NCBI GenBank assembly: GCA_016931415.1 | Contig: JAFGEW010000031.1 | Coordinates: forward strand, 1-64,000 | DNA from: Verrucomicrobiota bacterium | GTDB lineage: Bacteria; Auribacterota; JABMQX01; JAFGEW01 | Direction of reading: 5' to 3' | Length of the DNA stretch: 64,000 bases | In this document: positions 1 to 64,000 of the stretch, in pieces | How positions within the stretch are numbered: position 1 is the first letter of the stretch | Layout: the number at the start of each line of letters is the position of its first letter | Program-made: the position numbers and the translations under genes | Notes under the pieces: generated by a model | The model's input: the letters and a program-made list of their open reading frames with translations, nothing else | Told to the model about the DNA's origin: nothing | Database searches by the model: none

Positions 1-2372
1 ATGGCATCGGTGTACTCGTCGGTGGGGTCATTGAGCAGGACGCCGGCCTTCGGGTAGCTCCAACTGCTGTCGATATACTGTGCCTCCACCCACATCGAAA
101 CAAGCGGCTTGCCTGCCAGCACGATCGGCTCTGCCGGCAGGCCGTCGCAGAGCAGCGTGGGTGTGGCGGTGGCGTCCGGGTCAAACTGGAGGCGTGTCTC
201 GCTCCCGTTGAAGGCCACGACAACGCCCGGCTCGATCTCCAGCGTCACCGCCGAACCGGTGCAGCCAATCTTGCGCACCGCATTGCTGATCACCTTGTCC
301 ACGCGCGGGTGGTGATAACCGATATCGACGGCGCCCGTATCACCTGAGCGTTTCGACCACGTATCCGACTCGTCAATGTCGCTGCCCACAACCTCCGGCG
401 GTTCGATGCTGAAGGCACTCGGATCGTCGTAAGGTGAGCCGGTGCCGGCGTTGACCAATTGGCCGCCGCCGGGTGTGCTGCCCGTGTCGATGAAGTAGGC
501 GCCGAGTTGCGTGTTGGTGGTGTCATACGGGCTGATCGTGAGGTAGACGTTGTTCTGGAGACCGAGACCGGCGCCGATGTAGGGATACGGCGCCATGGGG
601 AGTTGGTATTCGTCGTAGAAGAAGGGCATCGTGGCGTTGTTGGAGGTGTAGATGGAGTAGCCGCCGCCGAGTCGGCGGAGACCGGCATAGCTGTAGTTGT
701 ACAGCAGATTGTTGTGGATCGTCATCGTGGCGCTGCCGCCCGTGTCGCCAAAGAAGATCGAGTTGTAGCCGCCATCGATGGTGTTGTTGATGACGAGGCA
801 GTTTCCTGCGCCAACGCCGGCGAACTCCACACCCGTTCCGCAGTCGGCGACGAGGTTGTTGAAGACGTCGGGCCGGCTGCTGCCATAGAGGTAGACGCCG
901 CGCGTGCAGTCGCGCACGATGCAGTGCCGAATGGCGCCGAAGTCCCTGCGCGCGTCGATGCCCTTTGAGGCGTAGCCGGTTTTGCAGAACTCGATGGCGC
1001 AGTCGGCCGAGGCGTTCACGCCGATGTTGATGGCTGTCCCATAATCGCCGGCGTCAGGATCGCCCGTGAACCCGGAGGTGAGGTCCTCGCCCGAGTTGTC
1101 GTCCTGGTCGCTCGTGAACACGATGCAGCTATACGGCTCGCCCTTGGCGACGATGGCGCCGTGCTCGCCGATGGTGAGCGACTTGCCCGCCGCGAACTTG
1201 ACGACGGTTCCCGGCTCGATGGTGAGCGTGACGGGATCCTCGGCGGTGCCGCCGCTGACGGTGACGTTGGCGGTGACGTAGTACGTGATGTTCGCCGTCC
1301 AGATCTCGTCGGCCGTGATGGACGCGTTGACGTTCTGGTAGTCGAGCGTGACGGCGCCCGTGGCCTCGGCGACGTAGGAGTATGGCACGCTCTCGACAAG
1401 GTAGGTCTTCGAGTCGGCCGGGTTGCGCCAGAGTTGGCGGGCCGCGCGCGTCTCGTTCGCGGAGCCGGTGGCATCCCAGACGCGCGACTCGGCAAACGCG
1501 TGCAGGATGGTCTCGCGTGGCTCACCGTCAATGATCTCGTCGACCGTGAAAACGATCGGGTCGGTCGTATTGCGTGACGTGACCAGGTCGGCGGCCGAGA
1601 CGTCCACCCCGGCGCGCGCGATCGTCACGTCGACCGCGTCCCCGGCCGTGTAGGCGTCGAGGCCAAGCTCGGTGTAGACGTAGAGGCGGGCGTCCTCGGC
1701 ATCGAAGCCCTCGGGCAGCGTGGGCTTGGCGCGCAAGACGACGTTCTGATGCAGGGCGCCCGGCTCAAGCACGAACTCGATGTCCACGCCGGACTTGGCG
1801 CCAAGTGCGTCGGCGAACACGAGCTTCGAGGGGTCGCGCTCGTTGATCACGCCAACGACACTCGCATCGATGCTGCCGAGGGAGACCGTGTTCGTGCCGT
1901 CGCTCAGCAGGATCCACGTGGGCCGCATGGCGAGCGTCTTGCCGCCGACCGTGTAGTCGTAGGCGCCGCCGAGCGTCATGGGCACCTCGATCTGCCAGCT
2001 CCCGCGCTTCATACGGAAGCCGAGGCCACCGGTCTCCCACTCGGCGATGGTGGGCACCCACTGGCCCGCGCCATCGCGACAGCAGAGGCCCGAGCCGACC
2101 TCACGGACCTTGCTCACGATGGTGTCGGTGCACTTCTCACCCGTGACGGGATCCTCGTATTCGACCTCGTGGGTGACGTTGTAGACGCGCGTGTGGTCGT
2201 CGCGAAGCTCCACGACCTCTTCCCACACGGGCGCCTTGAACACCGCGTCCGCCGCAAGATCGTTTGCCGGTTCTTCCGAACCTGACCGCAGCAGAAAGAC
2301 GATCCCCACACCCACCATGAGCGCCGCGAAAAGCGGCACGAGAACCAACCGATGCCTGCGTACGAACGCCAT
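1..2372 (-). CDS. Secreted or membrane-anchored parallel beta-helix repeat protein, 3' end cut by window edge
   Basis: One reading frame runs without a stop from an ATG at 2372 down to the left edge, giving about 790 visible residues. The true C-terminus lies outside the window. Residues 7-27 are a hydrophobic helix after a basic start (MAFVRRHR), so the protein is probably exported or anchored. From about residue 350 it has typical right-handed beta-helix text: an LTIEPGTVVKF strand, then GKSLTIGEHGAIVAKG, then many short Asn- and Gly-rich turns such as VFNNLVADCGTG and LVINNTIDGG. A second IEPGVVVAF block occurs near residue 720. This is the NosD/pectate-lyase-like fold found in large surface or polysaccharide-binding proteins, and no catalytic triad could be assigned. 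There is no close neighbour on the same strand. Open frames on the opposite strand in this interval are shadows. Substrate and exact role are unknown. Confidence 0.8.
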   Translation of the reverse strand, partial: MAFVRRHRLVLVPLFAALMVGVGIVFLLRSGSEEPANDLAADAVFKAPVWEEVVELRDDHTRVYNVTHEVEYEDPVTGEKCTDTIVSKVREVGSGLCCRDGAGQWVPTIAEWETGGLGFRMKRGSWQIEVPMTLGGAYDYTVGGKTLAMRPTWILLSDGTNTVSLGSIDASVVGVINERDPSKLVFADALGAKSGVDIEFVLEPGALHQNVVLRAKPTLPEGFDAEDARLYVYTELGLDAYTAGDAVDVTIARAGVDVSAADLVTSRNTTDPIVFTVDEIIDGEPRETILHAFAESRVWDATGSANETRAARQLWRNPADSKTYLVESVPYSYVAEATGAVTLDYQNVNASITADEIWTANITYYVTANVTVSGGTAEDPVTLTIEPGTVVKFAAGKSLTIGEHGAIVAKGEPYSCIVFTSDQDDNSGEDLTSGFTGDPDAGDYGTAINIGVNASADCAIEFCKTGYASKGIDARRDFGAIRHCIVRDCTRGVYLYGSSRPDVFNNLVADCGTGVEFAGVGAGNCLVINNTIDGGYNSIFFGDTGGSATMTIHNNLLYNYSYAGLRRLGGGYSIYTSNNATMPFFYDEYQLPMAPYPYIGAGLGLQNNVYLTISPYDTTNTQLGAYFIDTGSTPGGGQLVNAGTGSPYDDPSAFSIEPPEVVGSDIDESDTWSKRSGDTGAVDIGYHHPRVDKVISNAVRKIGCTGSAVTLEIEPGVVVAFNGSETRLQFDPDATATPTLLCDGLPAEPIVLAGKPLVSMWVEAQYIDSSWSYPKAGVLLNDPTDEYTDA

Positions 2373-2477
2373 TGCTCCGTCTCCTTCCCCTTAGATCAGG
2401 TTCCCAGTCTCCAGCCATTCCGATAGCCACGTAGAACGAGCGTCCCGCCCGTGTCCCGTCGACGCGACTGCGCGGAA

Positions 2478-2496
2478 CACGGGCAAGATGCCCGTG
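2478..2496. repeat. Perfect 8-bp inverted repeat (intergenic hairpin element)
   Basis: CACGGGCA, a 3-base loop AGA, then TGCCCGTG. The hairpin and its flanks resemble a repeat family that is very common between genes in Planctomycetes and Verrucomicrobia, where spurious translations contain the string HGQDARAT. That link rests on recall of such genomes. The element is not followed by a T-tract, so it is not a standard terminator. Confidence 0.55.
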
Positions 2497-3005
2497 CTAC
2501 CCGGTGTGTCCAGCCGCACGAAAGGCCTGGCGCCATGACGGCCACCGGGCCGATTGTCCTGGTCCCTTGCGGACAGACCGCGGGTGGGCGCCGTGAGATT
2601 CTCAGAAGATGTTCCCAGCCCATCCAGTTGTGTCCTTGCCGTCCGCTCGGTCAATCCGACCGAAAGCTGACTTCGCAGGTTCGCCCCAACAACTGGGTAT
2701 ACTTTATCACGCCTGCCATGTGCATGTCAATAAAAAAAAGGAGTTTTGGGCACCTCGGTGTTCTTCACGTTCTGCTTCCGCATGCACGGCTCACGGAACC
2801 AGGAATGGTTGGAACGGCGACGCGGCCGTTTGCTGTGCGGACCACTGGCGGGGCGTAGCCGAAGCGAGGAGCTTTGAATGGATTGACGGGGCTTGTCGGG
2901 TTCAGCGAGTCCTCTAGATCCTGTCTCAAGGATGTACACAGGATGAATGGGATGGCCGGACAGGCCCTCTTCGAGCGGAGCGGGCGCCTGTCCCGTCTCT
3001 TCCCT

Positions 3006-3367
3006 CACCCGGGGCGCCAAGGCAACGGCCCGTCGAGGAAGGCGGCCGATGGAAGCCTTTCAGGCTACCGCTCGTCTTCTGTCTCCACGCAACCCAGGGC
3101 GTTGCCCTGGGCTTTGGATATGAAGTCCCTTCGGGACAACGGCTCGGCGACGGTTGCGGCTACGCCGGTTGGCGGCGCGGCTCGACCACCCGGGGCGCCA
3201 AGGCAACGGCCCGTCGAGGAAGGCGGTCGATGGAAGCCCTTCAGGCTACGGCTCGTCTTCTGTCTCCACGCAACCCAGGGCGTTGCCCTGGGCTTTGGAT
3301 ATGAAGTCCCTTCGGAACAACGGCTCGGCGACGGTTGCGGCTACTCCGGTTGGCGGCGCGGCTCGAC
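3006..3367. repeat. Tandem direct repeat, two copies with a 181-bp period
   Basis: Copy 1 (3006-3186) and copy 2 (3187-3367) match nearly base for base, with scattered single-base differences. Each copy contains a perfect hairpin, CCCAGGGC-GTT-GCCCTGGG, at 3093-3111 and 3274-3292. Translations of the unit give typical repeat-element peptides in any frame. The unit ends about 100 bases before larC. No transposase or recognisable target-site duplication was seen. Confidence 0.8.
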
Positions 3368-3462
3368 TTCGGGCTGTGCCGTGTGCTATGTGTGGCCCGA
3401 CAGTCGGCGACGTGCAGCAGTTCTGGGCAGCGGCGCCGACCGACACAACGAGGGTTTGCGGC

Positions 3463-4656
3463 ATGCGGGTTGCTCATTTCGACTGTTTTTCGGGAATCAG
3501 CGGCGACATGGTGCTTGGCGCGTTCGTGGACGCGGGGCTGCCGGCCAGCACGCTGCGGCGCGAGCTGAAGAAGCTTCCGTTGGCCGGGTACACGATCGGC
3601 GTCGAGAAGGTGTCGCGCAATCACATGAGCGGGACGCAGGTGCGCATCCGCGTCGCCAAGAGCGCCAAGCAGCCGCACCGCCACCTTGGACACATCGTCG
3701 AGCTCATCAACGGCAGCGGGCTGTTGGAGCGAGTCAAGGCCGACGCGACGGGGATTTTCACGCGGCTCGGCGAGGCCGAGGCCGCCGTGCACGGTGTGTC
3801 CATTGAAAAGGTGCACTTCCACGAGGTCGGCGCGGTCGACTCGATCCTCGACATCGTCGGCGCCGCGGTGGCCATCGAGCAACTCGGCATCGAGCGAGTG
3901 ACAAGCTCGCCGCTCGCGCTCGGCTCCGGCACGGTGAAGATCGCCCACGGCGAGATTCCGGTGCCCGTGCCCGCGACGATGAAGCTGCTCCAAGGCGTCC
4001 CCGTCTACCAGAGCGGCATCATGCAGGAGATGGTCACGCCGACGGGCGCGGCGATCGTGACGCACTACGCATCGAGCTTCGCCGGCGTCCCCGCCATGAC
4101 GGTCCGGTCAGTCGGCTACGGCGCGGGGACGCGCACGATCGAGGGCCGGCCCAACCTGCTCCGCGTCGTGATCGGCGACGCCGAGGAAACCGCCCTCGCC
4201 GAGGCGATGGACGTGATCGAGACAAACATCGACGACATGACGCCCGAGCTGCTCGGCGCGGCGTTCGAGCGGCTGTTCGAGGCCGGGGCGCTCGATGCCT
4301 ACATCACGCCGCTCGTCATGAAGAAGAACCGGCCCGGCCACCTTGTCACCGTGCTCTGCGATCCGGCCAAGACCGCCGCGCTCATCGAGCTGATGCTGAC
4401 CGAGACGACCACGTTCGGCGTTCGCACCTATCATACACAGAAGCATTGCCTCGCGCGCGAATCGAAGACCGTGAAGACCGCCTACGGCCCCGTCGACGTG
4501 AAGGTCGGCCTGCTCGGCGGACGGCCCGTCAAGGCGGCGCCCGAATACGAGTCATGCCGCAAGGCGGCGAAGGCCAAGAGCATTCCGCTCAGGACCGTGT
4601 TCGCTGCGGCTGAAGCGGCCGCTCAATCTCTGCTCAAGCAGCCAAAGGTAAAGTGA
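3463..4656 (+). CDS. larC: LarC, nickel insertion protein for the nickel-pincer cofactor
   Basis: LarC loads nickel into the pyridinium dithiocarboxylate precursor, the last step in making the nickel-pincer nucleotide used by lactate racemase-type (LarA) enzymes. The 397-residue product starts with the family hallmark MRVAHFDCFSGISGDM. It has HFHEVGAVDSILDI near residue 125 and NIDDMTPELLGAAFE near residue 257. Length fits the family. The frame is open further upstream to about 3154, but that part is the tandem repeat, so the ATG at 3463 is chosen. In some lactobacilli larC is split and needs a ribosomal frameshift; here it is one continuous frame. The stop overlaps the next gene's start, so the two genes are probably co-transcribed. 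larB, larE and larA are not in the window. Confidence 0.92.
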   Translation: MRVAHFDCFSGISGDMVLGAFVDAGLPASTLRRELKKLPLAGYTIGVEKVSRNHMSGTQVRIRVAKSAKQPHRHLGHIVELINGSGLLERVKADATGIFTRLGEAEAAVHGVSIEKVHFHEVGAVDSILDIVGAAVAIEQLGIERVTSSPLALGSGTVKIAHGEIPVPVPATMKLLQGVPVYQSGIMQEMVTPTGAAIVTHYASSFAGVPAMTVRSVGYGAGTRTIEGRPNLLRVVIGDAEETALAEAMDVIETNIDDMTPELLGAAFERLFEAGALDAYITPLVMKKNRPGHLVTVLCDPAKTAALIELMLTETTTFGVRTYHTQKHCLARESKTVKTAYGPVDVKVGLLGGRPVKAAPEYESCRKAAKAKSIPLRTVFAAAEAAAQSLLKQPKVK

Positions 4657-5210
4657 TGGCACGTATCCTCGGGATCCAGGGCAGCCCGCGCAAAAACGGC
4701 AATACTCAGATCCTCGTCGAGAGAGTGCTCGAGGGCGCACGCGACGCAGGGGCGACGACGCGCATGATCCAGTTAGGTGACATGACGATCGCCGAATGCG
4801 ACGGCTGCCACGCCTGCTGGAAGGGCAAGGAATGCCCGAAGGACGACGACATGAACGCCGTCTACACAACAATCGCCGAGAGCGACGCCATCGTCTTCGG
4901 CACACCCGTGTATTGGTTCGGGCCAACGGCGCTCTTGAAATCCTTCATCGACCGCTTCGTCTACTTCAACTGCCCCGAGAACCGCGCGAAGGCGCGCGGC
5001 AAGCGTGCCGCGCTCATCGTGCCGTTCGAGGACACGGACCTCGAAACCGCCGCGCCCCTGGTGAAGATGGTCGAGATGAGCCTCGACTACGTCGAGATGA
5101 CGCTGCTTGATCCGCTTCTCGTCCCCGGCGTTGGCACCAGAGGCGCCGTCCTCGAGCACCCCGATCAGCTCCACGCCGCGCACGTCCTCGGCCGGCGCCT
5201 GGCGTCCTAG
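4656..5210 (+). CDS. Iron-sulfur flavoprotein / NADPH-dependent FMN reductase family
   Basis: This 184-residue flavodoxin-like protein has the FMN-binding loop GIQGSPRKNGNT at residues 6-17. A cysteine cluster follows, CDGCHACWKGKEC, with spacing C-x2-C-x2-C-x5-C, typical of iron-sulfur flavoproteins of the ISF type that carry one 4Fe-4S cluster beside FMN. GTPVYWFGPTALLKSFIDR is the usual second flavin-contact region. These proteins move electrons between reductants and unknown acceptors. The start ATG at 4656 shares bases with the larC stop (TGATG overlap), which fixes the start and suggests translational coupling. A link to nickel-pincer chemistry is possible but rests only on position. 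The gene ends 12 bases before the convergent uvrA end. Confidence 0.85.
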   Translation: MARILGIQGSPRKNGNTQILVERVLEGARDAGATTRMIQLGDMTIAECDGCHACWKGKECPKDDDMNAVYTTIAESDAIVFGTPVYWFGPTALLKSFIDRFVYFNCPENRAKARGKRAALIVPFEDTDLETAAPLVKMVEMSLDYVEMTLLDPLLVPGVGTRGAVLEHPDQLHAAHVLGRRLAS

Positions 5211-5222
5211 CTCCTCTGCGCC

Positions 5223-8200
5223 TCAGCGTGCTCTCCGTCCGGCCTTGCTCTTCTTCACCGCAGAGATCGCAGAGCGCGCTGAATCGAGGTGCTCCCTGAG
5301 GAAGCGGGCGGTGTACGAGCGCTTGGCGTTCTTGACGAGGTCGGCAGGCGGGCCTTCGAACACGATGCGGCCGCCGTCCTCGCCCCCTTCGGGGCCGAGG
5401 TCAATGACGTGGTCGGCCTCGGCGATCACGTCGAGGTTGTGCTCGATGACGACGATTGTGTCGCCACGCTCGACGAAGCGACGGAGCACGGCGAGCAGGC
5501 TGGCGATGTCGGCTGGGTGCAGTCCGATCGTCGGCTCGTCGAGCACGTAGAGCGTGCGGCCCCGCCCCAGGCGGGGCTTGGCGAGCTCGTAGGCGAGCTT
5601 GATGCGCTGCGACTCGCCGCCGGAGAGCGTTGCGCTCGTCTGGCCGAGCGCGACGTAGCCGAGGCCGATCTCGCAGAGCAGCTCGATGGGGCGCCCGATG
5701 CGCGGCAGATCGCCGAAGAACACGGCGGCCTCCTCGGCCGTCATGGCGAGCACGTCAGCGATCGACTTCCCCTTGAACGTGATCGCAAGCGTCTCGGCGT
5801 TGAAGCGCCGGCCTCCGCACACGTCACACTCAACGTGAACGTTCGGCAGGAAGCTCATCTCGACGGTGAGCCGGCCCTGGCCGAGGCACTTCTCGCACCG
5901 GCCGCCCTTGACGTTGAACGAGAACCGCGAGGCCGTGTAGCCGTGCACGCGCGCCTCGGGCGTCATGGCGAACAGGCGCCGGATCTCGTCGAAGAAGCCG
6001 ACGTACGTCGCCGGCGTCGAGCGCGGCGTGCGGCCGATGGGCGTCTGATCGACTTCGAGGACTCGTGCGACCTGCTCGGCGCCTTCGATGCGCGTGCACA
6101 GGCCGTCGTCCACGCGCTTGCCCGCGTGCATGCGGCGGAGACCTTCGAAGAGCACGTCCTGGACGAGGCTCGACTTACCGGAACCCGACACGCCCGTGAC
6201 GCAGATCAGCGTACCGAGCGGGAAGCGCACGTCGAGCGTCTTGAGGTTGTTCGCCCGCGCGCCGACGACCCGGAGAGCCGCTCCATTGCCCGACGAGGCG
6301 GAGGGCCTCAGCGTGTGACGGAGCGCGTGGCGCAGGTAGCGAGCTGTTGCCGAGTGCTGCGCCCCCGTAACCGCACGCACCGGGCCCGATGCGACCACCG
6401 CGCCGCCGTGGCGTCCGGCGCCGGGGCCAAGGTCGATGACGTGGTCGGCGCTACGGATGACTCGGTCGTCGTGCTCGACGACGATCACCGTGTTGCCGCG
6501 GTCGCGCAGCCGTCGTAGCACCTTGATGAGCCGCCCGGTATCGCGCGGGTGGAGGCCAATCGTCGGCTCGTCGAGCACGTAGCAGACTCCACGCAGATTC
6601 GAGCCGGCCTGAGCGGCCAGCCGGACACGCTGCGCCTCGCCGCCCGAGAGCGTGCCGGCGCCGCGATCGAGACCAAGGTACGGCAGCCCGACCAGTGTGA
6701 GAAACTCGAGCCGCGTGCGTATTTCATCCATCAGCCCGCGCGCGATCGTGTCGCGATGACCCGCGAACCGCAGCTTCACGAGCGTCGCGTCCACCCGTTC
6801 GACGGGGAGCGCGGCAATCTCGGCGATCGAGCGTGTGCCAAGACGCACGGCGAGCGCGGTCGGGTTCAAGCGTCTGCCCGCGCAGACCTCGCACGTGTCC
6901 CATGCCTCGCCGCCCTTCTCCGCGTAGAGCACGACGCCCGCGCCCTCGCATTCGGCGCACCAGCCGTGGCGGCTGTTGTACGAGAACAGCCGCGGATCGA
7001 GTTCCTCGAAGCCGCGCCCGCACCTCGGGCACGTCCGCTTGGTGCTGTAGATCTGATCGCCGCGCCGGCCCGATGAGACGAGCAGCATGCCGTCGCCGTG
7101 CTCGAGCGCCTGCTCGACCAGCCGCTGCAGCGTCGAACGCTCATCCGTCGTGGCCTTCACCTGGCCGACGATCCCGTCGATGTTGTGCTCGCGATAGCGC
7201 GAGAGCCGCAACGTCTCGTGCGTCGGGAAGCGGTCGCCATCCACGCGCAGGAAGCCGATCCCGTGTTGTCGTGCCCAGCGCCCCACGTCGGTGTGGAAGC
7301 CTTTCCGCGCGCGGATAAGCGGCGCGAGGAGCGTCACCCGCCGCCCGCCGTACTCGTCCAGGATGCGGCGTACGATCGCCCGCGGCGATTGGGGCTCGAC
7401 GGCAACATCGCATTCCGGGCAGTACTGCGTGCCGAAGCGCGCGAAGAGCAGGCGCAGGTAGTGGTAGATCTCGGTGATCGTTGCGACCGTTGACTTCACG
7501 CCGCCGCGGCTGAGGCGCTGCTCGACAGCCACCGTCGGCGGGATGCCGTCGATGCGGTCGACGTCCGGGCGCGTCAACTGCTCGATATACTGGCGCACGT
7601 AGGCGGACAGGCAGTCGAGGTACCGGCGCTGGCCCTCGGCGAACAGCACGTCGTAGGCAAGCGTCGACTTGCCGGATCCGCTCACGCCCGTGATCGCCAC
7701 AATCCTGTCGCGCGGCACCGAGACGTCGAGATCGCGGAGGTTGTGCTCGCGCGCGCCCGTGATTTCGATTCCGCCGTTTCGTGACGGCCGGACCGCACGC
7801 CGCGAGCCTTCTTTGATCGGGAGGCGCTTCTCGCTGAGCACGGCCTTGAGGTAGCGGCCCGTGTGCGAGGCGTCGCACCGCGCGACATCCTCGGGCGCGC
7901 CGGCGACGACGATCTCACCGCCGTGCTCGCCGCCCTCCGGCCCCAGGTCGACGACCCAGTCGGCACACTTGATCACGTCAAGGTTGTGCTCGATGACGAC
8001 GACACTGTGGCCATGACGCACGAGGTTCTGGAGCGTCGTCATGAGCGTGGCCACGTCATCGGCGTGCAGGCCGGTGGTCGGCTCGTCGAAGAGGAACAGG
8101 GAGTGCTTCGATTGCTCGGTGTTGAGGCGCGCGGCGAGCTTCAGGCGCTGCGCCTCGCCGCCCGACAACGTCGTGATCGGCTGGCCAAGCCGCAGGTACC

Positions 8201-10586
8201 CGAGGCCGACGCCGACCAGCGGCTGCAAGGCCGTCGAGATGCGGGAGTCCTCGAAGAACGCGATCGCTTCGGTCACGGTCATGGCGAGGATATCGTTGAT
8301 GTTCTTGCTGTCGAGGCGGATGTCGAGCAGCTCGGGCGTGAAACGGCGGCCCTCACAGTCCGGGCAGGTCACGTGAACGTCGGAAAGGAACTGCATCTCG
8401 ATCGTCTGGAAGCCGGCGCCTTTGCACGTCTCGCACCGGCCGCCGGCAACGTTGAACGAGAACGCGCCAGGTCCAAAGCCGCGGCGTCGCGCCTCGGAGG
8501 TTGCAGCGAGCATCTCGCGGATGCGGCCGTAGGCGCCCATGTACGTCGCCGGGACGGCGCGCGGCGTCCGGCCAATGGGCGCTTGATCGACGAGAATGAC
8601 TTCGCCGACGTACTCATGGCCTTCGATGCGCGTGTGCGCGCCGGGCTCGTCGAGCGACCGGCCCTGCAGCCGCGCAAGCCCGCGATAGACGATGTCCTCG
8701 ACGAGCGTGCTCTTGCCGGATCCCGAGACACCCGTGATGCAGACGAAGCGCTCGAGCGGGATCGCGACATCGATGTTCTTGAGATTGTGCGCCCCCGCGC
8801 CACGGATCACGAGCTGCTTCGCGCCGTTGACGTTGCGGCGCACCGCCGGCAGCGCGACCTCCTTCGCCCCGCTCAAGTACTTGCCGGTCAGCGACCGCGT
8901 TGCCTTAGACAGCTTCTCGACGGGACCGTGGAACACGACGCGGCCGCCGCGCTCACCCGGACCGGGGCCGAGATCAACGACATTGTCCGCGGCACGGATC
9001 ACACCCGGGTCGTGCTCGACGACGACGACCGTGTTCCCCGCGTCGGTGATGCGGTGCAGCACGCCGACGAGGCGGTCCACGTCGCGCGCGTGCAGGCCGA
9101 TGCTCGGCTCGTCGAGCACGTAGAGCGTGTTCACCAGCCGCGAGCCAAGCGCCGTGGTCAACCCGACCCGCTCGACCTCGCCGCCCGAGAGCGTGCGCGA
9201 TTGCCGGTCGAGCGTCAGATAGCCGAGGCCGACATCGACGAGGTAGTCGAGCCGGGTGCCGATCTCGTTGACGAGCAGCGCCGTCGCCTCGTCGTGGGCA
9301 AAGCGCCGACGGAGCGCCGCGAACAGCTCGCGCGAGCGCTCGACGGGCATCTGCCACACGTCGGGCAGCGTCCGGCCGTCGAGACGGTAGAGGAGCGCCG
9401 TGTCGTTGAGGCGGCGGCCGCCGCACGTGCGGCACGTGCGGTACGTGCGGAATTTCGAGAGGTAGACACGCACGTGCATCTTGTAGGTCTTCGTCTCGAG
9501 CCAATCGAAGAGACCCTTGACGCCGTAGAAGTCCTCGGTGCCCTCCCAGATCATGCGCCGGTGCTCGTCGCTGAGCTGCTTCCACGGCACGTCCACGGGA
9601 ATGCCGCGACGGCGACAGAACTTGATCGTATCCCTGTAGCCCATCCGAAACGCCTTGCCTTCCCAGGGCTTGATGACGCCTTCCGTGACGCTCAGCGACG
9701 GGTCGGGAAAGACAAGCGCGGGATCGATCTCGATCGTGCGGCCAAAGCCGCGGCACGTCGGGCACGCGCCGATCGGGCTATTGAACGAGAAGAGATTCGG
9801 CACCGGATCCTCGTAGGCGATGTCGCACTCGGCGCAATGAAGCGCAGCGGAGAATCGGAGCACGTGCTCGTCGCCGAGCACCACGCTCAGCTTGTTGCGA
9901 CCGAAGTGCATGGCCGACTCGAGCGATTCGACAAGTCGCGCGCGGCGCGAGGGGCTGATGCGCACGCGGTCGTGGACGACGGTCGCGCGCCGGCCCTCCG
10001 TGAGCGCATCGGGGTGCTCGTCGAGCTTCACGACCTCGCCGCTGACAAGAACGCGCGTGAAGCCCTGCTTGATCAGGGCCTCGGCAACCGTCGTCCGACC
10101 GAGGCTCTTCGGCACGTCCACGTCGAACGTGATGAGCGTGTCGCGGCCGTTCGCCTCGTCAAGCAGGCGGATGACAATCGCCTCGGGCGTGTCGCGCGTG
10201 ACGGGCCGATTGCACGAGCGACAGTGGAGGACGGCCTCGCGCGCCCAAAGCAGCTTGAGGTAGTCGTTGATCTCCGTCATCGTGCCGACCGTCGAGCGCG
10301 ACGTACGCACGGGGTTCGTCTGGTCGATGGCGATGGCGGGCGGGATCGACTCGATCGCATCGACGTTCGGCTTGTCCATGCGGTCGAGGAACTGGCGGAT
10401 GTAGGGAGAGAACGTCTCGCTGTAACGCCGCTGCCCCTCAGCGTAGAGCGTCTCGAAGGCGAGGCTCGACTTGCCCGAGCCGCTCACGCCCGTCACGACG
10501 GTGAACCGGTCGACGGGCAGACGCAGGTCGAACCCCTTGAGGTTGTTCTGCCGTGCACCACGCACGACGATGGCCTTTGGCGGCAT
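5223..10586 (-). CDS. uvrA: UvrA, tandem-duplicated excinuclease ABC subunit A
   Basis: UvrA is the DNA-damage sensor ATPase of nucleotide excision repair. A normal UvrA is about 940 residues; this one is 1787 and contains two full copies in one frame, with the second starting near residue 940. Four P-loops of the form GVSGSGKS lie near residues 33, 619, 967 and 1467, and there are four LSGGE signatures (followed by [20 protein letters not shown] and SQRIKLA). Zinc-binding C-x2-C pairs occur in both halves (for example CETCKGAG and CEKCLGQG). All four ATPase sites look intact. Chlamydia UvrA has the same double form and nearly the same length. Start: ATG at 10586 ([16 protein letters not shown]). 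The frame is open for 107 more codons upstream, but they are Ser/Arg-rich and overlap smc, so they were rejected. It lies 82 bases after smc on the same strand. Confidence 0.95.
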
Positions 10587-10668
10587 CGTCAGGAATCCCC
10601 GAGTCAAGCTTCGGGCCGATTGTAGCACCCGCCCGGGAGTGTGAACACGAGGAAGGAGCGCGCCGGGT

Positions 10669-13600
10669 TCAGGATTCCGTTTCGGCCGGCGGCTCCACGG
10701 CGGCCGGCTCGGCGGGGGGCAGGGCGTCACGGAACTTGACCGAGACGACCTTGGAGATGCCGGAGCGCTCCATGGTGATGCCGTAGAGCACGTCGGCCAT
10801 GGCGATCGTGCGCTTGTTGTGCGTGATGATGATGAACTGCGAGCGGAGGAGGAACTCCTTGAGCGTGTCGTTGAAGCGCAAGATGTTCGGCTCGTCGAGC
10901 GCGGCATCCATTTCGTCGAGGATGCAGAACGGCGACGGTTTGACGCGGAAGATCGAGAAGAGCAGGCAGATGGCCGTCATCGCCTTCTCGCCGCCGCTCA
11001 TGAGCGTGATGCTCTGGAGCTTCTTGCCGGGGGGGCTGGCGACGATCTCGATGCCGCACTCGAGGATGTCGCTTTCATCGTCGAGAATGAGGTCAGCCTT
11101 GCCGCCGCCGAAGAGCGTGGTGAACATCTCGCGGAACGAGTCGCGGATCTTGTTGAACGTCTCGCGGAAGAGCTCGCGGCTCGTGCGGTTGATCTTGGCA
11201 ATGGCCTTGAGCAGCGACTCCTTCGCATTGATAAGGTCTTCCTGTTCCTTGACGAGGAAGGTGTGGCGTTCTTCGAGCCGCTCGTACTCCTCGATGGCGT
11301 AGATATTGACGGGGCCGAGCGATTCGATCTTGGCGCGCAACTCCTCGACGCGGGCGGCGACCTCCTCCCAGTTCGAATCGGGCGGGAAGCGCTCGGCCGC
11401 CGGATTGTCGTGGGTGAGCTTGTACTCGTTGCGCAGACGCTCGTCGATGCGCTCGACGGCGACACGCGCCTCGGTCAACTGCGCGTTGAGGCCGGACTCG
11501 GCCTCCTGCCGGTCGTGGAGTGTGCGACGCTTGTCCTTGAGCCCGGCTTCGAGCGTCCCGAGCCGGTTGCCGATCTCGGCGCGGCGCTCGTCGAGGGCCT
11601 CGATCGCGCGTTCGGCTTCGGCCTTCTGCTGCGTCACCTCCTCGATACGGCGGCGGGCCTCTTCCATCTCGAGCGCGAGCCGCTCGGAGTTGCCCTGGCC
11701 GGCCTCGATCTGCCGGCGGCACGCGACGATCTCCTCGTTGCGGCGCCGGATGTCGTCGGCGGTGCGCTCCTGGCGACCGTGCGCGGCCGTGGTGCGCTCC
11801 TTGAGCGACGAAACCTGCACTTTGAGCTCCGTGAGCCGCCGGTGCGCCTCGGCGGCCTCGGCCTGACGCTGGGCGATGGCCTCGTTGCGGCGGGCGGTCT
11901 CCTCGTCGGCGGCGCGTTTCTCCTGATCGAGCGCGGCGGCGGCGATGCGGACCTCCTCCCGGCGGGCCGAGAGACGAGTAGCATCATCCTCAAGCGCGAC
12001 GAGCCGTTCGGCGACCGCCGTGAGCTGTTGTTCGACGGCCTCGCGTCCGGCGGTCACACGGGCGAGCTCATGGGCCTGTTCGGCCAGTTGCTCGTCGACC
12101 GCCCGGATACGCCGGGCGATCTCCTCGCGCCGGATCTCGAGCGTGCCGGCCTCGCGGGCACGGTCCTGTTCCTGTCCATGCGTCGTGTCGTGCTCGGCCT
12201 GGAGACGGTGCGCTTTCTCCTCGAGCTGGGCGATGCGCGTATCGCGCGAGAGCAGGCCTTGCTCGGGCCGGCCCGCGCGGCCGCCGCTGATCACGCCGCG
12301 GCCGGAGAAGACCTCGCCGGCGCGCGTGACGAGCCGGAACGGGAAGCGCTTTTGCTCAGCGATGCGCAGCGCGGCATCGAAATCCTCGACAAGCACCGTG
12401 TCGCCCAGAAGCATGGCGACGAGCACGCGGTCGCGCTCGTCGCACCCGACGACTTCGCTCGCCGCCGCGATCAGGCCGGTGTTCCGTTCGAACAGCTCGT
12501 GGAGCAGCTCGGCGTTGACAGCCGGCGGCCTGAGCAGGTCGTACGGGAGGAACGTGGCGCGGCCGTTGCCGGTCTCCTTGAGATGGGCGATGGCGCGTTC
12601 GGCGTCGCGGCCCGTCGCCACGGCGATGTACTGGAGGCGGCCGCCAAGCGCTGCCTCGATGGCGATTTCGAACTCCTCGGGCACGCGCAGCAGGTCGGCC
12701 GCGGTGCCGTAGATGCCGGGCAGGGCGCCCATCTCGGCCGCGGCGGCGCGCAGAATGCTCTTCACGCCGTGGTGGTAGCCCTCATAGTTGGCGCGCATCT
12801 CGACAAGCAGGTCGTACTGCGACCGCACTTCGGCCAGCTCGCGCGAGAGCCGTTGGCGCCGGGCCATGTCCTGGTTGAGGAGCCCCGCGACATTCTGAAG
12901 CGATTCGCGCAGTGCGGCTTCCTCTTCGCGGCCGCGCCGGGCCTCGGCGGCAAGCTCGTCCTGATCGTGGGCGCGCCGCTGCTGGTCGGCGTCGAGCTGC
13001 TGCCGGCGCGCCTCGAGCTGCTCCTGCTCGGCGTGGAGGGTGGCACTCGCGGCGCCGGCCTCGTCGAGGCGGCGGTCAAGCGCCTCGATCTCGTTGGTGA
13101 TCTTGATCTCACGGTGCACAAGCTCGAGCGCACGCCGGGCGGCATCAGCCACGGCGGCCTCTTCCTGCCCGAGCGCAGCGGCCTCGGCAGCCACGCGCTC
13201 TTCCTGGGCGATCAGCGCCTGCTCGGCGTTGCGAAGCTCGGTCTCCTGCTGCTGGAGCAGGCACGTGCCCTCCTCGACCTGGCGACCGAGCTCGTCGATC
13301 TGCCGCTGGAGCGATTCGATCTGGCCGCGGGCGGCGACCTCGGCGTTGCGCCCGTCGGCGATGCGCTGTTCGCTCAGCGTGATCGTGTTGCGCTCGTGGT
13401 CAATGGCGCGCAGCAGCTCGAGCTTGCGCGTCTGGAGCGCTTCGAACTCACGCTCGTGCGCGGCGAGCTTGGCGCGCAGCTCGTCAATCTCGCCGTCGCG
13501 CGTCTCGATCTCGGTATAGAGCTCGCGCAGGCCGCTTCGGGAGCGGTCATGCTCGGTGGTGAGCCGCGTGAGCTCGGCGGCGAACACGTCGCGGTTGTGG

Positions 13601-14319
13601 AGGAGCTGGGCGCAGTCGTAACGCACGAGCTCGTCGCTGAGCCGGCGGTGGCGCCGGGCCTTGGCGGCCTGGCGATCGAGCGTGTTGATCTGGCGCTTGA
13701 CCTCGCGGATGATGTCGTTGATGCGAACGAGGTTCTCCTCGGTCGCCTCGAGCTTGCGCAGGGCGGCCTTGCGGTCGGCCTTGTACTTAAGGATGCCGGC
13801 GGCTTCTTCGAAGACGTGGCGGCGGTCTTCGGGCTTGGCGCTCAGGAGCTGCTCGATCTCGCCCTGCTCGAAGTGCGAGTAGGCGTCGAGGCCGACGCCG
13901 GTGCCCATGAGCAGGTCCTGGATGTCCTTGAGACGGCACGGCTGCTTGTTGAGCAGGTACTGGCTCTCGCCGGAACGGAATAGGCGGCGGGTGATCCGGA
14001 CTTCCTCAAAATCGACGTCGAGTAGACGCCCGGCGTTCGACATCACGAGGCTGACCTCGGCCATGCCCATCGGCTTCTCGTCGGCCGTGCCGTTGAAGAT
14101 CACGTCCTCCATCTGCTTGCCGCGGAGGTCGCGCGGGTTCTGCTCGCCGAGCACCCAGCGGATGGCGTCGCTGACGTTGCTTTTGCCGCAGCCGTTCGGG
14201 CCGACGATGGCAGTGACGCCGGGCTCGAACTCGATCACCGTCTTGTTGGCGAACGACTTGAACCCGATTACTTCGAGACGCTTGAAATACACAGGGCTCC
14301 TTTCGGCACCGAGGATCAT
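10669..14319 (-). CDS. smc: SMC chromosome condensation ATPase
   Basis: SMC dimers with ScpA and ScpB organise and segregate chromosomes. This 1216-residue protein has the N-terminal ATPase lobe (GFKSFANKTVIEF, Walker A GPNGCGKSN near residue 40). Long Glu/Arg/Ala-rich coiled coils follow, interrupted by a globular hinge around residues 500-650. The C-terminal lobe has signature SGGEKAMTAICLLF and Walker B CILDEMDAALDEPN. Length is usual. Two starts have ribosome sites: the ATG at 14319 preceded by GGAGGT, and a GTG at 14292 preceded by AAGGAG, which gives the more family-like start VYFKRLEVIGFKSF. ATG 14319 is used here, but 14292 is a fair alternative. Its partners scpA and scpB are at 55.5-57.1 kb. 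Confidence 0.96.
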   Translation of the reverse strand: MILGAERSPVYFKRLEVIGFKSFANKTVIEFEPGVTAIVGPNGCGKSNVSDAIRWVLGEQNPRDLRGKQMEDVIFNGTADEKPMGMAEVSLVMSNAGRLLDVDFEEVRITRRLFRSGESQYLLNKQPCRLKDIQDLLMGTGVGLDAYSHFEQGEIEQLLSAKPEDRRHVFEEAAGILKYKADRKAALRKLEATEENLVRINDIIREVKRQINTLDRQAAKARRHRRLSDELVRYDCAQLLHNRDVFAAELTRLTTEHDRSRSGLRELYTEIETRDGEIDELRAKLAAHEREFEALQTRKLELLRAIDHERNTITLSEQRIADGRNAEVAARGQIESLQRQIDELGRQVEEGTCLLQQQETELRNAEQALIAQEERVAAEAAALGQEEAAVADAARRALELVHREIKITNEIEALDRRLDEAGAASATLHAEQEQLEARRQQLDADQQRRAHDQDELAAEARRGREEEAALRESLQNVAGLLNQDMARRQRLSRELAEVRSQYDLLVEMRANYEGYHHGVKSILRAAAAEMGALPGIYGTAADLLRVPEEFEIAIEAALGGRLQYIAVATGRDAERAIAHLKETGNGRATFLPYDLLRPPAVNAELLHELFERNTGLIAAASEVVGCDERDRVLVAMLLGDTVLVEDFDAALRIAEQKRFPFRLVTRAGEVFSGRGVISGGRAGRPEQGLLSRDTRIAQLEEKAHRLQAEHDTTHGQEQDRAREAGTLEIRREEIARRIRAVDEQLAEQAHELARVTAGREAVEQQLTAVAERLVALEDDATRLSARREEVRIAAAALDQEKRAADEETARRNEAIAQRQAEAAEAHRRLTELKVQVSSLKERTTAAHGRQERTADDIRRRNEEIVACRRQIEAGQGNSERLALEMEEARRRIEEVTQQKAEAERAIEALDERRAEIGNRLGTLEAGLKDKRRTLHDRQEAESGLNAQLTEARVAVERIDERLRNEYKLTHDNPAAERFPPDSNWEEVAARVEELRAKIESLGPVNIYAIEEYERLEERHTFLVKEQEDLINAKESLLKAIAKINRTSRELFRETFNKIRDSFREMFTTLFGGGKADLILDDESDILECGIEIVASPPGKKLQSITLMSGGEKAMTAICLLFSIFRVKPSPFCILDEMDAALDEPNILRFNDTLKEFLLRSQFIIITHNKRTIAMADVLYGITMERSGISKVVSVKFRDALPPAEPAAVEPPAETES

Positions 14320-14344
14320 GGCTGACCTCCAGTGAAGGACGCAC

Positions 14345-14654
14345 TCCTCAGCGGGGTCGGCGAATCGACCTACGGCTGACTATCCTACAAGCTGACTCTT
14401 CACCGGAAACCCCAAATGCCGACAGTGTACAAGATCGCGCAGGAGCCGGCCAAGCGGAAAAAACATCAATTTCTAGGGGTTGAGGCGAAATCTGGCACAT
14501 CATGTAGTAGGCGGCCGGCTGGAACCACCGTCAGTGATATGGCCGGGTGCGCCATTGTCACGCCGCCTCCTGCGTGGTATCGTGTACCAAAGGCGCGCGG
14601 TACAGGCATCCTCCAGCGCTCCCATCGAGAGCGTGCAGAACGGACGTCGCAGCG
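14345..14654. other. Intergenic region, smc / MATE exporter (divergent)
   Basis: This stretch of about 310 bases lies between the divergent starts of smc and the exporter. No gene, hairpin terminator or consensus promoter could be supported. It must contain the promoters of both genes. An open frame extends upstream of the exporter start but shows no family similarity. Confidence 0.4.
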
Positions 14655-16145
14655 ATGGCAGCGCTCTTACGACAGATCATCCGCCCCCCAGAGGATCTGA
14701 CGAAGGGGAGCATTCTGCGCAACGTGATCATCTTGTCAGCGCCCGTGGCACTGACTCAGTCGCTCACCGTGCTGTTCCAGTTCGTCGACACCGTGTTCGT
14801 CGGCTGGCTGCCGAACAGCGCGAGTGCACTGGCGGCCATCGGGTTCGGCGGGCAGGTGATGTTCTTCACCTCGACATTGCTGTTGGGCCTAACCATCGGC
14901 ACGACGGCGATGGTCGCGCGCTTCGTGGGCGAGCGGAAGCCGGACGAGGCGGCCGTCACGGTGTTCAACGCCTTCGTGATCTGCTTCGTGATCTCGGTGG
15001 TTTTTGCCGCGGTGGGCATCTGGCTTTCGGAGTCGATTCTGTGGGGTCTGGGTGCCCGGGACGAGGTGCTCAAACTGGGCACCGAGTATCTCGGCGTGCT
15101 CATGATCGCCGGCGTGGCGATGGTGTTGCTGTTCCAGATCGGCTCGATCCTGCAGGGGGCCGGGGATGCGATCACGCCGTTCTGGCTGTTCGGCGGCGCT
15201 AACCTCGTCAACTTGGTTCTCGATCCGTTCTTCATTTACGGCAGCTTCTCGATCCCGTCGCTCAACCTGGGCCTCGTGCACACCCCGGCGGTGCCGCTGA
15301 TGGGGTTGGATCTGGGCGTGCGCGGCGCGGCGCTGGCCACGGTGATCGGGCGTGGCACCTTCTGTGTTATCGGCGTGCTCGTGCTCAGGCGGGGGCTGTC
15401 GCGCGTTCACGTTCAGCCGCGTCATTTCCGTATGGATCTCAAGACCATCTGGCAACTGCTGGCCATCGGCATACCGAGCGCGCTGCAGATGATGATCCGG
15501 TCCGCGTCCGCCCTCGCGCTCGTTGGCATTGTCGGGCACAGTTTCGGCAAGACAGCCGTAGCCGCACTGACAACCGGCGGGCGGACGGTGATGCTGGCGC
15601 TCATGCCGGGGTTCGGCGTCGGGCGCGCGGCGGGTACGTTGGCCGGGCAGAACCTCGGTGCCGGGGAGCCGCAGCGAGCCGTCCGTTCGGCATGGGCGTC
15701 GGTCGTGATCTACAGCGTCTTCATGGCCGTCTGTACGCTTGCCGGACTCCTGTTCCCCCACTTCTTCATGCGGATGTTCACGCCGGACCAGGCGGTCATC
15801 AACACGGGCGCCGTGTACCTGCGCTATGCGGCGGCCGTGTACCTGTTCGCCGGGCTCGCCATCGTGCTGTCAAAGTCGATGGAGGGTACGGGCTACACAC
15901 TAATCCCCATGCTGCTGACGTTCGCCGTGCTGATCGGCGCGATGCTCCCGCTCGCCCTCATCCTGCCCGGCGCGCTTGGCCTCGGCCTGCACGGCGTGTG
16001 GATGGCGATGGCCTTCTCCAATATCCTGTTGGCAGTCGGAACGCTGTTCTTCTTCCAGCTCGGTGCATGGCAGCGCAGACGGATCAGCATCGGCTACCCC
16101 GAGGCGGTGATCCCGGCGCAGGAGTCGCTCATCGCGCCCGAGTAG
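14655..16145 (+). CDS. MATE family multidrug/sodium efflux transporter
   Basis: This 496-residue integral membrane protein has about twelve hydrophobic segments and the MATE layout of two pseudo-repeats. The first begins after LTKGSILRNVIILSAPVAL and has FQFVDTVFVGWL. The second begins at LKTIWQLLAIGIPSALQMM with the loop GVGRAAGTLAGQNLGAGEP, which is characteristic of MATE exporters. These proteins expel drugs or metabolites in exchange for sodium or protons. The ATG at 14655 gives a normal N-terminus; no strong ribosome site is seen, so the start is moderately sure. The gene stands alone. Substrate is unknown. Confidence 0.93.
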   Translation: MAALLRQIIRPPEDLTKGSILRNVIILSAPVALTQSLTVLFQFVDTVFVGWLPNSASALAAIGFGGQVMFFTSTLLLGLTIGTTAMVARFVGERKPDEAAVTVFNAFVICFVISVVFAAVGIWLSESILWGLGARDEVLKLGTEYLGVLMIAGVAMVLLFQIGSILQGAGDAITPFWLFGGANLVNLVLDPFFIYGSFSIPSLNLGLVHTPAVPLMGLDLGVRGAALATVIGRGTFCVIGVLVLRRGLSRVHVQPRHFRMDLKTIWQLLAIGIPSALQMMIRSASALALVGIVGHSFGKTAVAALTTGGRTVMLALMPGFGVGRAAGTLAGQNLGAGEPQRAVRSAWASVVIYSVFMAVCTLAGLLFPHFFMRMFTPDQAVINTGAVYLRYAAAVYLFAGLAIVLSKSMEGTGYTLIPMLLTFAVLIGAMLPLALILPGALGLGLHGVWMAMAFSNILLAVGTLFFFQLGAWQRRRISIGYPEAVIPAQESLIAPE

Positions 16146-16420
16146 CGGTTGCCCTGTGATCGTCCCTTTCTTTCCCGTCTTGGGCGGTAAGGTCTGCCGC
16201 CTGTTCTCGGCTCATTCCGCCCACCTCTGATGCGCGAGACTGAAGGGCAAATCCTGCCGGTGGTGGCGCCACCCTGTCGTCGAGATCGCGCACGCGAAAG
16301 GCACAACTACTCCTAAACCGCGAAGCGGTTCATCCGATGCTCTTGCTGCAAGGCGCGGTGGCTCACAGAGCGCCGCCGACCTGAAAACGGAGTAATGCAC
16401 GCGCCCAAAGGACTGGTCGC
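16146..16420. other. Intergenic region with no gene recognised
   Basis: About 275 bases lie between the exporter and the orphan gene. Short reverse-strand frames translate into text resembling intergenic repeat elements rather than proteins. No T-tract terminator or consensus promoter was seen. Confidence 0.35.
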
Positions 16421-17032
16421 ATGGACTTCCGCCTACCGGAGCGAGACAAGAACGCCACGCCTTCGCCTGACGACGTGATCGCGATCCTCAACCAGACAGT
16501 CCAGGACCAGGAGGACGCGATTCCGACCGACCGCGAAGTCAGTGTCATCTCGAGCACGCCCAACCACTACCATTTCATCACCAAGCACGAGACCGACACG
16601 CGGCTGATCTACACGAACGTCTACTTCATGGACAAGAAGATCGGCAAGCCCAGCTTGCGCCGCTCCGGGATGGTGTTTCTCGAGTCGACGCTGCTCAAGC
16701 TGCTCGATCTCTACAAGCGCTCGAGCGACATCTTCCGTTCCGAGATGGAGGAGAGCCTCGAGCCGATCAGTTGCGACAAGCGGCTCACGGTCGACATCAG
16801 CATGGACAACGTGCTCGGCGCGTTCAGCATCCACTCGTTCTTCGACTTCAACAACGAGCAACTCGACATCAAGAAGCTCAAGATCGACAAGGACGAGCCC
16901 GAGGAAGTGCCCGATCGCGAGGCCGAGATGTTCATCCAGATCGACAGCGAGGAAAACTACGTCGTCGATCCGGAGGACAAGGCGCTTTGTTTCCGCAAGA
17001 AGATCTTCATCACGGCCCGGAACTCGTCTTGA
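16421..17032 (+). CDS. Hypothetical protein, soluble, 203 residues
   Basis: No family was recognised. The frame starts at ATG 16421 with AAGGA about nine bases upstream and has normal high-GC coding bias. The product is soluble and acidic in its last third (DKDEPEEVPDREAEMF), with no signal peptide, membrane helix or cysteine cluster. Early text (DDVIAILNQTVQDQEDAIPTD) looks helical. The middle (HYHFITKHETDTRLIYTNVYFMD) and end (ALCFRKKIFITARN) look like beta strands. It stands alone between the exporter and the glucosidase-like gene on the same strand. It could be a small regulatory or PilZ-like barrel protein, but the RxxxR...DxSxxG motif of PilZ is not visible. Confidence 0.7.
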   Translation: MDFRLPERDKNATPSPDDVIAILNQTVQDQEDAIPTDREVSVISSTPNHYHFITKHETDTRLIYTNVYFMDKKIGKPSLRRSGMVFLESTLLKLLDLYKRSSDIFRSEMEESLEPISCDKRLTVDISMDNVLGAFSIHSFFDFNNEQLDIKKLKIDKDEPEEVPDREAEMFIQIDSEENYVVDPEDKALCFRKKIFITARNSS

Positions 17033-17109
17033 ACCCGGGCCTGTCCAGCACGTCTTGAGTGAGCCGGTCGTGCCTCGCGCGCGGCCGGCGCTCTCGTGTT
17101 TCGGCGGGA

Positions 17110-17138
17110 TTGACACGCCCCGGCAGCCCCTGTATCAA
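17110..17138 (+). promoter_or_regulatory. Candidate sigma-70-type promoter for the glucosidase-like gene
   Basis: A perfect -35 box TTGACA (17110-17115), a 17-base spacer and TATCAA as -10 (17133-17138) lie about 27 bases ahead of the ATG at 17165. Confidence 0.55.
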
Positions 17139-17164
17139 TGCCTCGCACGAATGGAGGCCGTCAC

Positions 17165-19315
17165 ATGCCCGCCGTCAAGCCGCCGACCGGATGGAACACG
17201 TGGGAACTCGAGTCGTACGTCACCTTCGCCTACCTGGACACGGGCGTACGCCGCGCACGCGTGCGGATCGCGTTCTATGACCCCGACACGATGACGACAC
17301 ACGACGATTTCTGGTGGCCGGCCATCGAGCGGCTCGGCGACCATGCATGGGACGGCGCGTACGTCTCGCTTGGGTTGAAGGTGGGCGAAAGCGTATTTGA
17401 CATCGAGGCCGCGGGCGACGGGACGACGCTCTGGGGCCGCGTGACGCCGCAGCACCCGACGCGCCTGCGCGTCGTGGTTGTGTTGACACCCGATGGCCCC
17501 ACGAGCTGGGAGCGCACCAACGGCCGGCTCGTCGCCGGCGAGTGGGCGCTCGGCTTCCGCGGCGCGACGCACAATGACGCGGTGTTCCTGAGCATCAACG
17601 AACCATACGTCGTCGGCAAGCCGGGCAGCGCGGTGCGCTTCGCTTGCGCGCCGAAGCGGCGCAAGGCGAACGCGGTTGATGCGGGGCGCAAGCTTGCCGC
17701 TGGAAAGAAGGCGTACCAGACACGCGCGATCACAGGCTCCGGGTTGCTCGACGACGTGCTCGAGGGTGCCGTGCGCGGCGTGACTTGGAACACCGTCTAC
17801 GACCCGTACCGGTTCGGCGTTTGCACGCCGGTGTCGCGTACGTGGAGCCGCGACTGGGGCGGCGCGTGCGTCTTCGACTGGGACACGTTCTTCGCCGCCG
17901 TACTGGGGACGCTCGAGTCGCCGGACCTCGCGTGGGGCAACCTGAACGCGGTGCTCTCGAGTGTCGATGTGCTCGGCTTCGTGCCCAACTACGCCGTGTC
18001 GCACGGGGCGCTGTCGCGCGATCGCTCCCAGCCGCCTGTTGGTGCGTTCTGCACGTGGAAGGTGCACTGCCTCGCGCCGGACATCGCGCGGCTCAGGGGG
18101 CTCTACCCCAAGCTGCTGCGCTGGCATCGCTGGTGGTGGCCGCACCGCGACGGCAACGGCGACGGCCTGCTTGAGTGGGGCAGTGGGACCGCTACGTACG
18201 CGTATCCGTTCCTCGACAGACAGCTCGGGGACGCGCATCTCGTCAGCGATCGCCAGTACGCCGCATTCGAGTCTGGACTGGACAACTCGCCCGTCTTTGA
18301 CGAGGCCGCGTTCGACGCCGCCTCGCGCACGCTCAAGCTTGCCACGGTCGATCTCAACGCCTTGCTCTGCGCCGACAGCGAGTGTCTCGCCCGGATCGCG
18401 CGCGAGTGCGGCGACGAGAGGACGGCCCGAGCGCTCGAACGCGAACACGCCGCGCACGCCGCGCGCATTAACGAGCTCATGTGGTCGAAGCGGCACGGCG
18501 CCTATCTCAATCGAACGTGGGACGGCCGGCTTTCCGACGTGCTGACGCCGATGATTTTCTACCCGCTCATGGCGGGTGTCGCATCCGAGGCGCAGGCCGA
18601 GCGGCTCGTCAACGAGCACCTGCTCAACCCCGACGAGTTCTGGGGCGACCACGTCATCCCGAGCGTGGCGCGCAATCACCCCGCCTTCGCCGACAACAGC
18701 TACTGGCGCGGCCGCATCTGGGGGCCGATGAACCTGCTCGTCGCCGAGGGGCTTGCGCGCTACCGCTTCGACGAGGTTGCCTACGAGTTCGCTCAGCGCG
18801 GCCTCGGGCCGTTCGCCGACAACTGGCGTCGGCTCAACCGCGTCTACGAGAACTACAACGCCGTCACCGGCGCCGGCGGCGATGTCAAGAACGCCGACGA
18901 GCTGTACCACTGGGGCGGCTTGCTCGGGGTGATCATGGTACGGCAGCTGGTCGACGTCGAGCCGGACGGCGGTCTGCGACTCGGCACGCTCGGCCACGAC
19001 GAGATGTCGGTCTCGAACGTGCCGGTCCGCGGCCGGCTTTACGGCGTGCGGACGGGGCCAAAGGGTATGACGGTTATCGAGAACGGCGCCCGGCTACTCT
19101 CGACAGATGCGCCAGTCGTCCTTCGCTCGTTCCAGAGGCGCGGCCGAACGATCTCCTTCGACCTCTACGCAGCAGCCGGCGAGGTGCAGATCACCTTCTT
19201 CGGCCTCAAGCCGAACACGGTCCACACGATCGCTCTGAGCGGCACACGCCTTGAATGCTCGAGCAACGCGAGAGGAACGCTACGTGTCGCCTACGTCGAC
19301 AAGGCTTGTGCCTAG
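17165..19315 (+). CDS. MGH1-like (GH63/GH37-type) alpha-glycosidase, cytoplasmic
   Basis: This 716-residue protein has an (alpha/alpha)6-barrel typical of trehalase/GH63/amylo-glucosidase relatives. Supporting text is FDWDTFFAAVLG near residue 240, GDGLLEWGSG near residue 335, and YWRGRIWGPMNLLVAEGLARY near residue 515. An N-terminal beta-rich domain precedes the barrel and a short beta domain ends it. The acidic residues in WDTFF and LLEWGSG are in the usual places for catalytic or substrate-binding residues in these folds, but exact assignment needs an alignment. No signal peptide is present. GGAGG at 17153-17157 supports the ATG at 17165. It probably trims glucosides or trehalose-like sugars; the specificity is unknown. 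It precedes mnmA on the same strand, which has its own promoter-like site. Confidence 0.82.
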   Translation: MPAVKPPTGWNTWELESYVTFAYLDTGVRRARVRIAFYDPDTMTTHDDFWWPAIERLGDHAWDGAYVSLGLKVGESVFDIEAAGDGTTLWGRVTPQHPTRLRVVVVLTPDGPTSWERTNGRLVAGEWALGFRGATHNDAVFLSINEPYVVGKPGSAVRFACAPKRRKANAVDAGRKLAAGKKAYQTRAITGSGLLDDVLEGAVRGVTWNTVYDPYRFGVCTPVSRTWSRDWGGACVFDWDTFFAAVLGTLESPDLAWGNLNAVLSSVDVLGFVPNYAVSHGALSRDRSQPPVGAFCTWKVHCLAPDIARLRGLYPKLLRWHRWWWPHRDGNGDGLLEWGSGTATYAYPFLDRQLGDAHLVSDRQYAAFESGLDNSPVFDEAAFDAASRTLKLATVDLNALLCADSECLARIARECGDERTARALEREHAAHAARINELMWSKRHGAYLNRTWDGRLSDVLTPMIFYPLMAGVASEAQAERLVNEHLLNPDEFWGDHVIPSVARNHPAFADNSYWRGRIWGPMNLLVAEGLARYRFDEVAYEFAQRGLGPFADNWRRLNRVYENYNAVTGAGGDVKNADELYHWGGLLGVIMVRQLVDVEPDGGLRLGTLGHDEMSVSNVPVRGRLYGVRTGPKGMTVIENGARLLSTDAPVVLRSFQRRGRTISFDLYAAAGEVQITFFGLKPNTVHTIALSGTRLECSSNARGTLRVAYVDKACA

Positions 19316-19330
19316 CGTGCTCGTGTCCGA

Positions 19331-19359
19331 TTGACACATCCGCCCGGCACGTGCACGAT
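19331..19359 (+). promoter_or_regulatory. Candidate promoter for mnmA
   Basis: TTGACA (19331-19336), a 17-base spacer, then CACGAT (19354-19359) as a weak -10, about 30 bases ahead of the mnmA start. Confidence 0.4.
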
Positions 19360-19389
19360 TGCACGAACTGCTCCGATGGTGGGTTGTCC

Positions 19390-20457
19390 ATGAAGAAGCG
19401 CGTTGTCGTCGGAATGAGCGGCGGAGTCGATTCGAGCATCGCGGCCGCCTTGCTCCAGCAGCAGGGCTGCGAAGTCTTCGGCATGACGCTTGTCCTCGCT
19501 CCCGAATCGGATTTGGCCGACGAGACGCCGGGAGCCGAGTCGGCGGCACGGTCGGCGCAGGCCGTCTGCAGCGCACTTGGCATCGAGTGGCGCCTCATCG
19601 AGCAGCGCGAGCTTTTCGTTGAGCGCGTCATCAGACCGTTCTACGAGGAGTACACGCGCGGTCGGACGCCCAACCCGTGCGTTGTCTGCAACCGCTGCGT
19701 CAAGTTCCCCCTCCTGATCGAGGCGGCGCAGGTTGTCGGCGCGGAATACGTGGCGACGGGTCACTATGCACGCGTCGGCAGGACAGGAGGGCGGTTCGTT
19801 CTGCGCCGCGGCCTCGACGAGAGTAAAGACCAATCCTATGTGCTCTTCGGTCTCGATCCGGCCGTGTTGCCTTCCGTGCTTATGCCGCTTGGCGAGCAAC
19901 GAAAGAGCGACGTGCGCCGGCTCGCCGCCGAGCTGGACCTACCCGTGCAGGACCGCCCGGCAAGCCAGGACGCGTGCTTCGTCCCGGACGGCCATTACGG
20001 TGGACTGCATCGGCTCTACGCCGACCGGATGCCGCAGCCGGGACCGATCTACAACCTCGACGGCAACCGGATCGGTGAACACAAGGGCGTACAGCTCTTC
20101 ACGGTCGGCCAGCGCCGCGGCCTCGGCGTCAGCGCATCCGCGCCGCTCTACGTTGTCGAGATTGACGCGGCGCGCAATGCGCTCATTGTCGGTCCTGACA
20201 GCGCACTTGACGCCGGCACGCTCATCGCACGTTGCCCGTCGTGGATCAGCATCGATCCGCCTCAGGGGCCGCTGAGGGCGCTGATCAAGATCCGCTATAA
20301 CCACGCGGGCACGATGGGAACGGTCTCGCCGCTCGATAAGAACACGCTCCGTGTCGATTTCGACGAGCCTGTCCGTGCTATCACACCGGGCCAGGCGTGC
20401 GTGTTCTACGACGGGGATCTGGTGCTCGGCGGCGCGTGGATCGAGGGCCGGGCTTAG
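19390..20457 (+). CDS. mnmA: MnmA, tRNA-specific 2-thiouridylase
   Basis: MnmA makes 2-thiouridine at wobble position 34 of tRNAs for Lys, Glu and Gln, using sulfur relayed from a cysteine desulfurase. The 355-residue product begins MKKRVVVGMSGGVDSS, with the ATP-pyrophosphatase P-loop SGGVDSS at residues 10-16. The two catalytic cysteines are in place: Cys100 in PNPCVVCNRC and Cys196 in SQDACFVPDG. GHYARV and KDQSYVLFGL are further family blocks, and the C-terminal beta-barrel is present. Length is usual. The ATG at 19390 gives the standard N-terminus. The last four bases overlap the end of the convergent JAMM-protease gene. A second tRNA-thiolation gene, mtaB, lies just beyond that. Confidence 0.96.
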   Translation: MKKRVVVGMSGGVDSSIAAALLQQQGCEVFGMTLVLAPESDLADETPGAESAARSAQAVCSALGIEWRLIEQRELFVERVIRPFYEEYTRGRTPNPCVVCNRCVKFPLLIEAAQVVGAEYVATGHYARVGRTGGRFVLRRGLDESKDQSYVLFGLDPAVLPSVLMPLGEQRKSDVRRLAAELDLPVQDRPASQDACFVPDGHYGGLHRLYADRMPQPGPIYNLDGNRIGEHKGVQLFTVGQRRGLGVSASAPLYVVEIDAARNALIVGPDSALDAGTLIARCPSWISIDPPQGPLRALIKIRYNHAGTMGTVSPLDKNTLRVDFDEPVRAITPGQACVFYDGDLVLGGAWIEGRA

Positions 20458-20912
20458 GACTCGCTGCGGACAAAGTCCTTCCGCTCGTCGCTCCAGCGGT
20501 GGAAGGCGTGCGCGACGGCCTTGCCGTTCTTCATGGCGACAATCATGTATTCGACGCTCGGATGAAGGGGCGTGCCCGCGAAATCGAGCGCGCTCTGGCG
20601 GTCGGCGGGCGAAAGCTCCGTCGAGCCGTCCGGATGGCTGTGATAGATAAGCTTGATACGCCAGCCTTTGGCGCGCGTTTCGGCGTCGATGAGGAGCAAC
20701 CGCTTCGGGTTGATCGCGAAGCCGGACGCGGCGTCGCGCGGGTGCTGCTGGGGGTCGAGGCGATGGAACTCATCGAGCGCGTTCTGGCAGGCGAGCACGC
20801 GGTCTTGGTGCGGCAGCTCTGGCGGACCAACGACGACGCCGACGGCCTCCTTCGGAAAGGCGCGTTGGCAGTCCTCGTAGATCGCCTTGAATTGTTTGCC
20901 CGAGAGCATCAT
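20454..20912 (-). CDS. JAMM/MPN (JAB1) metalloprotease, Mov34-type
   Basis: The 152-residue product is a compact JAMM-domain protein. The zinc-site motif is complete: Glu in FPKEAVGVVVG near residue 19, then YHSHPDGSTELSPADRQSA near residue 91, giving H-S-H-P, a serine and the distal Asp in the JAMM spacing. Bacterial stand-alone JAMM proteins remove C-terminal extensions or amino acids from ubiquitin-like sulfur-carrier proteins (Mec+-like, QbsD-like). Start: the ATG at 20912 overlaps the mtaB stop as ATGA, so the two are translationally coupled; the frame is open further upstream but inside mtaB. The neighbours mtaB (same operon) and mnmA (convergent) both put sulfur into tRNA, suggesting a sulfur-carrier role. 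No sulfur-carrier gene is in the window. Confidence 0.88.
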   Translation of the reverse strand: MMLSGKQFKAIYEDCQRAFPKEAVGVVVGPPELPHQDRVLACQNALDEFHRLDPQQHPRDAASGFAINPKRLLLIDAETRAKGWRIKLIYHSHPDGSTELSPADRQSALDFAGTPLHPSVEYMIVAMKNGKAVAHAFHRWSDERKDFVRSES

Positions 20913-22195
20913 GGCTGTGTTTCCCGTCTGCGCTCCTCTCTGGCCCCAACGCGCCCGACAAGACGAGCCGCGTCGCACGATTCAACACACACACGCTCTA
21001 CGCCGCCGACTGGCGCGTTGTCCAGCGCAAACAGCGTCTTGAGGTAGTTGGACGTGAACCCGTGCCAATGCCGGGCGTTGCGCGTTCGCCCCTCGACGAG
21101 CACGTCCACCGTCCGGCCAATGAAGCGCTCGCGGCACCGCACGGCGGCGGCTTGGGCGGTCTGTGCCACCCGCGCAAGTCGCGCCTTGACGACGTCGTGC
21201 GGCACACGGCCCGGCATCCCGCCGGCCGCCGTGCCGGGCCGCGCACTGAACGGGAACACGTGCACCTTGCCGAAGGCGGTGCGCTCGATCAGGTCGAGCG
21301 AGTCGGCGAACTCGCCGTCCGTCTCGCCTGGAAAGCCGACGATCAGGTCGGTGCTCAGAACGAGATCGGGCATCGCGCGCGCCGTACGTTCGGCCATGGC
21401 GAGGTAGTCGTCGCGCGTGTACCCCCGGTTCATGCGCTCGAGCACGCTCGTCGAGCCGCTCTGCACCGAGACATGCAGATGCGGGCACGCCGCGCGGCTC
21501 GACGCGATCGCCTCGACAAGCCCGGTCGTCACTTCCTTCGGGTCGATCGAGCTGAGGCGCAGCCGCAGCAGACCGTCGACGGCATCGAGCGCGCGAACGA
21601 GCTCCGGCAGCCGCCGGCCCGCGTCGTCGTAGCCGCCGAGATGCACGCCGGTGAGTACAATCTCACGGTAACCGTTCCCGACGAGACGCCGCGCTTCGTC
21701 GAGCACTTCCTCCATCGCGCGACTCCGCGACCTGCCGCGCACGTACGGCACGATGCAGTACGTACAGAACTGGTCGCATCCATCCTGCACCTTGACGAAC
21801 GCGCGCGCGTGGCGCGCGAGACGCGAGATGCCCGAAGGCAGGCATGCCGCGCCGCCATCCGAAAGACCGAGAACCTCGACAAGACGTTCCTTGTCCGCGT
21901 TGTCGAGGACGCGATCGACCTCAGGCATCGCGTCGAGGCCCACGCGGTCACGCTCCGGGTAGCAGCCGGCGGCGACCACGAGCGCGCCGGGATGATCGCG
22001 CCGGAGCCGGCGCAATGCCTGGCGGCATTTCGCGTCGGCTTGCTCGGTCACGGTGCACGTGTTGACAATGCAGAGGTCGGCGCCGTTGCCGTTGACGCAG
22101 CGCCGCCAGCCAAGCGCTTCAAGCTGTTCGACGAGCCGCTGCGTCTCGTACTGGTTGACCTTGCAGCCGATCGTTTGGGCAACGAACGTGGGCAT
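20909..22195 (-). CDS. mtaB: MtaB, tRNA (t6A37) methylthiotransferase
   Basis: MtaB adds a methylthio group to t6A37 of tRNAs reading ANN codons. The 428-residue protein has all three parts. The N-terminal UPF0004 domain opens with TIGCKVNQYET, has NTCTVTEQAD near residue 46 and AGCYPER near residue 76. The radical-SAM core has DGCDQFCTYCIVPYVRGRSR near residue 139. The C-terminal region is TRAM-like (VDVLVEGR...HGFTSNYLK). The second cluster's three N-terminal cysteines and the CxxxCxxC motif are intact. TIGCKVNQ is typical of MtaB rather than MiaB or RimO. It starts one base after the upstream transferase stop and overlaps the JAMM gene, so it is in a leftward operon. Confidence 0.93.
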   Translation of the reverse strand: MPTFVAQTIGCKVNQYETQRLVEQLEALGWRRCVNGNGADLCIVNTCTVTEQADAKCRQALRRLRRDHPGALVVAAGCYPERDRVGLDAMPEVDRVLDNADKERLVEVLGLSDGGAACLPSGISRLARHARAFVKVQDGCDQFCTYCIVPYVRGRSRSRAMEEVLDEARRLVGNGYREIVLTGVHLGGYDDAGRRLPELVRALDAVDGLLRLRLSSIDPKEVTTGLVEAIASSRAACPHLHVSVQSGSTSVLERMNRGYTRDDYLAMAERTARAMPDLVLSTDLIVGFPGETDGEFADSLDLIERTAFGKVHVFPFSARPGTAAGGMPGRVPHDVVKARLARVAQTAQAAAVRCRERFIGRTVDVLVEGRTRNARHWHGFTSNYLKTLFALDNAPVGGVERVCVESCDAARLVGRVGAREERRRETQP

Positions 22196-22196
22196 C

Positions 22197-23315
22197 CTAG
22201 TCCTCGTCGTCTCGCGGCGCTTCGCGGCGGGCTTTGCGGCCGCCCCAGAACTCGAGCAGCGCGACGATCGTCAGCACAAGGGCGACAAGCAGAAGATCGA
22301 GGAGCGCGCCCGTCGTGTTGAGCTGCGGCAGCAACAATGCGGCGATGCCCGTGCAGGCCGTGACGAGCCAGATGAAGCTCACCGCGCCGCGCACGCCGAG
22401 CCCTAAGCCCCGCATGCGGAACGAGAAGTGGTGCTTCGACGCCTTGAACGGCGAGAGCCCCTTGTGCAGACGGATCGCCGTGACCGTGGCCATCTCGTAG
22501 AGGGGAACCGCCAGGACGACGAGCGGCACGACGACGGGGAACGTCGTCGGGTGCCCTGGCCGGTAGTAGGTGCCAAGAATCGTCAGCACGGCGAGCATAT
22601 AGCCGAGGAAGAGCGAACCGGCGTCGCCCATGAAGATCGAAGCCGGATGGACGTTGTAGACGAGAAAACCAACGACCGCGCCGACGAGCGCCGCGAGCAT
22701 TGCGCTGACAAAGTACTGCTCGTACTGCACGGCCGTGAGCAGGAAGAAGAACGCGGCGATCGCGGCCACGCCCGCGGCCAGCCCGTCCATGTTGTCGAGG
22801 AAGTTCGTCGCGTTGATCACAGCAAGAATCCAGAGCACGCTCACGACGCCGGCAAGCACGTCGCTGCCGATGAAGAGCGAGACACGCACGCCGAACGCGA
22901 CGAGGATGACGGCGACAGCGGTCTCGACCGCGAGTTTCGTGAAGGGGCCCAGGCTTCGCTTGTCATCGATAAGACCGAGCACCATCATCGCGAGTGCGCC
23001 CCCGAGCACAAGGAACAACCGCGGCGCCTGCTGGATCATGCCAGCCGAGTAGCCGCGCACCGCTTCGGGCACGAGACCCGCGAGTGCGCCGCCCCGCGCG
23101 AGAAGCATGACGACGGAGGCACCGACAACGGTGAAGAGGAACGATGCGACGATGGCAACGCCGCCCAGGAGCGGCGTCGGCGCGATCTTCGCCTTGTCCG
23201 GGTGCGGCATGGCGACGAGCCCCCAGCGCCGGGCCAGCCGCTTGCACAGCGGCACGAGGGCCGCCGACAGCGCCAGCGCCACGACAAGCAGCACGAGATA
23301 CGCAACACGCCACAT
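22197..23315 (-). CDS. Polyprenyl-phosphate sugar-1-phosphate transferase (MraY/WecA/TagO family)
   Basis: This 372-residue membrane protein with about ten to eleven helices belongs to the family that moves a sugar-1-phosphate from a UDP-sugar onto undecaprenyl phosphate. Hallmarks are LGLIDDKRSLGP near residue 115 (the DD motif), NATNFLDNMDGLAAG near residue 168, and FMGDAGSLFLGYMLA near residue 228. The cytoplasmic HLPH-type loop is represented by SPFKASKHHFSFRM. The NMDGLAAG form and the absence of mur neighbours favour WecA/TagO-like GlcNAc-1-P transferase over MraY. It lies between the glycosyltransferase gene and mtaB on the same strand, so it probably starts an O-antigen or teichoic-acid-like glycan together with that glycosyltransferase and perhaps the ligase at 31 kb. 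Confidence 0.9.
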   Translation of the reverse strand: MWRVAYLVLLVVALALSAALVPLCKRLARRWGLVAMPHPDKAKIAPTPLLGGVAIVASFLFTVVGASVVMLLARGGALAGLVPEAVRGYSAGMIQQAPRLFLVLGGALAMMVLGLIDDKRSLGPFTKLAVETAVAVILVAFGVRVSLFIGSDVLAGVVSVLWILAVINATNFLDNMDGLAAGVAAIAAFFFLLTAVQYEQYFVSAMLAALVGAVVGFLVYNVHPASIFMGDAGSLFLGYMLAVLTILGTYYRPGHPTTFPVVVPLVVLAVPLYEMATVTAIRLHKGLSPFKASKHHFSFRMRGLGLGVRGAVSFIWLVTACTGIAALLLPQLNTTGALLDLLLVALVLTIVALLEFWGGRKARREAPRDDED

Positions 23316-23329
23316 CGCCGGTCCCTCCC

Positions 23330-24520
23330 CTACTCTCGACCCACCTTCTTGGCGCCGAGCAGGTCATCATAGAGCGCCGCGATCTGCTCGACCATGTATT
23401 CCTTGCGAAACACCGGATCGACGAGCCGCCTACCCTCAGCGCCCAGACGCGCACGCAAGGCGGCGTCGCCAAGGAGCTTCTCGATCGCGGCGGTCAGGCC
23501 GTCCACGTCCTTGGGCGCCACAAGGCAGCCGGTCCTGTCGTCGAGAGTCACCTCGCGCGCGCCGTCGACGTCGAACGAAACAACGGGCCGGCCCACGGCG
23601 AGCGCCTGCGGCAGCGTGCGCGCAAGCCCCTCGCGCAGCGAGGCGTGCACGAGCACGTCCATCGCCGCGATGAGCTCCGGAATCTCGTCGGGTGGCACGA
23701 TGCCGGTGAACACGACACGGTCGCGCAGCCCCATGCGTTCGAGTTGCGCCTCGAATTGCCGTCTGAGGATCCCGTCATGGACGAGCATGAGCTTCAGCGT
23801 CGGGAACCGCGCCGCGAGCCGTCGGAATGCCTCGAACACATACTCGTGCCCCTTGAGATGAAACAGCCGAGCGATCTTGCCCACAACGAGGTCGTCCGGC
23901 CCGAATCCGAGGCGCTTGCGCACCCCGTCACGTTTCGCGCCGGCTTCCAGGAACAGGTCGAGGTCCATGCCCGAGTAGATCGTCGTGAACATGTCGCTCG
24001 CGGCGACGCCGGCGGCGACGGCCTGGGCGGTCATCGCATCGGCAACGCTGATGATTCTGTCCGAACGCCGCGCGGCGATCCGTTCGAGCGCCACATAGAT
24101 CTTGTACGTGAACCGCGGCTGGTACGGATGAAACGGCAGGCCGTGGATCGTGTGCACCACGACCGGCACGCCGGCCGCACGTGCCGCCAGCCGACCGAGC
24201 ACACCGGCTTTCGAGCTGTGCGTGTGGACGACGTCGTACCGCTCGCGCTTGAACAGCCTTTTGAGCGCCCGGTACGTGGTGAGGTCGCGTACAGGATGGA
24301 TCGCGCGCCGCATCTGCGGAATGACGACCGTCTGGAAATCGCCGTTCTCCGCCCGCTCGAACAGGCTGCCTTCCGGCCCCAGCGCCGGGCCAGTCACCAG
24401 CGTCACGTCGAAGCGACCGCTCTCCTGGAGCAGCTCGACCGTGTAGAGGGTGTTTTCCTGCGCCCCGCCCAGAATGAGGCGGGTGATAACGTGGCAAACC
24501 TTTGGACGCTTGGCTCCCAT
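23330..24520 (-). CDS. Glycosyltransferase family 4 (GT-B fold)
   Basis: The 396-residue product starts MGAKRPKVCHVITRLILGGAQENT, the glycine-rich N-terminal loop of GT4 enzymes. It has the THSSKAGVLGRLAARAAGVP segment, and the C-terminal domain VGKIARLFHLKGHEYVFEAF followed by HASLREGLARTLPQALAVGRPVV, which contains the E-x7-E motif. It probably adds a sugar to a lipid-linked glycan or another surface polymer. Acceptor and donor are unknown. The start at 24520 gives the family N-terminus; an upstream in-frame ATG would add 20 residues of atypical text. It is the first gene of a leftward cluster with the polyprenyl-phosphate transferase, mtaB and the JAMM protease. Confidence 0.92.
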   Translation of the reverse strand: MGAKRPKVCHVITRLILGGAQENTLYTVELLQESGRFDVTLVTGPALGPEGSLFERAENGDFQTVVIPQMRRAIHPVRDLTTYRALKRLFKRERYDVVHTHSSKAGVLGRLAARAAGVPVVVHTIHGLPFHPYQPRFTYKIYVALERIAARRSDRIISVADAMTAQAVAAGVAASDMFTTIYSGMDLDLFLEAGAKRDGVRKRLGFGPDDLVVGKIARLFHLKGHEYVFEAFRRLAARFPTLKLMLVHDGILRRQFEAQLERMGLRDRVVFTGIVPPDEIPELIAAMDVLVHASLREGLARTLPQALAVGRPVVSFDVDGAREVTLDDRTGCLVAPKDVDGLTAAIEKLLGDAALRARLGAEGRRLVDPVFRKEYMVEQIAALYDDLLGAKKVGRE

Positions 24521-24755
24521 GACCGGGTGATTATATGTCGCAATCCCACCTGAGACAATGCTCCCCTTCGCCGCCCACACTGAGACAGAATGTCACAACC
24601 ACCAGGCTGGGAAAATGAGCTGACAGGGGAAGGAGCGCGCAGATTTCACTGGCAGTCCGGTACGGCTGTTGCTAAGAAGTATGAGGAAAAGGCGTTTATC
24701 TGGGCTGATGTGGCCCTGATTCCAGGCCGGAGCCCACCGGACTGGTTGGCAGATC

Positions 24756-24769
24756 GCACTCGAGAGTGC
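24756..24769 (+). promoter_or_regulatory. CIRCE-like inverted repeat with short spacer ahead of hrcA
   Basis: GCACTC, two bases, GAGTGC lies 16 bases before the hrcA start. These half-sites equal the core of the HrcA operator CIRCE, but CIRCE has a nine-base spacer. It may be a degenerate or different operator, or chance. Confidence 0.3.
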
Positions 24770-24785
24770 CAGGATACGGTTGGCG

Positions 24786-25925
24786 ATGACACTGAGCAGG
24801 AAAGAAGCGGAACAGCGGCAGCACGACGTGCTGATGGCCCTTGTTCGGGCCTACATCAGCACCGGGTCGCCCGTTTCGTCGCGCGCCATTGTTGAAGAGA
24901 TGGGCGCGGACCTGTCGTCCGCCACGATCCGCAACGTGCTGCTCGACCTTGACCGGCTCGGGTTAACCGAGCAGCCGCATTCGTCGTCGGGCCGCGCGCC
25001 CACCACGGAGGCGTACCGGCTCCACGCTCACGAAGTGCTTAGCCGCAAGCTGCCGCTCAAGCGGCTGGCCGGCCGGCTTGCGGGCGAGTTCGGGGATCTG
25101 TCGCCTGTGCCGGGCGACGTGGGTTCCGTGCTCCAGCGTGCCGCCGGCGTGCTGGCGCGCGAGAGCGGGTGCGCGGCTTTGGTGCTCTCGCCGCGGTTCG
25201 AGAACGACTTCATTCGCGAGATCAAGCTGGTCGGCATCGACCCGACGCGCATGCTCGTCGTGCTTGTGAGCGACTACGGGCTGATCCGGTCCGAGACGGT
25301 GCGCACAGAGAGCAGACCGAGCTACTTCACGCTGCGGCGGCTCGAGGAGTACCTCAACGCGAAGCTGCGCGGCCAGGACGAAGCCATTGCGACGTACGAG
25401 AATGGGTTCACCGGCGAGGAGCGCCAGCTCGGCGACGAGCTGTACCGCGACATCGTCCTGCACTACTTCATCAACTTCGCGCCCGGCCGCGCGTCGGAGC
25501 TATTTGTCGAGGGCTTCGCGAACCTCTTCGAGCACGAACAACTGCAGAGCGCGCGCTCGGTAAGCGAGGCGATCCGGCTCTTCGAGCAGCGCGATCGTTT
25601 TCTTCGGCTGCTGCGCGAGGCGCAGGGCCATGACGGTGCGTTCGTGCTCTTCGACCAGGAGATCGGCGGCACGCTCGACGTGGACCTGCCGCTCGCCATG
25701 GTCACGGCGCCGTACCGTGTCAACGCCCTGAGCCTCGGGGCACTGGCCGTCGTCGGGCCGACGCGCCAGCCGTATGAGCGCGCCGTGCAGCTCATCCGCG
25801 CGATGGCCGGGCTGCTCGAGGGCTGGCTGTCGGAAGCCTGGAGCCGGCCGAGGCTTGGCTTCGACCGCGACGTGCCGTTCAAGGTCACCGTCGGCCAGAT
25901 GGCCCAGCCGCAAGAACAAGCGTAG
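24786..25925 (+). CDS. hrcA: HrcA, heat-shock transcription repressor
   Basis: HrcA represses groE and dnaK operons by binding CIRCE operators and is released when chaperones are busy. The 379-residue protein has the N-terminal winged helix (VLMALVRAYISTGSPVSSRAI, then LSSATIRNVLLDLDRLGL and HSSSGRAPTTEAYRLH), a GAF-like middle, and the C-terminal end with FDQEIGGTLDVDLPLAMVTAPY and GALAVVGPTRQPYERAVQLI. Length is somewhat above the usual 340-350. Start: ATG 24786; a TTG six bases upstream is possible. It is the first gene of the rightward hrcA-grpE-dnaK-dnaJ-rsmE group, separated from grpE by a repeat-rich spacer of 278 bases. Confidence 0.94.
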   Translation: MTLSRKEAEQRQHDVLMALVRAYISTGSPVSSRAIVEEMGADLSSATIRNVLLDLDRLGLTEQPHSSSGRAPTTEAYRLHAHEVLSRKLPLKRLAGRLAGEFGDLSPVPGDVGSVLQRAAGVLARESGCAALVLSPRFENDFIREIKLVGIDPTRMLVVLVSDYGLIRSETVRTESRPSYFTLRRLEEYLNAKLRGQDEAIATYENGFTGEERQLGDELYRDIVLHYFINFAPGRASELFVEGFANLFEHEQLQSARSVSEAIRLFEQRDRFLRLLREAQGHDGAFVLFDQEIGGTLDVDLPLAMVTAPYRVNALSLGALAVVGPTRQPYERAVQLIRAMAGLLEGWLSEAWSRPRLGFDRDVPFKVTVGQMAQPQEQA

Positions 25926-25988
25926 CGGATCATGGTGGAGTTAATGACAACAAGAATCCAAAGCCCGCGCAGCGGGCGGCACACGGCA

Positions 25989-26168
25989 GCCTCGGGCGCG
26001 AGCCCGTGGGGGACAGGCGCCACAGAGATGAAGCCCCCGCAGGGGGCGACATCCGGTCTGGCTTCGTCTCGAACCCCATATGTCGCCCCCTGCGGGGGCG
26101 CGGATTCTGTTGCGTTCGTTTTCCACGGGCTCACGCCCGAGGCTAGAAGATGTCGTCCCCTGCGGGGA
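25989..26168. repeat. Nested inverted repeats between hrcA and grpE
   Basis: Outer arms are GCCTCGGGCGCGAGCCCGTG (25989-26008 and a few bases beyond) and CCACGGGCTCACGCCCGAGG (26123-26142). Inner arms are CCCCCGCAGGGGGCGACAT (26034-26052) and ATGTCGCCCCCTGCGGGGG (26080-26098), with a third partial copy at 26150-26168. The whole could fold into a long hairpin within the transcript. It has no T-tract. Similar arrays are common between genes in PVC-type genomes. Confidence 0.7.
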
Positions 26169-26203
26169 CTCTACTTGAACACCAGAAACACAACGGAGTT
26201 GTG

Positions 26204-26902
26204 ATGACGGAACACGGTCCAGATCCGGTCGAGAAGCCGACGGATGCCGAGAGCAACAACGTCGAGACGTGCCACGTTGACGAGCCGCGCAAGCACGACA
26301 AGAGGAAGCGCCCGCGCCAAGTGCTCGTCAACGAGGACGAGCTGCACCTGCTCGAGGAGAAGTCGAAGAAGGCCGACGAATACTACGGCCACTACATGCG
26401 CGCGCGGGCCGACCTGGACAACATGCGCAAGCGCATCGAGCGCGACAAGGCGGACTTCGTCAAGTACGCCAACGAACGGCTGCTGAGCGAGATCATCCCG
26501 ATTCTCGACAACTTCGAGCGCGCGTTCGCGGCCGCCGAGAAGGTGCCGGCGACACACAACTTCGCCGTCGGGGTCGAGATGATCCTCAAGCAGTTGCGCG
26601 AGGTGCTGGCCCGCTACGGGGTCGAGGAGCTATACCCCGCGGGTGAGCCGTTCGACCCCGCCAAGCACGAGGCCGCCGAGACGGTCGAGACGGCCGAGCA
26701 CCCGGACCACACCGTCGTCGACGTGCTCCAGCGCGGCTACGTGCTCAACGGCCGCGTCGTGCAGCCGGCCGTCGTACGCGTCGCCGTCAATCCGGAGGCG
26801 GCACCGGCCTCGCTCGAGGCGGACTCATCCCTGACAAAAAACGAGAAAGAAACAGATTCAGATACTGAGGAGGTTGAAGATGGGCAAGATCATCGGCATT
26901 GA
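26204..26902 (+). CDS. grpE: GrpE, nucleotide exchange factor for DnaK
   Basis: GrpE releases ADP from DnaK. The 232-residue product has a charged N-terminal tail, a long coiled coil ([36 protein letters not shown] region), the FANERLLSE-like step [21 protein letters not shown], and the C-terminal beta wing ([19 protein letters not shown], then [20 protein letters not shown]). GGAG at 26195-26198 supports the ATG at 26204; an upstream ATG at 26150 lies inside the repeat and was rejected. The last 23 bases overlap the start of dnaK in another frame, indicating coupled translation. The acidic C-terminal tail after VAVNPEA is longer than usual. Confidence 0.94.
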
Positions 26903-28811
26903 CCTCGGCACGACCAACTCGTGCGTCGCGGTCATGGAAGGCGGCGAGCCCGTCGTCATCGCCAACGCCGAAGGCACGCGCACGACGCCATCGGTCATCG
27001 GCTTCGGCAAGGACGGCGAGCGGCTCTCGGGCGTCGTGGCCAAGAACCAGGCGGTCATCAACCCGGAACGCACGATCTTCTCGATCAAGCGGTTCATGGG
27101 CCGGCATTACGACGAAGTGAGCGAGGAGATGAAACTCGTCCCGTATCAGGTCGCGGCCGGCCCGAACGGCGACGCCGTGGTCAAGATCGGCGACAAGACC
27201 TACACGCCGCCCGAGGTGTCGGCCATGATCCTGCAGAAGATGAAGCAGACGGCCGAGGACTACCTGGGCGAGAAGGTCACGCAGGCTGTCATCACCGTCC
27301 CGGCGTACTTCAACGACAGCCAGCGCCAGGCGACCAAGGATGCCGGCAAGATCGCCGGTCTCGAGGTGCTGCGCATCATCAACGAGCCGACGGCAGCCTC
27401 ACTCGCTTACGGGCTCGACAAGAAGAAGGACGAGAAGATCGCCGTCTACGACCTGGGCGGCGGCACGTTCGACATCTCGATCCTCGAGATCGGCGAGGGC
27501 GTTTTCGAAGTACGCTCGACCAACGGTGACACGCACCTGGGCGGCGACGACTTCGACCAACGCGTGATCAACTGGATCGTTGCCGAGTTCAAGAAGGAGC
27601 ACGGCATCGACCTCTCTAAGGACCGCCGCACGCTTCAGCGCCTGCGCGAGGCCGCCGAGAAGGCCAAGAAGGAGCTCAGCTCGACGACGCAGACCGAGAT
27701 CAACCTGCCGTTCGTGAGCATGACGGCCGACAAAGAGCCGCTCCACTTCGTCAAGACGCTCACCCGCTCGACGTTCGAGAAGCTCGTTGATGAGCTGATC
27801 GAGCGCACGAAGGGCCCGTGCTTGCAGGCGCTCAAGGACGCCGGCCTCTCGCCTTCCGACATTGACGAGGTGATCCTCGTCGGCGGCCAGACGCGCACGC
27901 CCGCGGTCCAGGACATGGTCAAGAAGATCTTCGGCAAAGAACCGCACCGGGGCGTCAACCCCGACGAGGTGGTCGCCGTTGGCGCCGCGATCCAGGGCGG
28001 CGTGCTCGGCGGCGAGGTCAAGGACGTGCTGCTGCTCGACGTGACCCCGCTCAGCCTCGGCATCGAGACGCTCGGCGGCGTCTTTACGCGGCTGATCGAG
28101 CGCAACACCACGATCCCCACGCGGAAAAGCCAGATCTTCTCGACGGCGGCCGACAACCAGCCCGCCGTCAGCGTCCACGTGCTCCAGGGCGAGCGCGAGA
28201 TGGCGGCCTACAACCGCACGCTGGGCCGGTTCGACCTCGTCGGCATCCCGCCGGCGCCGCGCGGCATCCCTCAGATCGAGGTGACGTTCGACATCGACGC
28301 CAACGGCATCGTGCACGTCTCGGCCAAGGACCTCGGCACGGGCAAAGAGCAGAAGATCCGCATCGAGGCCTCGAGCGGGATCTCCGAGGAAGACGTTGAC
28401 CGGATGGTCAAGGACGCCCAGGAGCACGAGAGCGAGGACAAGAAGCGCCGCGAGGAAGTCGACACAAAGAACGCTGCCGACGCGCTTGTCTACACGACCG
28501 AGAAGACGCTCAAAGAGCACGGCGACAAGATCCCGGCCGACGAGCGTTCGAAGGTCGAGAAAGCCCTCGAGGAGCTCAAGAAGCTGATGGAGTCCGGCAC
28601 CATCGACGAGATCAAGAAGGCGATGGACGCCGTGACGAGCGCCTCGCACAAGCTCGCCGAGGAGATCTACAAACACGCGGCCGAACAGCAGGCCGCCCAG
28701 CAGCAGACAGCGGGCAGCGGACCCTCCTCAGGCGGGGAAGGCGACGCGAAGAAAGACGAAAACGTCGTGGACGCCGACTACGAGGTGGTCGACGACGACG
28801 GCAAGAAATGA
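26880..28811 (+). CDS. dnaK: DnaK, Hsp70 chaperone
   Basis: The 643-residue ATP-dependent chaperone starts [22 protein letters not shown]. It has phosphate loop 2 [19 protein letters not shown] near residue 196, [11 protein letters not shown] in the adenosine-binding region, and the substrate-binding domain start [23 protein letters not shown] near residue 386. The C-terminal lid ends in a flexible acidic tail with the common [14 protein letters not shown] form. A GAGGAGG ribosome site at 26867-26873 sits six bases before the ATG at 26880, fixing that start over a TTG at 26874. It overlaps the grpE end by 23 bases. A strong hairpin follows it before dnaJ. Confidence 0.98.
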
Positions 28812-28820
28812 TGGCGGACG

Positions 28821-28855
28821 CAGGGCCGCCCTCCAGCAGACGGAGGGTGGCCCTG
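28821..28855 (+). promoter_or_regulatory. Stable hairpin in the dnaK-dnaJ gap
   Basis: Arms at 28821-28834 and 28842-28855 pair over 14 positions with one G-U wobble and a seven-base loop. No T-tract follows, so it is unlikely to stop transcription fully. It more likely sets mRNA ends or lowers dnaJ relative to dnaK. Confidence 0.5.
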
Positions 28856-28893
28856 TCCGGCATTCCGTTGCAGGCGTACGGCGGGGATCATGA

Positions 28894-30066
28894 ATGGCAA
28901 ACAAGCGTGACTACTACGAGGTGCTTGGCGTCGGCCGCAATGCGACCGCCGACGAGCTGAAAAAGGCGTACCGCAAGCTCGCGATGCAGTACCACCCGGA
29001 CCGCAATCCGGGAGACAAGGCGGCCGAGGAGTCCTTCAAAGAGGTCTCCGAGGCCTACGAGGTGCTCACCGACGCGAACAGGCGGCGCGTCTATGACCAG
29101 TTCGGTCACGCGGGCCTTGCGGGCGCGGCGGCCGGCGCGGGCCCGGGCGCAGGTTACGGCGGCGGATTCGGCGGCATCGACCCGTTCGAGATCTTCGAGC
29201 GCGCGTTCGGGGGTGGCGAGGGCATCTTCGACTCGATCTTCGGCGGCGGTTTCGGCACGCGCACGCGGCGACGGCCGACAGGCGCGGCCCGCGGCTCCGA
29301 CCTCCGCTACGACCTCGCGATCTCATTCGAAGAAGCCGCTTTCGGCACGAAGAAGCAGGTCGTCGTCCCGCGTCTCGACGAGTGCGACGAGTGCAAAGGC
29401 TCCGGCCTGGCAGCCGGGGCGACGCGCAATACCTGTCCGCAGTGCCAGGGCACGGGACAGATCCGAATGTCACAGGGCTTCTTCAGCATCAGCCGCACGT
29501 GCACGCAGTGCGGCGGCACCGGCACGGTCGTCTCCAATCCCTGCCGCAAGTGCAACGGTGAAGGCCGCATCCGGAACAAGAAGACGCTCAACGTCACAAT
29601 CCCCGCCGGCGTCGAAACCGGCTCGCAGCTCAAGATTTCCGGCGAGGGCGAGGCCGGCGTGCGCGGCGGCCCGCCGGGCAGTCTCTACATCTTCCTCCAC
29701 GTCGAGCCGCACCCGATCTTCGACCGGCACGGCGACGATCTGCTGTGCGAGGTGCCGATCAGTTTCACGCTTGCCGCGCTCGGTGGTTCGATCGACGTGC
29801 CGACCCTCAACGGCAAGGCGCGGCTCAAGATCCCCGCCGGCACACAGAGCGGGAAGATCTTCCGACTGCGCGGCAAGGGTGTGCAGAACCTCCACGGCTA
29901 CGGCCGCGGCGACCAGCACGTGCGCGTCGTCGTCGAGACGCCGCAGAAACTCTCGCGCCAGCAGGCCGAGTTCCTCGAGAAGCTCGCCGCCTCCACCGGC
30001 GGGCGCGAGTACCCCATGGGCGAGGAGTTCAACCGCAAAGCGAGACAACTGGACGGCCGCACGTAG
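28894..30066 (+). CDS. dnaJ: DnaJ, Hsp40 co-chaperone
   Basis: DnaJ delivers substrates to DnaK and stimulates its ATPase. This 390-residue full-length type I DnaJ has the J domain ([18 protein letters not shown] at residues 34-36), a Gly/Phe-rich linker ([21 protein letters not shown]), four zinc-finger repeats ([32 protein letters not shown]) and the C-terminal beta domains with [20 protein letters not shown]. All zinc ligands are present. It follows dnaK by 82 bases and precedes rsmE by 7 bases, so it belongs to the heat-shock group. Confidence 0.98.
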
Positions 30067-30073
30067 ACGCGTT

Positions 30074-30829
30074 ATGCACGACTATCGCCTCTGCATTCCG
30101 CCCGACAAGATCGAGGGCGACACCGCACGCCTCGATGGCGAAGAGTTCCACTATTGTGCGCACGTGCTGCGGCGCCGGGAAGGCGCGGTCACGGTGTTCG
30201 ACGGCGTCGCACGCGAGTGGGCGGCCACCATCATGTCGGTCGAGCGCCACTACGCCGTGCTCCATCTCGACCGGCTGTTGCGCGAGGAATGCCCGCCGAA
30301 CGTCCGCGTCGTTGTCTATCCCGCCGTGCTCAAGAGCAAGGCGCTCGACGACGTAATCGAGTCGGCAACCGAACTCGGCGCGCACGCCATTGTGCCGGTG
30401 GTCTCGCAGCGCTGCGACCCGAAGGCCCTCACGGGCGACGCCAACGCGCGGCTGGCGCGGTGGCACCGGATCGCGGTGGCTGCCGCGAAACAGTGCGGCC
30501 GGATCGCTGTACCCGCGCTTTCGTTGCCCACCGAGTTTGGCGCGCTACTCGCGGGCGTGGCGGAAGGCGTCCGCATCATCTGCACGCGCCGGGAGGGTGC
30601 AATGACACTCCTTGCCACGCTGGATCAGACGGCACCCGGGGCCACCGAGATCGCCATCCTGGTCGGGCCCGAGGCCGACTTCGCACCCGAGGAGATCGAA
30701 GCGGCCGTCCATGCCGGCGCTCACGCCGCACAACTCGGGTCGACGACGCTCCGCTCCGGCGTCGCCGCAGCCGCCGCCTTGTCGGTTGTGTCGGCCTGGC
30801 TAACCTCACGTTCGCGCAGCCAGACATGA
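30074..30829 (+). CDS. rsmE: RsmE, 16S rRNA m3U1498 methyltransferase
   Basis: RsmE methylates N3 of uridine 1498 in 16S rRNA. The 251-residue product has an N-terminal PUA-like domain (LDGEEFHYCAHVLRRREGAVTVFDG) and a C-terminal SPOUT knot with ILVGPEADFAPEEIEAAVHAG and the final LGSTTLRSGVAAAAALSVV, which carries the conserved LRSETA-like segment here as LRSGVA. ATG 30074 gives the family N-terminus; the frame is open far upstream inside dnaJ but that text is a shadow. It lies 7 bases after dnaJ, the common dnaJ-prmA/rsmE neighbourhood, here without prmA. Confidence 0.93.
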   Translation: MHDYRLCIPPDKIEGDTARLDGEEFHYCAHVLRRREGAVTVFDGVAREWAATIMSVERHYAVLHLDRLLREECPPNVRVVVYPAVLKSKALDDVIESATELGAHAIVPVVSQRCDPKALTGDANARLARWHRIAVAAAKQCGRIAVPALSLPTEFGALLAGVAEGVRIICTRREGAMTLLATLDQTAPGATEIAILVGPEADFAPEEIEAAVHAGAHAAQLGSTTLRSGVAAAAALSVVSAWLTSRSRSQT

Positions 30830-30953
30830 GGGTGGGCGCTGCCACGCTTGCCCCACATCCGCGTCGAGACGCGTGATGACCGGGATGCGGTGCACGTTGA
30901 CGCTCCATACGGCGTCTGGTAGCGTTGCGCGGGATCACCGAGAGGAGCGCCCC

Positions 30954-33086
30954 TTGGGTACGCAATCGCGCTCGTCGACAGCGAATGTTGCGCCGCCGGC
31001 CACCATGCACGAGCGCGTGGCCTTCGGACTGCTCTTTGCGCTTGCATTCCTCATGCCATTCAAGTTCGGGCTGTTCAGCCTGGACACATTACCACCGCCG
31101 TTCGGCCCGTCGATCGGCGCTCTCTTTTCGGCGACCGCCTCGTGGCCCGTCGAGATCGCTGAACTGCTCATCGCCCTCACGGCATTCTTCTGGCTGCTCG
31201 ACATGATCGTGACACGCCGGATCACGTTCCGCTTCACAACGGCCGATGGCTTCCTGTGGGCTTTCCTCATCATCGCCCTGATCGGGTCGTTCTTCTCCAT
31301 CCTGCCGCACTCGGCGGTCACGTTCATGAAGCAGTTCGCGTGTTGGGCGTTCCTCTACCACCTCGTCGTGAACATGCCAGGCGGGGAGCGGCGCGAGCGC
31401 GCGCTTGTGAGTGCCCTGCTTGCCGGCATGATGTGCGCCTCGCTCATCGGCCTTCACCAGCGCCTGGTTGGGTACGAGCAGATACGCCAGGAGGTTCTGC
31501 AACGGGTGCCACCCGAGCTCCAGGGCCAATACATGGCGATTCTCGATCGAGCACGCGTGATGTCGTCGTTTAGTTCGCCCAACTCGCTCGGCGGGCTGTA
31601 CGCCATGCTGCTGCCGGCGGCGCTCGTTTTCGTCGTCGTGATGCGCCAGTGGACGCGCCGCTACGGCGAGTTGCCGGCCGTGCTGTACTGCATTCTCGGT
31701 CCGGTGCTCGCGTTCGGCATCTTCATCCTCACCGAATCGAAGGGGGCGTTCATCAGCCTCGGCATCGTCGCCATCGTCGTCGTGATCACCATGGGCCACA
31801 GACTTCGTGTGCCCGCGTGGGGGAGGCCGGCTGCGATCGGCCTGGCCATCGTCGTGGTGACCGGTCTGTCCTTCACGTCGCCCGGCCGCCGCCTGCTCGA
31901 ACGCGGCGCTCACACGTTCGAGGAGCGCATCGGCTACTGGCGGGGTGCCGCCCACATCGCCGCCGACCGCTCGCCGGGCCGCAACCTTATCGGGACCGGG
32001 TTCAATTCCTTCGGCGCCATGTTCCCGAAGTACAAGGACCCGAAGGCCGTGGTCGGCATGGCCCAATACGCGCACAACAACTACGTGCAGCTCTTCATCG
32101 AGGTTGGCGTGCTTGGGCTCGCGGCATTCGTCGCGTTCTGGGTCACCCACCTCGTGCGGGCCGGCCCGGTGGTGGGCGGTTTTGCGCACGGGGAGCGCGA
32201 GGTTTCGTTCGCCGTGCTCGTGGTGCTCGCGGCGTTCTTCGGATTGCTCGCGTTTCTGCTTCACAGCATCGTGGACTTCGACCTCTACGTGCCGGGGCTG
32301 GCAATGACGGCCATGCTCCTGCTCGGTCTGCTCGTGCGGCACACGGGCGTGCTCGTCGAGAAAACCGTCGTGTTGCGCAAGGAGCTGCACGCCGTCATCG
32401 CGCTCGCCGTGCTCATGGTCGTCGCCGTCGCCGTGATCTTCTTCATCCCCATGCCGCTGACAGCCGAGATCCACTACTTCAACGCGCGCGCGATCCTCAC
32501 CGGCGAGGCGGTCAACCCGCCGGCCGACCGTCACGGCGCCGCCATCGGCGAAATGCGCCAAGCGCTCCAGTGGGACCCGCTCAACCAGAGTTACATAGCC
32601 TTCCTTGCATCCATCCACCAGCAGCGGGGCGTGGAGCAGGGCAGCAGGGACGACTTCGACAAGGCCGACGCCTGGTACACGCGCGCGATACGGCTCGACC
32701 CATACCGCCACCAGTTCGTCTACCGCCGCGCCATGGTGCGGCTCGAACGCATGCGCCTCGAAGGCAGGATCGATTGGGATCCGATCCTGACCGAGTTCGA
32801 ACACGCGGTTTTGCTCTACCCAACAGACCCGCACATGCGCCTGCTCTACACCTTGCGCCTCGACGAGGCCGGCCGCACCGAGGAGGCAGGCAAGCAGTTC
32901 GCCGAAGCCGCACGTTACGACGACGCCAACTTCTCCGGCGCTTTACAGACCGTGAGGGAAGGCTATAATGATCTTTCGGAGATCGAAGCCTTCATGAAGA
33001 GCCTCGACGCCCTGCGAGATAAATACGGCACACCATCGAGTGCATCGCGATTGGATGGCGAGCACGGCATGCGCGGAGGCGACTGA
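30954..33086 (+). CDS. O-antigen ligase / polymerase (Wzy_C family) with C-terminal TPR region
   Basis: The product of about 710 residues has some twelve membrane helices and then a soluble tail of about 190 residues. The family signature is the periplasmic loop ending [22 protein letters not shown] and [20 protein letters not shown]. The tail ([20 protein letters not shown], then [20 protein letters not shown]) has TPR-like helices. Such proteins ligate or polymerise lipid-linked glycans in the outer face of the inner membrane. Start is uncertain: TTG 30954 has a GAGAGGAG ribosome site nine bases upstream, ATG 31005 ([10 protein letters not shown]) gives a shorter cytoplasmic tail, and ATG 30873 gives 27 more residues. 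It may act with the polyprenyl-phosphate sugar transferase at 22-23 kb. aroQ follows after one base. Confidence 0.86.
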
Positions 33087-33087
33087 C

Positions 33088-33522
33088 ATGCGCATCTTGG
33101 TCATACACGGCCCAAACTTGAACCTGCTCGGCCGGCGCGAGACCGAGTTCTACGGCACAGCGGACTTGGCGACGATCAATGTCTCGCTCGAGAAGCTTGC
33201 CGCGCAGGAAGGCGCCGCCGTCGAGTGCGTGCAGTCGAACAACGAAGGCGACATCGTCGAGCGCATCCAGCAGGCCAAGGGCGCCTTCGACGCGATCGTC
33301 ATCAACCCAGCGGCGTTTACACACACGAGCGTGGCGATCCGTGACGCCATTGCCGCTGTCGGCGTGCCGACGATCGAGGTCCATCTGTCGAACATCTACG
33401 CCCGCGAGACGTTCCGCCATCATTCGTACGTGGCGCCGGTCGCCGTCGGGCAGATCGCGGGCTTCGGCCCGACGAGTTATCTGCTCGCGCTCCGCGCGGC
33501 CCTCGACCTGTTAGAGAAGTAG
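33088..33522 (+). CDS. aroQ: AroQ, type II 3-dehydroquinate dehydratase
   Basis: AroQ dehydrates 3-dehydroquinate to 3-dehydroshikimate. The 144-residue product has the full type II pattern: [22 protein letters not shown] with the catalytic Tyr near 22, [13 protein letters not shown], the [15 protein letters not shown] loop and [19 protein letters not shown] with the catalytic His, apart from small substitutions (IEVHLSNIY). Length equals the family. ATG 33088 is one base after the preceding stop, so it is co-transcribed with the O-antigen ligase gene. The order aroQ, M24 peptidase, accB, accC matches a widespread cluster best known from Firmicutes. Confidence 0.96.
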
Positions 33523-33590
33523 CCGCGTCTCGACAGCCGCGGTCGGCTCGAAACACTTCATTGTCGAACACCCGTGGACAGGAGCCATCT

Positions 33591-34664
33591 GTGAAACGCC
33601 GCATCCGCGCCGTGTGCCGCACGCTCGCGAGTCACAAGCTCGACGCACTCCTCGTCTCACGCCCGGAGAACGTCCGTTACCTGACCGGCTTCCAGTCGTC
33701 GAACGCGTACCTGGTCGTGACAGCCGCCGGCCGGAGCTTCTACTTCACCGACGCGCGCTACCTTGCGGCCGCCGAGCGGCTCATCGGAGTTGGCACCATT
33801 GTCAAGCTTGAACGCGACGCCTTCCAGTGCATCAAGAACGCGCTCAGGGGACACGCGATCCGGCGCCTCGGGTTCGAGTCGGAGCACCTCTCGTACAACC
33901 GGGCCTCGCAGCTCATGGACACGTTCGGCCAGCGGCGTACCAAGCCGGCGGGGAGTCTTGTCGAGACCGTCCGCTCGATCAAGGAACCCGAGGAAATCGC
34001 CGCCATCCGTCGCGCCGTCCGGCTCAACGAACGCGGCTTCCGCCACATCCTGCCCCTGCTCGAGCCGGGCGTGACCGAGCGCGAGATCGCCATCGAGCTC
34101 GAGTTCTTCTTCATCACTAACGGCGGCGAGGGCTTTGCGTTCGACCCGATCATTGCCTTCGGCCCGGGCGCGGCGGTGCCGCATCACGACACGGGCGGGC
34201 GGAAGCTGCGCGAGACAGACGTCGTGCTCATCGACTGGGGCGTCAAGGTCCAAGGGTACAGTTCAGACTTGACACGCACCCTGCTCCCACCTAGGATGCC
34301 GCACCGGGTGAAGGAAGTGTACCAAGCCGTGCTGGAAGCGCAGCAAGCTGCCATCGAGTGCATTCGGCCGAGGGCTAAGCTTGCGGCGCCGGATAGAGCG
34401 GCACGCCGGATCATCGAGGCCGCCGGCTATGGCGAGCACTTCATCCACGCACTCGGCCACGGCATCGGCCTGAACGTACACGAGCCGCCGACCCTTGCGG
34501 GCCGGGCAAACGGTACACTCAGGTCGGGCATGGTCGTCACGGTCGAGCCCGGCATCTATCTGCCAGGCCGGTTCGGCGTCCGTATCGAGGACGACGTGCT
34601 GGTGACGGACGGCGGCCACGAGGTGCTCTCGCGGCTGCCCAAGGGTTTGCGTACCTGGGGCTAA
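33591..34664 (+). CDS. M24 family Xaa-Pro aminopeptidase
   Basis: The 357-residue protein has a creatinase-like N-terminal domain (LLVSRPENVRYLTGFQSSNAYL) and a pita-bread metallopeptidase domain. The dinuclear metal ligands are visible: Asp in VLIDWGVKVQGY, Asp in SSDLTRTLL, His in HALGHGIGLNVHE, Glu in VVTVEPGIYLPG and Glu in GVRIEDDVLVT. It would remove N-terminal residues ahead of proline in the cytoplasm. AGGAG at 33580-33584 sits six bases before GTG 33591, so GTG is preferred to an upstream TTG at 33561. It precedes accB by 25 bases; in many genomes efp lies between them, but not here. Confidence 0.93.
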   Translation: MKRRIRAVCRTLASHKLDALLVSRPENVRYLTGFQSSNAYLVVTAAGRSFYFTDARYLAAAERLIGVGTIVKLERDAFQCIKNALRGHAIRRLGFESEHLSYNRASQLMDTFGQRRTKPAGSLVETVRSIKEPEEIAAIRRAVRLNERGFRHILPLLEPGVTEREIAIELEFFFITNGGEGFAFDPIIAFGPGAAVPHHDTGGRKLRETDVVLIDWGVKVQGYSSDLTRTLLPPRMPHRVKEVYQAVLEAQQAAIECIRPRAKLAAPDRAARRIIEAAGYGEHFIHALGHGIGLNVHEPPTLAGRANGTLRSGMVVTVEPGIYLPGRFGVRIEDDVLVTDGGHEVLSRLPKGLRTWG

Positions 34665-34689
34665 GCGACTGCAACGGTAAGGATTAGAC

Positions 34690-35124
34690 ATGGACCTCGA
34701 CGAGATTAGACAGATCCTCCAGCTCATGGAAGAGAATGGCCTCGCCGAGTTCGAGCTCGAGCGGGACGGTCTGCGCATCGCGTTGCGCAAGGCGGTCGCC
34801 GGCGTGCCCGTGATCACTGCCGTGCCCCAGGCGGTCGCGGCGGCGCCGGCCCAATCGGCGGCAGAGGTTAAGGACGAAGGCAAGTTCGCCTACGTCACGT
34901 CGCCGATGGTCGGCACGTTCTACGTCGCGCCATCGCCGGACTCGCCCCCCTTCGTCAACATCGGCGACGCGGTGACCAAGGACACCGTGGTGTGCATTCT
35001 TGAAGCGATGAAAGTGATGAACGAGATCAAGGCCGAGATCGAGGGCACGATCGTCGAGGTCCTCGTCGAGAACGCGGAGCCGGTCGAGTACGGAGAGCCG
35101 CTGTTCCGCGTCGAGGTGGCCTGA
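34690..35124 (+). CDS. accB: AccB, biotin carboxyl carrier protein
   Basis: AccB carries biotin for acetyl-CoA carboxylase in fatty-acid synthesis. The 144-residue product has a helical N-terminal region (DLDEIRQILQLMEENGLAEFELE), an Ala/Pro linker, and a biotinyl domain with VTSPMVGTFYVAPSPDSPPFV and the biotinylation motif EAMKVMNE, where the target lysine is residue 108. Length is normal. TAAGGA lies just upstream of the ATG. It is followed by accC after 74 bases. Confidence 0.97.
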   Translation: MDLDEIRQILQLMEENGLAEFELERDGLRIALRKAVAGVPVITAVPQAVAAAPAQSAAEVKDEGKFAYVTSPMVGTFYVAPSPDSPPFVNIGDAVTKDTVVCILEAMKVMNEIKAEIEGTIVEVLVENAEPVEYGEPLFRVEVA

Positions 35125-35198
35125 GCGCTCGTCTGTTCGCAACCAAGCCTTCCACCAGGGCGCATTCGCGGCACGGCCGGCCCGGCCGTGGATAGGGT

Positions 35199-36554
<1,356 letters not shown>

Positions 36555-36613
36555 CGCGCGCTGCGCGCATCACGCGCCGCGCGCCGGGCGTCTAGATGGG
36601 AGGCAGACAAGCC

Positions 36614-37060
36614 ATGAGCGACAAGGAACACGAGCGCACCCCGAGCGAAGAGATGGAAGAGGCCGGACGCGAGGACGTGGTCCGTGTCAGTGACGACGTA
36701 ATCATGACCATCGCCGGTATGGCGCTTGCCGAGGTCAAGGGGGTCGCGAGCACGCCGGCGGGCTTCGTCGGCGGGCTGTTCAGCCGCAAGGGCCCGGCCA
36801 AGGGCGTCAAGGTCGAGACCGACGGCAACACCGTGTCGCTTGACGTGACGGTCGTTGTCGAGTACGGCGCGCGCATTCCCGACGTCGCCGCCGAGATCCA
36901 GACCAAGCTCCGCCGCGCCATCGAGGAGATGACCGGCAAGTTCGTACGCGCCGTCAACGTGACCGTCCAGGGCATCCGCCCCCCGAGCGGCGCGCCCGGC
37001 ATCGAGCCCGATGATGAGGACACGGAAGCCGCTTCGCCCGACGAGCGGCGGGAGGACTAG
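36614..37060 (+). CDS. Asp23/Gls24 family envelope stress protein
   Basis: The 148-residue product belongs to the Asp23 family: VVRVSDDVIMTIAGMALAEVKGVAS, then TVSLDVTVVVEYGARIPDVAAEIQTKLRRAIEEMTG and VRAVNVTVQGI. In Firmicutes such proteins form a membrane-associated layer held by AmaP, and one member (YqhY) is encoded just after accC and affects fatty-acid synthesis. GGGAGG at 36598-36603 favours ATG 36614 over the ATG at 36596, which overlaps the ribosome site. It lies 59 bases after accC and three bases before the AmaP-like gene. nusB, the usual next gene in Firmicutes, is absent. Confidence 0.9.
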   Translation: MSDKEHERTPSEEMEEAGREDVVRVSDDVIMTIAGMALAEVKGVASTPAGFVGGLFSRKGPAKGVKVETDGNTVSLDVTVVVEYGARIPDVAAEIQTKLRRAIEEMTGKFVRAVNVTVQGIRPPSGAPGIEPDDEDTEAASPDERRED

Positions 37061-37062
37061 TC

Positions 37063-37692
37063 ATGCACGGCCACAGACGAGCACCGGCGATTATCGCCAT
37101 CGTCACGAGCGTCTTTGTCGTGACCTGCTTCGTCATCCTCGCGCTCTACATGGTGCTGCACGATCTTGTGCCGTTTGTGCCCACCGTCAACCTCCAGCCC
37201 GCCCTTGATTCGGTCTGGAGCCGCATCGTCGGCAGCGTCATGTTCGCCGTGGCCGTCGTGCTCGTCGTGGCGCTTATCGCACGCGTGCGGCGCCAGGATT
37301 GCATCTCGTTTGACAATCCCGACGGCGAGGTGATCATCGCCATCACGGCGATCGAGGAGTTCATCAAGCGGCTCGGCAAGAGCTTCACCGAGGTGCGCGA
37401 CATCTCACCCACCGTCGTCGCCGTCGATGGCGGCGTGGCGATCGAGGCACGCGTCGCGCTCTGGGACGACCAGAACATCCACGCCGCGTGCGAGCGGATC
37501 CAGAAGGCGATACGCGGGCAGGTGCAGCAGTTCTTCGGCCTCGCCAACGTGCACACCGTCAAGGTGTTTATCGCCAAGACGGTCTCTAGGGGCGATCAGG
37601 CGGCGCGCGGCGCGGCGGCGCACGGCACGCCCCTCGACGAGTATGCAGAAGAACACGTCGAGCAGCCAGAGGACCAACGCCAGGACACGTAA
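37063..37692 (+). CDS. AmaP-like membrane anchor for the Asp23 protein
   Basis: The 209-residue product has two N-terminal membrane helices (AIIAIVTSVFVVTCFVILAL and IVGSVMFAVAVVLVVALIA). A cytoplasmic Asp23-like domain follows (EVIIAITAIEEFIKRLGKSF, VAIEARVALWDDQNIHAACE, FFGLANVHTVKVFIAKT) and then a charged tail. This is the AmaP layout, which in Staphylococcus anchors Asp23 to the membrane. GGGAGG lies nine bases before the ATG, inside the preceding gene's end. Co-occurrence with the Asp23 gene three bases upstream supports the assignment. Confidence 0.82.
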   Translation: MHGHRRAPAIIAIVTSVFVVTCFVILALYMVLHDLVPFVPTVNLQPALDSVWSRIVGSVMFAVAVVLVVALIARVRRQDCISFDNPDGEVIIAITAIEEFIKRLGKSFTEVRDISPTVVAVDGGVAIEARVALWDDQNIHAACERIQKAIRGQVQQFFGLANVHTVKVFIAKTVSRGDQAARGAAAHGTPLDEYAEEHVEQPEDQRQDT

Positions 37693-37754
37693 CGGCGCCG
37701 AGGCACGCCGGCTGCTTGGTACGGCAAACAGAGTGAAAAGGACAGCTCGGAACC

Positions 37755-38789
37755 ATGGCAACAAAACGAATTGGTGTATTGACCGGCGGCGGCGACTGCC
37801 CGGGGCTCAACCCGGTGCTCGTCGGCATCGTGCGTAAAGCGCTCTCGCTCGACTACGAAGTCATCGGCATCCTCAAGGGCTGGCAAGGCATGATCGAGAA
37901 CGTCACCATGCCGCTGACGCGCGACAAGGTCTCGGGCATCCTGCCGCGGGGCGGCACGATCCTGCGCACCTCGCGCACCAACCCGTACAAGAAACGCGAG
38001 AGCGTCGAGAAGCTCAAGGCGAACTTCAAGGCCCTGGCGCTCGATGCGCTCGTCGCCATCGGCGGCGACGATACGCTCGGCGTCGCCCAGAGGCTCTACG
38101 AGCAGGAAGGCCTCCCCACCGTCGGCGTGCCCAAGACAATCGACAATGACCTGTCGGGCACCGACCGCACCTTCGGCTTCGACACGGCGATCAACATCGC
38201 CACCGAGGCCATTGACCGGCTCCACAGCACGGCCGAGTCGCACGACCGCGTGCTCGTCATTGAGCTCATGGGCCGCCACGCCGGGTGGATCACGCTCTAC
38301 GCGGGGCTCGCCGGCGGTGCCGATGTGATCCTCATCCCTGAGGTGCCGGTCGGCATCGAGGACGTCTGCCAGATCATCCGCGACCGCCACAGGTACGGGC
38401 GCGATTTCTCGATCGTCGCGGTATCCGAAGGCGCCGATCTCGGCGAGGGCATGGTGCTCCAGGAGCAGAAGCTGGACGAGTTCGGCCACGTCCGGCTCGG
38501 CGGCATTGGTGAGCGGCTCTCGAACGAGATCGAGAAGCGCACCGGCTTCGAGACCCGCTTCGTCGTGCTTGGCCACCTGCAGCGCGGCGGCACGCCAACC
38601 GCCTACGACCGCTACCTCGGGCTGCGCTTCGGCATGACGGCCGTCGAGCTTATAGAGACAGGGCAGTTCGGCACGATGGTGAGCCTGCGTGGCAACGATT
38701 TCGTGGCCGTGCCGCTCAAGGACGCCGTGTCGAAAACGCGCACGGTCGACCCGGCCCTCTACGACAAGATGAGGATCTTCTTCGGCTGA
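37755..38789 (+). CDS. 6-phosphofructokinase with pyrophosphate-type active-site residues
   Basis: The 344-residue PFK-family protein has GVLTGGGDCPGLNPVLVG at the N-terminus. Two positions separate phosphoryl donors in this family. Here they read GGDDT (Asp at the E. coli PfkA 104 position) and PKTIDND (Lys at the 124 position). Both are the pattern of PPi-dependent enzymes, which run glycolysis reversibly. MGRHAGWIT and GHLQRGGTPTAYDR are the fructose-6-phosphate and effector-region blocks. It is followed after 18 bases by a second PFK with ATP-type residues. Donor use is inferred from residues only. Confidence 0.93.
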   Translation: MATKRIGVLTGGGDCPGLNPVLVGIVRKALSLDYEVIGILKGWQGMIENVTMPLTRDKVSGILPRGGTILRTSRTNPYKKRESVEKLKANFKALALDALVAIGGDDTLGVAQRLYEQEGLPTVGVPKTIDNDLSGTDRTFGFDTAINIATEAIDRLHSTAESHDRVLVIELMGRHAGWITLYAGLAGGADVILIPEVPVGIEDVCQIIRDRHRYGRDFSIVAVSEGADLGEGMVLQEQKLDEFGHVRLGGIGERLSNEIEKRTGFETRFVVLGHLQRGGTPTAYDRYLGLRFGMTAVELIETGQFGTMVSLRGNDFVAVPLKDAVSKTRTVDPALYDKMRIFFG

Positions 38790-38807
38790 GCACAGAAGGA
38801 TCCGTTG

Positions 38808-39794
38808 ATGGCCGACGCGCCGGCGATATCACGAATTGGCGTTCTGACGAGCGGCGGCGACGCGCCTGGTATGAACGCGGCAGTACGCGCGGTGGTGCGC
38901 ACGGCGCACCACTTCGCGCTCGAGGTTTTCGGCATACGCCGCGGGTACGAGGGCATGATGCGCAACGAGATCGAGCCGCTCGGGCGCCGCTCGGTCTCCA
39001 ACATCATCCAGGAGGGGGGCACCGTCCTCAAAACCTCGCGCGCGCCCCGGTTCCTCACGCCGGAAGGCCGCCGCTTCGCCTACGAGAACCTCAGAGCTCA
39101 TGGCATCGAGGGCCTTGTCTGCATCGGCGGCGACGGCTCGTTCCGCGGCGCTATCGACCTCGCCAACGAGTACGACATGCGCATCGTCGGCGTGCCGGGC
39201 ACGATCGACAACGACCTGTACGGGACGGACTTCACCATCGGCTACGACACGGCGGTCAACACCGCGCTCGACGCCATAGACAGGATCCGCGATACCGCCC
39301 AGAGCCACGACCGCATGTTCATCATCGAGGTCATGGGCCGGCACGCGGGCTTCATCGGGCTGTCCAGCGGCATCGGCGGCGGCGCCGAGGAGATCGCTAT
39401 CCCGGAGACGACCACCGACGTCGATGAGATCTGCATGCGCGTGCGCCAACGCGCCGTCGCCGGCAAGACGAGTCTCATCATGGTCGTCGCCGAGGGCGAC
39501 GAGACCGGCGGCGCCATCCACCTCGGCGAGCGCATTCGCCAGGCCTCGGGCATCGACTTCCGGGTCTGCATCCTGGGCCACATGCAGCGTGGCGGCCGGC
39601 CAACCGGGTCCGACCGCTTGCTCGCCTCACGGCTCGGCTACGAGGCCGTCCGCGCGCTCATGGCCGGCAAGGCGGGTGTCATGGTCGGCGAGGTCAATGG
39701 CGGGATCATCTGTACCCCGCTCAAGGAGGCGGTGACCCAGAAGAAACCCGTCAACCCTGAGCTCGTCGAGATGGCCGCCATCCTCTCGGAGTAG
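38808..39794 (+). CDS. pfkA: 6-phosphofructokinase with ATP-type active-site residues
   Basis: This 328-residue PFK family member starts RIGVLTSGGDAPGMNAAVRAVV. The donor-determining positions are GGDGS (Gly at 104) and PGTIDND (Gly at 124), as in ATP-dependent E. coli PfkA. VMGRHAGFIGLSSGI and GHMQRGGRPTGSDR follow the family. GAAGGA at 38795-38800 supports ATG 38808 over a TTG three bases upstream. The gap to the first PFK is only 18 bases, so both are probably made from one mRNA. Length is close to the usual 320. Confidence 0.94.
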   Translation: MADAPAISRIGVLTSGGDAPGMNAAVRAVVRTAHHFALEVFGIRRGYEGMMRNEIEPLGRRSVSNIIQEGGTVLKTSRAPRFLTPEGRRFAYENLRAHGIEGLVCIGGDGSFRGAIDLANEYDMRIVGVPGTIDNDLYGTDFTIGYDTAVNTALDAIDRIRDTAQSHDRMFIIEVMGRHAGFIGLSSGIGGGAEEIAIPETTTDVDEICMRVRQRAVAGKTSLIMVVAEGDETGGAIHLGERIRQASGIDFRVCILGHMQRGGRPTGSDRLLASRLGYEAVRALMAGKAGVMVGEVNGGIICTPLKEAVTQKKPVNPELVEMAAILSE

Positions 39795-39812
39795 ACCGAA
39801 CGCCGGAGCGGC

Positions 39813-40244
39813 ATGTACAGCGTCCAGCACACAGTCGCGGTCCTTCGAGCGCCCGAGCGGGTCTGGACCGTGTTCGAGGACGTGGCGGACTGGCCGCGGT
39901 GGAACCCCGTCACGCCGAGCGCGCACTGGCTTACCGAAGGCCAGTGGCGGCGCGGCGCGCGACTGGCCCTCACGTTGCGGCTGCGCCAGAAGCGGCGCCT
40001 TATTCGCCCCGACGTTGTCGCCGTCGTCCCCAACGTCCGCGTGTCGTGGGTGAGCCACGGGGTGGGCGTCAAAACCTCGCAGACGTTCACCTTCTCAGCG
40101 GAAGGCCCAGAGACCCGCGTCACAGCCACCGAGACACTCTCCGGACCGCTGGCGTTCCTCTTCCGGCTCTTCGTCCCCCCGTCACTCATCCGGGCCACGC
40201 TCGTGCTCTGGCTTGACGCCCTGAAGTCCGAGGCCGAACGCTAG
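39813..40244 (+). CDS. SRPBCC / polyketide cyclase-like protein
   Basis: The 143-residue product has the helix-grip pattern: VAVLRAPERVWTVFEDVADWPRWNP near the start, then alternating strands (RLALTLRLRQKRRLIRP, RVSWVSHGVGVKTSQTFTFS, TRVTATETLSG) and a final long helix ending in LVLWLDALKSEAER. These small proteins bind hydrophobic ligands; many act in lipid or quinone metabolism, and no specific role is evident. It follows pfkA by 18 bases and is convergent with rnc. Confidence 0.8.
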   Translation: MYSVQHTVAVLRAPERVWTVFEDVADWPRWNPVTPSAHWLTEGQWRRGARLALTLRLRQKRRLIRPDVVAVVPNVRVSWVSHGVGVKTSQTFTFSAEGPETRVTATETLSGPLAFLFRLFVPPSLIRATLVLWLDALKSEAER

Positions 40245-40268
40245 GGCAGGCTTCTTCCGAACGGCAGG

Positions 40269-41258
40269 CTATACCGCATCGGCGTGGACATGACGATAGA
40301 CGCCGCGACGCACGCGCTCGAGCACACGCCACTGCTCAGGCACAGTGCTCGACTTGGGGGCGTCGACGCACATGTCCGCCATGGTCCCGCCGACATCCGA
40401 GGGCGCGGCATACACCGACTCATCGAGATAGTGCTCGACCTCGCGGATGCTCGCGTGCCCGCCCAGCGCGAGAACGGCCTCGCCGATCAGTTCATACGAC
40501 GACCGCTTTGGCGGCTCCGGCGCGGCCGTCTCGTCGGCAGTGCTCTGCTGGAGCCGCACGAGCGCCACGTGTGCGGCCCGCTGCTGTGCCGCCTTCTTCG
40601 ACGAGCCGCTGCCCGAACCGTGCACGACGCCGCCGATGCTCACGGCCACGTCGAAGGTCTTCTGGTGGTCGGGACCGTAGGCACGCAACAGCGAATAATG
40701 GGGGATACGCTGGAAGCTGCGCTGGGAGTAGATCTGGAGCTCGGCCTTGTAGTTGCCCGTCGTCTCAAGTTCGATGCCCGGGCAGTGCCGCTCGACCATT
40801 CGGATTGTGAACATGCGCGCCGCGTCGATCCCGCCGTCGAGGTAGACGGCGCCGATAAGCGCTTCGTACGCGTTGGCCAAAATGGACTTGCGCATCGGCT
40901 GCTTGTCGAGCTGCTCGCCGCGCCCGAGCAGGACAAAACCGTTCATGCCGATGGCCTGAGCGAGTTCGGCGCACCGGCGCCGGTCTACGATCGCCGAGCG
41001 CATCACGGTGAGCCGGCCCTCCTTCTCACCCGGGTACTTGGCGTAGAGGTACTCGGTAACAATGAACTCGAGCACAGCGTCGCCGAGGAACTCGAGCCGC
41101 TCGTTGTCGGGCATCCCCTGCTCAGGTGCCTCATTGACGTGCGAGCTGTGAATCAGGGCCTCGAGCAGCAGTTCCGGCTTGGAGAACCGGTAGCCGATCA
41201 GTTCCTGGAAGGCCTCGAGCCGCTCGGCCTGCAAATCAAGAAGGTTCGCATGGTCCAT
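40269..41258 (-). CDS. rnc: RNase III fused to a C-terminal winged-helix-like domain
   Basis: RNase III cuts double-stranded RNA, including rRNA precursors. The 329-residue protein has the nuclease domain (signature NERLEFLGDAVLEFIVTEYL; second metal-site region ILANAYEALIGAVYLDGG), then a dsRNA-binding domain (NYKAELQIYSQRSFQRIPHY ... GSGSSKKAAQQRAAHVAL). In most RNases III the second region reads A-D-x-x-E; here the first acidic residue is Asn. Residues about 240-329 are extra: SYELIGEAVLALGGHASIREVEHYL and VPEQWRVLERVRRGVYRHV resemble HARE-HTH or restriction-system winged helices. Usual bacterial length is 225-250. ATG 41258 gives the normal start; TTG codons lie just upstream. Last gene of a leftward group with thyX, murJ and the adhesin-like gene. 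Confidence 0.92.
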   Translation of the reverse strand: MDHANLLDLQAERLEAFQELIGYRFSKPELLLEALIHSSHVNEAPEQGMPDNERLEFLGDAVLEFIVTEYLYAKYPGEKEGRLTVMRSAIVDRRRCAELAQAIGMNGFVLLGRGEQLDKQPMRKSILANAYEALIGAVYLDGGIDAARMFTIRMVERHCPGIELETTGNYKAELQIYSQRSFQRIPHYSLLRAYGPDHQKTFDVAVSIGGVVHGSGSGSSKKAAQQRAAHVALVRLQQSTADETAAPEPPKRSSYELIGEAVLALGGHASIREVEHYLDESVYAAPSDVGGTMADMCVDAPKSSTVPEQWRVLERVRRGVYRHVHADAV

Positions 41259-41333
41259 CAATGTCAACTCGTCTTACTGCCGCCCGCACATGGGCATATT
41301 ATCAACGTTGGGTTCGCTTCCGGCAACCTCTGA

Positions 41334-41350
41334 TTGACTGAGTCAGTCAA
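41334..41350. repeat. Short inverted repeat between the adhesin-like gene and rnc
   Basis: TTGACTGA, one base, TCAGTCAA, perfect arms of eight. No T-tract follows on either strand. It lies upstream of rnc and downstream of the adhesin-like gene, so it could be an operator or an mRNA hairpin. Confidence 0.35.
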
Positions 41351-41371
41351 GTTTGCCGTGTCACACCGCGA

Positions 41372-43801
41372 TCACGGCGCATCGGGCGACAAGCGCCTCA
41401 GGGTCGAGCCGACTGTGCGCTCGAGCTCGACGCGGACCTTGCTTGTGCCACCGCCCTCGATCCGGACCGTGCCGCTGACTTTCGCGTTGTACCCATCGGC
41501 GTTAACGTAGAAGTCGTGCGGGCCAGGCAGTAAGTCCATGAGCGTGACGCGCCCCGCTTCGCCGCCCGAGGCCCCCGTGTCCGTCGTCGCGCCGTCTTTC
41601 ACGCTGGTCCGGCCATAGTCTGGCCTGTAGTAGAAAGTGCGGGCCAGACCTTTGAGGCCCGGCTGCGGCTGCCGCGCACTCCAAACCTCGAAGGAAGGGA
41701 CCGGGTCGCCCGTCTTCGCGTCGACGACCTCGACCTCGACCGCACCGAACTGCATTCTCTCGGCGACAATGGTCAAATCGCCGGCGCCCGGACTGACGTG
41801 CTCGACGGCGGCGCGGTGGAAGGTCTTGGCGGTGCGAAGGTCCACGCGGTCCTCGAGCACGAGCACGGTCACCGGTTCGCCGCTCGGAATGCGCCGCAGA
41901 GTGAATCTGCCGTCGGGGTTCGTCGGGGTGGCGTCGTACTCGCGCCATCGGCTGTTCACGGCCACCACCGAGCGGATCGAGAGCGGTTGGCCCTGCTCGT
42001 CGTAGACCGTGCCCCGGATGGTCTGGCCCCGCTCCAGAGCAATGTCGAGACGGCTGTCGGCGCTGCGGGCGACCGTCACATCCGTTTGCCTGAATGCATA
42101 GTCCGTGTGCTCAGCCGCCACGATATAGTCGCCCGCCGGCAGGGTGTCGAACTCGTATGTCCCGTCGGGGCCGGTCGTGACCGCGGCCCGCGGGTTCGGC
42201 AAGGACGGAGACGAGGCGAGAAACGCGGGGCCGAGCGCCTCGCCGTCGATAACGACGCTGACCTTCTCCAACGGCGTGCCGGCCTCGTCGGTCACGGTTC
42301 CAGCGACGCGCGCCCCCTTGTGCAGGGCGAGATCGAGCTCGTACACTGATTGGTCAGACTGGTCAAGCCAGCCGTACGTCAGCTCGCAGCCGGGATAAAG
42401 CGCCACCGCGCCGACCTTCTGCTGCGTTGAGTTAAAGTACAACTGGAAGCCGTACCGGCCCTCCGCGTCCGTGGCAGCCGGCTGGTAGGTGAAGAGGCTC
42501 ATGGACGGGGGGGGCGGCGTGTCGGCTTCATCCGCCGCCGATGGCCTTGGCTGAACACGCTGGATCAGCCAGACAGCGGCATTTTGGAGCGGCTCGCCAC
42601 TCGGCCCGGTCACCGTGCCGGTGATGATGCGCGAGCCCGTGGTGTTGACGAAGATCTTGACGTCTTTTGGCCCGCCGCCTTCCTCGAGGGTCTCCTGGTA
42701 ACGCGCCAGCGTGCAGTTCCAGTCAGTCCGGACCGCCTCAATCTGGAAGATGCCCGGCCGAAGGCCCGTGAATTCGAATGTGCCGTCCGCCGCATCCGCG
42801 GTGAGCTCAGGGCGTGACCCGTCGGGAAAGTAGTAATACTGGTACGGGTCGCGCTCGTAGAGGCGCACCCGCATGCCGGGCACGCGCGCCTGCGTCTGGC
42901 CGTCCAGAACCTCGCCCCGCAGCACCAACGAGCCGTGCTCAAGCTCGAAGAGCAGGTCGCCGACCTCCTGGCCCTGCATGACACGAACGTCGGCCAGCTC
43001 CTGGGGCGCGTATTCGGGCGCGGTCGGGTAGCAGATCACGCTCACGGCGATGCTGTCCGGCGGCTCGAAGGATACCGGCACCTTGAGCCGGAACGCCCCG
43101 TCGGCGTCGGTCTTCGTCTCGGTCTCGCCTGGCCGGCACAGGATGCGCGATCCCGCCAGCGGCTTGCCCGTATCCCGCGCGATCACGCGGCCCGAGACCA
43201 CGGCCGCTGTCTCCTCGAGCACGAGCTGCACCGCGTAGGCGCCTGGCACGACGTCCTGCCGCGCCATCCGGTACCCGTCCTTCTGGGCAAGCAGGGAGCA
43301 GGTCACGCTTTCGTCCAGGCCCTCGGACTTCTCCAGCGGCACGACGGCCTCGGCCGGTATGCCGCTGATCTCAAACCGGCCCCGGCTGTCGGTCTCGATA
43401 ACACGCGCGAAAAGGTCCTGGTGCTTCACGGTCGTTGGCTCGCCTTTCTCATCGTACGCCTTTGTGTGGCGAGCCATCAGCACGACAACCTGGGCCTTCT
43501 CCACCGGCTGCGAGTCCTGATCGACGACCCGCCCGGCTACTGTGCCGGCGGGCAGACGATGCGACGAGCCATCCGGCCCGACAGGCAGTCGTTCGCCGTC
43601 CTCTCCCGATCCGGGATCGCCACCGTTCGAGGTGGACGCGCCATCCGGCGTCTGTCTGCCGGGTTGGCGCGTTCGACCCGTCCGGCCGGCGGTTCCTGAC
43701 GTCTCGTCATGACTTGGCCGCGTCCGCCACGGGGCCACGGTCAGGAGCACGACGATGGCGAGCGCAGCGATCCCGCCGATGACCAGCAGGTTTCTCTTCA
43801 T
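41372..43801 (-). CDS. Membrane-anchored protein with about seven carboxypeptidase-regulatory-like (prealbumin-like) repeats
   Basis: The 809-residue product has one N-terminal membrane helix (NLLVIGGIAALAIVVLLTV, about residues 4-22), a low-complexity Gly/Thr/Asp linker, then repeated beta-sandwich modules. Each module starts with a G-x-V/I-x-G-x-V type strand: GTVAGRVVDQDSQPVEKAQV, AVVSGRVIARDTGKPLAGSR, LVLRGEVLDGQTQARVPGMR, RIITGTVTGPSGEPLQNAAV, ARVAGTVTDEAGTPLEKVSV and QTIRGTVYDEQGQPLSIRSV, with a more divergent seventh near residue 700. No enzyme motif was found. Such proteins are extracytoplasmic, acting in adhesion or as stalks. Between murJ and rnc on the same strand, but function is not obviously linked. 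Confidence 0.8.
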   Translation of the reverse strand: MKRNLLVIGGIAALAIVVLLTVAPWRTRPSHDETSGTAGRTGRTRQPGRQTPDGASTSNGGDPGSGEDGERLPVGPDGSSHRLPAGTVAGRVVDQDSQPVEKAQVVVLMARHTKAYDEKGEPTTVKHQDLFARVIETDSRGRFEISGIPAEAVVPLEKSEGLDESVTCSLLAQKDGYRMARQDVVPGAYAVQLVLEETAAVVSGRVIARDTGKPLAGSRILCRPGETETKTDADGAFRLKVPVSFEPPDSIAVSVICYPTAPEYAPQELADVRVMQGQEVGDLLFELEHGSLVLRGEVLDGQTQARVPGMRVRLYERDPYQYYYFPDGSRPELTADAADGTFEFTGLRPGIFQIEAVRTDWNCTLARYQETLEEGGGPKDVKIFVNTTGSRIITGTVTGPSGEPLQNAAVWLIQRVQPRPSAADEADTPPPPSMSLFTYQPAATDAEGRYGFQLYFNSTQQKVGAVALYPGCELTYGWLDQSDQSVYELDLALHKGARVAGTVTDEAGTPLEKVSVVIDGEALGPAFLASSPSLPNPRAAVTTGPDGTYEFDTLPAGDYIVAAEHTDYAFRQTDVTVARSADSRLDIALERGQTIRGTVYDEQGQPLSIRSVVAVNSRWREYDATPTNPDGRFTLRRIPSGEPVTVLVLEDRVDLRTAKTFHRAAVEHVSPGAGDLTIVAERMQFGAVEVEVVDAKTGDPVPSFEVWSARQPQPGLKGLARTFYYRPDYGRTSVKDGATTDTGASGGEAGRVTLMDLLPGPHDFYVNADGYNAKVSGTVRIEGGGTSKVRVELERTVGSTLRRLSPDAP

Positions 43802-43871
43802 GGAATCCGTTCCGTCCGATCAATGTGTCCTTGGGGGGAGCACCACAGGCATGGGCTCTCTCACACCGATA

Positions 43872-45542
43872 CTAGCGACGATCGCCGGTTCCCGCAACAT
43901 CGCCGGGCTCCCGCACCGAAGTCTTGCGGCGGTAGGCGTGGAGGAATTCCCGCGCCTCGCGTGATCCAAGCACTTGCGAAGCAACCAGATACGCTGCCAG
44001 CCCAACACCCGTCGGGACAACGACGAGCAAGACCCGGATCAGGACACTCGGTCCCTCGAACAGCCGCCCCAACAGGAAGCACGCGGCAAAGACCCACGCG
44101 CCCATGACCAGCGACGCCACGACGATGCGCACGATGGAGTCGAGCAGCGGCCGGCCTTCAATCTGTCCGAGCCGGCGCCGCAGGAGCACGGCGAGCAGAA
44201 CGAGGTTGCACGTCGCCGAGATCGCCGTCGCCAGCGCGAATCCCCGCGCCGCCATGCCGAGCGCCACTCCGAGCAGCATGTTGAGGCAGAAGTTCAGCAC
44301 CGTCGTGCCGATCGAGATGCGCATCGGCGTCTTGGCGTCCTGGAGCGCAAGGAAAGCCGGCACGAGGATCTGCGTCGTCGCGTAGGCGAACAAGCCGAAC
44401 GCGTAGAACATGACCACGTCGGAGACGATGAGCGACGCCGCGGGGCTGAACGCGCCGCGTTCGTAGATCAACTCGACCAGCGGCCGCCGGATCAGGATCA
44501 GTCCGACGGACGCCGGGATCGCGATCGACAGCGTCTGGCGCAGCGAGTACGAGAGCGTCGACCGGAACGTATCCATCCGGCCCGCGGCGCGCAGTTTCGA
44601 GAGCGCCGGCAGCGCCGCCGTAGCGATGGCTACGCCGAAAATGCCGAGCGGCAGTTGCACGAGCCGGTTGGCATAGGCCAGGTGCGAGCTTGCATCGTCG
44701 CTGATGATGTAGCCAAGAGCGTAGTCGACGACGACGTTGATCTGCACGACGGCCAGCCCGACCAGCCTCGGCAGGAACAACGCCAGCACTCGCCGGAACG
44801 CGGGGTCGCGCAGGTCAAGCAACGGCCGGTGGACAAACCCGAAGCGCCGCAGCACGGGCACCTGAACCCCGAGCTGCACCACGCCGCCGACGATGACCGC
44901 GATCGCCACGGCGTAGATGCCGTACTGCTCGGCGCCTCCGAACACGGGTACAAACACCGCCAGCGCCACGATGAAGATCACGTTGAGCAGCACGGGCGAG
45001 AACGCCGGCACGGCGAAGTGGTTGAACGAGTTGAGCACCGCCATGCCGAACCCGGCCAAGCAGATGAAGAACACGTACGGCATCACGATGCTGCCGAGAC
45101 GGGCGATCAGGTTGACCTTCGCCGTGTCGACCACAACGTCGAGCACGCCGAACACGACCCAGGCCACGACGATGACGCCCAGGAGGACTACCCCGACGGC
45201 CGTCGCCACCGTGCGCGCCAGCCGGAGCGCCGATTCGCGCCCCTCGTGCTTCAGCTGGTCGGTGAACACCGGCACGAAGGCGCCCGCGAGCGCGCCCTCG
45301 GCGAACAGCCGCCGGAACAGGTTGGGGATGGCAAACGCCAACACGAACGCCGACCAGGCGAGCGACGTGCCGAAGATGCTGGCGGCAAGCATGTCGCGCA
45401 CCAGCCCCATCACCCGGCTCGCCGCCGTCCCCAACCCGAACACGGTCGCCGCGCGCGTGATCCCGCCGCGCCCTAACGCCCGCTCCTCGGCGGGAGACGA
45501 AACCGTGGAACCCACCATCTCGTTGGTGTCTATCGAGCTCAT
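43872..45542 (-). CDS. murJ: MurJ, lipid II flippase
   Basis: MurJ flips the peptidoglycan precursor lipid II across the inner membrane. The 556-residue membrane protein has about fourteen helices of the MOP superfamily, with the MurJ features ASRVMGLVRDMLAASIFG, AIPNLFRRLFAEGALAGAFVPVF near residue 70, and VQLPLGIFGVAIATAALPALS near residue 290. The functionally important arginines in GLVRD and NLFRRLFAEG are present. The N-terminal 30 residues are an extra polar extension; a later start is possible but none has better support. It follows thyX by 84 bases on the same strand. Confidence 0.95.
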   Translation of the reverse strand: MSSIDTNEMVGSTVSSPAEERALGRGGITRAATVFGLGTAASRVMGLVRDMLAASIFGTSLAWSAFVLAFAIPNLFRRLFAEGALAGAFVPVFTDQLKHEGRESALRLARTVATAVGVVLLGVIVVAWVVFGVLDVVVDTAKVNLIARLGSIVMPYVFFICLAGFGMAVLNSFNHFAVPAFSPVLLNVIFIVALAVFVPVFGGAEQYGIYAVAIAVIVGGVVQLGVQVPVLRRFGFVHRPLLDLRDPAFRRVLALFLPRLVGLAVVQINVVVDYALGYIISDDASSHLAYANRLVQLPLGIFGVAIATAALPALSKLRAAGRMDTFRSTLSYSLRQTLSIAIPASVGLILIRRPLVELIYERGAFSPAASLIVSDVVMFYAFGLFAYATTQILVPAFLALQDAKTPMRISIGTTVLNFCLNMLLGVALGMAARGFALATAISATCNLVLLAVLLRRRLGQIEGRPLLDSIVRIVVASLVMGAWVFAACFLLGRLFEGPSVLIRVLLVVVPTGVGLAAYLVASQVLGSREAREFLHAYRRKTSVREPGDVAGTGDRR

Positions 45543-45626
45543 GCTCAGACCCGTCGCTGTAAGGTCTGCATTGTAGCGACGCGGGCGCGACAGGGCAAGG
45601 TGCGTGGATCAGCCGCTCACGGTGCC

Positions 45627-46445
45627 TCACACCTTGCGGTGGGGTGTGGCCGCCGCCTCGGTGCCGTCGGGGAGGGTGATGATCTCGTAGTCACCGAAGA
45701 TGTTGGGCGATTCGGCCTGCATGAGGCGGAGCACGGCGACGGCGAGCTTGCGAATCTCGACCTCGGCGGCGGGGTGGGCGCGCATCTCGATGAAATGGCG
45801 AAGTGCGCGCGCGTTGGCGGTAACGAAGACTTTCGTCTCGGTCGCGTTCGGCAGCACACTGCGCGCCGCCTGGCGCGCGATCTTGCGCTGCGAGGTTTTC
45901 GGCTCGTTCGGGTACTGCCCGGCGACCTTGACCATGAGCCTCTCGACGAGCTCGCAGTAGATGCGATGCGTCGTGCCGCACGCCTCCATCCAGAGCGCGT
46001 GCAGGTCGGGATCGTCGGCGATCACGTCGGGCTCGACGAAGTCGGTGTCCGACTCGTCGACGTAGCGCTGGCTCAGTTGCGAGTAGCCGAACCCGGCGCG
46101 GTGGCGTACGAGCTCGTGCGTGCACGAGCGCGAGATCCCGGTGAAGAGCAGGTTCCACACCGCGTGCTCGAGCACGCTGCCGTGGCCAACCTCGACCAGG
46201 TGCGCCAGGTACTCCTTGTTCGACTTGCGGCCCTGGCCGTAGGACATGTAGCAGAGCCGGCCACCGGCCTCGCAGAGCACTTCGGCGCCGACCTCGGTGT
46301 CGGTTTGCCACGTGAGCGCGTGGTCATTCAGAAACCGTTCGACTTCGGCCTGGTCGACCGTCTGGCGGCCGACGACGTAGACCTGCGGCTCGCGGACAAT
46401 CCTCACGTGGCGGTTGCTCCTCGGGTGCTCGTGGTTCAGAGTCAC
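45627..46445 (-). CDS. thyX: ThyX, flavin-dependent thymidylate synthase
   Basis: ThyX makes dTMP from dUMP using FAD and methylene-tetrahydrofolate, replacing ThyA. The 272-residue product has GHGSVLEHAVWNLLFTGISR, HELVRHRAGFGYSQLSQRY near residue 120, and the later block SPNIFGDYEIITL. The ThyX motif is RHR followed by a Ser-rich stretch ending SxRY; here RHR is followed by twelve residues to the Tyr (AGFGYSQLSQRY), one more than in the mycobacterial form I recall. The nucleotide-binding arginines and final SQRY are present. Length is in range (about 220-270). The start is a GTG at 46445 with a poor ribosome site, and a GTG at about 46407 is an alternative. Confidence 0.93.
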   Translation of the reverse strand: MTLNHEHPRSNRHVRIVREPQVYVVGRQTVDQAEVERFLNDHALTWQTDTEVGAEVLCEAGGRLCYMSYGQGRKSNKEYLAHLVEVGHGSVLEHAVWNLLFTGISRSCTHELVRHRAGFGYSQLSQRYVDESDTDFVEPDVIADDPDLHALWMEACGTTHRIYCELVERLMVKVAGQYPNEPKTSQRKIARQAARSVLPNATETKVFVTANARALRHFIEMRAHPAAEVEIRKLAVAVLRLMQAESPNIFGDYEIITLPDGTEAAATPHRKV

Positions 46446-46562
46446 AATCTTAGGACGAGGACCGCCGCGCCGTCAAAGGGAAAGGGCCGGAGACGACCGG
46501 TCGCCCGGCCGCGGGTGGGTCAGGATGTACCTGCACTTGCCCTGTCGCCCGGCTGTTGGCGG

Positions 46563-46590
46563 TTGACATCGCGCGGGCGTTGCCTACGAT
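46563..46590 (+). promoter_or_regulatory. Candidate sigma-70-type promoter for crcB
   Basis: TTGACA (46563-46568), a 16-base spacer and TACGAT (46585-46590), about 40 bases before the crcB ATG. No fluoride riboswitch was recognised in the leader. Confidence 0.55.
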
Positions 46591-46629
46591 CAGCGCTTCC
46601 TGACCGACGCATAGCATGGAGCTGCATCA

Positions 46630-47010
46630 ATGCTGAGATTACTCTGGGTGGGCTTGGGCGGATTTGTCGGGGCCGTTGCCCGGTACGGGCTTTCGGGCTG
46701 GGTGCACCGCGGCACAGGCACCCTGTTCCCGCTCGGCACGCTCATCGTGAACGTGACCGGCTGCCTCGTGATCGGGGCGTTCCTCTACCTGTTCGATGAG
46801 CGGGGCGCCGCAGGACAGCACGCCAAGGCGTTCGCAGCCATCGGGCTATTGGGGGCGTTCACGACCTTCTCGACTCTCGGTTACGAGACCCTCGAACTGC
46901 TGCGCGACCGGCAATTGTGGTGGGCGTGTCTCAGCGTACTCGGCAACGTCGTGCTCGGCTTGGGTGCCGTCTGGCTCGGCCGGACCGGCATGCAGGCGAC
47001 GGGGTTCTAA
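46630..47010 (+). CDS. crcB: CrcB/Fluc fluoride channel
   Basis: CrcB exports fluoride as a dual-topology dimer. The 126-residue protein has four membrane helices with family motifs GGFVGAVARYGLSGWV at the start, GTLIVNVTGCLVIGAFLYL and GLLGAFTTFSTLGYET in the third helix, where the Phe/Thr residues line the fluoride path. Length is normal. GGAG about eight bases upstream supports the ATG. It is followed ten bases later by a DUF190 gene, a common pairing. A single-copy dual-topology form is the likely state, as no second crcB is in the window. Confidence 0.95.
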   Translation: MLRLLWVGLGGFVGAVARYGLSGWVHRGTGTLFPLGTLIVNVTGCLVIGAFLYLFDERGAAGQHAKAFAAIGLLGAFTTFSTLGYETLELLRDRQLWWACLSVLGNVVLGLGAVWLGRTGMQATGF

Positions 47011-47020
47011 GGAGACGCCA

Positions 47021-47368
47021 ATGAAGATTGAAGGTGAAGGCGAACTGCTTCGCATCTTCGTGGGGGAGAGCGACCGCTGGCAAGGCGCGCCGCTTTCCGA
47101 GGCCATCGTGCGCGTCGCACGCGAGCAAGGGCTGGCCGGCGCGACTGTGGTGCGCGGCATCGAGGGCTTCGGCGCCCACAGCCGCATCCACACGACCAAG
47201 ATCCTGCGCCTCTCCGAGGATCTGCCCATTGTCATCGAGATCGTCGACAAGCACGAGCGCATCGAGGCCATCCTCCCGATCCTCGACACCATGGTCGCCG
47301 AGGGGATGATCACCATCGAACCGGTCCACATCATCGCGTACCGATCGAAGAAGGCAGGGGCCGAGTGA
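47021..47368 (+). CDS. DUF190 protein (fluoride-associated, PII-like fold)
   Basis: The 115-residue product matches DUF190: GEGELLRIFVGESDRWQGAPL, then VREQGLAGATVVRGIEGFG-like text (here VAREQGLAGATVVRGIEG), SEDLPIVIEIVDKHERIEAI and the final VAEGMITIEPVHIIAY. The family has a PII-like ferredoxin fold and often sits beside crcB, pointing to fluoride response, though the mechanism is unknown. AAGGAG at 47009-47014 overlaps the crcB stop and fixes the ATG at 47021; the frame is open inside crcB but was rejected. Convergent with the TPR gene. Confidence 0.93.
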   Translation: MKIEGEGELLRIFVGESDRWQGAPLSEAIVRVAREQGLAGATVVRGIEGFGAHSRIHTTKILRLSEDLPIVIEIVDKHERIEAILPILDTMVAEGMITIEPVHIIAYRSKKAGAE

Positions 47369-47389
47369 GACGGCCGTGGATCCGCGCGT

Positions 47390-48472
47390 TTAGAGCGGGT
47401 TGACAAACTCGTCGCCGGTGTTCGCGTCGCCTTCATCGCCAGACTCCGAGCCGGACTGCTGCTTCCGGGCTTCCTCTTGTGCCTGGTGTTGCGCCTCGAT
47501 GGCGCGGGCGATGGCCGACTCGACTTGGCCGAGCGCCCACTTGAACTGCTTGTTGTCCGGCTCCTTCTCGAGGGCAGCCTTGAGGTCGTCACGCGCTTTC
47601 TCGAACTCGGTGAGCTCGTAGTATGCCTCGGCGCGCTTGTAGCGCAACTCGGCTGTGTCGTACTTGCGCGCGAGGGCGGCGGTGTACTCGGCCACAGCGC
47701 GTGTCCAGTCCTTGAGCGCCGTGTAGGTCGCGCCGCGCCAGAAGAGCGGCTCGCCGTACTCCTCTTTGGCAAGGCGGTCGGCGGCGGTGAACAGCTTCAG
47801 GGCCTCGTCGTGCTTCTGCTCGGCCAAGCGCAGCTTGCCGAGTTCGAGGTGAGGCCAGGCCTGCTCGCCGCTCAGCTCGATCGATCGCTCGAGATCCTTC
47901 TCGGCTTGCCGCATCTTACCGAGCCGCGCGCAGACTTTGCCGCGCTCAAAAAATGGCGCATACGACTTGCCGTGCGCTTCGATGGCGTCATCGAAGTCCT
48001 TCAGCGCCGCTTCGAGGTGGCCCTGCTCGGCGCGCGCCCGGCCGCGCATGTAGTAGTCGTACCAGGAATGGCGGTCGATCTTGATCGCCGCCGAGTAGTC
48101 CAACTCGGCATCAAGGTACTTCCGGCCATAGAAGTACCACTCGGCCCGCCGGCGCAGCGCGGCGAGATGCTTGGCGTCGACGGCCAGCGTGCCGTTGAGA
48201 TCCTCGAGCTCCTTGTCCCACTGCTCATTCTCGCGGTAGAGCTTCGAGCGCTCGAAGTAGGCGTCGGCGTACTGGGGATCGATCGAGATCGCCTCGGTGT
48301 AGAGTGCGATCGCTTCGGCCACCTGCCCCTTGTCATAGGCTTCCCGCGCCTGCTTGGACTTGCGTGCAGCTTCGGCGTTGCGCGCGCCCCAAGCCCGCAG
48401 CGGCAGGCAGGCGACAAGGACGAGGAAGACGATCCAGGCACATGACCATTTCCGGCTGTGCGGCGTTCGCAT
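47390..48472 (-). CDS. Exported TPR-repeat protein
   Basis: The 360-residue product starts with a signal peptide (MRTPHSRKWSCAWIVFLVLVACLPLRAWGA), then carries about eight to nine tetratricopeptide repeats: AREAYDKGQVAEAIALYTEA with ISIDPQYADAYFERSKLY, WYDYYMRGRARAEQGHLEAA, APFFERGKVCARLGKMRQAE and others. It ends in a Gln/Glu-rich tail. It probably scaffolds protein complexes in the periplasm. A GGGGGAA ribosome site just upstream supports ATG 48472; an upstream frame extension was rejected. It is divergent from the FlgT-like gene and convergent with the DUF190 gene. Confidence 0.88.
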   Translation of the reverse strand: MRTPHSRKWSCAWIVFLVLVACLPLRAWGARNAEAARKSKQAREAYDKGQVAEAIALYTEAISIDPQYADAYFERSKLYRENEQWDKELEDLNGTLAVDAKHLAALRRRAEWYFYGRKYLDAELDYSAAIKIDRHSWYDYYMRGRARAEQGHLEAALKDFDDAIEAHGKSYAPFFERGKVCARLGKMRQAEKDLERSIELSGEQAWPHLELGKLRLAEQKHDEALKLFTAADRLAKEEYGEPLFWRGATYTALKDWTRAVAEYTAALARKYDTAELRYKRAEAYYELTEFEKARDDLKAALEKEPDNKQFKWALGQVESAIARAIEAQHQAQEEARKQQSGSESGDEGDANTGDEFVNPL

Positions 48473-48781
48473 ACCGATTTCCCCCGGAACGCGTCCATCT
48501 TGAGGGCTGTTGCTGCCATGGTACCCCAAGAGGCCGCAACGGTTCAACGACCCGGAGCACAGGCTGCACCTGAATACCGGGCGCGGGGAAACGTCTATGC
48601 GGGTAAGAACACGGCGATATCCTTCAGGGACCAGGGGTACTGTCCCTGACGATTGCGGGGGTTGACATCCCGCTCGCGCGCAGAGAATAATGGCATGGTC
48701 TCCAACAGGCCCGTGGCCGTTGCGCAGCAACGGCGCAGGCGACGCAAGCGTCGCACGCCTTGTGCAAGAGAAGGAGTGAGC
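48473..48781. other. Divergent intergenic region, TPR gene / FlgT-like gene
   Basis: About 309 bases with no gene supported. A promoter-like site for the rightward gene lies at 48662-48691. Nothing else was recognised. Confidence 0.5.
48662..48691 (+). promoter_or_regulatory. Candidate sigma-70-type promoter for the FlgT-like gene
   Basis: TTGACA (48662-48667), an 18-base spacer and AATAAT (48686-48691), about 90 bases before the ATG at 48782. Confidence 0.55.
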
Positions 48782-49918
48782 ATGATGAGTGCCCGAGTTT
48801 TCTGGACGTACCTGGCGCTGGTGGCCGCACTGGCGATCGTGCTACCGGCCGCCGCGCAGTTCGAGGAGCGCACCGTCGTTGCCGGCGGCGAGGGCGAAAG
48901 CAAGAATGAGGCGGTGAGCCGCGCGTTGCGGGCCGCCGTCGAACAGGGAGTCGGCGTGCTGATCAGCTCCGAGACGCTGGTGGAGAACAACACGCTTATC
49001 AGCGACCGGATCTACAGCGAGGTGTCCGGCTACGTCAGCACGCACGAGGTGCTCGAGGACAACGGCGGCGAGGGTGGCCTCTGGGAGGTCAAGGTCCGGG
49101 CGACCGTCTCGCTGGCCCGACTGCGCGAGGACCTTGCCGCGCTCAGGCTCCTCATCGAGGAAAAAGAGAACCCGCGGATCGCCATCCTGTGCCGTGAATA
49201 CGTCGACGGCGGCGAGCTGCCCGCTCCCGTGCTCCAGACGGCGCTTGAGCAGTTTTTCCTCGGCCAGGAGTTCGACGTGGTGGACGTCGCCCAGCTCGAG
49301 AAGATCAAGGAACGTGAGGCGACACTTCATTATGACGACCCGATCGAAGCGGCCGCGCTCGGGCGGCGCTTTGGGGCCGACGTGCTCGTCCTGGGTGAGG
49401 CCTCGGCCGAGCTCGGCGGGGTGCGCGAGGCCCACGGCCTGAAGGTCTACTCCTACACGGCGAACATCACGCTCAAGGCGGTCAAAACCGACACGGCCAA
49501 GGTCATTGCCGTCGTCCAAGGCAGCCATGCCGCCACGGGCGGCGGCGCGGTCACCGGTGAGGGTGACGTCGCTCGCGAGGCGCTCAAGGGCGCGGCCGGC
49601 CAGACAGTCGAGAAGCTTATGGACAAGATCGTCCAGGTCTGGCATCAGGAAGTCTACAACGTTGAGAACGTCGAAATCGTGCTCTTCAACGCGACCACCG
49701 AGGAACAGAAGGCGTTCATCGAAGGTCTCAAGAGCATCGACGGGGTCCAGAAAGTCACCGAGCGCATGGTCGAGGAGACCACGGCCGCGTATGACGTCCT
49801 CGTTGCCGGCGCGATTAAGAAGGACCTCGCCGACAAGGTGCTCGCCATCGACGAGCCCAAGCTGACGCTGCGCGGCAAGACGCCCAACCGGATCCGCGTG
49901 GTCGTCGAGGACGAATAG
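48782..49918 (+). CDS. Exported FlgT-like envelope protein (N- and middle-domain type)
   Basis: The 378-residue product has a signal peptide (MMSARVFWTYLALVAALAIVLPAAAQ). A FlgT_N-like domain follows (GEGESKNEAVSRALRAAVEQ, GVGVLISSETLVENNTLISD, YSEVSGYVSTHEVLED, LWEVKVRATVSL). Next comes a region like the FlgT middle or CsgG fold (FFLGQEFDVVDVAQLEKIK, ALGRRFGADVLVLGEAS) and a terminal repeat-like segment (EGLKSIDGVQKVTERM). In Vibrio, FlgT helps build the H ring of the flagellar base, but no flagellar gene is in this window. AAGGAG before ATG 48782 sets the start. It precedes the CsgG-like gene by 65 bases; the two look like a split FlgT. Confidence 0.82.
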   Translation: MMSARVFWTYLALVAALAIVLPAAAQFEERTVVAGGEGESKNEAVSRALRAAVEQGVGVLISSETLVENNTLISDRIYSEVSGYVSTHEVLEDNGGEGGLWEVKVRATVSLARLREDLAALRLLIEEKENPRIAILCREYVDGGELPAPVLQTALEQFFLGQEFDVVDVAQLEKIKEREATLHYDDPIEAAALGRRFGADVLVLGEASAELGGVREAHGLKVYSYTANITLKAVKTDTAKVIAVVQGSHAATGGGAVTGEGDVAREALKGAAGQTVEKLMDKIVQVWHQEVYNVENVEIVLFNATTEEQKAFIEGLKSIDGVQKVTERMVEETTAAYDVLVAGAIKKDLADKVLAIDEPKLTLRGKTPNRIRVVVEDE

Positions 49919-49983
49919 CTCATCCCGGCCCCTCGCTGGACCGAAGGAATACTGAACAACGCGCTCACGAGGAGATGACGACC

Positions 49984-51012
49984 ATGTGGCGGTTCTTCAA
50001 TACGCAGTGGACCACGGCCAGGGTGATGGCGGTGCTGGCGTTCGGCCTGCTCTGCGCGCCGGCGGCGGCGTTGACGCTTGGCGGCCAGCCCAGCAACAAC
50101 ACGGACGGTGAGCGGAAGGTGGGCACGATCAAGGGCCACGTCGAAACAGGTGACGAGTCCGGCCTCCCGCCGCTCAAAGGCCCGAAGAAGATCGTCGCCG
50201 TCGGCGGCTTCGAGAACAAGAGCGGGTTCGTCAGCGAGATCAGCCTCGGCAACAGCTTCTCGGACATGCTCGCCAGCGCGCTGGACAGGACCGAGCGTTT
50301 CATCGTCGTCAACCGCGAGAACCTCGACCAGGTTCTCGACGAGAAGACCCTCGCGCGTTCGGACGAGACGGCCAAGTCGGCCGTGGCCAAGACCGGCCAG
50401 CTGCTGAGCGCCCAGTACATCGTCGTCGGCGCGGTGACCGAATTCGAGCAGCATACCCAGGAGACGGGCGGTGGCCTGCGCATCGGGGAGGTCAGCGTCG
50501 GGGCCAAGATCACCAAGGCAAGTATCGCCGTCGTGGTGCGCATGATCAACACCCAGTCGGGCGAGGAGTTCACCCAGCGCGTCGAGGGCACCTCGCAGGC
50601 CACGGGTGTTGCCGCCGATTACGAGGGCAAGGACTGGGGGCTCGGCGGCCAGCACTTCCAGAAGAGCCCGCTCGGCAAGGCCGTCCAGAACGCGCTCGAC
50701 CAGGCCGTCGTGTTGCTCGGCACGCGCATCATTAACGAGCCGTGGACGGGCAAGGTCGTCATGGCCAAGGATGGTAAGATCTACATCAACGCCGGCGAAC
50801 GCAACGGCGTGAAAGTCGGCGACGTCTTTGTCGTCTACCACCGCGGCGAGGAGCTCCGCGACCCCGATACGGGCGAGCTCCTCGACTTCATCGAGGAGAA
50901 GCTCGGAACGATCAGTGTCATCACGGTCCAGGAGAAGGTCGCCATCTGCATCGAAGACGAGCTCAAGGAAGGAGCCGAGCTTGCGGCTGGCGACGTGCTC
51001 AAGACCGAGTAG
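49984..51012 (+). CDS. Exported CsgG-like protein with FlgT_C-like tail
   Basis: The 342-residue product has a signal peptide (RVMAVLAFGLLCAPAAA). A CsgG-like domain follows (KIVAVGGFENKSGFVSEISL, FSDMLASALDRTERFIVVNR, LLSAQYIVVGAVTEFEQHTQ, ASIAVVVRMINTQSGEEF), then a small C-terminal domain like FlgT_C (KDGKIYINAGERNGVKVGDV, FVVYHRGEELRDPDTGELLD). No lipobox is seen, so it is likely a soluble periplasmic or outer-membrane-peripheral protein rather than a CsgG lipoprotein pore. GAGGAG at 49968-49974 favours ATG 49984 over ATG 49975. Pairs with the preceding gene. Confidence 0.84.
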   Translation: MWRFFNTQWTTARVMAVLAFGLLCAPAAALTLGGQPSNNTDGERKVGTIKGHVETGDESGLPPLKGPKKIVAVGGFENKSGFVSEISLGNSFSDMLASALDRTERFIVVNRENLDQVLDEKTLARSDETAKSAVAKTGQLLSAQYIVVGAVTEFEQHTQETGGGLRIGEVSVGAKITKASIAVVVRMINTQSGEEFTQRVEGTSQATGVAADYEGKDWGLGGQHFQKSPLGKAVQNALDQAVVLLGTRIINEPWTGKVVMAKDGKIYINAGERNGVKVGDVFVVYHRGEELRDPDTGELLDFIEEKLGTISVITVQEKVAICIEDELKEGAELAAGDVLKTE

Positions 51013-51038
51013 TGCCGGGCGCACTCACGACAGATCTG

Positions 51039-51073
51039 CCGGGAGCTCCGGGAACAGGGCTCCCGGTTTCTCT
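51039..51073. terminator. Candidate terminator between convergent genes
   Basis: Arms CCGGGAGC (51039-51046) and GCTCCCGG (51059-51066), with a loop of 12, followed by TTTCTCT. It lies between the ends of the CsgG-like gene and the tyrA-aroA fusion. The T-tract is imperfect. Confidence 0.5.
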
Positions 51074-53291
51074 ATGCGCTGAGGAAGCGTCCCACGAGTG
51101 CGTGAAAGGTCGGGAAGCTCGTAGCGATGCAGGCCGTGTTGCGGATCGCCGTCTCGCCGTCGGCGAGCATGCCGGCGATCGCGAACGCCATGGCAATCCG
51201 GTGATCGCCGAACGAATCGAGTTCGGCGCCGTGGAGCTTCGCCGGGCCCTCAATAACCATCCCGTCGTCCGTCTCCTCGGCCTGCGCGCCCATGGCGCGG
51301 AGGTTGGCGACCGTCGTGGCGATCCGGTCGGACTCTTTGACGCGCAGCTCGGCAGCGTCCTTGATCACCGTCCGCCCGTTCGCACACGCCGCAGCGACGG
51401 CGAGCACCGGCAGCTCATCTATGGCATTGGGGACCTGGTCGCCCTCGATCATCGTGGCCTCGAGCGCGTCCCCGATCACGATGATGTCGCCGCGCGGCTC
51501 GGAGCCCGTCCCATTGAGGTAGTCGCTCGTCTCGAAGCCGATCTTCGCGCCCATCCGCTGCAGGATGCGCAGCGCGGCGACCCGTGTCGGGTTGAGCCCC
51601 ACGCCGCGCAGCGTCAGGAGGGAACCGGGAGTGCACGCGGCGAGCACGGCGAAGAACATCGCCGACGATAGATCGCCCGGCACAACGAGGTCGCATGCCG
51701 CGAGCGGCTGCCGCCCTTCGACAGCGACGGTCCGCTCGTGGCGCGTCACCACGACGCCGTAGTCGGGCAGCATCCGCTCGGTGTGGTCGCGCGACTGGCG
51801 CGGCTCGGTCACCGAGGTGACGCCGTCGGCGTAGAGCGCCGCGAGCAGGATGCACGTTTTGACTTGGGCACTCGCCACCGGGGAGACGTAGCCGATCGGC
51901 CGGAGCCAGCCGCCACTGATCGTCAGCGGCGCCGTATCGTGAGGCGGCGTGCCCTGTACAACGGCGCCCATCTTGGCAAGCGGCTCGATGATGCGCCGCA
52001 TCGGTCGCCGCCGCAGCGACTCGTCGCCGTCGAGCACCGAGCGGAACGGCTGGCCGGCCAACAGCCCGGCGAGCAGGCGCATGCTCGTGCCGGAGTTGCC
52101 GCACCAGAGTGCATCGTTGGGCGCGTGGAGCCCGCGCGGGCCGGCGCCCTCGATATGCACCGAGGTATCAGAGAGCCACTCGACGTGTACACCGAGCGCG
52201 CGCATGATGTCGAGTGTGCACACGACGTCCTCGCTCGCGAGCACGTTGCCGATCGTTGACGCGCCCTCGGCGATCGATGAGAGAATCGCCGCTCGGTGCG
52301 AGATCGACTTATCGCCCGGCACCTCGATCGTGCCCTTCACCTCAGCAGGCCGACGCACGATGAGTGGATCGGGAGGCGGGGCGCCCTTGGATGCCGGCCG
52401 TGGCTCTCTCTCCTGTGCCGGCTCGGCAGGTGCCGTCGGCCCGATCTCGAGCGCCTTGAGGCGGCGCGCCTCGGCGAAGAACGCACGGAGGCCGACGGCA
52501 TCACCGGCATCGAGCAGCTCGACAAACCGCCCAGCCTCGTCGCGAAACCGGCGCACCGCCTCGAGCAACACGCCACGGTTGTGCAGGCAGATCTGCGTCC
52601 ACATCTCGGGCGGACTCGACGCGATGCGCGTCACGTCGCGGAAGCTCGGCCCGCCGCAGGCCATCGCCGCACGCGGATCGCCTGTGCGTCCGATCGCGTT
52701 CATCAGCGCGGCCACCGCCACATGCGGCAAGTGGCTCACAAGCCCAACCGCCTCGTCGTGCGCCTCGGGACCGAGCGACTTCACCGTGCAGCCAAGCCGG
52801 CGCCAGAACTGCGCGACCCTCTCGAGCACGCCGGGGTCGGTTCGTTCTGTCGGTGTCACGAGGCAGATCGCATTTCGGAACAGGTCGGGCGAGGCATGCG
52901 CGATGCCGCCGAACTCGCCGCCCGCCATCGGGTGCGACCCGACGAACCGGCAGACGCCGTCGAAGATTTCGTCGAGGCGGCGGACGATGCCCGTCTTGAC
53001 GCTCGACACGTCGGTCACGATCGCCTCGGCCGAGAGCGCGGGGGCGGCCTGATGGGCAAGCCGCGCCGTGGCGTCGATGTCGGCGGCGAAGATCACCAGC
53101 TCGGACCCGGCAACACCCTCCTCGAGGTCAAGTGTCACGTCGTGCGCGGCGTCGCGCCCGCGCACCTCGCGCCGGGCCTCGTCGCGCCGCACAACGGCCA
53201 TCACCTCGCGCGCGAGCGCGTGGCGCACGCACGCCATGCCGATCGAACCGCCGATCAGGCCCATGCCGACTATGGTGATTTTGTTGAACAC
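51072..53291 (-). CDS. tyrA/aroA: TyrA-AroA fusion: prephenate dehydrogenase + EPSP synthase
   Basis: The 739-residue bifunctional protein joins two steps. Residues 1-290 are prephenate dehydrogenase: NAD loop ITIVGMGLIGGSIGMACVRH, GSHPMAGGEFGGI, and EAVGLVSHLPHVAVAAL with the conserved SHLPH histidine. After a Pro-rich linker, residues about 315-739 are 5-enolpyruvylshikimate-3-phosphate synthase: IEVPGDKSISHRAAILSSIA, GNSGTSMRLLAGLL, DLSSAMFFAVLA, ELPVLAVAAA, KESDRIA and DHRIAMAFAI are all present. Both halves therefore look active, making 4-hydroxyphenylpyruvate and EPSP. Similar fusions are known in some gammaproteobacteria. It starts with GTG at 53291, 17 bases after aroF, and is the last gene of the leftward operon. 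Confidence 0.94.
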   Translation of the reverse strand: MFNKITIVGMGLIGGSIGMACVRHALAREVMAVVRRDEARREVRGRDAAHDVTLDLEEGVAGSELVIFAADIDATARLAHQAAPALSAEAIVTDVSSVKTGIVRRLDEIFDGVCRFVGSHPMAGGEFGGIAHASPDLFRNAICLVTPTERTDPGVLERVAQFWRRLGCTVKSLGPEAHDEAVGLVSHLPHVAVAALMNAIGRTGDPRAAMACGGPSFRDVTRIASSPPEMWTQICLHNRGVLLEAVRRFRDEAGRFVELLDAGDAVGLRAFFAEARRLKALEIGPTAPAEPAQEREPRPASKGAPPPDPLIVRRPAEVKGTIEVPGDKSISHRAAILSSIAEGASTIGNVLASEDVVCTLDIMRALGVHVEWLSDTSVHIEGAGPRGLHAPNDALWCGNSGTSMRLLAGLLAGQPFRSVLDGDESLRRRPMRRIIEPLAKMGAVVQGTPPHDTAPLTISGGWLRPIGYVSPVASAQVKTCILLAALYADGVTSVTEPRQSRDHTERMLPDYGVVVTRHERTVAVEGRQPLAACDLVVPGDLSSAMFFAVLAACTPGSLLTLRGVGLNPTRVAALRILQRMGAKIGFETSDYLNGTGSEPRGDIIVIGDALEATMIEGDQVPNAIDELPVLAVAAACANGRTVIKDAAELRVKESDRIATTVANLRAMGAQAEETDDGMVIEGPAKLHGAELDSFGDHRIAMAFAIAGMLADGETAIRNTACIATSFPTFHALVGRFLSA

Positions 53292-53308
53292 TCGCCTGGG
53301 TACTCGTT

Positions 53309-54322
53309 CTAGATCGTCCTGCCGACGGCCTGCGCGACGGCCCGCATTTTCTGCACCATTTCGGTGAACTGCTCGAAGAGCAACGCCTGCTCACCGTCGC
53401 TCTTGGCGTGCTCGGGCTCGGGGTGCACCTCGACGATGATCCCGTCGGCCCCGGCGGCCACCGCAGCGAGCGACAGCGACTCGATAATGTCGTCACGGCC
53501 GGCCGCGTGGCTTGGGTCAACGAACACCGGCAGGTGGCTCAGTTGCTTGATCACGGGCACGGCGCTGATGTCGAGTGTGTTGCGCGTCTCGGTTTCGAAG
53601 GTGCGGATCCCTCGTTCGCACAGCACGACGTCCATGTTGCCTTCCGAGCAGACGTATTCGGCACTCAGGAGGAACTCCTTGATTGTCGACATCATGCCGC
53701 GCTTGAGCAGGATGGGCTTGCGCATTTTGCCCACTTCCTTGAGCAGCGTGAAGTTCGCCATGTTGCGCGCGCCGATCTGGATCATGTCGGCATACTTGTC
53801 GAAGAGCGGCGCGTGGCGCGGGTCCATCAGCTCGGTCACCACAGGCATGCCGGTGGCCTCGCGCGCCTCGGCAAGGTACTTGAGCCCGTCCTCGCCCAAG
53901 CCCTGAAACGAGTACGGCGAGGATCGCGGCTTGAACGCGCCGCCACGCAGGATCTTGGCGCCCGACGCACTCGCCGCCTTGGCGATCCGCAGCGTCAACT
54001 CACGGCTCTCGACCGAGCACGGCCCGGCGGCGATCGTGAACGCGTTGCCGCCGATCTTGACGCCGCGCACGTCGATGACCGAGTCGTCGGGCCGGAACTC
54101 GCGCCCGACGAGCTTGAACGGCTTGAGAATCGGAATGACTTCGTCGACACCGGGGTAGGCCTCGACGGGCAGCGTGCGGATGATGTCCTCCTGCCCGATG
54201 ACGCCGATGATCGTGCGTTCCTCGCCCTGCGAGACGTGCGGCGTGAGCCCGAGCGCGTGGATCTCCTCGATGATGTGATCGATCTGGTCCTGCGTCGCCT
54301 CGCGTTTCAGTACGATGATCAT
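53309..54322 (-). CDS. aroF: DAHP synthase, AroF type with N-terminal ferredoxin-like domain
   Basis: This 337-residue 3-deoxy-7-phosphoheptulonate synthase commits carbon to aromatic synthesis. The N-terminal about 70 residues (MIIVLKREATQDQIDHIIEE) are the small ferredoxin-like regulatory domain of the AroAII/AroF (TIGR01361) group. The barrel has TIAAGPCSVESREL near residue 105, GGAFKPRSSPYSFQGLG, ILLKRGMMSTIKEFL and VDPSHAAGRDDIIESLSLAA. The metal and PEP-binding Cys (AGPCS), His (DPSHAAG) and related residues are present. Chosen ATG 54322 gives the standard N-terminus; a TTG at 54355 is possible. It lies between pheA and tyrA-aroA. Confidence 0.95.
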   Translation of the reverse strand: MIIVLKREATQDQIDHIIEEIHALGLTPHVSQGEERTIIGVIGQEDIIRTLPVEAYPGVDEVIPILKPFKLVGREFRPDDSVIDVRGVKIGGNAFTIAAGPCSVESRELTLRIAKAASASGAKILRGGAFKPRSSPYSFQGLGEDGLKYLAEAREATGMPVVTELMDPRHAPLFDKYADMIQIGARNMANFTLLKEVGKMRKPILLKRGMMSTIKEFLLSAEYVCSEGNMDVVLCERGIRTFETETRNTLDISAVPVIKQLSHLPVFVDPSHAAGRDDIIESLSLAAVAAGADGIIVEVHPEPEHAKSDGEQALLFEQFTEMVQKMRAVAQAVGRTI

Positions 54323-54377
54323 GGCGGGTGCGCCCTCTCCGATGTTGATAGTCAATGGCCGACTCCGGACCGCTCCC

Positions 54378-55523
54378 CTACTCGCCGGCCGGGCGGAAGC
54401 GCCTCGGGTAGCTGCCGAGGATTTTGACGAACTGGCACTGGTTCTCGAGCCGCTTGACCGCGTCCTCGACCTGCGGATCGCTGATGTGCCCGTCGAAGTC
54501 AGCGAAGAAGTAGTACTCCCACGCTTTCTTGCGCGACGGGCGCGACTCGATCATCGACAGGTTGATGCCGCACGCGCGGAAAATGCCGAGCACGTCGTGC
54601 AGCGCGCCGACGCGGTCCTTGGTCGAGAACATGAGCGAGGTTTTGTCCTCGCCGCTCGGCGGGCAGTCCTGGTCGGCAATCACGAGGAATCGCGTCACGT
54701 TGTGATGGATGTCTTCGACGTTGCGCTCGACGATCCGGAGCTCGTACATCTGCGCGGCGAGCTCGCTGGCGATCGCCGCGGCGCCCGGTTCCCTGGCGGC
54801 CCGCTCGGCGGCCACCGTTGTGCTTGAGACCTCGACGAGGTCCACGATCGGCAGGTTGGCCCGCAGCCAGTGGTTGCACTGGCCGAGCGCCTCGGACTTC
54901 GAGTAGACCTTGCGAATCCGGTCCTTCGGCTCGTTCGAGATCAGGCAATGGACGATCTCGTGATGGATCTCCGAGCAGACGCGCAGCGTCGAGTGCGCGA
55001 GCATGTCGAGCGTGCTGTTGACCGCGCCCTCGGTCGAGTTCTCGATCGGCACCACGCCGTAGTCGGCGTGGCCCGTCTCGACCTCGGTGAACACGTCGGC
55101 GATCGTGTGCACCGGCACGTAGTCGACCGACACGCCGAAGCGTGACAGCGCCGCTTGGTGCGTGAACGTCGCCGGCGGGCCGAGGTAGGCGATCTGCAGC
55201 TTGCGTTCGAGGGCAAGACAGCCGGACATGATCTCACGGTAGATGGCGCGGAAGACCGCCGAATCGAGCGGCCCCTCGTTCACCGCCTCGATATGGCGGT
55301 AAACCTCCTTCTCCTGCCGCGGATGGAACACCGCGGCGTTCTCGCGCGCCTTGACCTTGCCGACGTCGACAACAACCTTCGCGCGCTGATTGATGAGCGC
55401 AACGATCTCCTCGTCGAGCACGCGGATGCGCTCGCGGAGCGGTTCGAGCTGTTTCTCAATATGTTCGTCGGCCCGTCTGTCGGCCCGTTCATCGGCCCGT
55501 TCATCGGCCCGTTCGTCGGCCAT
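54378..55523 (-). CDS. pheA: PheA, chorismate mutase-prephenate dehydratase (P-protein)
   Basis: The 381-residue protein joins three parts. A chorismate mutase domain of about 90 residues (IEKQLEPLRERIRVLDEEIV, INQRAKVVVDVGKVKA) comes first. A prephenate dehydratase domain follows (IAYLGPPATFTHQAALSRFG, GVVPIENSTEGAVNSTLDML, VTRFLVIADQD). A C-terminal ACT domain ends it (LHDVLGIFRACGINLSMIES, WEYYFFADFDG), which binds phenylalanine for feedback control. The first 21 residues repeat ADER/ADRR, coded by five 12-base units at 55464-55523, and look unstructured. It starts 11 bases after scpB and lies in a leftward operon with aroF and tyrA-aroA, so Phe and Tyr branch control is probably joint. 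Confidence 0.96.
   Translation of the reverse strand: MADERADERADERADRRADEHIEKQLEPLRERIRVLDEEIVALINQRAKVVVDVGKVKARENAAVFHPRQEKEVYRHIEAVNEGPLDSAVFRAIYREIMSGCLALERKLQIAYLGPPATFTHQAALSRFGVSVDYVPVHTIADVFTEVETGHADYGVVPIENSTEGAVNSTLDMLAHSTLRVCSEIHHEIVHCLISNEPKDRIRKVYSKSEALGQCNHWLRANLPIVDLVEVSSTTVAAERAAREPGAAAIASELAAQMYELRIVERNVEDIHHNVTRFLVIADQDCPPSGEDKTSLMFSTKDRVGALHDVLGIFRACGINLSMIESRPSRKKAWEYYFFADFDGHISDPQVEDAVKRLENQCQFVKILGSYPRRFRPAGE
55464..55523. repeat. Five 12-bp tandem repeats at the 5' end of pheA
   Basis: Units of the form GTTCATCGGCCC on the plus strand, with one or two changes per unit, encode the ADER/ADRR string at the PheA N-terminus. The short period suggests slip-strand expansion. 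The repeat stays in frame at any copy number. Confidence 0.85.
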
Positions 55524-55534
55524 GGCCGGGTCTC

Positions 55535-56386
55535 CTACTTGAGATCGAGCTTGCCTTGAAGCGGATCAGCGGCACGCAACTCGCTGATGTGCGGCAGGTC
55601 GTCAATGTTCTTGAGCCCGAAGTGCTCGAGGAACAGGCGCGTCGTCTCGTACATGAACGGCCGGCCCGCCACGTCTTTGCGTCCGGCGATGCAGACAAGC
55701 CCACGGTCGATGAGCTTCTGGAGCATGCCGGAGACATCGACGCCGCGGATCGCTTCGATCTCGGCCTTCACGATCGGTTGCCGGTACGCGATGATCGCCA
55801 GCGTCTCGAGCGCCGGCTGGCTCAGCCGCTCCTCGCGCGGCTCCTTGAAGAACTTGAGGATGTATGGCGCGAAGTCGCTCGCCGTGCGGAGCTGGTACCC
55901 GCCCGCGATCTCGACGAGCCGGAACCCGCGCGCCTCCTGGAGATACTGCACGCGCAGGTCCTCCATGACCGTGGCCACGTCGGCGTCGGTCATCTTCACC
56001 TCGTCGCTGAGCGCGTTGCGCACCGAGCGGATCGTGACCGGGTGCTTTGATACGAACAGGAGCGCCTCGACCGCGGCGCGGAGCCGCTCGGGCGTCATCG
56101 GTGTCGGGTCAAGGCTCTGCTGCTCGGCCTCCTCGAGGGTGGCGAGCGCCAGGGCCTCGTCATCGATCGTCTTGGCCTCGCGCGGATCCTCGGCGTCGGT
56201 CCCGACACCGGATGCTGGTTCGCCCGCGGGATCGGCACCGCCGACCTCGTCCTCAGCCGGGTCGATTGCGGGCGCACCATCCTCCGCAGCGCGATCGCCG
56301 CCTGCGCGTGTCTCAGATTCCATGTCGGCATCCCCGACTGCTTTGATGTCGGCGTCCCCGACTGTACTCATGTCGACGTCGTCCAT
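55535..56386 (-). CDS. scpB: ScpB, kleisin-associated condensin subunit
   Basis: ScpB bridges ScpA and SMC. The 283-residue product has an extra acidic, repetitive N-terminal tail of about 95 residues (DADIKAVGDADMESE and similar) and then the usual tandem winged helices: LRAAVEALLFVSKHPVTIRS, RGFRLVEIAGGYQLRTASDF, LSQPALETLAIIAYRQPIVK and AIRGVDVSGMLQKLIDRGLV, ending with RPFMYETTRLFLEHFGLKNI. An AGGAGA ribosome site lies inside the end of scpA, so both are coupled. The DNA of the tail carries a short 21-base repeat. Confidence 0.95.
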   Translation of the reverse strand: MDDVDMSTVGDADIKAVGDADMESETRAGGDRAAEDGAPAIDPAEDEVGGADPAGEPASGVGTDAEDPREAKTIDDEALALATLEEAEQQSLDPTPMTPERLRAAVEALLFVSKHPVTIRSVRNALSDEVKMTDADVATVMEDLRVQYLQEARGFRLVEIAGGYQLRTASDFAPYILKFFKEPREERLSQPALETLAIIAYRQPIVKAEIEAIRGVDVSGMLQKLIDRGLVCIAGRKDVAGRPFMYETTRLFLEHFGLKNIDDLPHISELRAADPLQGKLDLK

Positions 56387-56394
56387 GCGGTCTC

Positions 56395-57135
56395 CTATTG
56401 GATAAGCGCCAGCTCGATCGGGCCGAACACCTGGCGCTGGAACACGAGGATCGTCTTGAGCCGGATCAGTTCGAGCATCGCCAGGAATGTCGCCACAAGC
56501 TCCAGGCGCGTCGAACCGGGCCGGAACAAGTCGTGGAACCGAACCCCCTGCGCGTGCTGGAGCAGCTCGCGGATCTCCTGGATCTTATCGGCAACCTTGA
56601 CCTCGTCGCCAAGGATCTCGCGCGCCGGCGTCTCGGACGCGCGCTTGAACACCTCGCTAAACGCGGCAAGCAGGTCGAAGATGCTCACCTCGGCCAACGG
56701 CCGCTCGGTCGCGGCGAGCAATGAGCGATCCTCCTCGTTGCGCGAGAAGGTCGCTGCCGCTTCCTGCTCGAGCACGTGGAGGTCTTGCGCCACTTCCTTG
56801 AACCGCTTGTACTCGAGCAGCTGGCGCACAAGCTCGAGCCGCGGATCTTCCTCGGAGCCTTCGTCTTCGTCCTCGGGGCGCTCGCTGGGCGGCAAGAGCA
56901 TGCGCGACTTGATGTGCATCAGCGTCGCGGCCATAAGCACAAACTCGCCGGCGATGTTGAGATCGAGGATCTTCATCAGATCGAGGTACTCGAGGTACTG
57001 CTCAGTGATGTGCGAGATCGGGATATCGTGGACGTTCACCTCGTCCTTCCGGATGAGGTACAGAAGCAGGTCGAGCGGCCCTTCGAAGATCTCGACCTCG
57101 ACCTTGTAGTCGTCGCGTGTCAGAAAGCTGCCCAT
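56395..57135 (-). CDS. scpA: ScpA, kleisin subunit of condensin
   Basis: ScpA links the heads of the SMC dimer. The 246-residue product has the N-terminal DYKVEVEIFEGPLDLLLYLIRKDEVNVHDI, ITEQYLEYLDLMKILDLNIA, FVLMAATLMHIKSRMLLPP, an acidic middle linker, and the C-terminal winged helix TFLAMLELIRLKTILVFQRQ. GAGGG ahead of ATG 57135 fixes the start. It lies eight bases before scpB. Its SMC partner is at 10.7-14.3 kb. Confidence 0.96.
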   Translation of the reverse strand: MGSFLTRDDYKVEVEIFEGPLDLLLYLIRKDEVNVHDIPISHITEQYLEYLDLMKILDLNIAGEFVLMAATLMHIKSRMLLPPSERPEDEDEGSEEDPRLELVRQLLEYKRFKEVAQDLHVLEQEAAATFSRNEEDRSLLAATERPLAEVSIFDLLAAFSEVFKRASETPAREILGDEVKVADKIQEIRELLQHAQGVRFHDLFRPGSTRLELVATFLAMLELIRLKTILVFQRQVFGPIELALIQ

Positions 57136-57251
57136 GCCATCCCTCAGATGAACCACAGATTAGCACAGATGTCACAGATCTCGTCGGACTCCTTGCAGCG
57201 CCCGCCCGAGAGGTGGTGATCTGGGGATCTGTGGCGAATCGCTCTCGGCCG

Positions 57252-57956
57252 CTAGCCGCCGTTGAGCAGGCGGTCGAAGTCGCCGAGGCTCAGCCCCAGC
57301 GCCCGCCACGCCCACCGTAGCAGCGGCAGCACCACATTGTCCATCCCGCCCGCCAGCACCGACACCAGCGCAAGGCCCGCGATGATGCCAACGAACATGA
57401 TCAATTCGTAGCGCAGGATACGGATCGCGTGGCGCTGCGGCAAGAGGCCAATGATGAGACGCGAACCATCAAACGGCGGCAGAGGCAACAAGTTGACCAT
57501 CGCGTACAGAAGGTTGATCAGGATGGCAAAACAGACGAGCTTCCGAAGCGCCCATCCCGAGTCGCCGTCGGCCAGTGCCCCGGAGAACACGAGCAGGGTA
57601 AGCAGGCACACGAAGACCAGATTCACCGCTGGCCCGATCAGGCCCACCCAGATCATGTCGGCAAATGGCCGCTGCCAGTTCCTCCGGTAGCTTCGTAGCT
57701 GTAACGGGTTGATCGGCACCGGCTTGGCGAATCCGAACGCGAAGTGGCCCAGCGTGGCGATGTAGACCAGTATCGGAAGGACGAGCGTGAATTTCCAGCT
57801 CAGGTGCTTGAACGGATTGAGCGTCAGCCGGCCGCGGTCCCTGGCCGTCTGGTCACCCAGCATGGAAGCCATCCAGCCGTGGCTGAACTCGTGCGCGCTC
57901 ACCGACACCAGGATCAGCGGCAGCAACAGCAGATCTGTGACCGAAAACGACTCCAT
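57252..57956 (-). CDS. M50 family membrane metalloprotease (rhomboid-free site-2-protease-like)
   Basis: The 234-residue membrane protein has about six helices. The zinc site VSVSAHEFSHGWMASMLGD contains HEFSH (HExxH, about residues 22-26). The third ligand lies in NLLPLPPFDGSRLI (NxxPxPPxDG) near residue 170. The GRLTLNPFKHL block is typical of the SpoIVFB-like/YwhC-like group often encoded beside scpA. Such proteases cut membrane-bound regulators; the substrate is unknown. GAGG ahead of ATG 57956 supports that start over a longer frame. It is the first gene of the leftward scpA-scpB-pheA-aroF-tyrA/aroA run, 116 bases before scpA. Confidence 0.9.
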   Translation of the reverse strand: MESFSVTDLLLLPLILVSVSAHEFSHGWMASMLGDQTARDRGRLTLNPFKHLSWKFTLVLPILVYIATLGHFAFGFAKPVPINPLQLRSYRRNWQRPFADMIWVGLIGPAVNLVFVCLLTLLVFSGALADGDSGWALRKLVCFAILINLLYAMVNLLPLPPFDGSRLIIGLLPQRHAIRILRYELIMFVGIIAGLALVSVLAGGMDNVVLPLLRWAWRALGLSLGDFDRLLNGG

Positions 57957-58151
57957 GGGCCACCTCGTGCGCGACTCCTGTCGCGCCCACGTGACGCCTA
58001 TCGCCTGACTCCCCAATCCGGCAACACCTTTACCTTACCGTCGGCGCACGGTCACGTCAACTCAAGCGCGGATCGGGCCCTGGACTACCCAGACACATCG
58101 GCGTAGGCTGTTCTGGAACCAGGGTGATAAGGACGGTCATCAGGGAATCCC

Positions 58152-59045
58152 ATGATGTCACCAGTGTGGAAGGCAGCTTTTGCCGCCCCGCTCGTTCTTG
58201 TCGCAGCTCAGGGGAGCGACGAACCACGCGAGGAGGTCTCCCCGAACAAGTACACGTGGCTTGAGGACTGGAAACTATCCAACGCAACTGCGGAACGTGT
58301 TCCGGTGCCGGACGGCTATCGGCGGACCGAGGCGGCGGCCGGGACTTTTGCGGATTGGCTGCGGCATCTGCCGCTCAAGGAAGGGCGGCCACCCGTGCAG
58401 CTCTACGACGGCAGGGAGAAGGCCAACCAGGACGCGCACTTCGCCGTGATCGACATCGACGTCGGCGACCGCGACCTCCAGCAGTGCGCCGATGCCGTCA
58501 TGCGGCTGCGGGCCGAGTACCTGTACGCGAAGGGCGACCACGAGACGATCCATTTCAACTTCACGAGCGGGGACCGCGCCGACTTCGCGGAATGGGCGAA
58601 AGGCTACAGACCGACGGTGACGGAAGACTCGGTCGAGTGGCGGCAGACGGCCGGCGAAGATCGCTCCTACGCGTCCTTCCGCAAGTACTTAGTGATCGTC
58701 TTCGCGTACGCGGGGAGCGCCTCGTTGAGCCGGGAGCTGGAGCCCGTCGAGGACGTGGCCGACATGCAGATCGGCGACGTGTTCATCAAGGGTGGGTTCC
58801 CCGGGCACGCGGTCATCGTCGTCGACATGGCCGTTGACGCCGATTCCGCCAGAAAGGTCTTCCTGCTCGCGCAGAGCTACATGCCCGCCCAGGACATCCA
58901 TATCCTGCGAAACCCCGCCAACCCCGACTCCAACCCCTGGTATCCGCTCGACTTCGGCGACCAGCTTATAACCCCTGAGTGGACGTTCTCCGCTGGAGAG
59001 CTGAGAAGGTTTCGTGCTGAGGCAGAAGAGAACCGGTCAGAGTGA
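58152..59045 (+). CDS. Exported DUF4846 family protein
   Basis: The 297-residue product has a short signal peptide (VWKAAFAAPLVLVAAQG). The body matches DUF4846: FADWLRHLPLKEGRPPVQLY, VIDIDVGDRDLQQCADAVMR, LRAEYLYAKGDHETIHFNFT, DMQIGDVFIKGGFPGHAVIV and LLAQSYMPAQDIHILRNP. The function of the family is unknown; it is common in Bacteroidetes and some PVC bacteria. The start pairs ATG 58152/58155 are adjacent. It begins a rightward run of exported proteins with ARPP-1 and VIT-VWA, but the 147-base gap means the run may have separate transcripts. Confidence 0.82.
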   Translation: MMSPVWKAAFAAPLVLVAAQGSDEPREEVSPNKYTWLEDWKLSNATAERVPVPDGYRRTEAAAGTFADWLRHLPLKEGRPPVQLYDGREKANQDAHFAVIDIDVGDRDLQQCADAVMRLRAEYLYAKGDHETIHFNFTSGDRADFAEWAKGYRPTVTEDSVEWRQTAGEDRSYASFRKYLVIVFAYAGSASLSRELEPVEDVADMQIGDVFIKGGFPGHAVIVVDMAVDADSARKVFLLAQSYMPAQDIHILRNPANPDSNPWYPLDFGDQLITPEWTFSAGELRRFRAEAEENRSE

Positions 59046-59192
59046 CCTGATCTCCGCCATCCGCGCGAGTCATGGCCTCCCCTCTCCTCTCTGCCCCGGC
59101 TGTTGTCCACGGGAACCTTCGGGCGGGGGTGTTGTCCAACCAATACGACAGGTGTTGTGGTCTGAACCCGTGAGAAAGCAGGAGGCGCAGCG

Positions 59193-60332
59193 ATGGGCAA
59201 GCCGATCCTGATCATGACGTTGCTTGGGCTGATGGCGCTGGTGGGCAGACCGGGCTGGGGCTCGTACCTGGAAACGGATCCGGAGACCGGCGGTGGTGGC
59301 CGGGTCGTGCCGCCCCGCCCTGGCGGGGTGGGGAACGAGATCACGCGGTTGGTTCGACGGGTCGAGGTGGGCCGACCGTTCACGACGCGGAACATGATGG
59401 TGTTCCCGCTCTACGTCGAGGGGGGCACGGACCCGACGCGCTACGTGATGCTCGACGACGCGATCGCCCAAGGTCTCTTGAGGGTCTACGAGAAGGACCA
59501 GGGGCGCGTCCAGGAAGTCATCGTGCGCAACACGTCGCGCAGCACGATCTTCCTCATGGCGGGCGAGATCATCAGCGGCGCCAAGCAGAACCGAGTGATT
59601 GCCACCGACGTGCTCCTGCGGGCCGATGGCCCGGAGGTCGCCGTGCCCGTCTACTGCGTCGAGCGCGGGCGATGGGCGGGCGACACGATGCACTTCCGGA
59701 CGGACAAGAGCTTCGCCAACGCGGCGCTGCGCGACATGGCGCAGTCCAAGGCCGGCCAGGACGCAGTCTGGGACGAGGTCAAGCGCGTCTCCGAAGAGGC
59801 GGGCGTCGAGTCGAAGACGGGCAGCTTCCAGGACGTCGTCAACGACGCCGGCGTCAGGGACGCGCTCGACGAGTATGGCAAGATCATGCCCGAGCCGCCT
59901 CGGCGCTGCATGGGCGTGGCGATCGCGATCAACAACCAGGTCGTCGGAGTCGAGCTGTTCGCCAACGAGGCCCTGTTCACAGCGCTCTGGCCGAAGATCC
60001 GGCGCGGTTACGCGCTCGACGCCCATCCGCTTTTCCCCGAGTATGAGAGGACGCGCTGGTTGCGGCTGATCGACGAGCGCGACGTGCGCGCCTTCCTCGA
60101 CCGCGTCTATGACGCCCGCTTTGCCCGGCGGGACGGCATCGACCTCGGCTTCATGTACACGATTCGCACCGACGGGCTGAGCGGCGAGGGCCTTATCCAT
60201 GACGCGGGCGTCATCCACGTCAACTTCACGCAGACACGGCCGCGCCCGGTACCGATCCCGCGCGACCCGATCATCATCCATGGGGACAACACGCCACCAG
60301 ACGGCGATGACAGACAGATGGAAGGAGAATGA
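59193..60332 (+). CDS. Exported ARPP-1 (DUF6569) domain protein
   Basis: The 379-residue product has a signal peptide (ILIMTLLGLMALVGRPGWG). Its domain has RRVEVGRPFTTRNMMVFPLY, MLDDAIAQGLLRVYEKDQGR, VIVRNTSRSTIFLMAGEIIS, GAKQNRVIATDVLL and PVYCVERGRWAGD, the ARPP-1 (DUF6569) pattern. The role of the domain is not known; it has been noted beside rhodanese/phosphatase and ADP-ribosylglycohydrolase domains. CAGGAGG before the ATG supports the start. The next gene starts three bases later, so it is co-translated with the VIT-VWA protein. Confidence 0.85.
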   Translation: MGKPILIMTLLGLMALVGRPGWGSYLETDPETGGGGRVVPPRPGGVGNEITRLVRRVEVGRPFTTRNMMVFPLYVEGGTDPTRYVMLDDAIAQGLLRVYEKDQGRVQEVIVRNTSRSTIFLMAGEIISGAKQNRVIATDVLLRADGPEVAVPVYCVERGRWAGDTMHFRTDKSFANAALRDMAQSKAGQDAVWDEVKRVSEEAGVESKTGSFQDVVNDAGVRDALDEYGKIMPEPPRRCMGVAIAINNQVVGVELFANEALFTALWPKIRRGYALDAHPLFPEYERTRWLRLIDERDVRAFLDRVYDARFARRDGIDLGFMYTIRTDGLSGEGLIHDAGVIHVNFTQTRPRPVPIPRDPIIIHGDNTPPDGDDRQMEGE

Positions 60333-60335
60333 GTC

Positions 60336-62672
60336 ATGAGAAGCGTACGGATGGCTGGGTTTATCGTCGCATGCGTCCTTGCGGCCGGGACGGCGCTGGC
60401 CACGGGGATGCTCGTGCCGACGGATGAGAAGCTGCCGCCGCTGGCGGTCAAGTACCTGCGCGTCGGCACGGTGATCAAGGACGGCGTAGCGACCACGAAG
60501 GTTGAGCAGTCGTTCCTCAACAGCACGTCGCGCCAGCTCGAGGCCGACTTTGTTTTCCCGCTGCCGGCCGATGCGGCGATCAAGGAGCTGGCGATGTATA
60601 TCGACGGCAAGCGGACGCAGGCCGAGCTGCTCGACGCGCCGGCCGCACGCCGTATCTACGAGGACATCGTGCGCCGCTCGCGCGACCCCGCGCTGCTCGA
60701 AGCGATGGGCGGCACGCTCTACCGGCTGCGCATCTTCCCCGTGCCGGCCAACGGCGAGCAGCGCATCGATCTCGAGTATTCACAGGCGCTCAGCTACGAC
60801 GGCGGCCTGTTCAGGTACGTCTACCCGGTCAAGATCGGTGATCGGTTCTCGACGACGACTGAAGACTTCGCGCTCAGCGCCATGATCGAGGCATCGCGGC
60901 CCATCACGTCGGTCTACTCGCCAAGCCACACGGTGAGCATCGACCGCGAGGGCGAGCGCAAAGCGACCGTCGGCTTTGAGCAAGACCGCGCGCCGCTCAA
61001 CAAGGACTTCGTGCTCTACTACGCCGTCGGCGACAAGGCGTTCGGCCTCAACATGCTCGCCCATCGGCCCAGCAGTGAAGGTGGCTCGTTCATGCTGCTC
61101 ATCTCGCCGCAGCGCGACGTAGACCGGAACAAGATCGTTAGAAAAGACGTGGTCTTCGTCCTCGACACGTCGGGTAGCATGTCGGGCGACAAGATCGAGC
61201 AGGCGCGGCGCGCGCTTACCTTCTGCGTCAACAGCCTCAACGAGGGCGACCGGTTTAACATCATCCAGTTCGCTACGACGGTCAACGCCTACCGCAACGC
61301 GCTTGTCGAGGTGTCAGCCGACGCGATCAAGGCGGCGCGCGACTACATCGCCGGGCTCGAGGCGACCGGCGGCACCGACATCAACAGCGCGCTTGCCAAG
61401 GCCCTTGAGATGAAACCGGCCGAGACGACGCGTCCGTTCATGGTCGTCTTCCTCACCGACGGCAAGCCGACGATCGGCGAGACCGACAACGCGACGATCC
61501 TCGAGAACGTCGGCGCGAAGAACTCGACCGCCGTGCGGCTCTTCGTCTTCGGCGTCGGCTACGACGTGAACACGCACCTGCTCGACAGGCTCGCGCAGGA
61601 CAACGGCGGCGTGAGCGAGTACGTCGACCCGGCCGAAGACATCGAGGTGAAGGTCTCGGGGTTCTATGCCAAGGCATCGAACCCCGTACTCACAAACGTC
61701 GCATTGGTGTTCGGCGATGGGGTGCGCGTTTATGATCTATGCCCGAGCACAATGCCCGACCTGTTCGAGGGCGTGCCGCTGCAGGTCTTCGGCCGCTACG
61801 GCGGCACGGGCGACGTGGCGATCACGCTCACGGGCGAGATCAACGGCGAGAAGGTCTCGCACACCTACGAGACGACATTCCCCGCCGAGGAAGAGGAGAA
61901 CGAGTTCGTCGCGCGGCTGTGGGCAACGCGGCGCGTCGCCGCGTTACTCGACGAGATCCGCCTCCACGGCGAGAACGAGGAGCTCGTGGATTCGATCAAG
62001 AAGCTCGCGCGCGGCTACGGCATCGTCACGCCGTACACGTCGTACCTCATTGTCGAGGACAGCGAGCTCGAACGCGCCGGCATCCGGAGAAGCTACGCCG
62101 ATGGGAGTGTCCGTAGGGAGACAAACCGCGTGTGGGGGAGTCGCACACGCGAGGAGGCGCCGCGGGGCGACCTCGGCATGAGCGACGCGGCGGACGAAGC
62201 GCCCACCTTCGACTACGACGAGAAGGCCGGCGCGGGCGGCCCTGCGGACGGCCACAGTATGGAGACGGTTGTCGACGCCGAGATCGATGCGACGGTCCGT
62301 GACGTGGGCGCTCACGCCACGGGCAAGGAGGCCGTTGACATCTCGCGCGCACTCGACACGTGGCGGAAGGCCGACGTGGACGGCGCCGGCTGGGCCGTGC
62401 GCAACATCGAGCAGCGCAATTTCTACAACGTCGACGGGACGTGGATCGACGGCGGGTTACGCGGCGGGCTGCCGTCGCTCAAGATCAAGTTCGGTTCCGA
62501 CGCCTACTTCGCGCTGCTCACGTGGCGCCCTGGACTCAAGCCGTTCCTGGCGCTGGGCGACCGCCTTGTTCTCGTCGTCGAGGACCACGTCCTCCTGATC
62601 GGGAACGAGGGCGAGGAGACGCTGACCAAGGAGGCGTTTGAGGCTTTCCTGACTTCCACCGATTCTGACTGA
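60336..62672 (+). CDS. Exported VIT-VWA domain protein
   Basis: The 778-residue product has a signal peptide (MAGFIVACVLAAGTALA). A VIT domain covers residues about 30-165 (LPPLAVKYLRVGTVIKDGVA, KVEQSFLNSTSRQLEADFVF, RRIYEDIVRRSRDPALLEAM). A von Willebrand A domain covers residues about 265-440 with an intact MIDAS site (VVFVLDTSGSMSGDKIEQAR near 276, then ATGGTDINSAL and VFLTDGKPTIGETD). A C-terminal helical region with a beta tail ends it. These proteins resemble inter-alpha-trypsin inhibitor heavy chains and probably bind ligands in a metal-dependent way outside the cytoplasm. AAGGAGA and the three-base gap couple it to the ARPP-1 gene. A strong terminator follows. Confidence 0.9.
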   Translation: MRSVRMAGFIVACVLAAGTALATGMLVPTDEKLPPLAVKYLRVGTVIKDGVATTKVEQSFLNSTSRQLEADFVFPLPADAAIKELAMYIDGKRTQAELLDAPAARRIYEDIVRRSRDPALLEAMGGTLYRLRIFPVPANGEQRIDLEYSQALSYDGGLFRYVYPVKIGDRFSTTTEDFALSAMIEASRPITSVYSPSHTVSIDREGERKATVGFEQDRAPLNKDFVLYYAVGDKAFGLNMLAHRPSSEGGSFMLLISPQRDVDRNKIVRKDVVFVLDTSGSMSGDKIEQARRALTFCVNSLNEGDRFNIIQFATTVNAYRNALVEVSADAIKAARDYIAGLEATGGTDINSALAKALEMKPAETTRPFMVVFLTDGKPTIGETDNATILENVGAKNSTAVRLFVFGVGYDVNTHLLDRLAQDNGGVSEYVDPAEDIEVKVSGFYAKASNPVLTNVALVFGDGVRVYDLCPSTMPDLFEGVPLQVFGRYGGTGDVAITLTGEINGEKVSHTYETTFPAEEEENEFVARLWATRRVAALLDEIRLHGENEELVDSIKKLARGYGIVTPYTSYLIVEDSELERAGIRRSYADGSVRRETNRVWGSRTREEAPRGDLGMSDAADEAPTFDYDEKAGAGGPADGHSMETVVDAEIDATVRDVGAHATGKEAVDISRALDTWRKADVDGAGWAVRNIEQRNFYNVDGTWIDGGLRGGLPSLKIKFGSDAYFALLTWRPGLKPFLALGDRLVLVVEDHVLLIGNEGEETLTKEAFEAFLTSTDSD

Positions 62673-62695
62673 CTCTCTCTCCCCTGGCGGGCACC

Positions 62696-62731
62696 GCGCC
62701 GCTGCGTTCCCCACGCAGCGGCGCCTTTTTT
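62696..62731 (+). terminator. Rho-independent terminator
   Basis: A perfect 12-bp stem (62696-62707 with 62713-62724), a five-base loop TCCCC, then C and six T. It ends the DUF4846/ARPP-1/VIT-VWA transcript. Confidence 0.95.
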
Positions 62732-62791
62732 GTGGTCGCGCCGGTGCGGCAGGTGCTATCGTCCGGCCGGCAATTGATCGGAGGGTGTTTG

Positions 62792-63049
62792 ATGGTCAAG
62801 TATGAGGAGAAGTGGGGCGCCAAAACTGAGCCGATAAGCGTCGTCGTCTACACCGACCGCTACCGGATCGAGGGCACGATGTTCCGCTTGCCCAAGCTGC
62901 GCGTAACCGACGCGATCAACCAAGCAGCCGCTTTCCTGGCGCTCAAAGACGCGACGGTCTACCCGCTCGACGGTGATGCACCGCTCATGACGCGGCCGTT
63001 TGTGGCGATCCACAAACACCAGATCGTCTTCATGACCGAGCTGGAGTGA
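62792..63049 (+). CDS. Small conserved-looking protein, 85 residues, function unknown
   Basis: The product is mostly beta: EPISVVVYTDRYRIEGTMFR, LPKLRVTDAINQAAAFLALK, DATVYPLDGDAPLMTRPFVA and IHKHQIVFMTELE. It has no signal peptide or membrane helix. GGAGGG before ATG 62792 and normal codon use support a real gene. The pattern of a strand, RxEGTMFRLPKLRxTD, then NQA resembles small beta-barrel proteins of unknown function (possibly DUF6812), but this is recall. It follows a terminator, so it has its own promoter, and is convergent with the lipoprotein gene. Confidence 0.75.
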   Translation: MVKYEEKWGAKTEPISVVVYTDRYRIEGTMFRLPKLRVTDAINQAAAFLALKDATVYPLDGDAPLMTRPFVAIHKHQIVFMTELE

Positions 63050-63061
63050 GGGAGGCGCGGA

Positions 63062-64000
63062 TCACTCGAGCTCAGGCCCTTCTTTGACCCCCGCGTCTTC
63101 GGGCACGTTGCCAGGCATGCGATCGCTCTCCGCCTCGAGGATCTGCTCCAGGAGTTTGGTGATGTCCTGCCTGATCTTCCGCAGTTCGCGCGCCTTCCGC
63201 ACCCGGTCGAGGTAGTCGACAGCGTTCGCATTCTCCGGATCGATCTCGAGCGCCTCCTGGAAGGCGCGCTCGGCAAGATCGAGGTGGCCGGAGCGGAAGT
63301 GGAGCTTGCCGACTTCGAGCCGCCCGACGAGCTTCTCGCGAGGATCCTGCTGTTGCCCCTCATCGTCGACACCGGGGATCTCGTGCGTGTCGCCGGTCAG
63401 GACCGGAATCTCGAGCGGATCCGTTTCAGTGGCGACTTCCCCGATGGGCGCCTCGTCGCCAAGGCGCAGCGCCACGAGGTCGTCGCTCACGAGGCGGGCG
63501 ACTTCCTCGCGCTGGTCATAGAGGTTGCGAAGCGAATCGCGTTTGAGTGCCGGCAGAAAGCGCACCGTCTGCGTCCGCGCGTCGTAGAACGGCTCGACGT
63601 ACCAGCGATCGTGCACGTTGACCACGTGGAGGCGGATGAGCCGGTAATGGCTGTAGCCCGCGCCGGCGTACGGGTAGCGCACCTGCTGAAGCGCGTAGAG
63701 GATGTGGTGACGCTCGTTGACCATGTAGTCGTTGAGCACGGCGGCCTCGACGCGCGAGACGCTCAGCTCGGTCGAGAGCCCAGGAACGGCGATCTCGCGC
63801 TGGCGCTGGAGCACAAAGTCGTCGTAGGTCAGCCGCGCGCGCGAGGCCGGGGCGAGCACCTGGTACAGCTCGCCCGCCATATGAGAGCGGTAGAAGTTGG
63901 CCAGGTAGTACTCGGCCGTCCCGACGTGGTCTCGAACGTGGCCCTCCGGCACGGGCGTCGTGCGACACCCGCCGACCGTCAGGACAACGAGAGAGATAGC
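63062..64000 (-). CDS. TPR-containing lipoprotein, 5' end cut by window edge
   Basis: The frame runs from the stop at 63062 to the right edge without a break, giving 312 visible residues; the start codon is outside the window. The first visible residues are AISLVVLTVGGCRTTPVPEG, a signal peptide end with lipobox VGGC, so the mature protein is probably lipid-anchored at the Cys. An ATG inside the frame (63952) would skip the signal and was rejected. The body has an alpha/beta region (YYLANFYRSHMAGELYQVLA, SHYRLIRLHVVNVHDRWYVE), then a TPR-like pair (VGKLHFRSGHLDLAERAFQE, ALEIDPENANAVDYLDRVRK) and an acidic tail. Family is not known. Confidence 0.82.
   Translation of the reverse strand, partial: AISLVVLTVGGCRTTPVPEGHVRDHVGTAEYYLANFYRSHMAGELYQVLAPASRARLTYDDFVLQRQREIAVPGLSTELSVSRVEAAVLNDYMVNERHHILYALQQVRYPYAGAGYSHYRLIRLHVVNVHDRWYVEPFYDARTQTVRFLPALKRDSLRNLYDQREEVARLVSDDLVALRLGDEAPIGEVATETDPLEIPVLTGDTHEIPGVDDEGQQQDPREKLVGRLEVGKLHFRSGHLDLAERAFQEALEIDPENANAVDYLDRVRKARELRKIRQDITKLLEQILEAESDRMPGNVPEDAGVKEGPELE

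Follow-up and report, generated by a model that had tools for sequence, protein, structure and literature searches.

Two adjacent genes, here called P1 and P2, together encode the domain set of the flagellar ring protein FlgT, in the order in which Vibrio carries it on one chain (PF16548/PF16539/PF16538; 3w1e, 8z5n), and both are retained in relatives that lack three flagellar marker genes. In relatives the pair belongs to a larger gene module with a triple-LPP20 protein, a FecR–LPP20 fusion and a CHASE2 cyclase. We infer, at roughly even odds (about 0.5), that P1 and P2 are parts of a periplasmic ring scaffold on the outer-membrane side with a sensory output. The genes lie in a 64,000-nucleotide stretch of DNA (the window).

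The P1–P2 gene pair and its domains

P1 (48782..49918, plus strand, 378 aa; FlgT-N/M-like and LipL46-like) and P2 (49975..51012, plus strand, 345 aa; FlgT-M/C-like) are co-oriented and separated by 56 bases. A reading-frame check found both frames open as first annotated, and both proteins begin, by eye, with a signal-peptide-like segment. Upstream of P1 we identified a sigma-70-like promoter (48662..48691, plus strand; TTGACA-18-AATAAT, 11 of 12 matches), a site found once against 0.1 expected in shuffles, and 3' of P2 a terminator-like hairpin with an 11-pair stem (51038..51067, plus strand); terminator-like sites on both strands of the region numbered four against 2.0 expected. With a promoter-like site before it and a terminator-like hairpin after it, the pair thus looks, on sequence grounds, like a two-gene unit. 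A longer P1 frame would begin at a TTG at 48653, but this extension would enclose the promoter-like site. An Rfam scan of the window returned nothing at gathering thresholds.

The N-terminal part of P1 (residues 29–127; 48866..49162, plus strand) is a FlgT_N/FlgP-like domain of SHS2 type, assigned from the P1 family and its profile. Pfam FlgT_N was absent from the window protein even at E 1; it was found at E up to 1 in 16 of the 20 aligned P1 proteins (best 5.9e-12), a set comprising 17 of the 19 proteins from the phylum, without those of G016 and G023, and three distant ones. Against solved structures the P1 profile aligned this domain with 9hmf_C (E 2.4e-7), a 171-aa lipoprotein that we take for the C. 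jejuni FlgP; 9HMF is the scaffold treated in PMC12222027. The same search with the single P1 sequence gave one match, beta-lactoglobulin (E 0.1), which was unconvincing. Within the domain, residues 58–84 (48953..49033, plus strand) are aligned with the hairpin stretch of ring-forming FlgP; this stretch is 27 residues long in 20 of 20 alignment rows and aligns with 9hmf_C without gaps. An insert like the FlgP hairpin has been linked to ring formation (Drobnic et al., 2025, in passages of PMC12222027). In the monomer model of P1 (mean pLDDT 79) confidence is lowest at the hairpin, with low values at residues 59–81.

A CsgG/TolB-N/FlgT-M-like domain follows (residues 130–292; 49169..49657, plus strand), supported by fold matches and by Pfam CsgG, the only Pfam model over its cut-off in P1 (26.8 bits, residues 163–285). 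The first Foldseek match of the P1 model is Vibrio FlgT (E 3.3e-10), with a Z of 11.2 over residues 32–294 (227 residues); TolB, PelC and CsgG tie with FlgT on Z (about 11), but their alignments span only about 117–148 residues. The P1 model ends in an alpha/beta domain of a kind we did not recognise (residues 294–375; 49661..49906, plus strand), ordered strand-helix-strand-strand-helix-strand-strand and barely covered by the fold matches; this extra domain was missing from the first-pass annotation. Most of the chain (residues 31–343) also aligns with positions 48–370 of the 413 in the model for LipL46, a Leptospira lipoprotein (NF033164), at 21.7 bits and so short of the equivalog cut-off of 400. 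All 20 alignment rows match this model at E 0.01 or better. In contrast to LipL46, the window P1 shows no lipobox pattern in our own pattern scan. It is a divergent member of its family, on a long branch of the P1 tree.

P2 consists of a CsgG/FlgT-M domain (residues 66–258; 50170..50748, plus strand) and a FlgT_C domain (residues 268–341; 50776..50997, plus strand). CsgG is its strongest Pfam match (111.4 bits), covers model positions 4–207 of 210, i.e. a complete domain, and is found in 28 of 28 members of the P2 family. FlgT_C scores 31.8 bits, above its cut-off of 27, and FlgT_M 22.6 bits, below its cut-off of 31.2; at E up to 1 they occur in 26 and 23 of the 28 members, respectively. The predicted fold of P2 (monomer, mean pLDDT 78) again has Vibrio FlgT as its first Foldseek match (E 1.1e-18). 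Among solved structures the best match is Vibrio FlgT 8z5n_0 (Z 21.8, rmsd 3.6, 264 residues, P2 residues 52–345), followed by Z 18.1 with FlgT 3w1e and 12.3 with CsgG.

These family-level matches bear out the first-pass annotation, which placed an N-type FlgT domain in the first protein and a C-type domain in the second, with CsgG- or FlgT-middle-like folds in both; modelling each protein, as it had proposed, gave the same relative for both. Unlike the single chain of Vibrio FlgT, part of the H-ring around the flagellar L-ring, the pair divides the domains over separate frames as N-M and M-C, so that the middle domain is doubled, and P1 adds its C-terminal domain.

Flagellar genes and the occurrence of the pair

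We searched 98 genomes, 44 from the same phylum (inferred to be Auribacterota) and 54 from outside it, for P1, P2 and the flagellar markers FlhA, FlgI and FlgH. In the window genome (G000) each marker has one match, all three on a single contig, C16, and none in the window, whereas its only P1 and P2 matches are those in the window, the 45–103 kb part of C16 having been scanned as well. The first-pass annotation was thus right that no flagellar gene lies near the pair. Its larger claim, that the pair is non-flagellar, fared less evenly. The organism itself has flagellar genes, albeit on another contig than the pair, and the claim therefore rests on the relatives.

Strong P1 matches occur in 19 of the 44 genomes of the phylum. 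Thirteen of these 19 have none of FlhA, FlgI and FlgH, and nine of the 13 are at least 90% complete. P2 is the co-oriented neighbour of P1 in all 13, and the P1 frame is open in 12, that of G023 being cut by a TAG. Contig breaks occur in G011 and G019. Conversely, P1 is present in six of the seven genomes with FlhA as against 13 of the 37 without it (Fisher p 0.03, uncorrected for kinship); with P1 commoner in flagellated genomes, a part-time flagellar role is conceivable. In a tree of 18 of the 19 phylum proteins and six others (G023 was left out for the TAG in its frame), the flagellated label needs two changes, with G006, G014 and G021 nested among rows without FlhA. Well-supported branches alone force just one change, so a single split of flagellation is compatible with the tree.

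Outside the 19, G018 has P1-like pieces that score lower (best E 3.6e-12), and matches to P1 beyond the phylum occur in 11 of the 54 genomes (E 1.2e-4 to 4.2e-32). Matches in eight of 11 Omnitrophota genomes are partial, reaching at most 247 profile positions and none including the N-domain, and were not counted as full P1. One unrelated genome (G077) carries a P1-like gene and FlgH/FlgI on one 30-kb contig, about 17 kb apart; the annotated genes between them (nucleotidyltransferase, methyltransferase, glycosyltransferase, ABC, MlaD, FapA, DUF1015) include no flagellar core cluster. Where P2 occurs without P1 (e.g. in family f10), the surrounding genes look by eye like housekeeping genes and gave no lead.

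LPP20 repeats, FecR and CHASE2 in the relatives

In most relatives with P1, the gene next door to the pair encodes a protein with three LPP20 repeats. Strong matches to this protein occur in 16 of the 19 P1 genomes and in none of the 25 others (Fisher test uncorrected for kinship). The three P1 genomes without it (G000, G007 and G015) are all flagellated; weaker matches to its profile, in other LPP20 genes, occur in these three and in G033 (E 1e-10 to 1e-20). The triple-LPP20 protein shows no link with FlhA, occurring in three of seven flagellated genomes and 13 of 37 others (p 0.69).

The Pfam LPP20 domain scores 59.8 bits in the partner protein of G003, and a profile built from 12 triple-LPP20 proteins matches both Vibrio FlgP (8z5n_2, E 1.3e-8) and 9hmf_C (E 2.2e-12). 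The N-domain of P1 and the LPP20-repeat partners thus both resemble the FlgP/LPP20 family, known from the C. jejuni basal disk, Vibrio FlgP and H. pylori Lpp20 (HP1456). They differ from FlgP, a short lipoprotein of the flagellar motor, in that the partners have three repeats per chain and a lipobox in none of 12 by a strict pattern. As in P1, the segment that the alignment places opposite the FlgP hairpin is constant in length, at 30 residues in 36 of 36 LPP20 repeats; since no relative in the alignment is known to be without the insert, this constancy is weak evidence for rings.

A second LPP20-containing gene, encoding a FecR–LPP20 fusion, is found in 15 of the 19 P1 genomes, and a CHASE2 cyclase gene adjoins it in 11 of the 16 FecR–LPP20 loci seen. 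The fusion genes were found with the triple-LPP20 profile, and within the fetched loci a profile of their own confirmed them. In the window genome the FecR–LPP20/CHASE2 part lies on contig C131, apart from the window. Profile searches of this genome detected no triple-LPP20 protein, and the Pfam model no LPP20 at E 0.001; our own repeat profile located two LPP20 repeats in one C131 gene, its only repeat match in the genome and not on C16. The module is thus partly inferred for this organism.

A scaffold reading and its rivals

We propose that P1 and P2 would together amount to a ring protein of FlgT type whose domains are split between two putatively exported chains. With the FlgP-like LPP20-repeat proteins they would build an oligomeric collar or scaffold, predicted to lie at the periplasmic face of the outer membrane. 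Its FlgP-type hairpins would mediate the oligomerisation of P1 and of the LPP20 proteins, while P2 would supply the FlgT-C barrel and a middle ring of CsgG/FlgT type. Such a scaffold would function without a flagellum. The FecR–LPP20 protein may read its state and relay the signal to the CHASE2 cyclase of the back-to-back neighbouring gene, which would then produce a cyclic nucleotide.

A possible, though doubtful, alternative is that P1 and P2 are H-ring parts of an ancestral flagellum, which decorate the outer-membrane end of the motor in this organism and are relics or re-used in its non-flagellated relatives. Passages of two papers (PMC6375700, PMC12222027) present FlgT and FlgP as components of the flagellum, this organism has the markers, P1 is present in all but one of the FlhA genomes, and the P1 tree firmly requires no more than one change of flagellation. 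Yet the pair and the LPP20 repeats of this genome lie apart from its flagellar contig, the triple-LPP20 partner is not linked to FlhA, and the pair stays adjacent in 13 marker-less genomes, nearly all with P1 open, which is beyond what is expected of decaying relics.

The strength of the CsgG match in P2, and its presence throughout the family, would also fit a CsgG/HfaB-like outer-membrane channel with a FlgT_C domain added, P1 being its periplasmic partner; as in the curli and holdfast secretion proteins, the CsgG domain is full length. The stretch of P2 corresponding to what we take to be the first of the two membrane hairpins of the nonameric CsgG pore aligns without gaps, and that corresponding to the second with small gaps. 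We regard a secretion pore as unlikely, however, given that the whole P2 chain is closer to FlgT than to CsgG, that our pattern scan detected no lipobox in the window P2 (present in four of 28 family members), CsgG being an acylated lipoprotein, and that CsgF was found in one of 98 genomes and not in this one, which weakens a curli-type secretion role. Still less probable is a scaffold for a type IV pilus or type II secretion secretin, in which FlgT_C would be akin to the secretin-associated protein TsaP. The P2 C-domain does match TsaP (3jc8_Ta, E 1.1e-7; 6ve2_O, E 6.6e-5), but P2 lacks, by Pfam at E 1, the LysM domain that TsaP joins to its FlgT_C-like domain, and no pilus gene stands among the annotated part of its neighbours. 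Secretins occur in 92 of the 98 genomes, with and without P1, so their co-occurrence with P1 is uninformative on such a link. We consider it very improbable that the pair regulates a peptidoglycan synthase in the manner of LpoB: P2 scores 28.7 bits with LpoB, above the cut-off, and the LpoB C-domain gives Z 9.0 with P1, but the NCBIfam equivalog scores 23.4 bits against a cut-off of 110.55, and the likeness concerns the middle part only, leaving FlgT_N, FlgT_C and the LPP20 partners unexplained.

The sensory ring scaffold thus remains our preferred reading, and the distribution of the pair suggests that these ring parts have an envelope function of their own, apart from flagella. More tentatively, and with clearly less confidence than in the scaffold itself, we envisage a free-standing envelope machine in flagellum-less bacteria: a FlgT- and FlgP-like disk or ring, located at the outer membrane and tied by a FecR–LPP20 linker to the inner-membrane CHASE2 cyclase, would act by itself as a collar or sensor, and from it the H-ring and basal disk of flagella would have been recruited later. 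FlgP is said to stem from a broad family (in passages of PMC12222027). FlgT and FlgP have been treated as motor parts, and the origin of the flagellar outer rings is an open question; a conserved FlgT- and FlgP-like set in marker-less bacteria, linked to a second-messenger enzyme, would offer an extant candidate for such rings at work outside the flagellum, and it opens the question to tests in organisms that already have names.

Our searches of the open-licence PMC literature turned up no description of this module. Two known operons are partly similar. In Burkholderia, the BiofilmReg operon encodes a LysM–FecR protein, a CHASE2 histidine kinase and a DUF4136 protein (in passages of PMC5192318), and thus likewise combines a CHASE2 sensor with a FecR protein whose predicted place is outside the cytoplasm; it differs in having a histidine kinase in place of a cyclase, and those passages describe no FlgT or LPP20 parts. 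This pairing of FecR with a CHASE2 kinase outside a FlgT/LPP20 setting counts against the sensory scaffold reading. The HP1454–HP1456 operon of H. pylori (in passages of PMC11756786, which mention no CHASE2 or FecR partner) was studied in a flagellated species. It has an LPP20 partner in common with the module, encoding an LPP20 protein together with a secreted protein of three domains, the first of which is similar to the LPP20 protein; each of the two proteins interacts with FlgP.

Domains, folds and surroundings of the P1–P2 pair

The first-pass annotation proposed that the N- and C-type domains of FlgT, the Vibrio flagellar H-ring protein, are here divided between two proteins, both with CsgG/middle-like folds. 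This division is borne out at the level of the families, and the folds are found in both members: P1 (48782–49918, + strand, an ORF of 378 aa) and P2 (49975–51012, + strand, an ORF of 345 aa). In Pfam searches P2 matches CsgG over the complete domain, at 111.4 bits, and FlgT_C at 31.8 bits; its FlgT_M match is weak (22.6 bits) and below the cut-off. Across the P2 alignment (28 members including the window's, E up to 1) CsgG is matched by 28, FlgT_C by 26 and FlgT_M by 23. The only match to the window's P1 taken alone is CsgG (26.8 bits); FlgT_N was not found in it at E up to 1, but 16 of the 20 sequences in the P1 alignment have it at that threshold (best 5.9e-12), and all 20 match LipL46 at E 0.01 or better.

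Structure prediction of each protein led to FlgT as well. Of the solved structures, FlgT from the Vibrio LPHT ring comes closest to the P2 model (Z 21.8, 264 residues), followed by 3w1e (Z 18.1), a next entry at 14.8 and CsgG at 12.3. For the P1 model FlgT is the top Foldseek match (E 3.3e-10); a second aligner placed it (Z 11.2) level with TolB, PelC and CsgG, with FlgT covering 227 residues over positions 32–294 and the other three approximately 117–148. Against 3w1e the P1 model gave Z 10.6 with an rmsd of 19.6, which we take as a sign that the two differ in domain orientation. Residues 294–375 of P1 are predicted to form an additional alpha/beta domain, largely beyond the span of these matches.

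A promoter-like site lies upstream of P1 and a terminator-like hairpin downstream of P2. The pair is flanked by a divergent TPR protein gene upstream and a convergent ORF downstream, read by eye as prephenate dehydrogenase fused to EPSP synthase. By eye both N-termini resemble signal peptides, and a pattern scan found no lipobox in either window protein. Elsewhere the window encodes a 1894-aa UvrA-like ORF (5226–10907, − strand), which looks like a double-length UvrA in that it has two UvrA-interaction stretches along with several ABC segments; an 809-aa protein with repeated carboxypeptidase-regulatory-like domains (41375–43801, − strand); and a protein of 778 aa carrying VIT and von Willebrand A domains (60336–62669, + strand), in the vicinity of a DUF4846 gene (58152–59042).

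Flagellar genes in the window's genome and its relatives

The pair had also been described as non-flagellar, a reading that rests on its relatives, as flagellar genes are present in the window's own genome (G000; 4.06 Mb, 134 contigs, 98.9% complete, 4.48% contaminated). Here FlhA, FlgI and FlgH have one match each, all on contig C16, which is similar in composition to the window (tetranucleotide r 0.988 over 58 kb of C16) and therefore not an obvious contaminant. Matches to P1 and P2 occur in the window only, and C16:45000–102894 gave none with the P1, P2 or LPP20 profiles.

Among 44 genomes of the same phylum (G000–G043), presumably the PVC-group phylum Candidatus Auribacterota, P1 (E 1e-60 or better) is present in 19, FlhA in seven, and FlgI and FlgH in six each. 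Thirteen of the 19 P1 genomes (G003, G004, G008, G011, G012, G016, G019, G020, G023, G026, G027, G030 and G035), nine of them at least 90% complete, carry none of these markers, and in each of the 13 P2 adjoins P1 in the same orientation, so that the pair is kept without these flagellar genes; in G023 a TAG interrupts the P1 frame. The same arrangement holds in five of the six flagellated P1 genomes, the contig ending in the sixth, G014. Nonetheless, P1 occurs in 6 of 7 genomes with FlhA versus 13 of 37 without (Fisher p 0.03, kinship ignored), an association that speaks against complete independence of the pair from flagella. In a P1 tree of 24 rows flagellation state must change twice, but the well-supported branches force just one change; flagellated G006, G014 and G021 (Ca. 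Auribacter fodinae) are nested among rows without FlhA, and the window's P1 forms a long branch. FlhA is present in the genomes of two of 17 named loci, and full-length P1 in three of 145 genomes sampled from Ca. Omnitrophota, the phylum of the genome carrying locus L116.

As defined, FlgT is a single, flagellar chain; P1–P2 falls outside this definition, consisting of two chains and occurring also in genomes without flagellar markers. It may work like the material of the flagellar H-ring or basal disk.

LPP20, FecR and CHASE2 partner genes

Upstream of P1, relatives carry a gene for a protein with three LPP20 repeats, often together with one for a short LPP20-like protein. Strong matches to the triple-LPP20 protein occur in 16 of the 44 genomes, namely 16 of 19 with P1 versus 0 of 25 without (Fisher 2e-9, kinship ignored); its gene is the next upstream module gene from P1 in 15 of these 16, and on a separate contig in G035. 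Among solved structures its profile matches Vibrio FlgP and 9hmf_C, 9HMF being the C. jejuni scaffold described in PMC12222027. A sigma-54 activator, of the GAF type in the one annotated, lies divergently upstream of the LPP20–P1–P2 genes in nine of 16 triple-LPP20 loci (e.g. L063, 5692–7242) and is possibly their dedicated regulator. Several relatives carry tandem duplicates of P2 (L083, 10656–13625; L063, 5–1971; L065, 10302–12226).

Fifteen of the 19 P1 genomes encode a FecR domain fused to LPP20 repeats, as does G033, which has P2 and no P1 match; the triple-LPP20 profile search did not find it in P1 genomes G003, G007, G015 and G035. In 11 of the 16 loci a CHASE2 cyclase gene adjoins it divergently (approximately 2.4 kb apart in G030, Ca. 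Tritonobacter lacicola), and in two of the other five (G027, G033) a contig end is close by. FecR-LPP20 is convergent to P2, on the same contig as P1, in G004, G012, G020, G026 and G030, and adjoins a contig-end copy of P2 in G011 and G019, with a DUF3307 gene in between. The order is likewise convergent in Omnitrophota loci L114, L116, L117 and L151, L117 being Ca. Tantalella remota, which we take to belong to that phylum.

The window's genome has this second half of the module on C131, an 8.2-kb contig (locus L136; r 0.987 with the window in tetranucleotide composition), where genes for a CHASE2 adenylate/guanylate cyclase and a FecR protein bearing two LPP20-like repeats diverge (2591–6536). 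This FecR scores 20.9 bits, just under the Pfam cut-off of 24, and 360 bits with the family profile.

Putative rings at the outer membrane

PMC12222027 reports a correlation, within the FlgP family, between forming rings and having an insert that separates the SHS2 helix from the second strand. At this position P1 aligns gap-free to 9hmf_C, and the stretch is constant in length, 27 residues in 20/20 P1 rows and 30 in 36/36 LPP20 repeats, a sequence feature that no more than hints at ring formation. From this constant stretch and the FlgT fold, we propose that P1 and its partners may assemble at the outer membrane into rings or disks, with the FecR-LPP20/CHASE2 pair as a putative read-out. A CHASE2 kinase and a FecR protein are known to be encoded together in a biofilm-linked operon (PMC5192318).

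The sole CsgF among 98 genomes is in G015 (C120:7856–8227), with a CsgG-like match beside it (C120:8482–8823); since this contig differs from that of P1–P2, curli and the pair are separate in G015.
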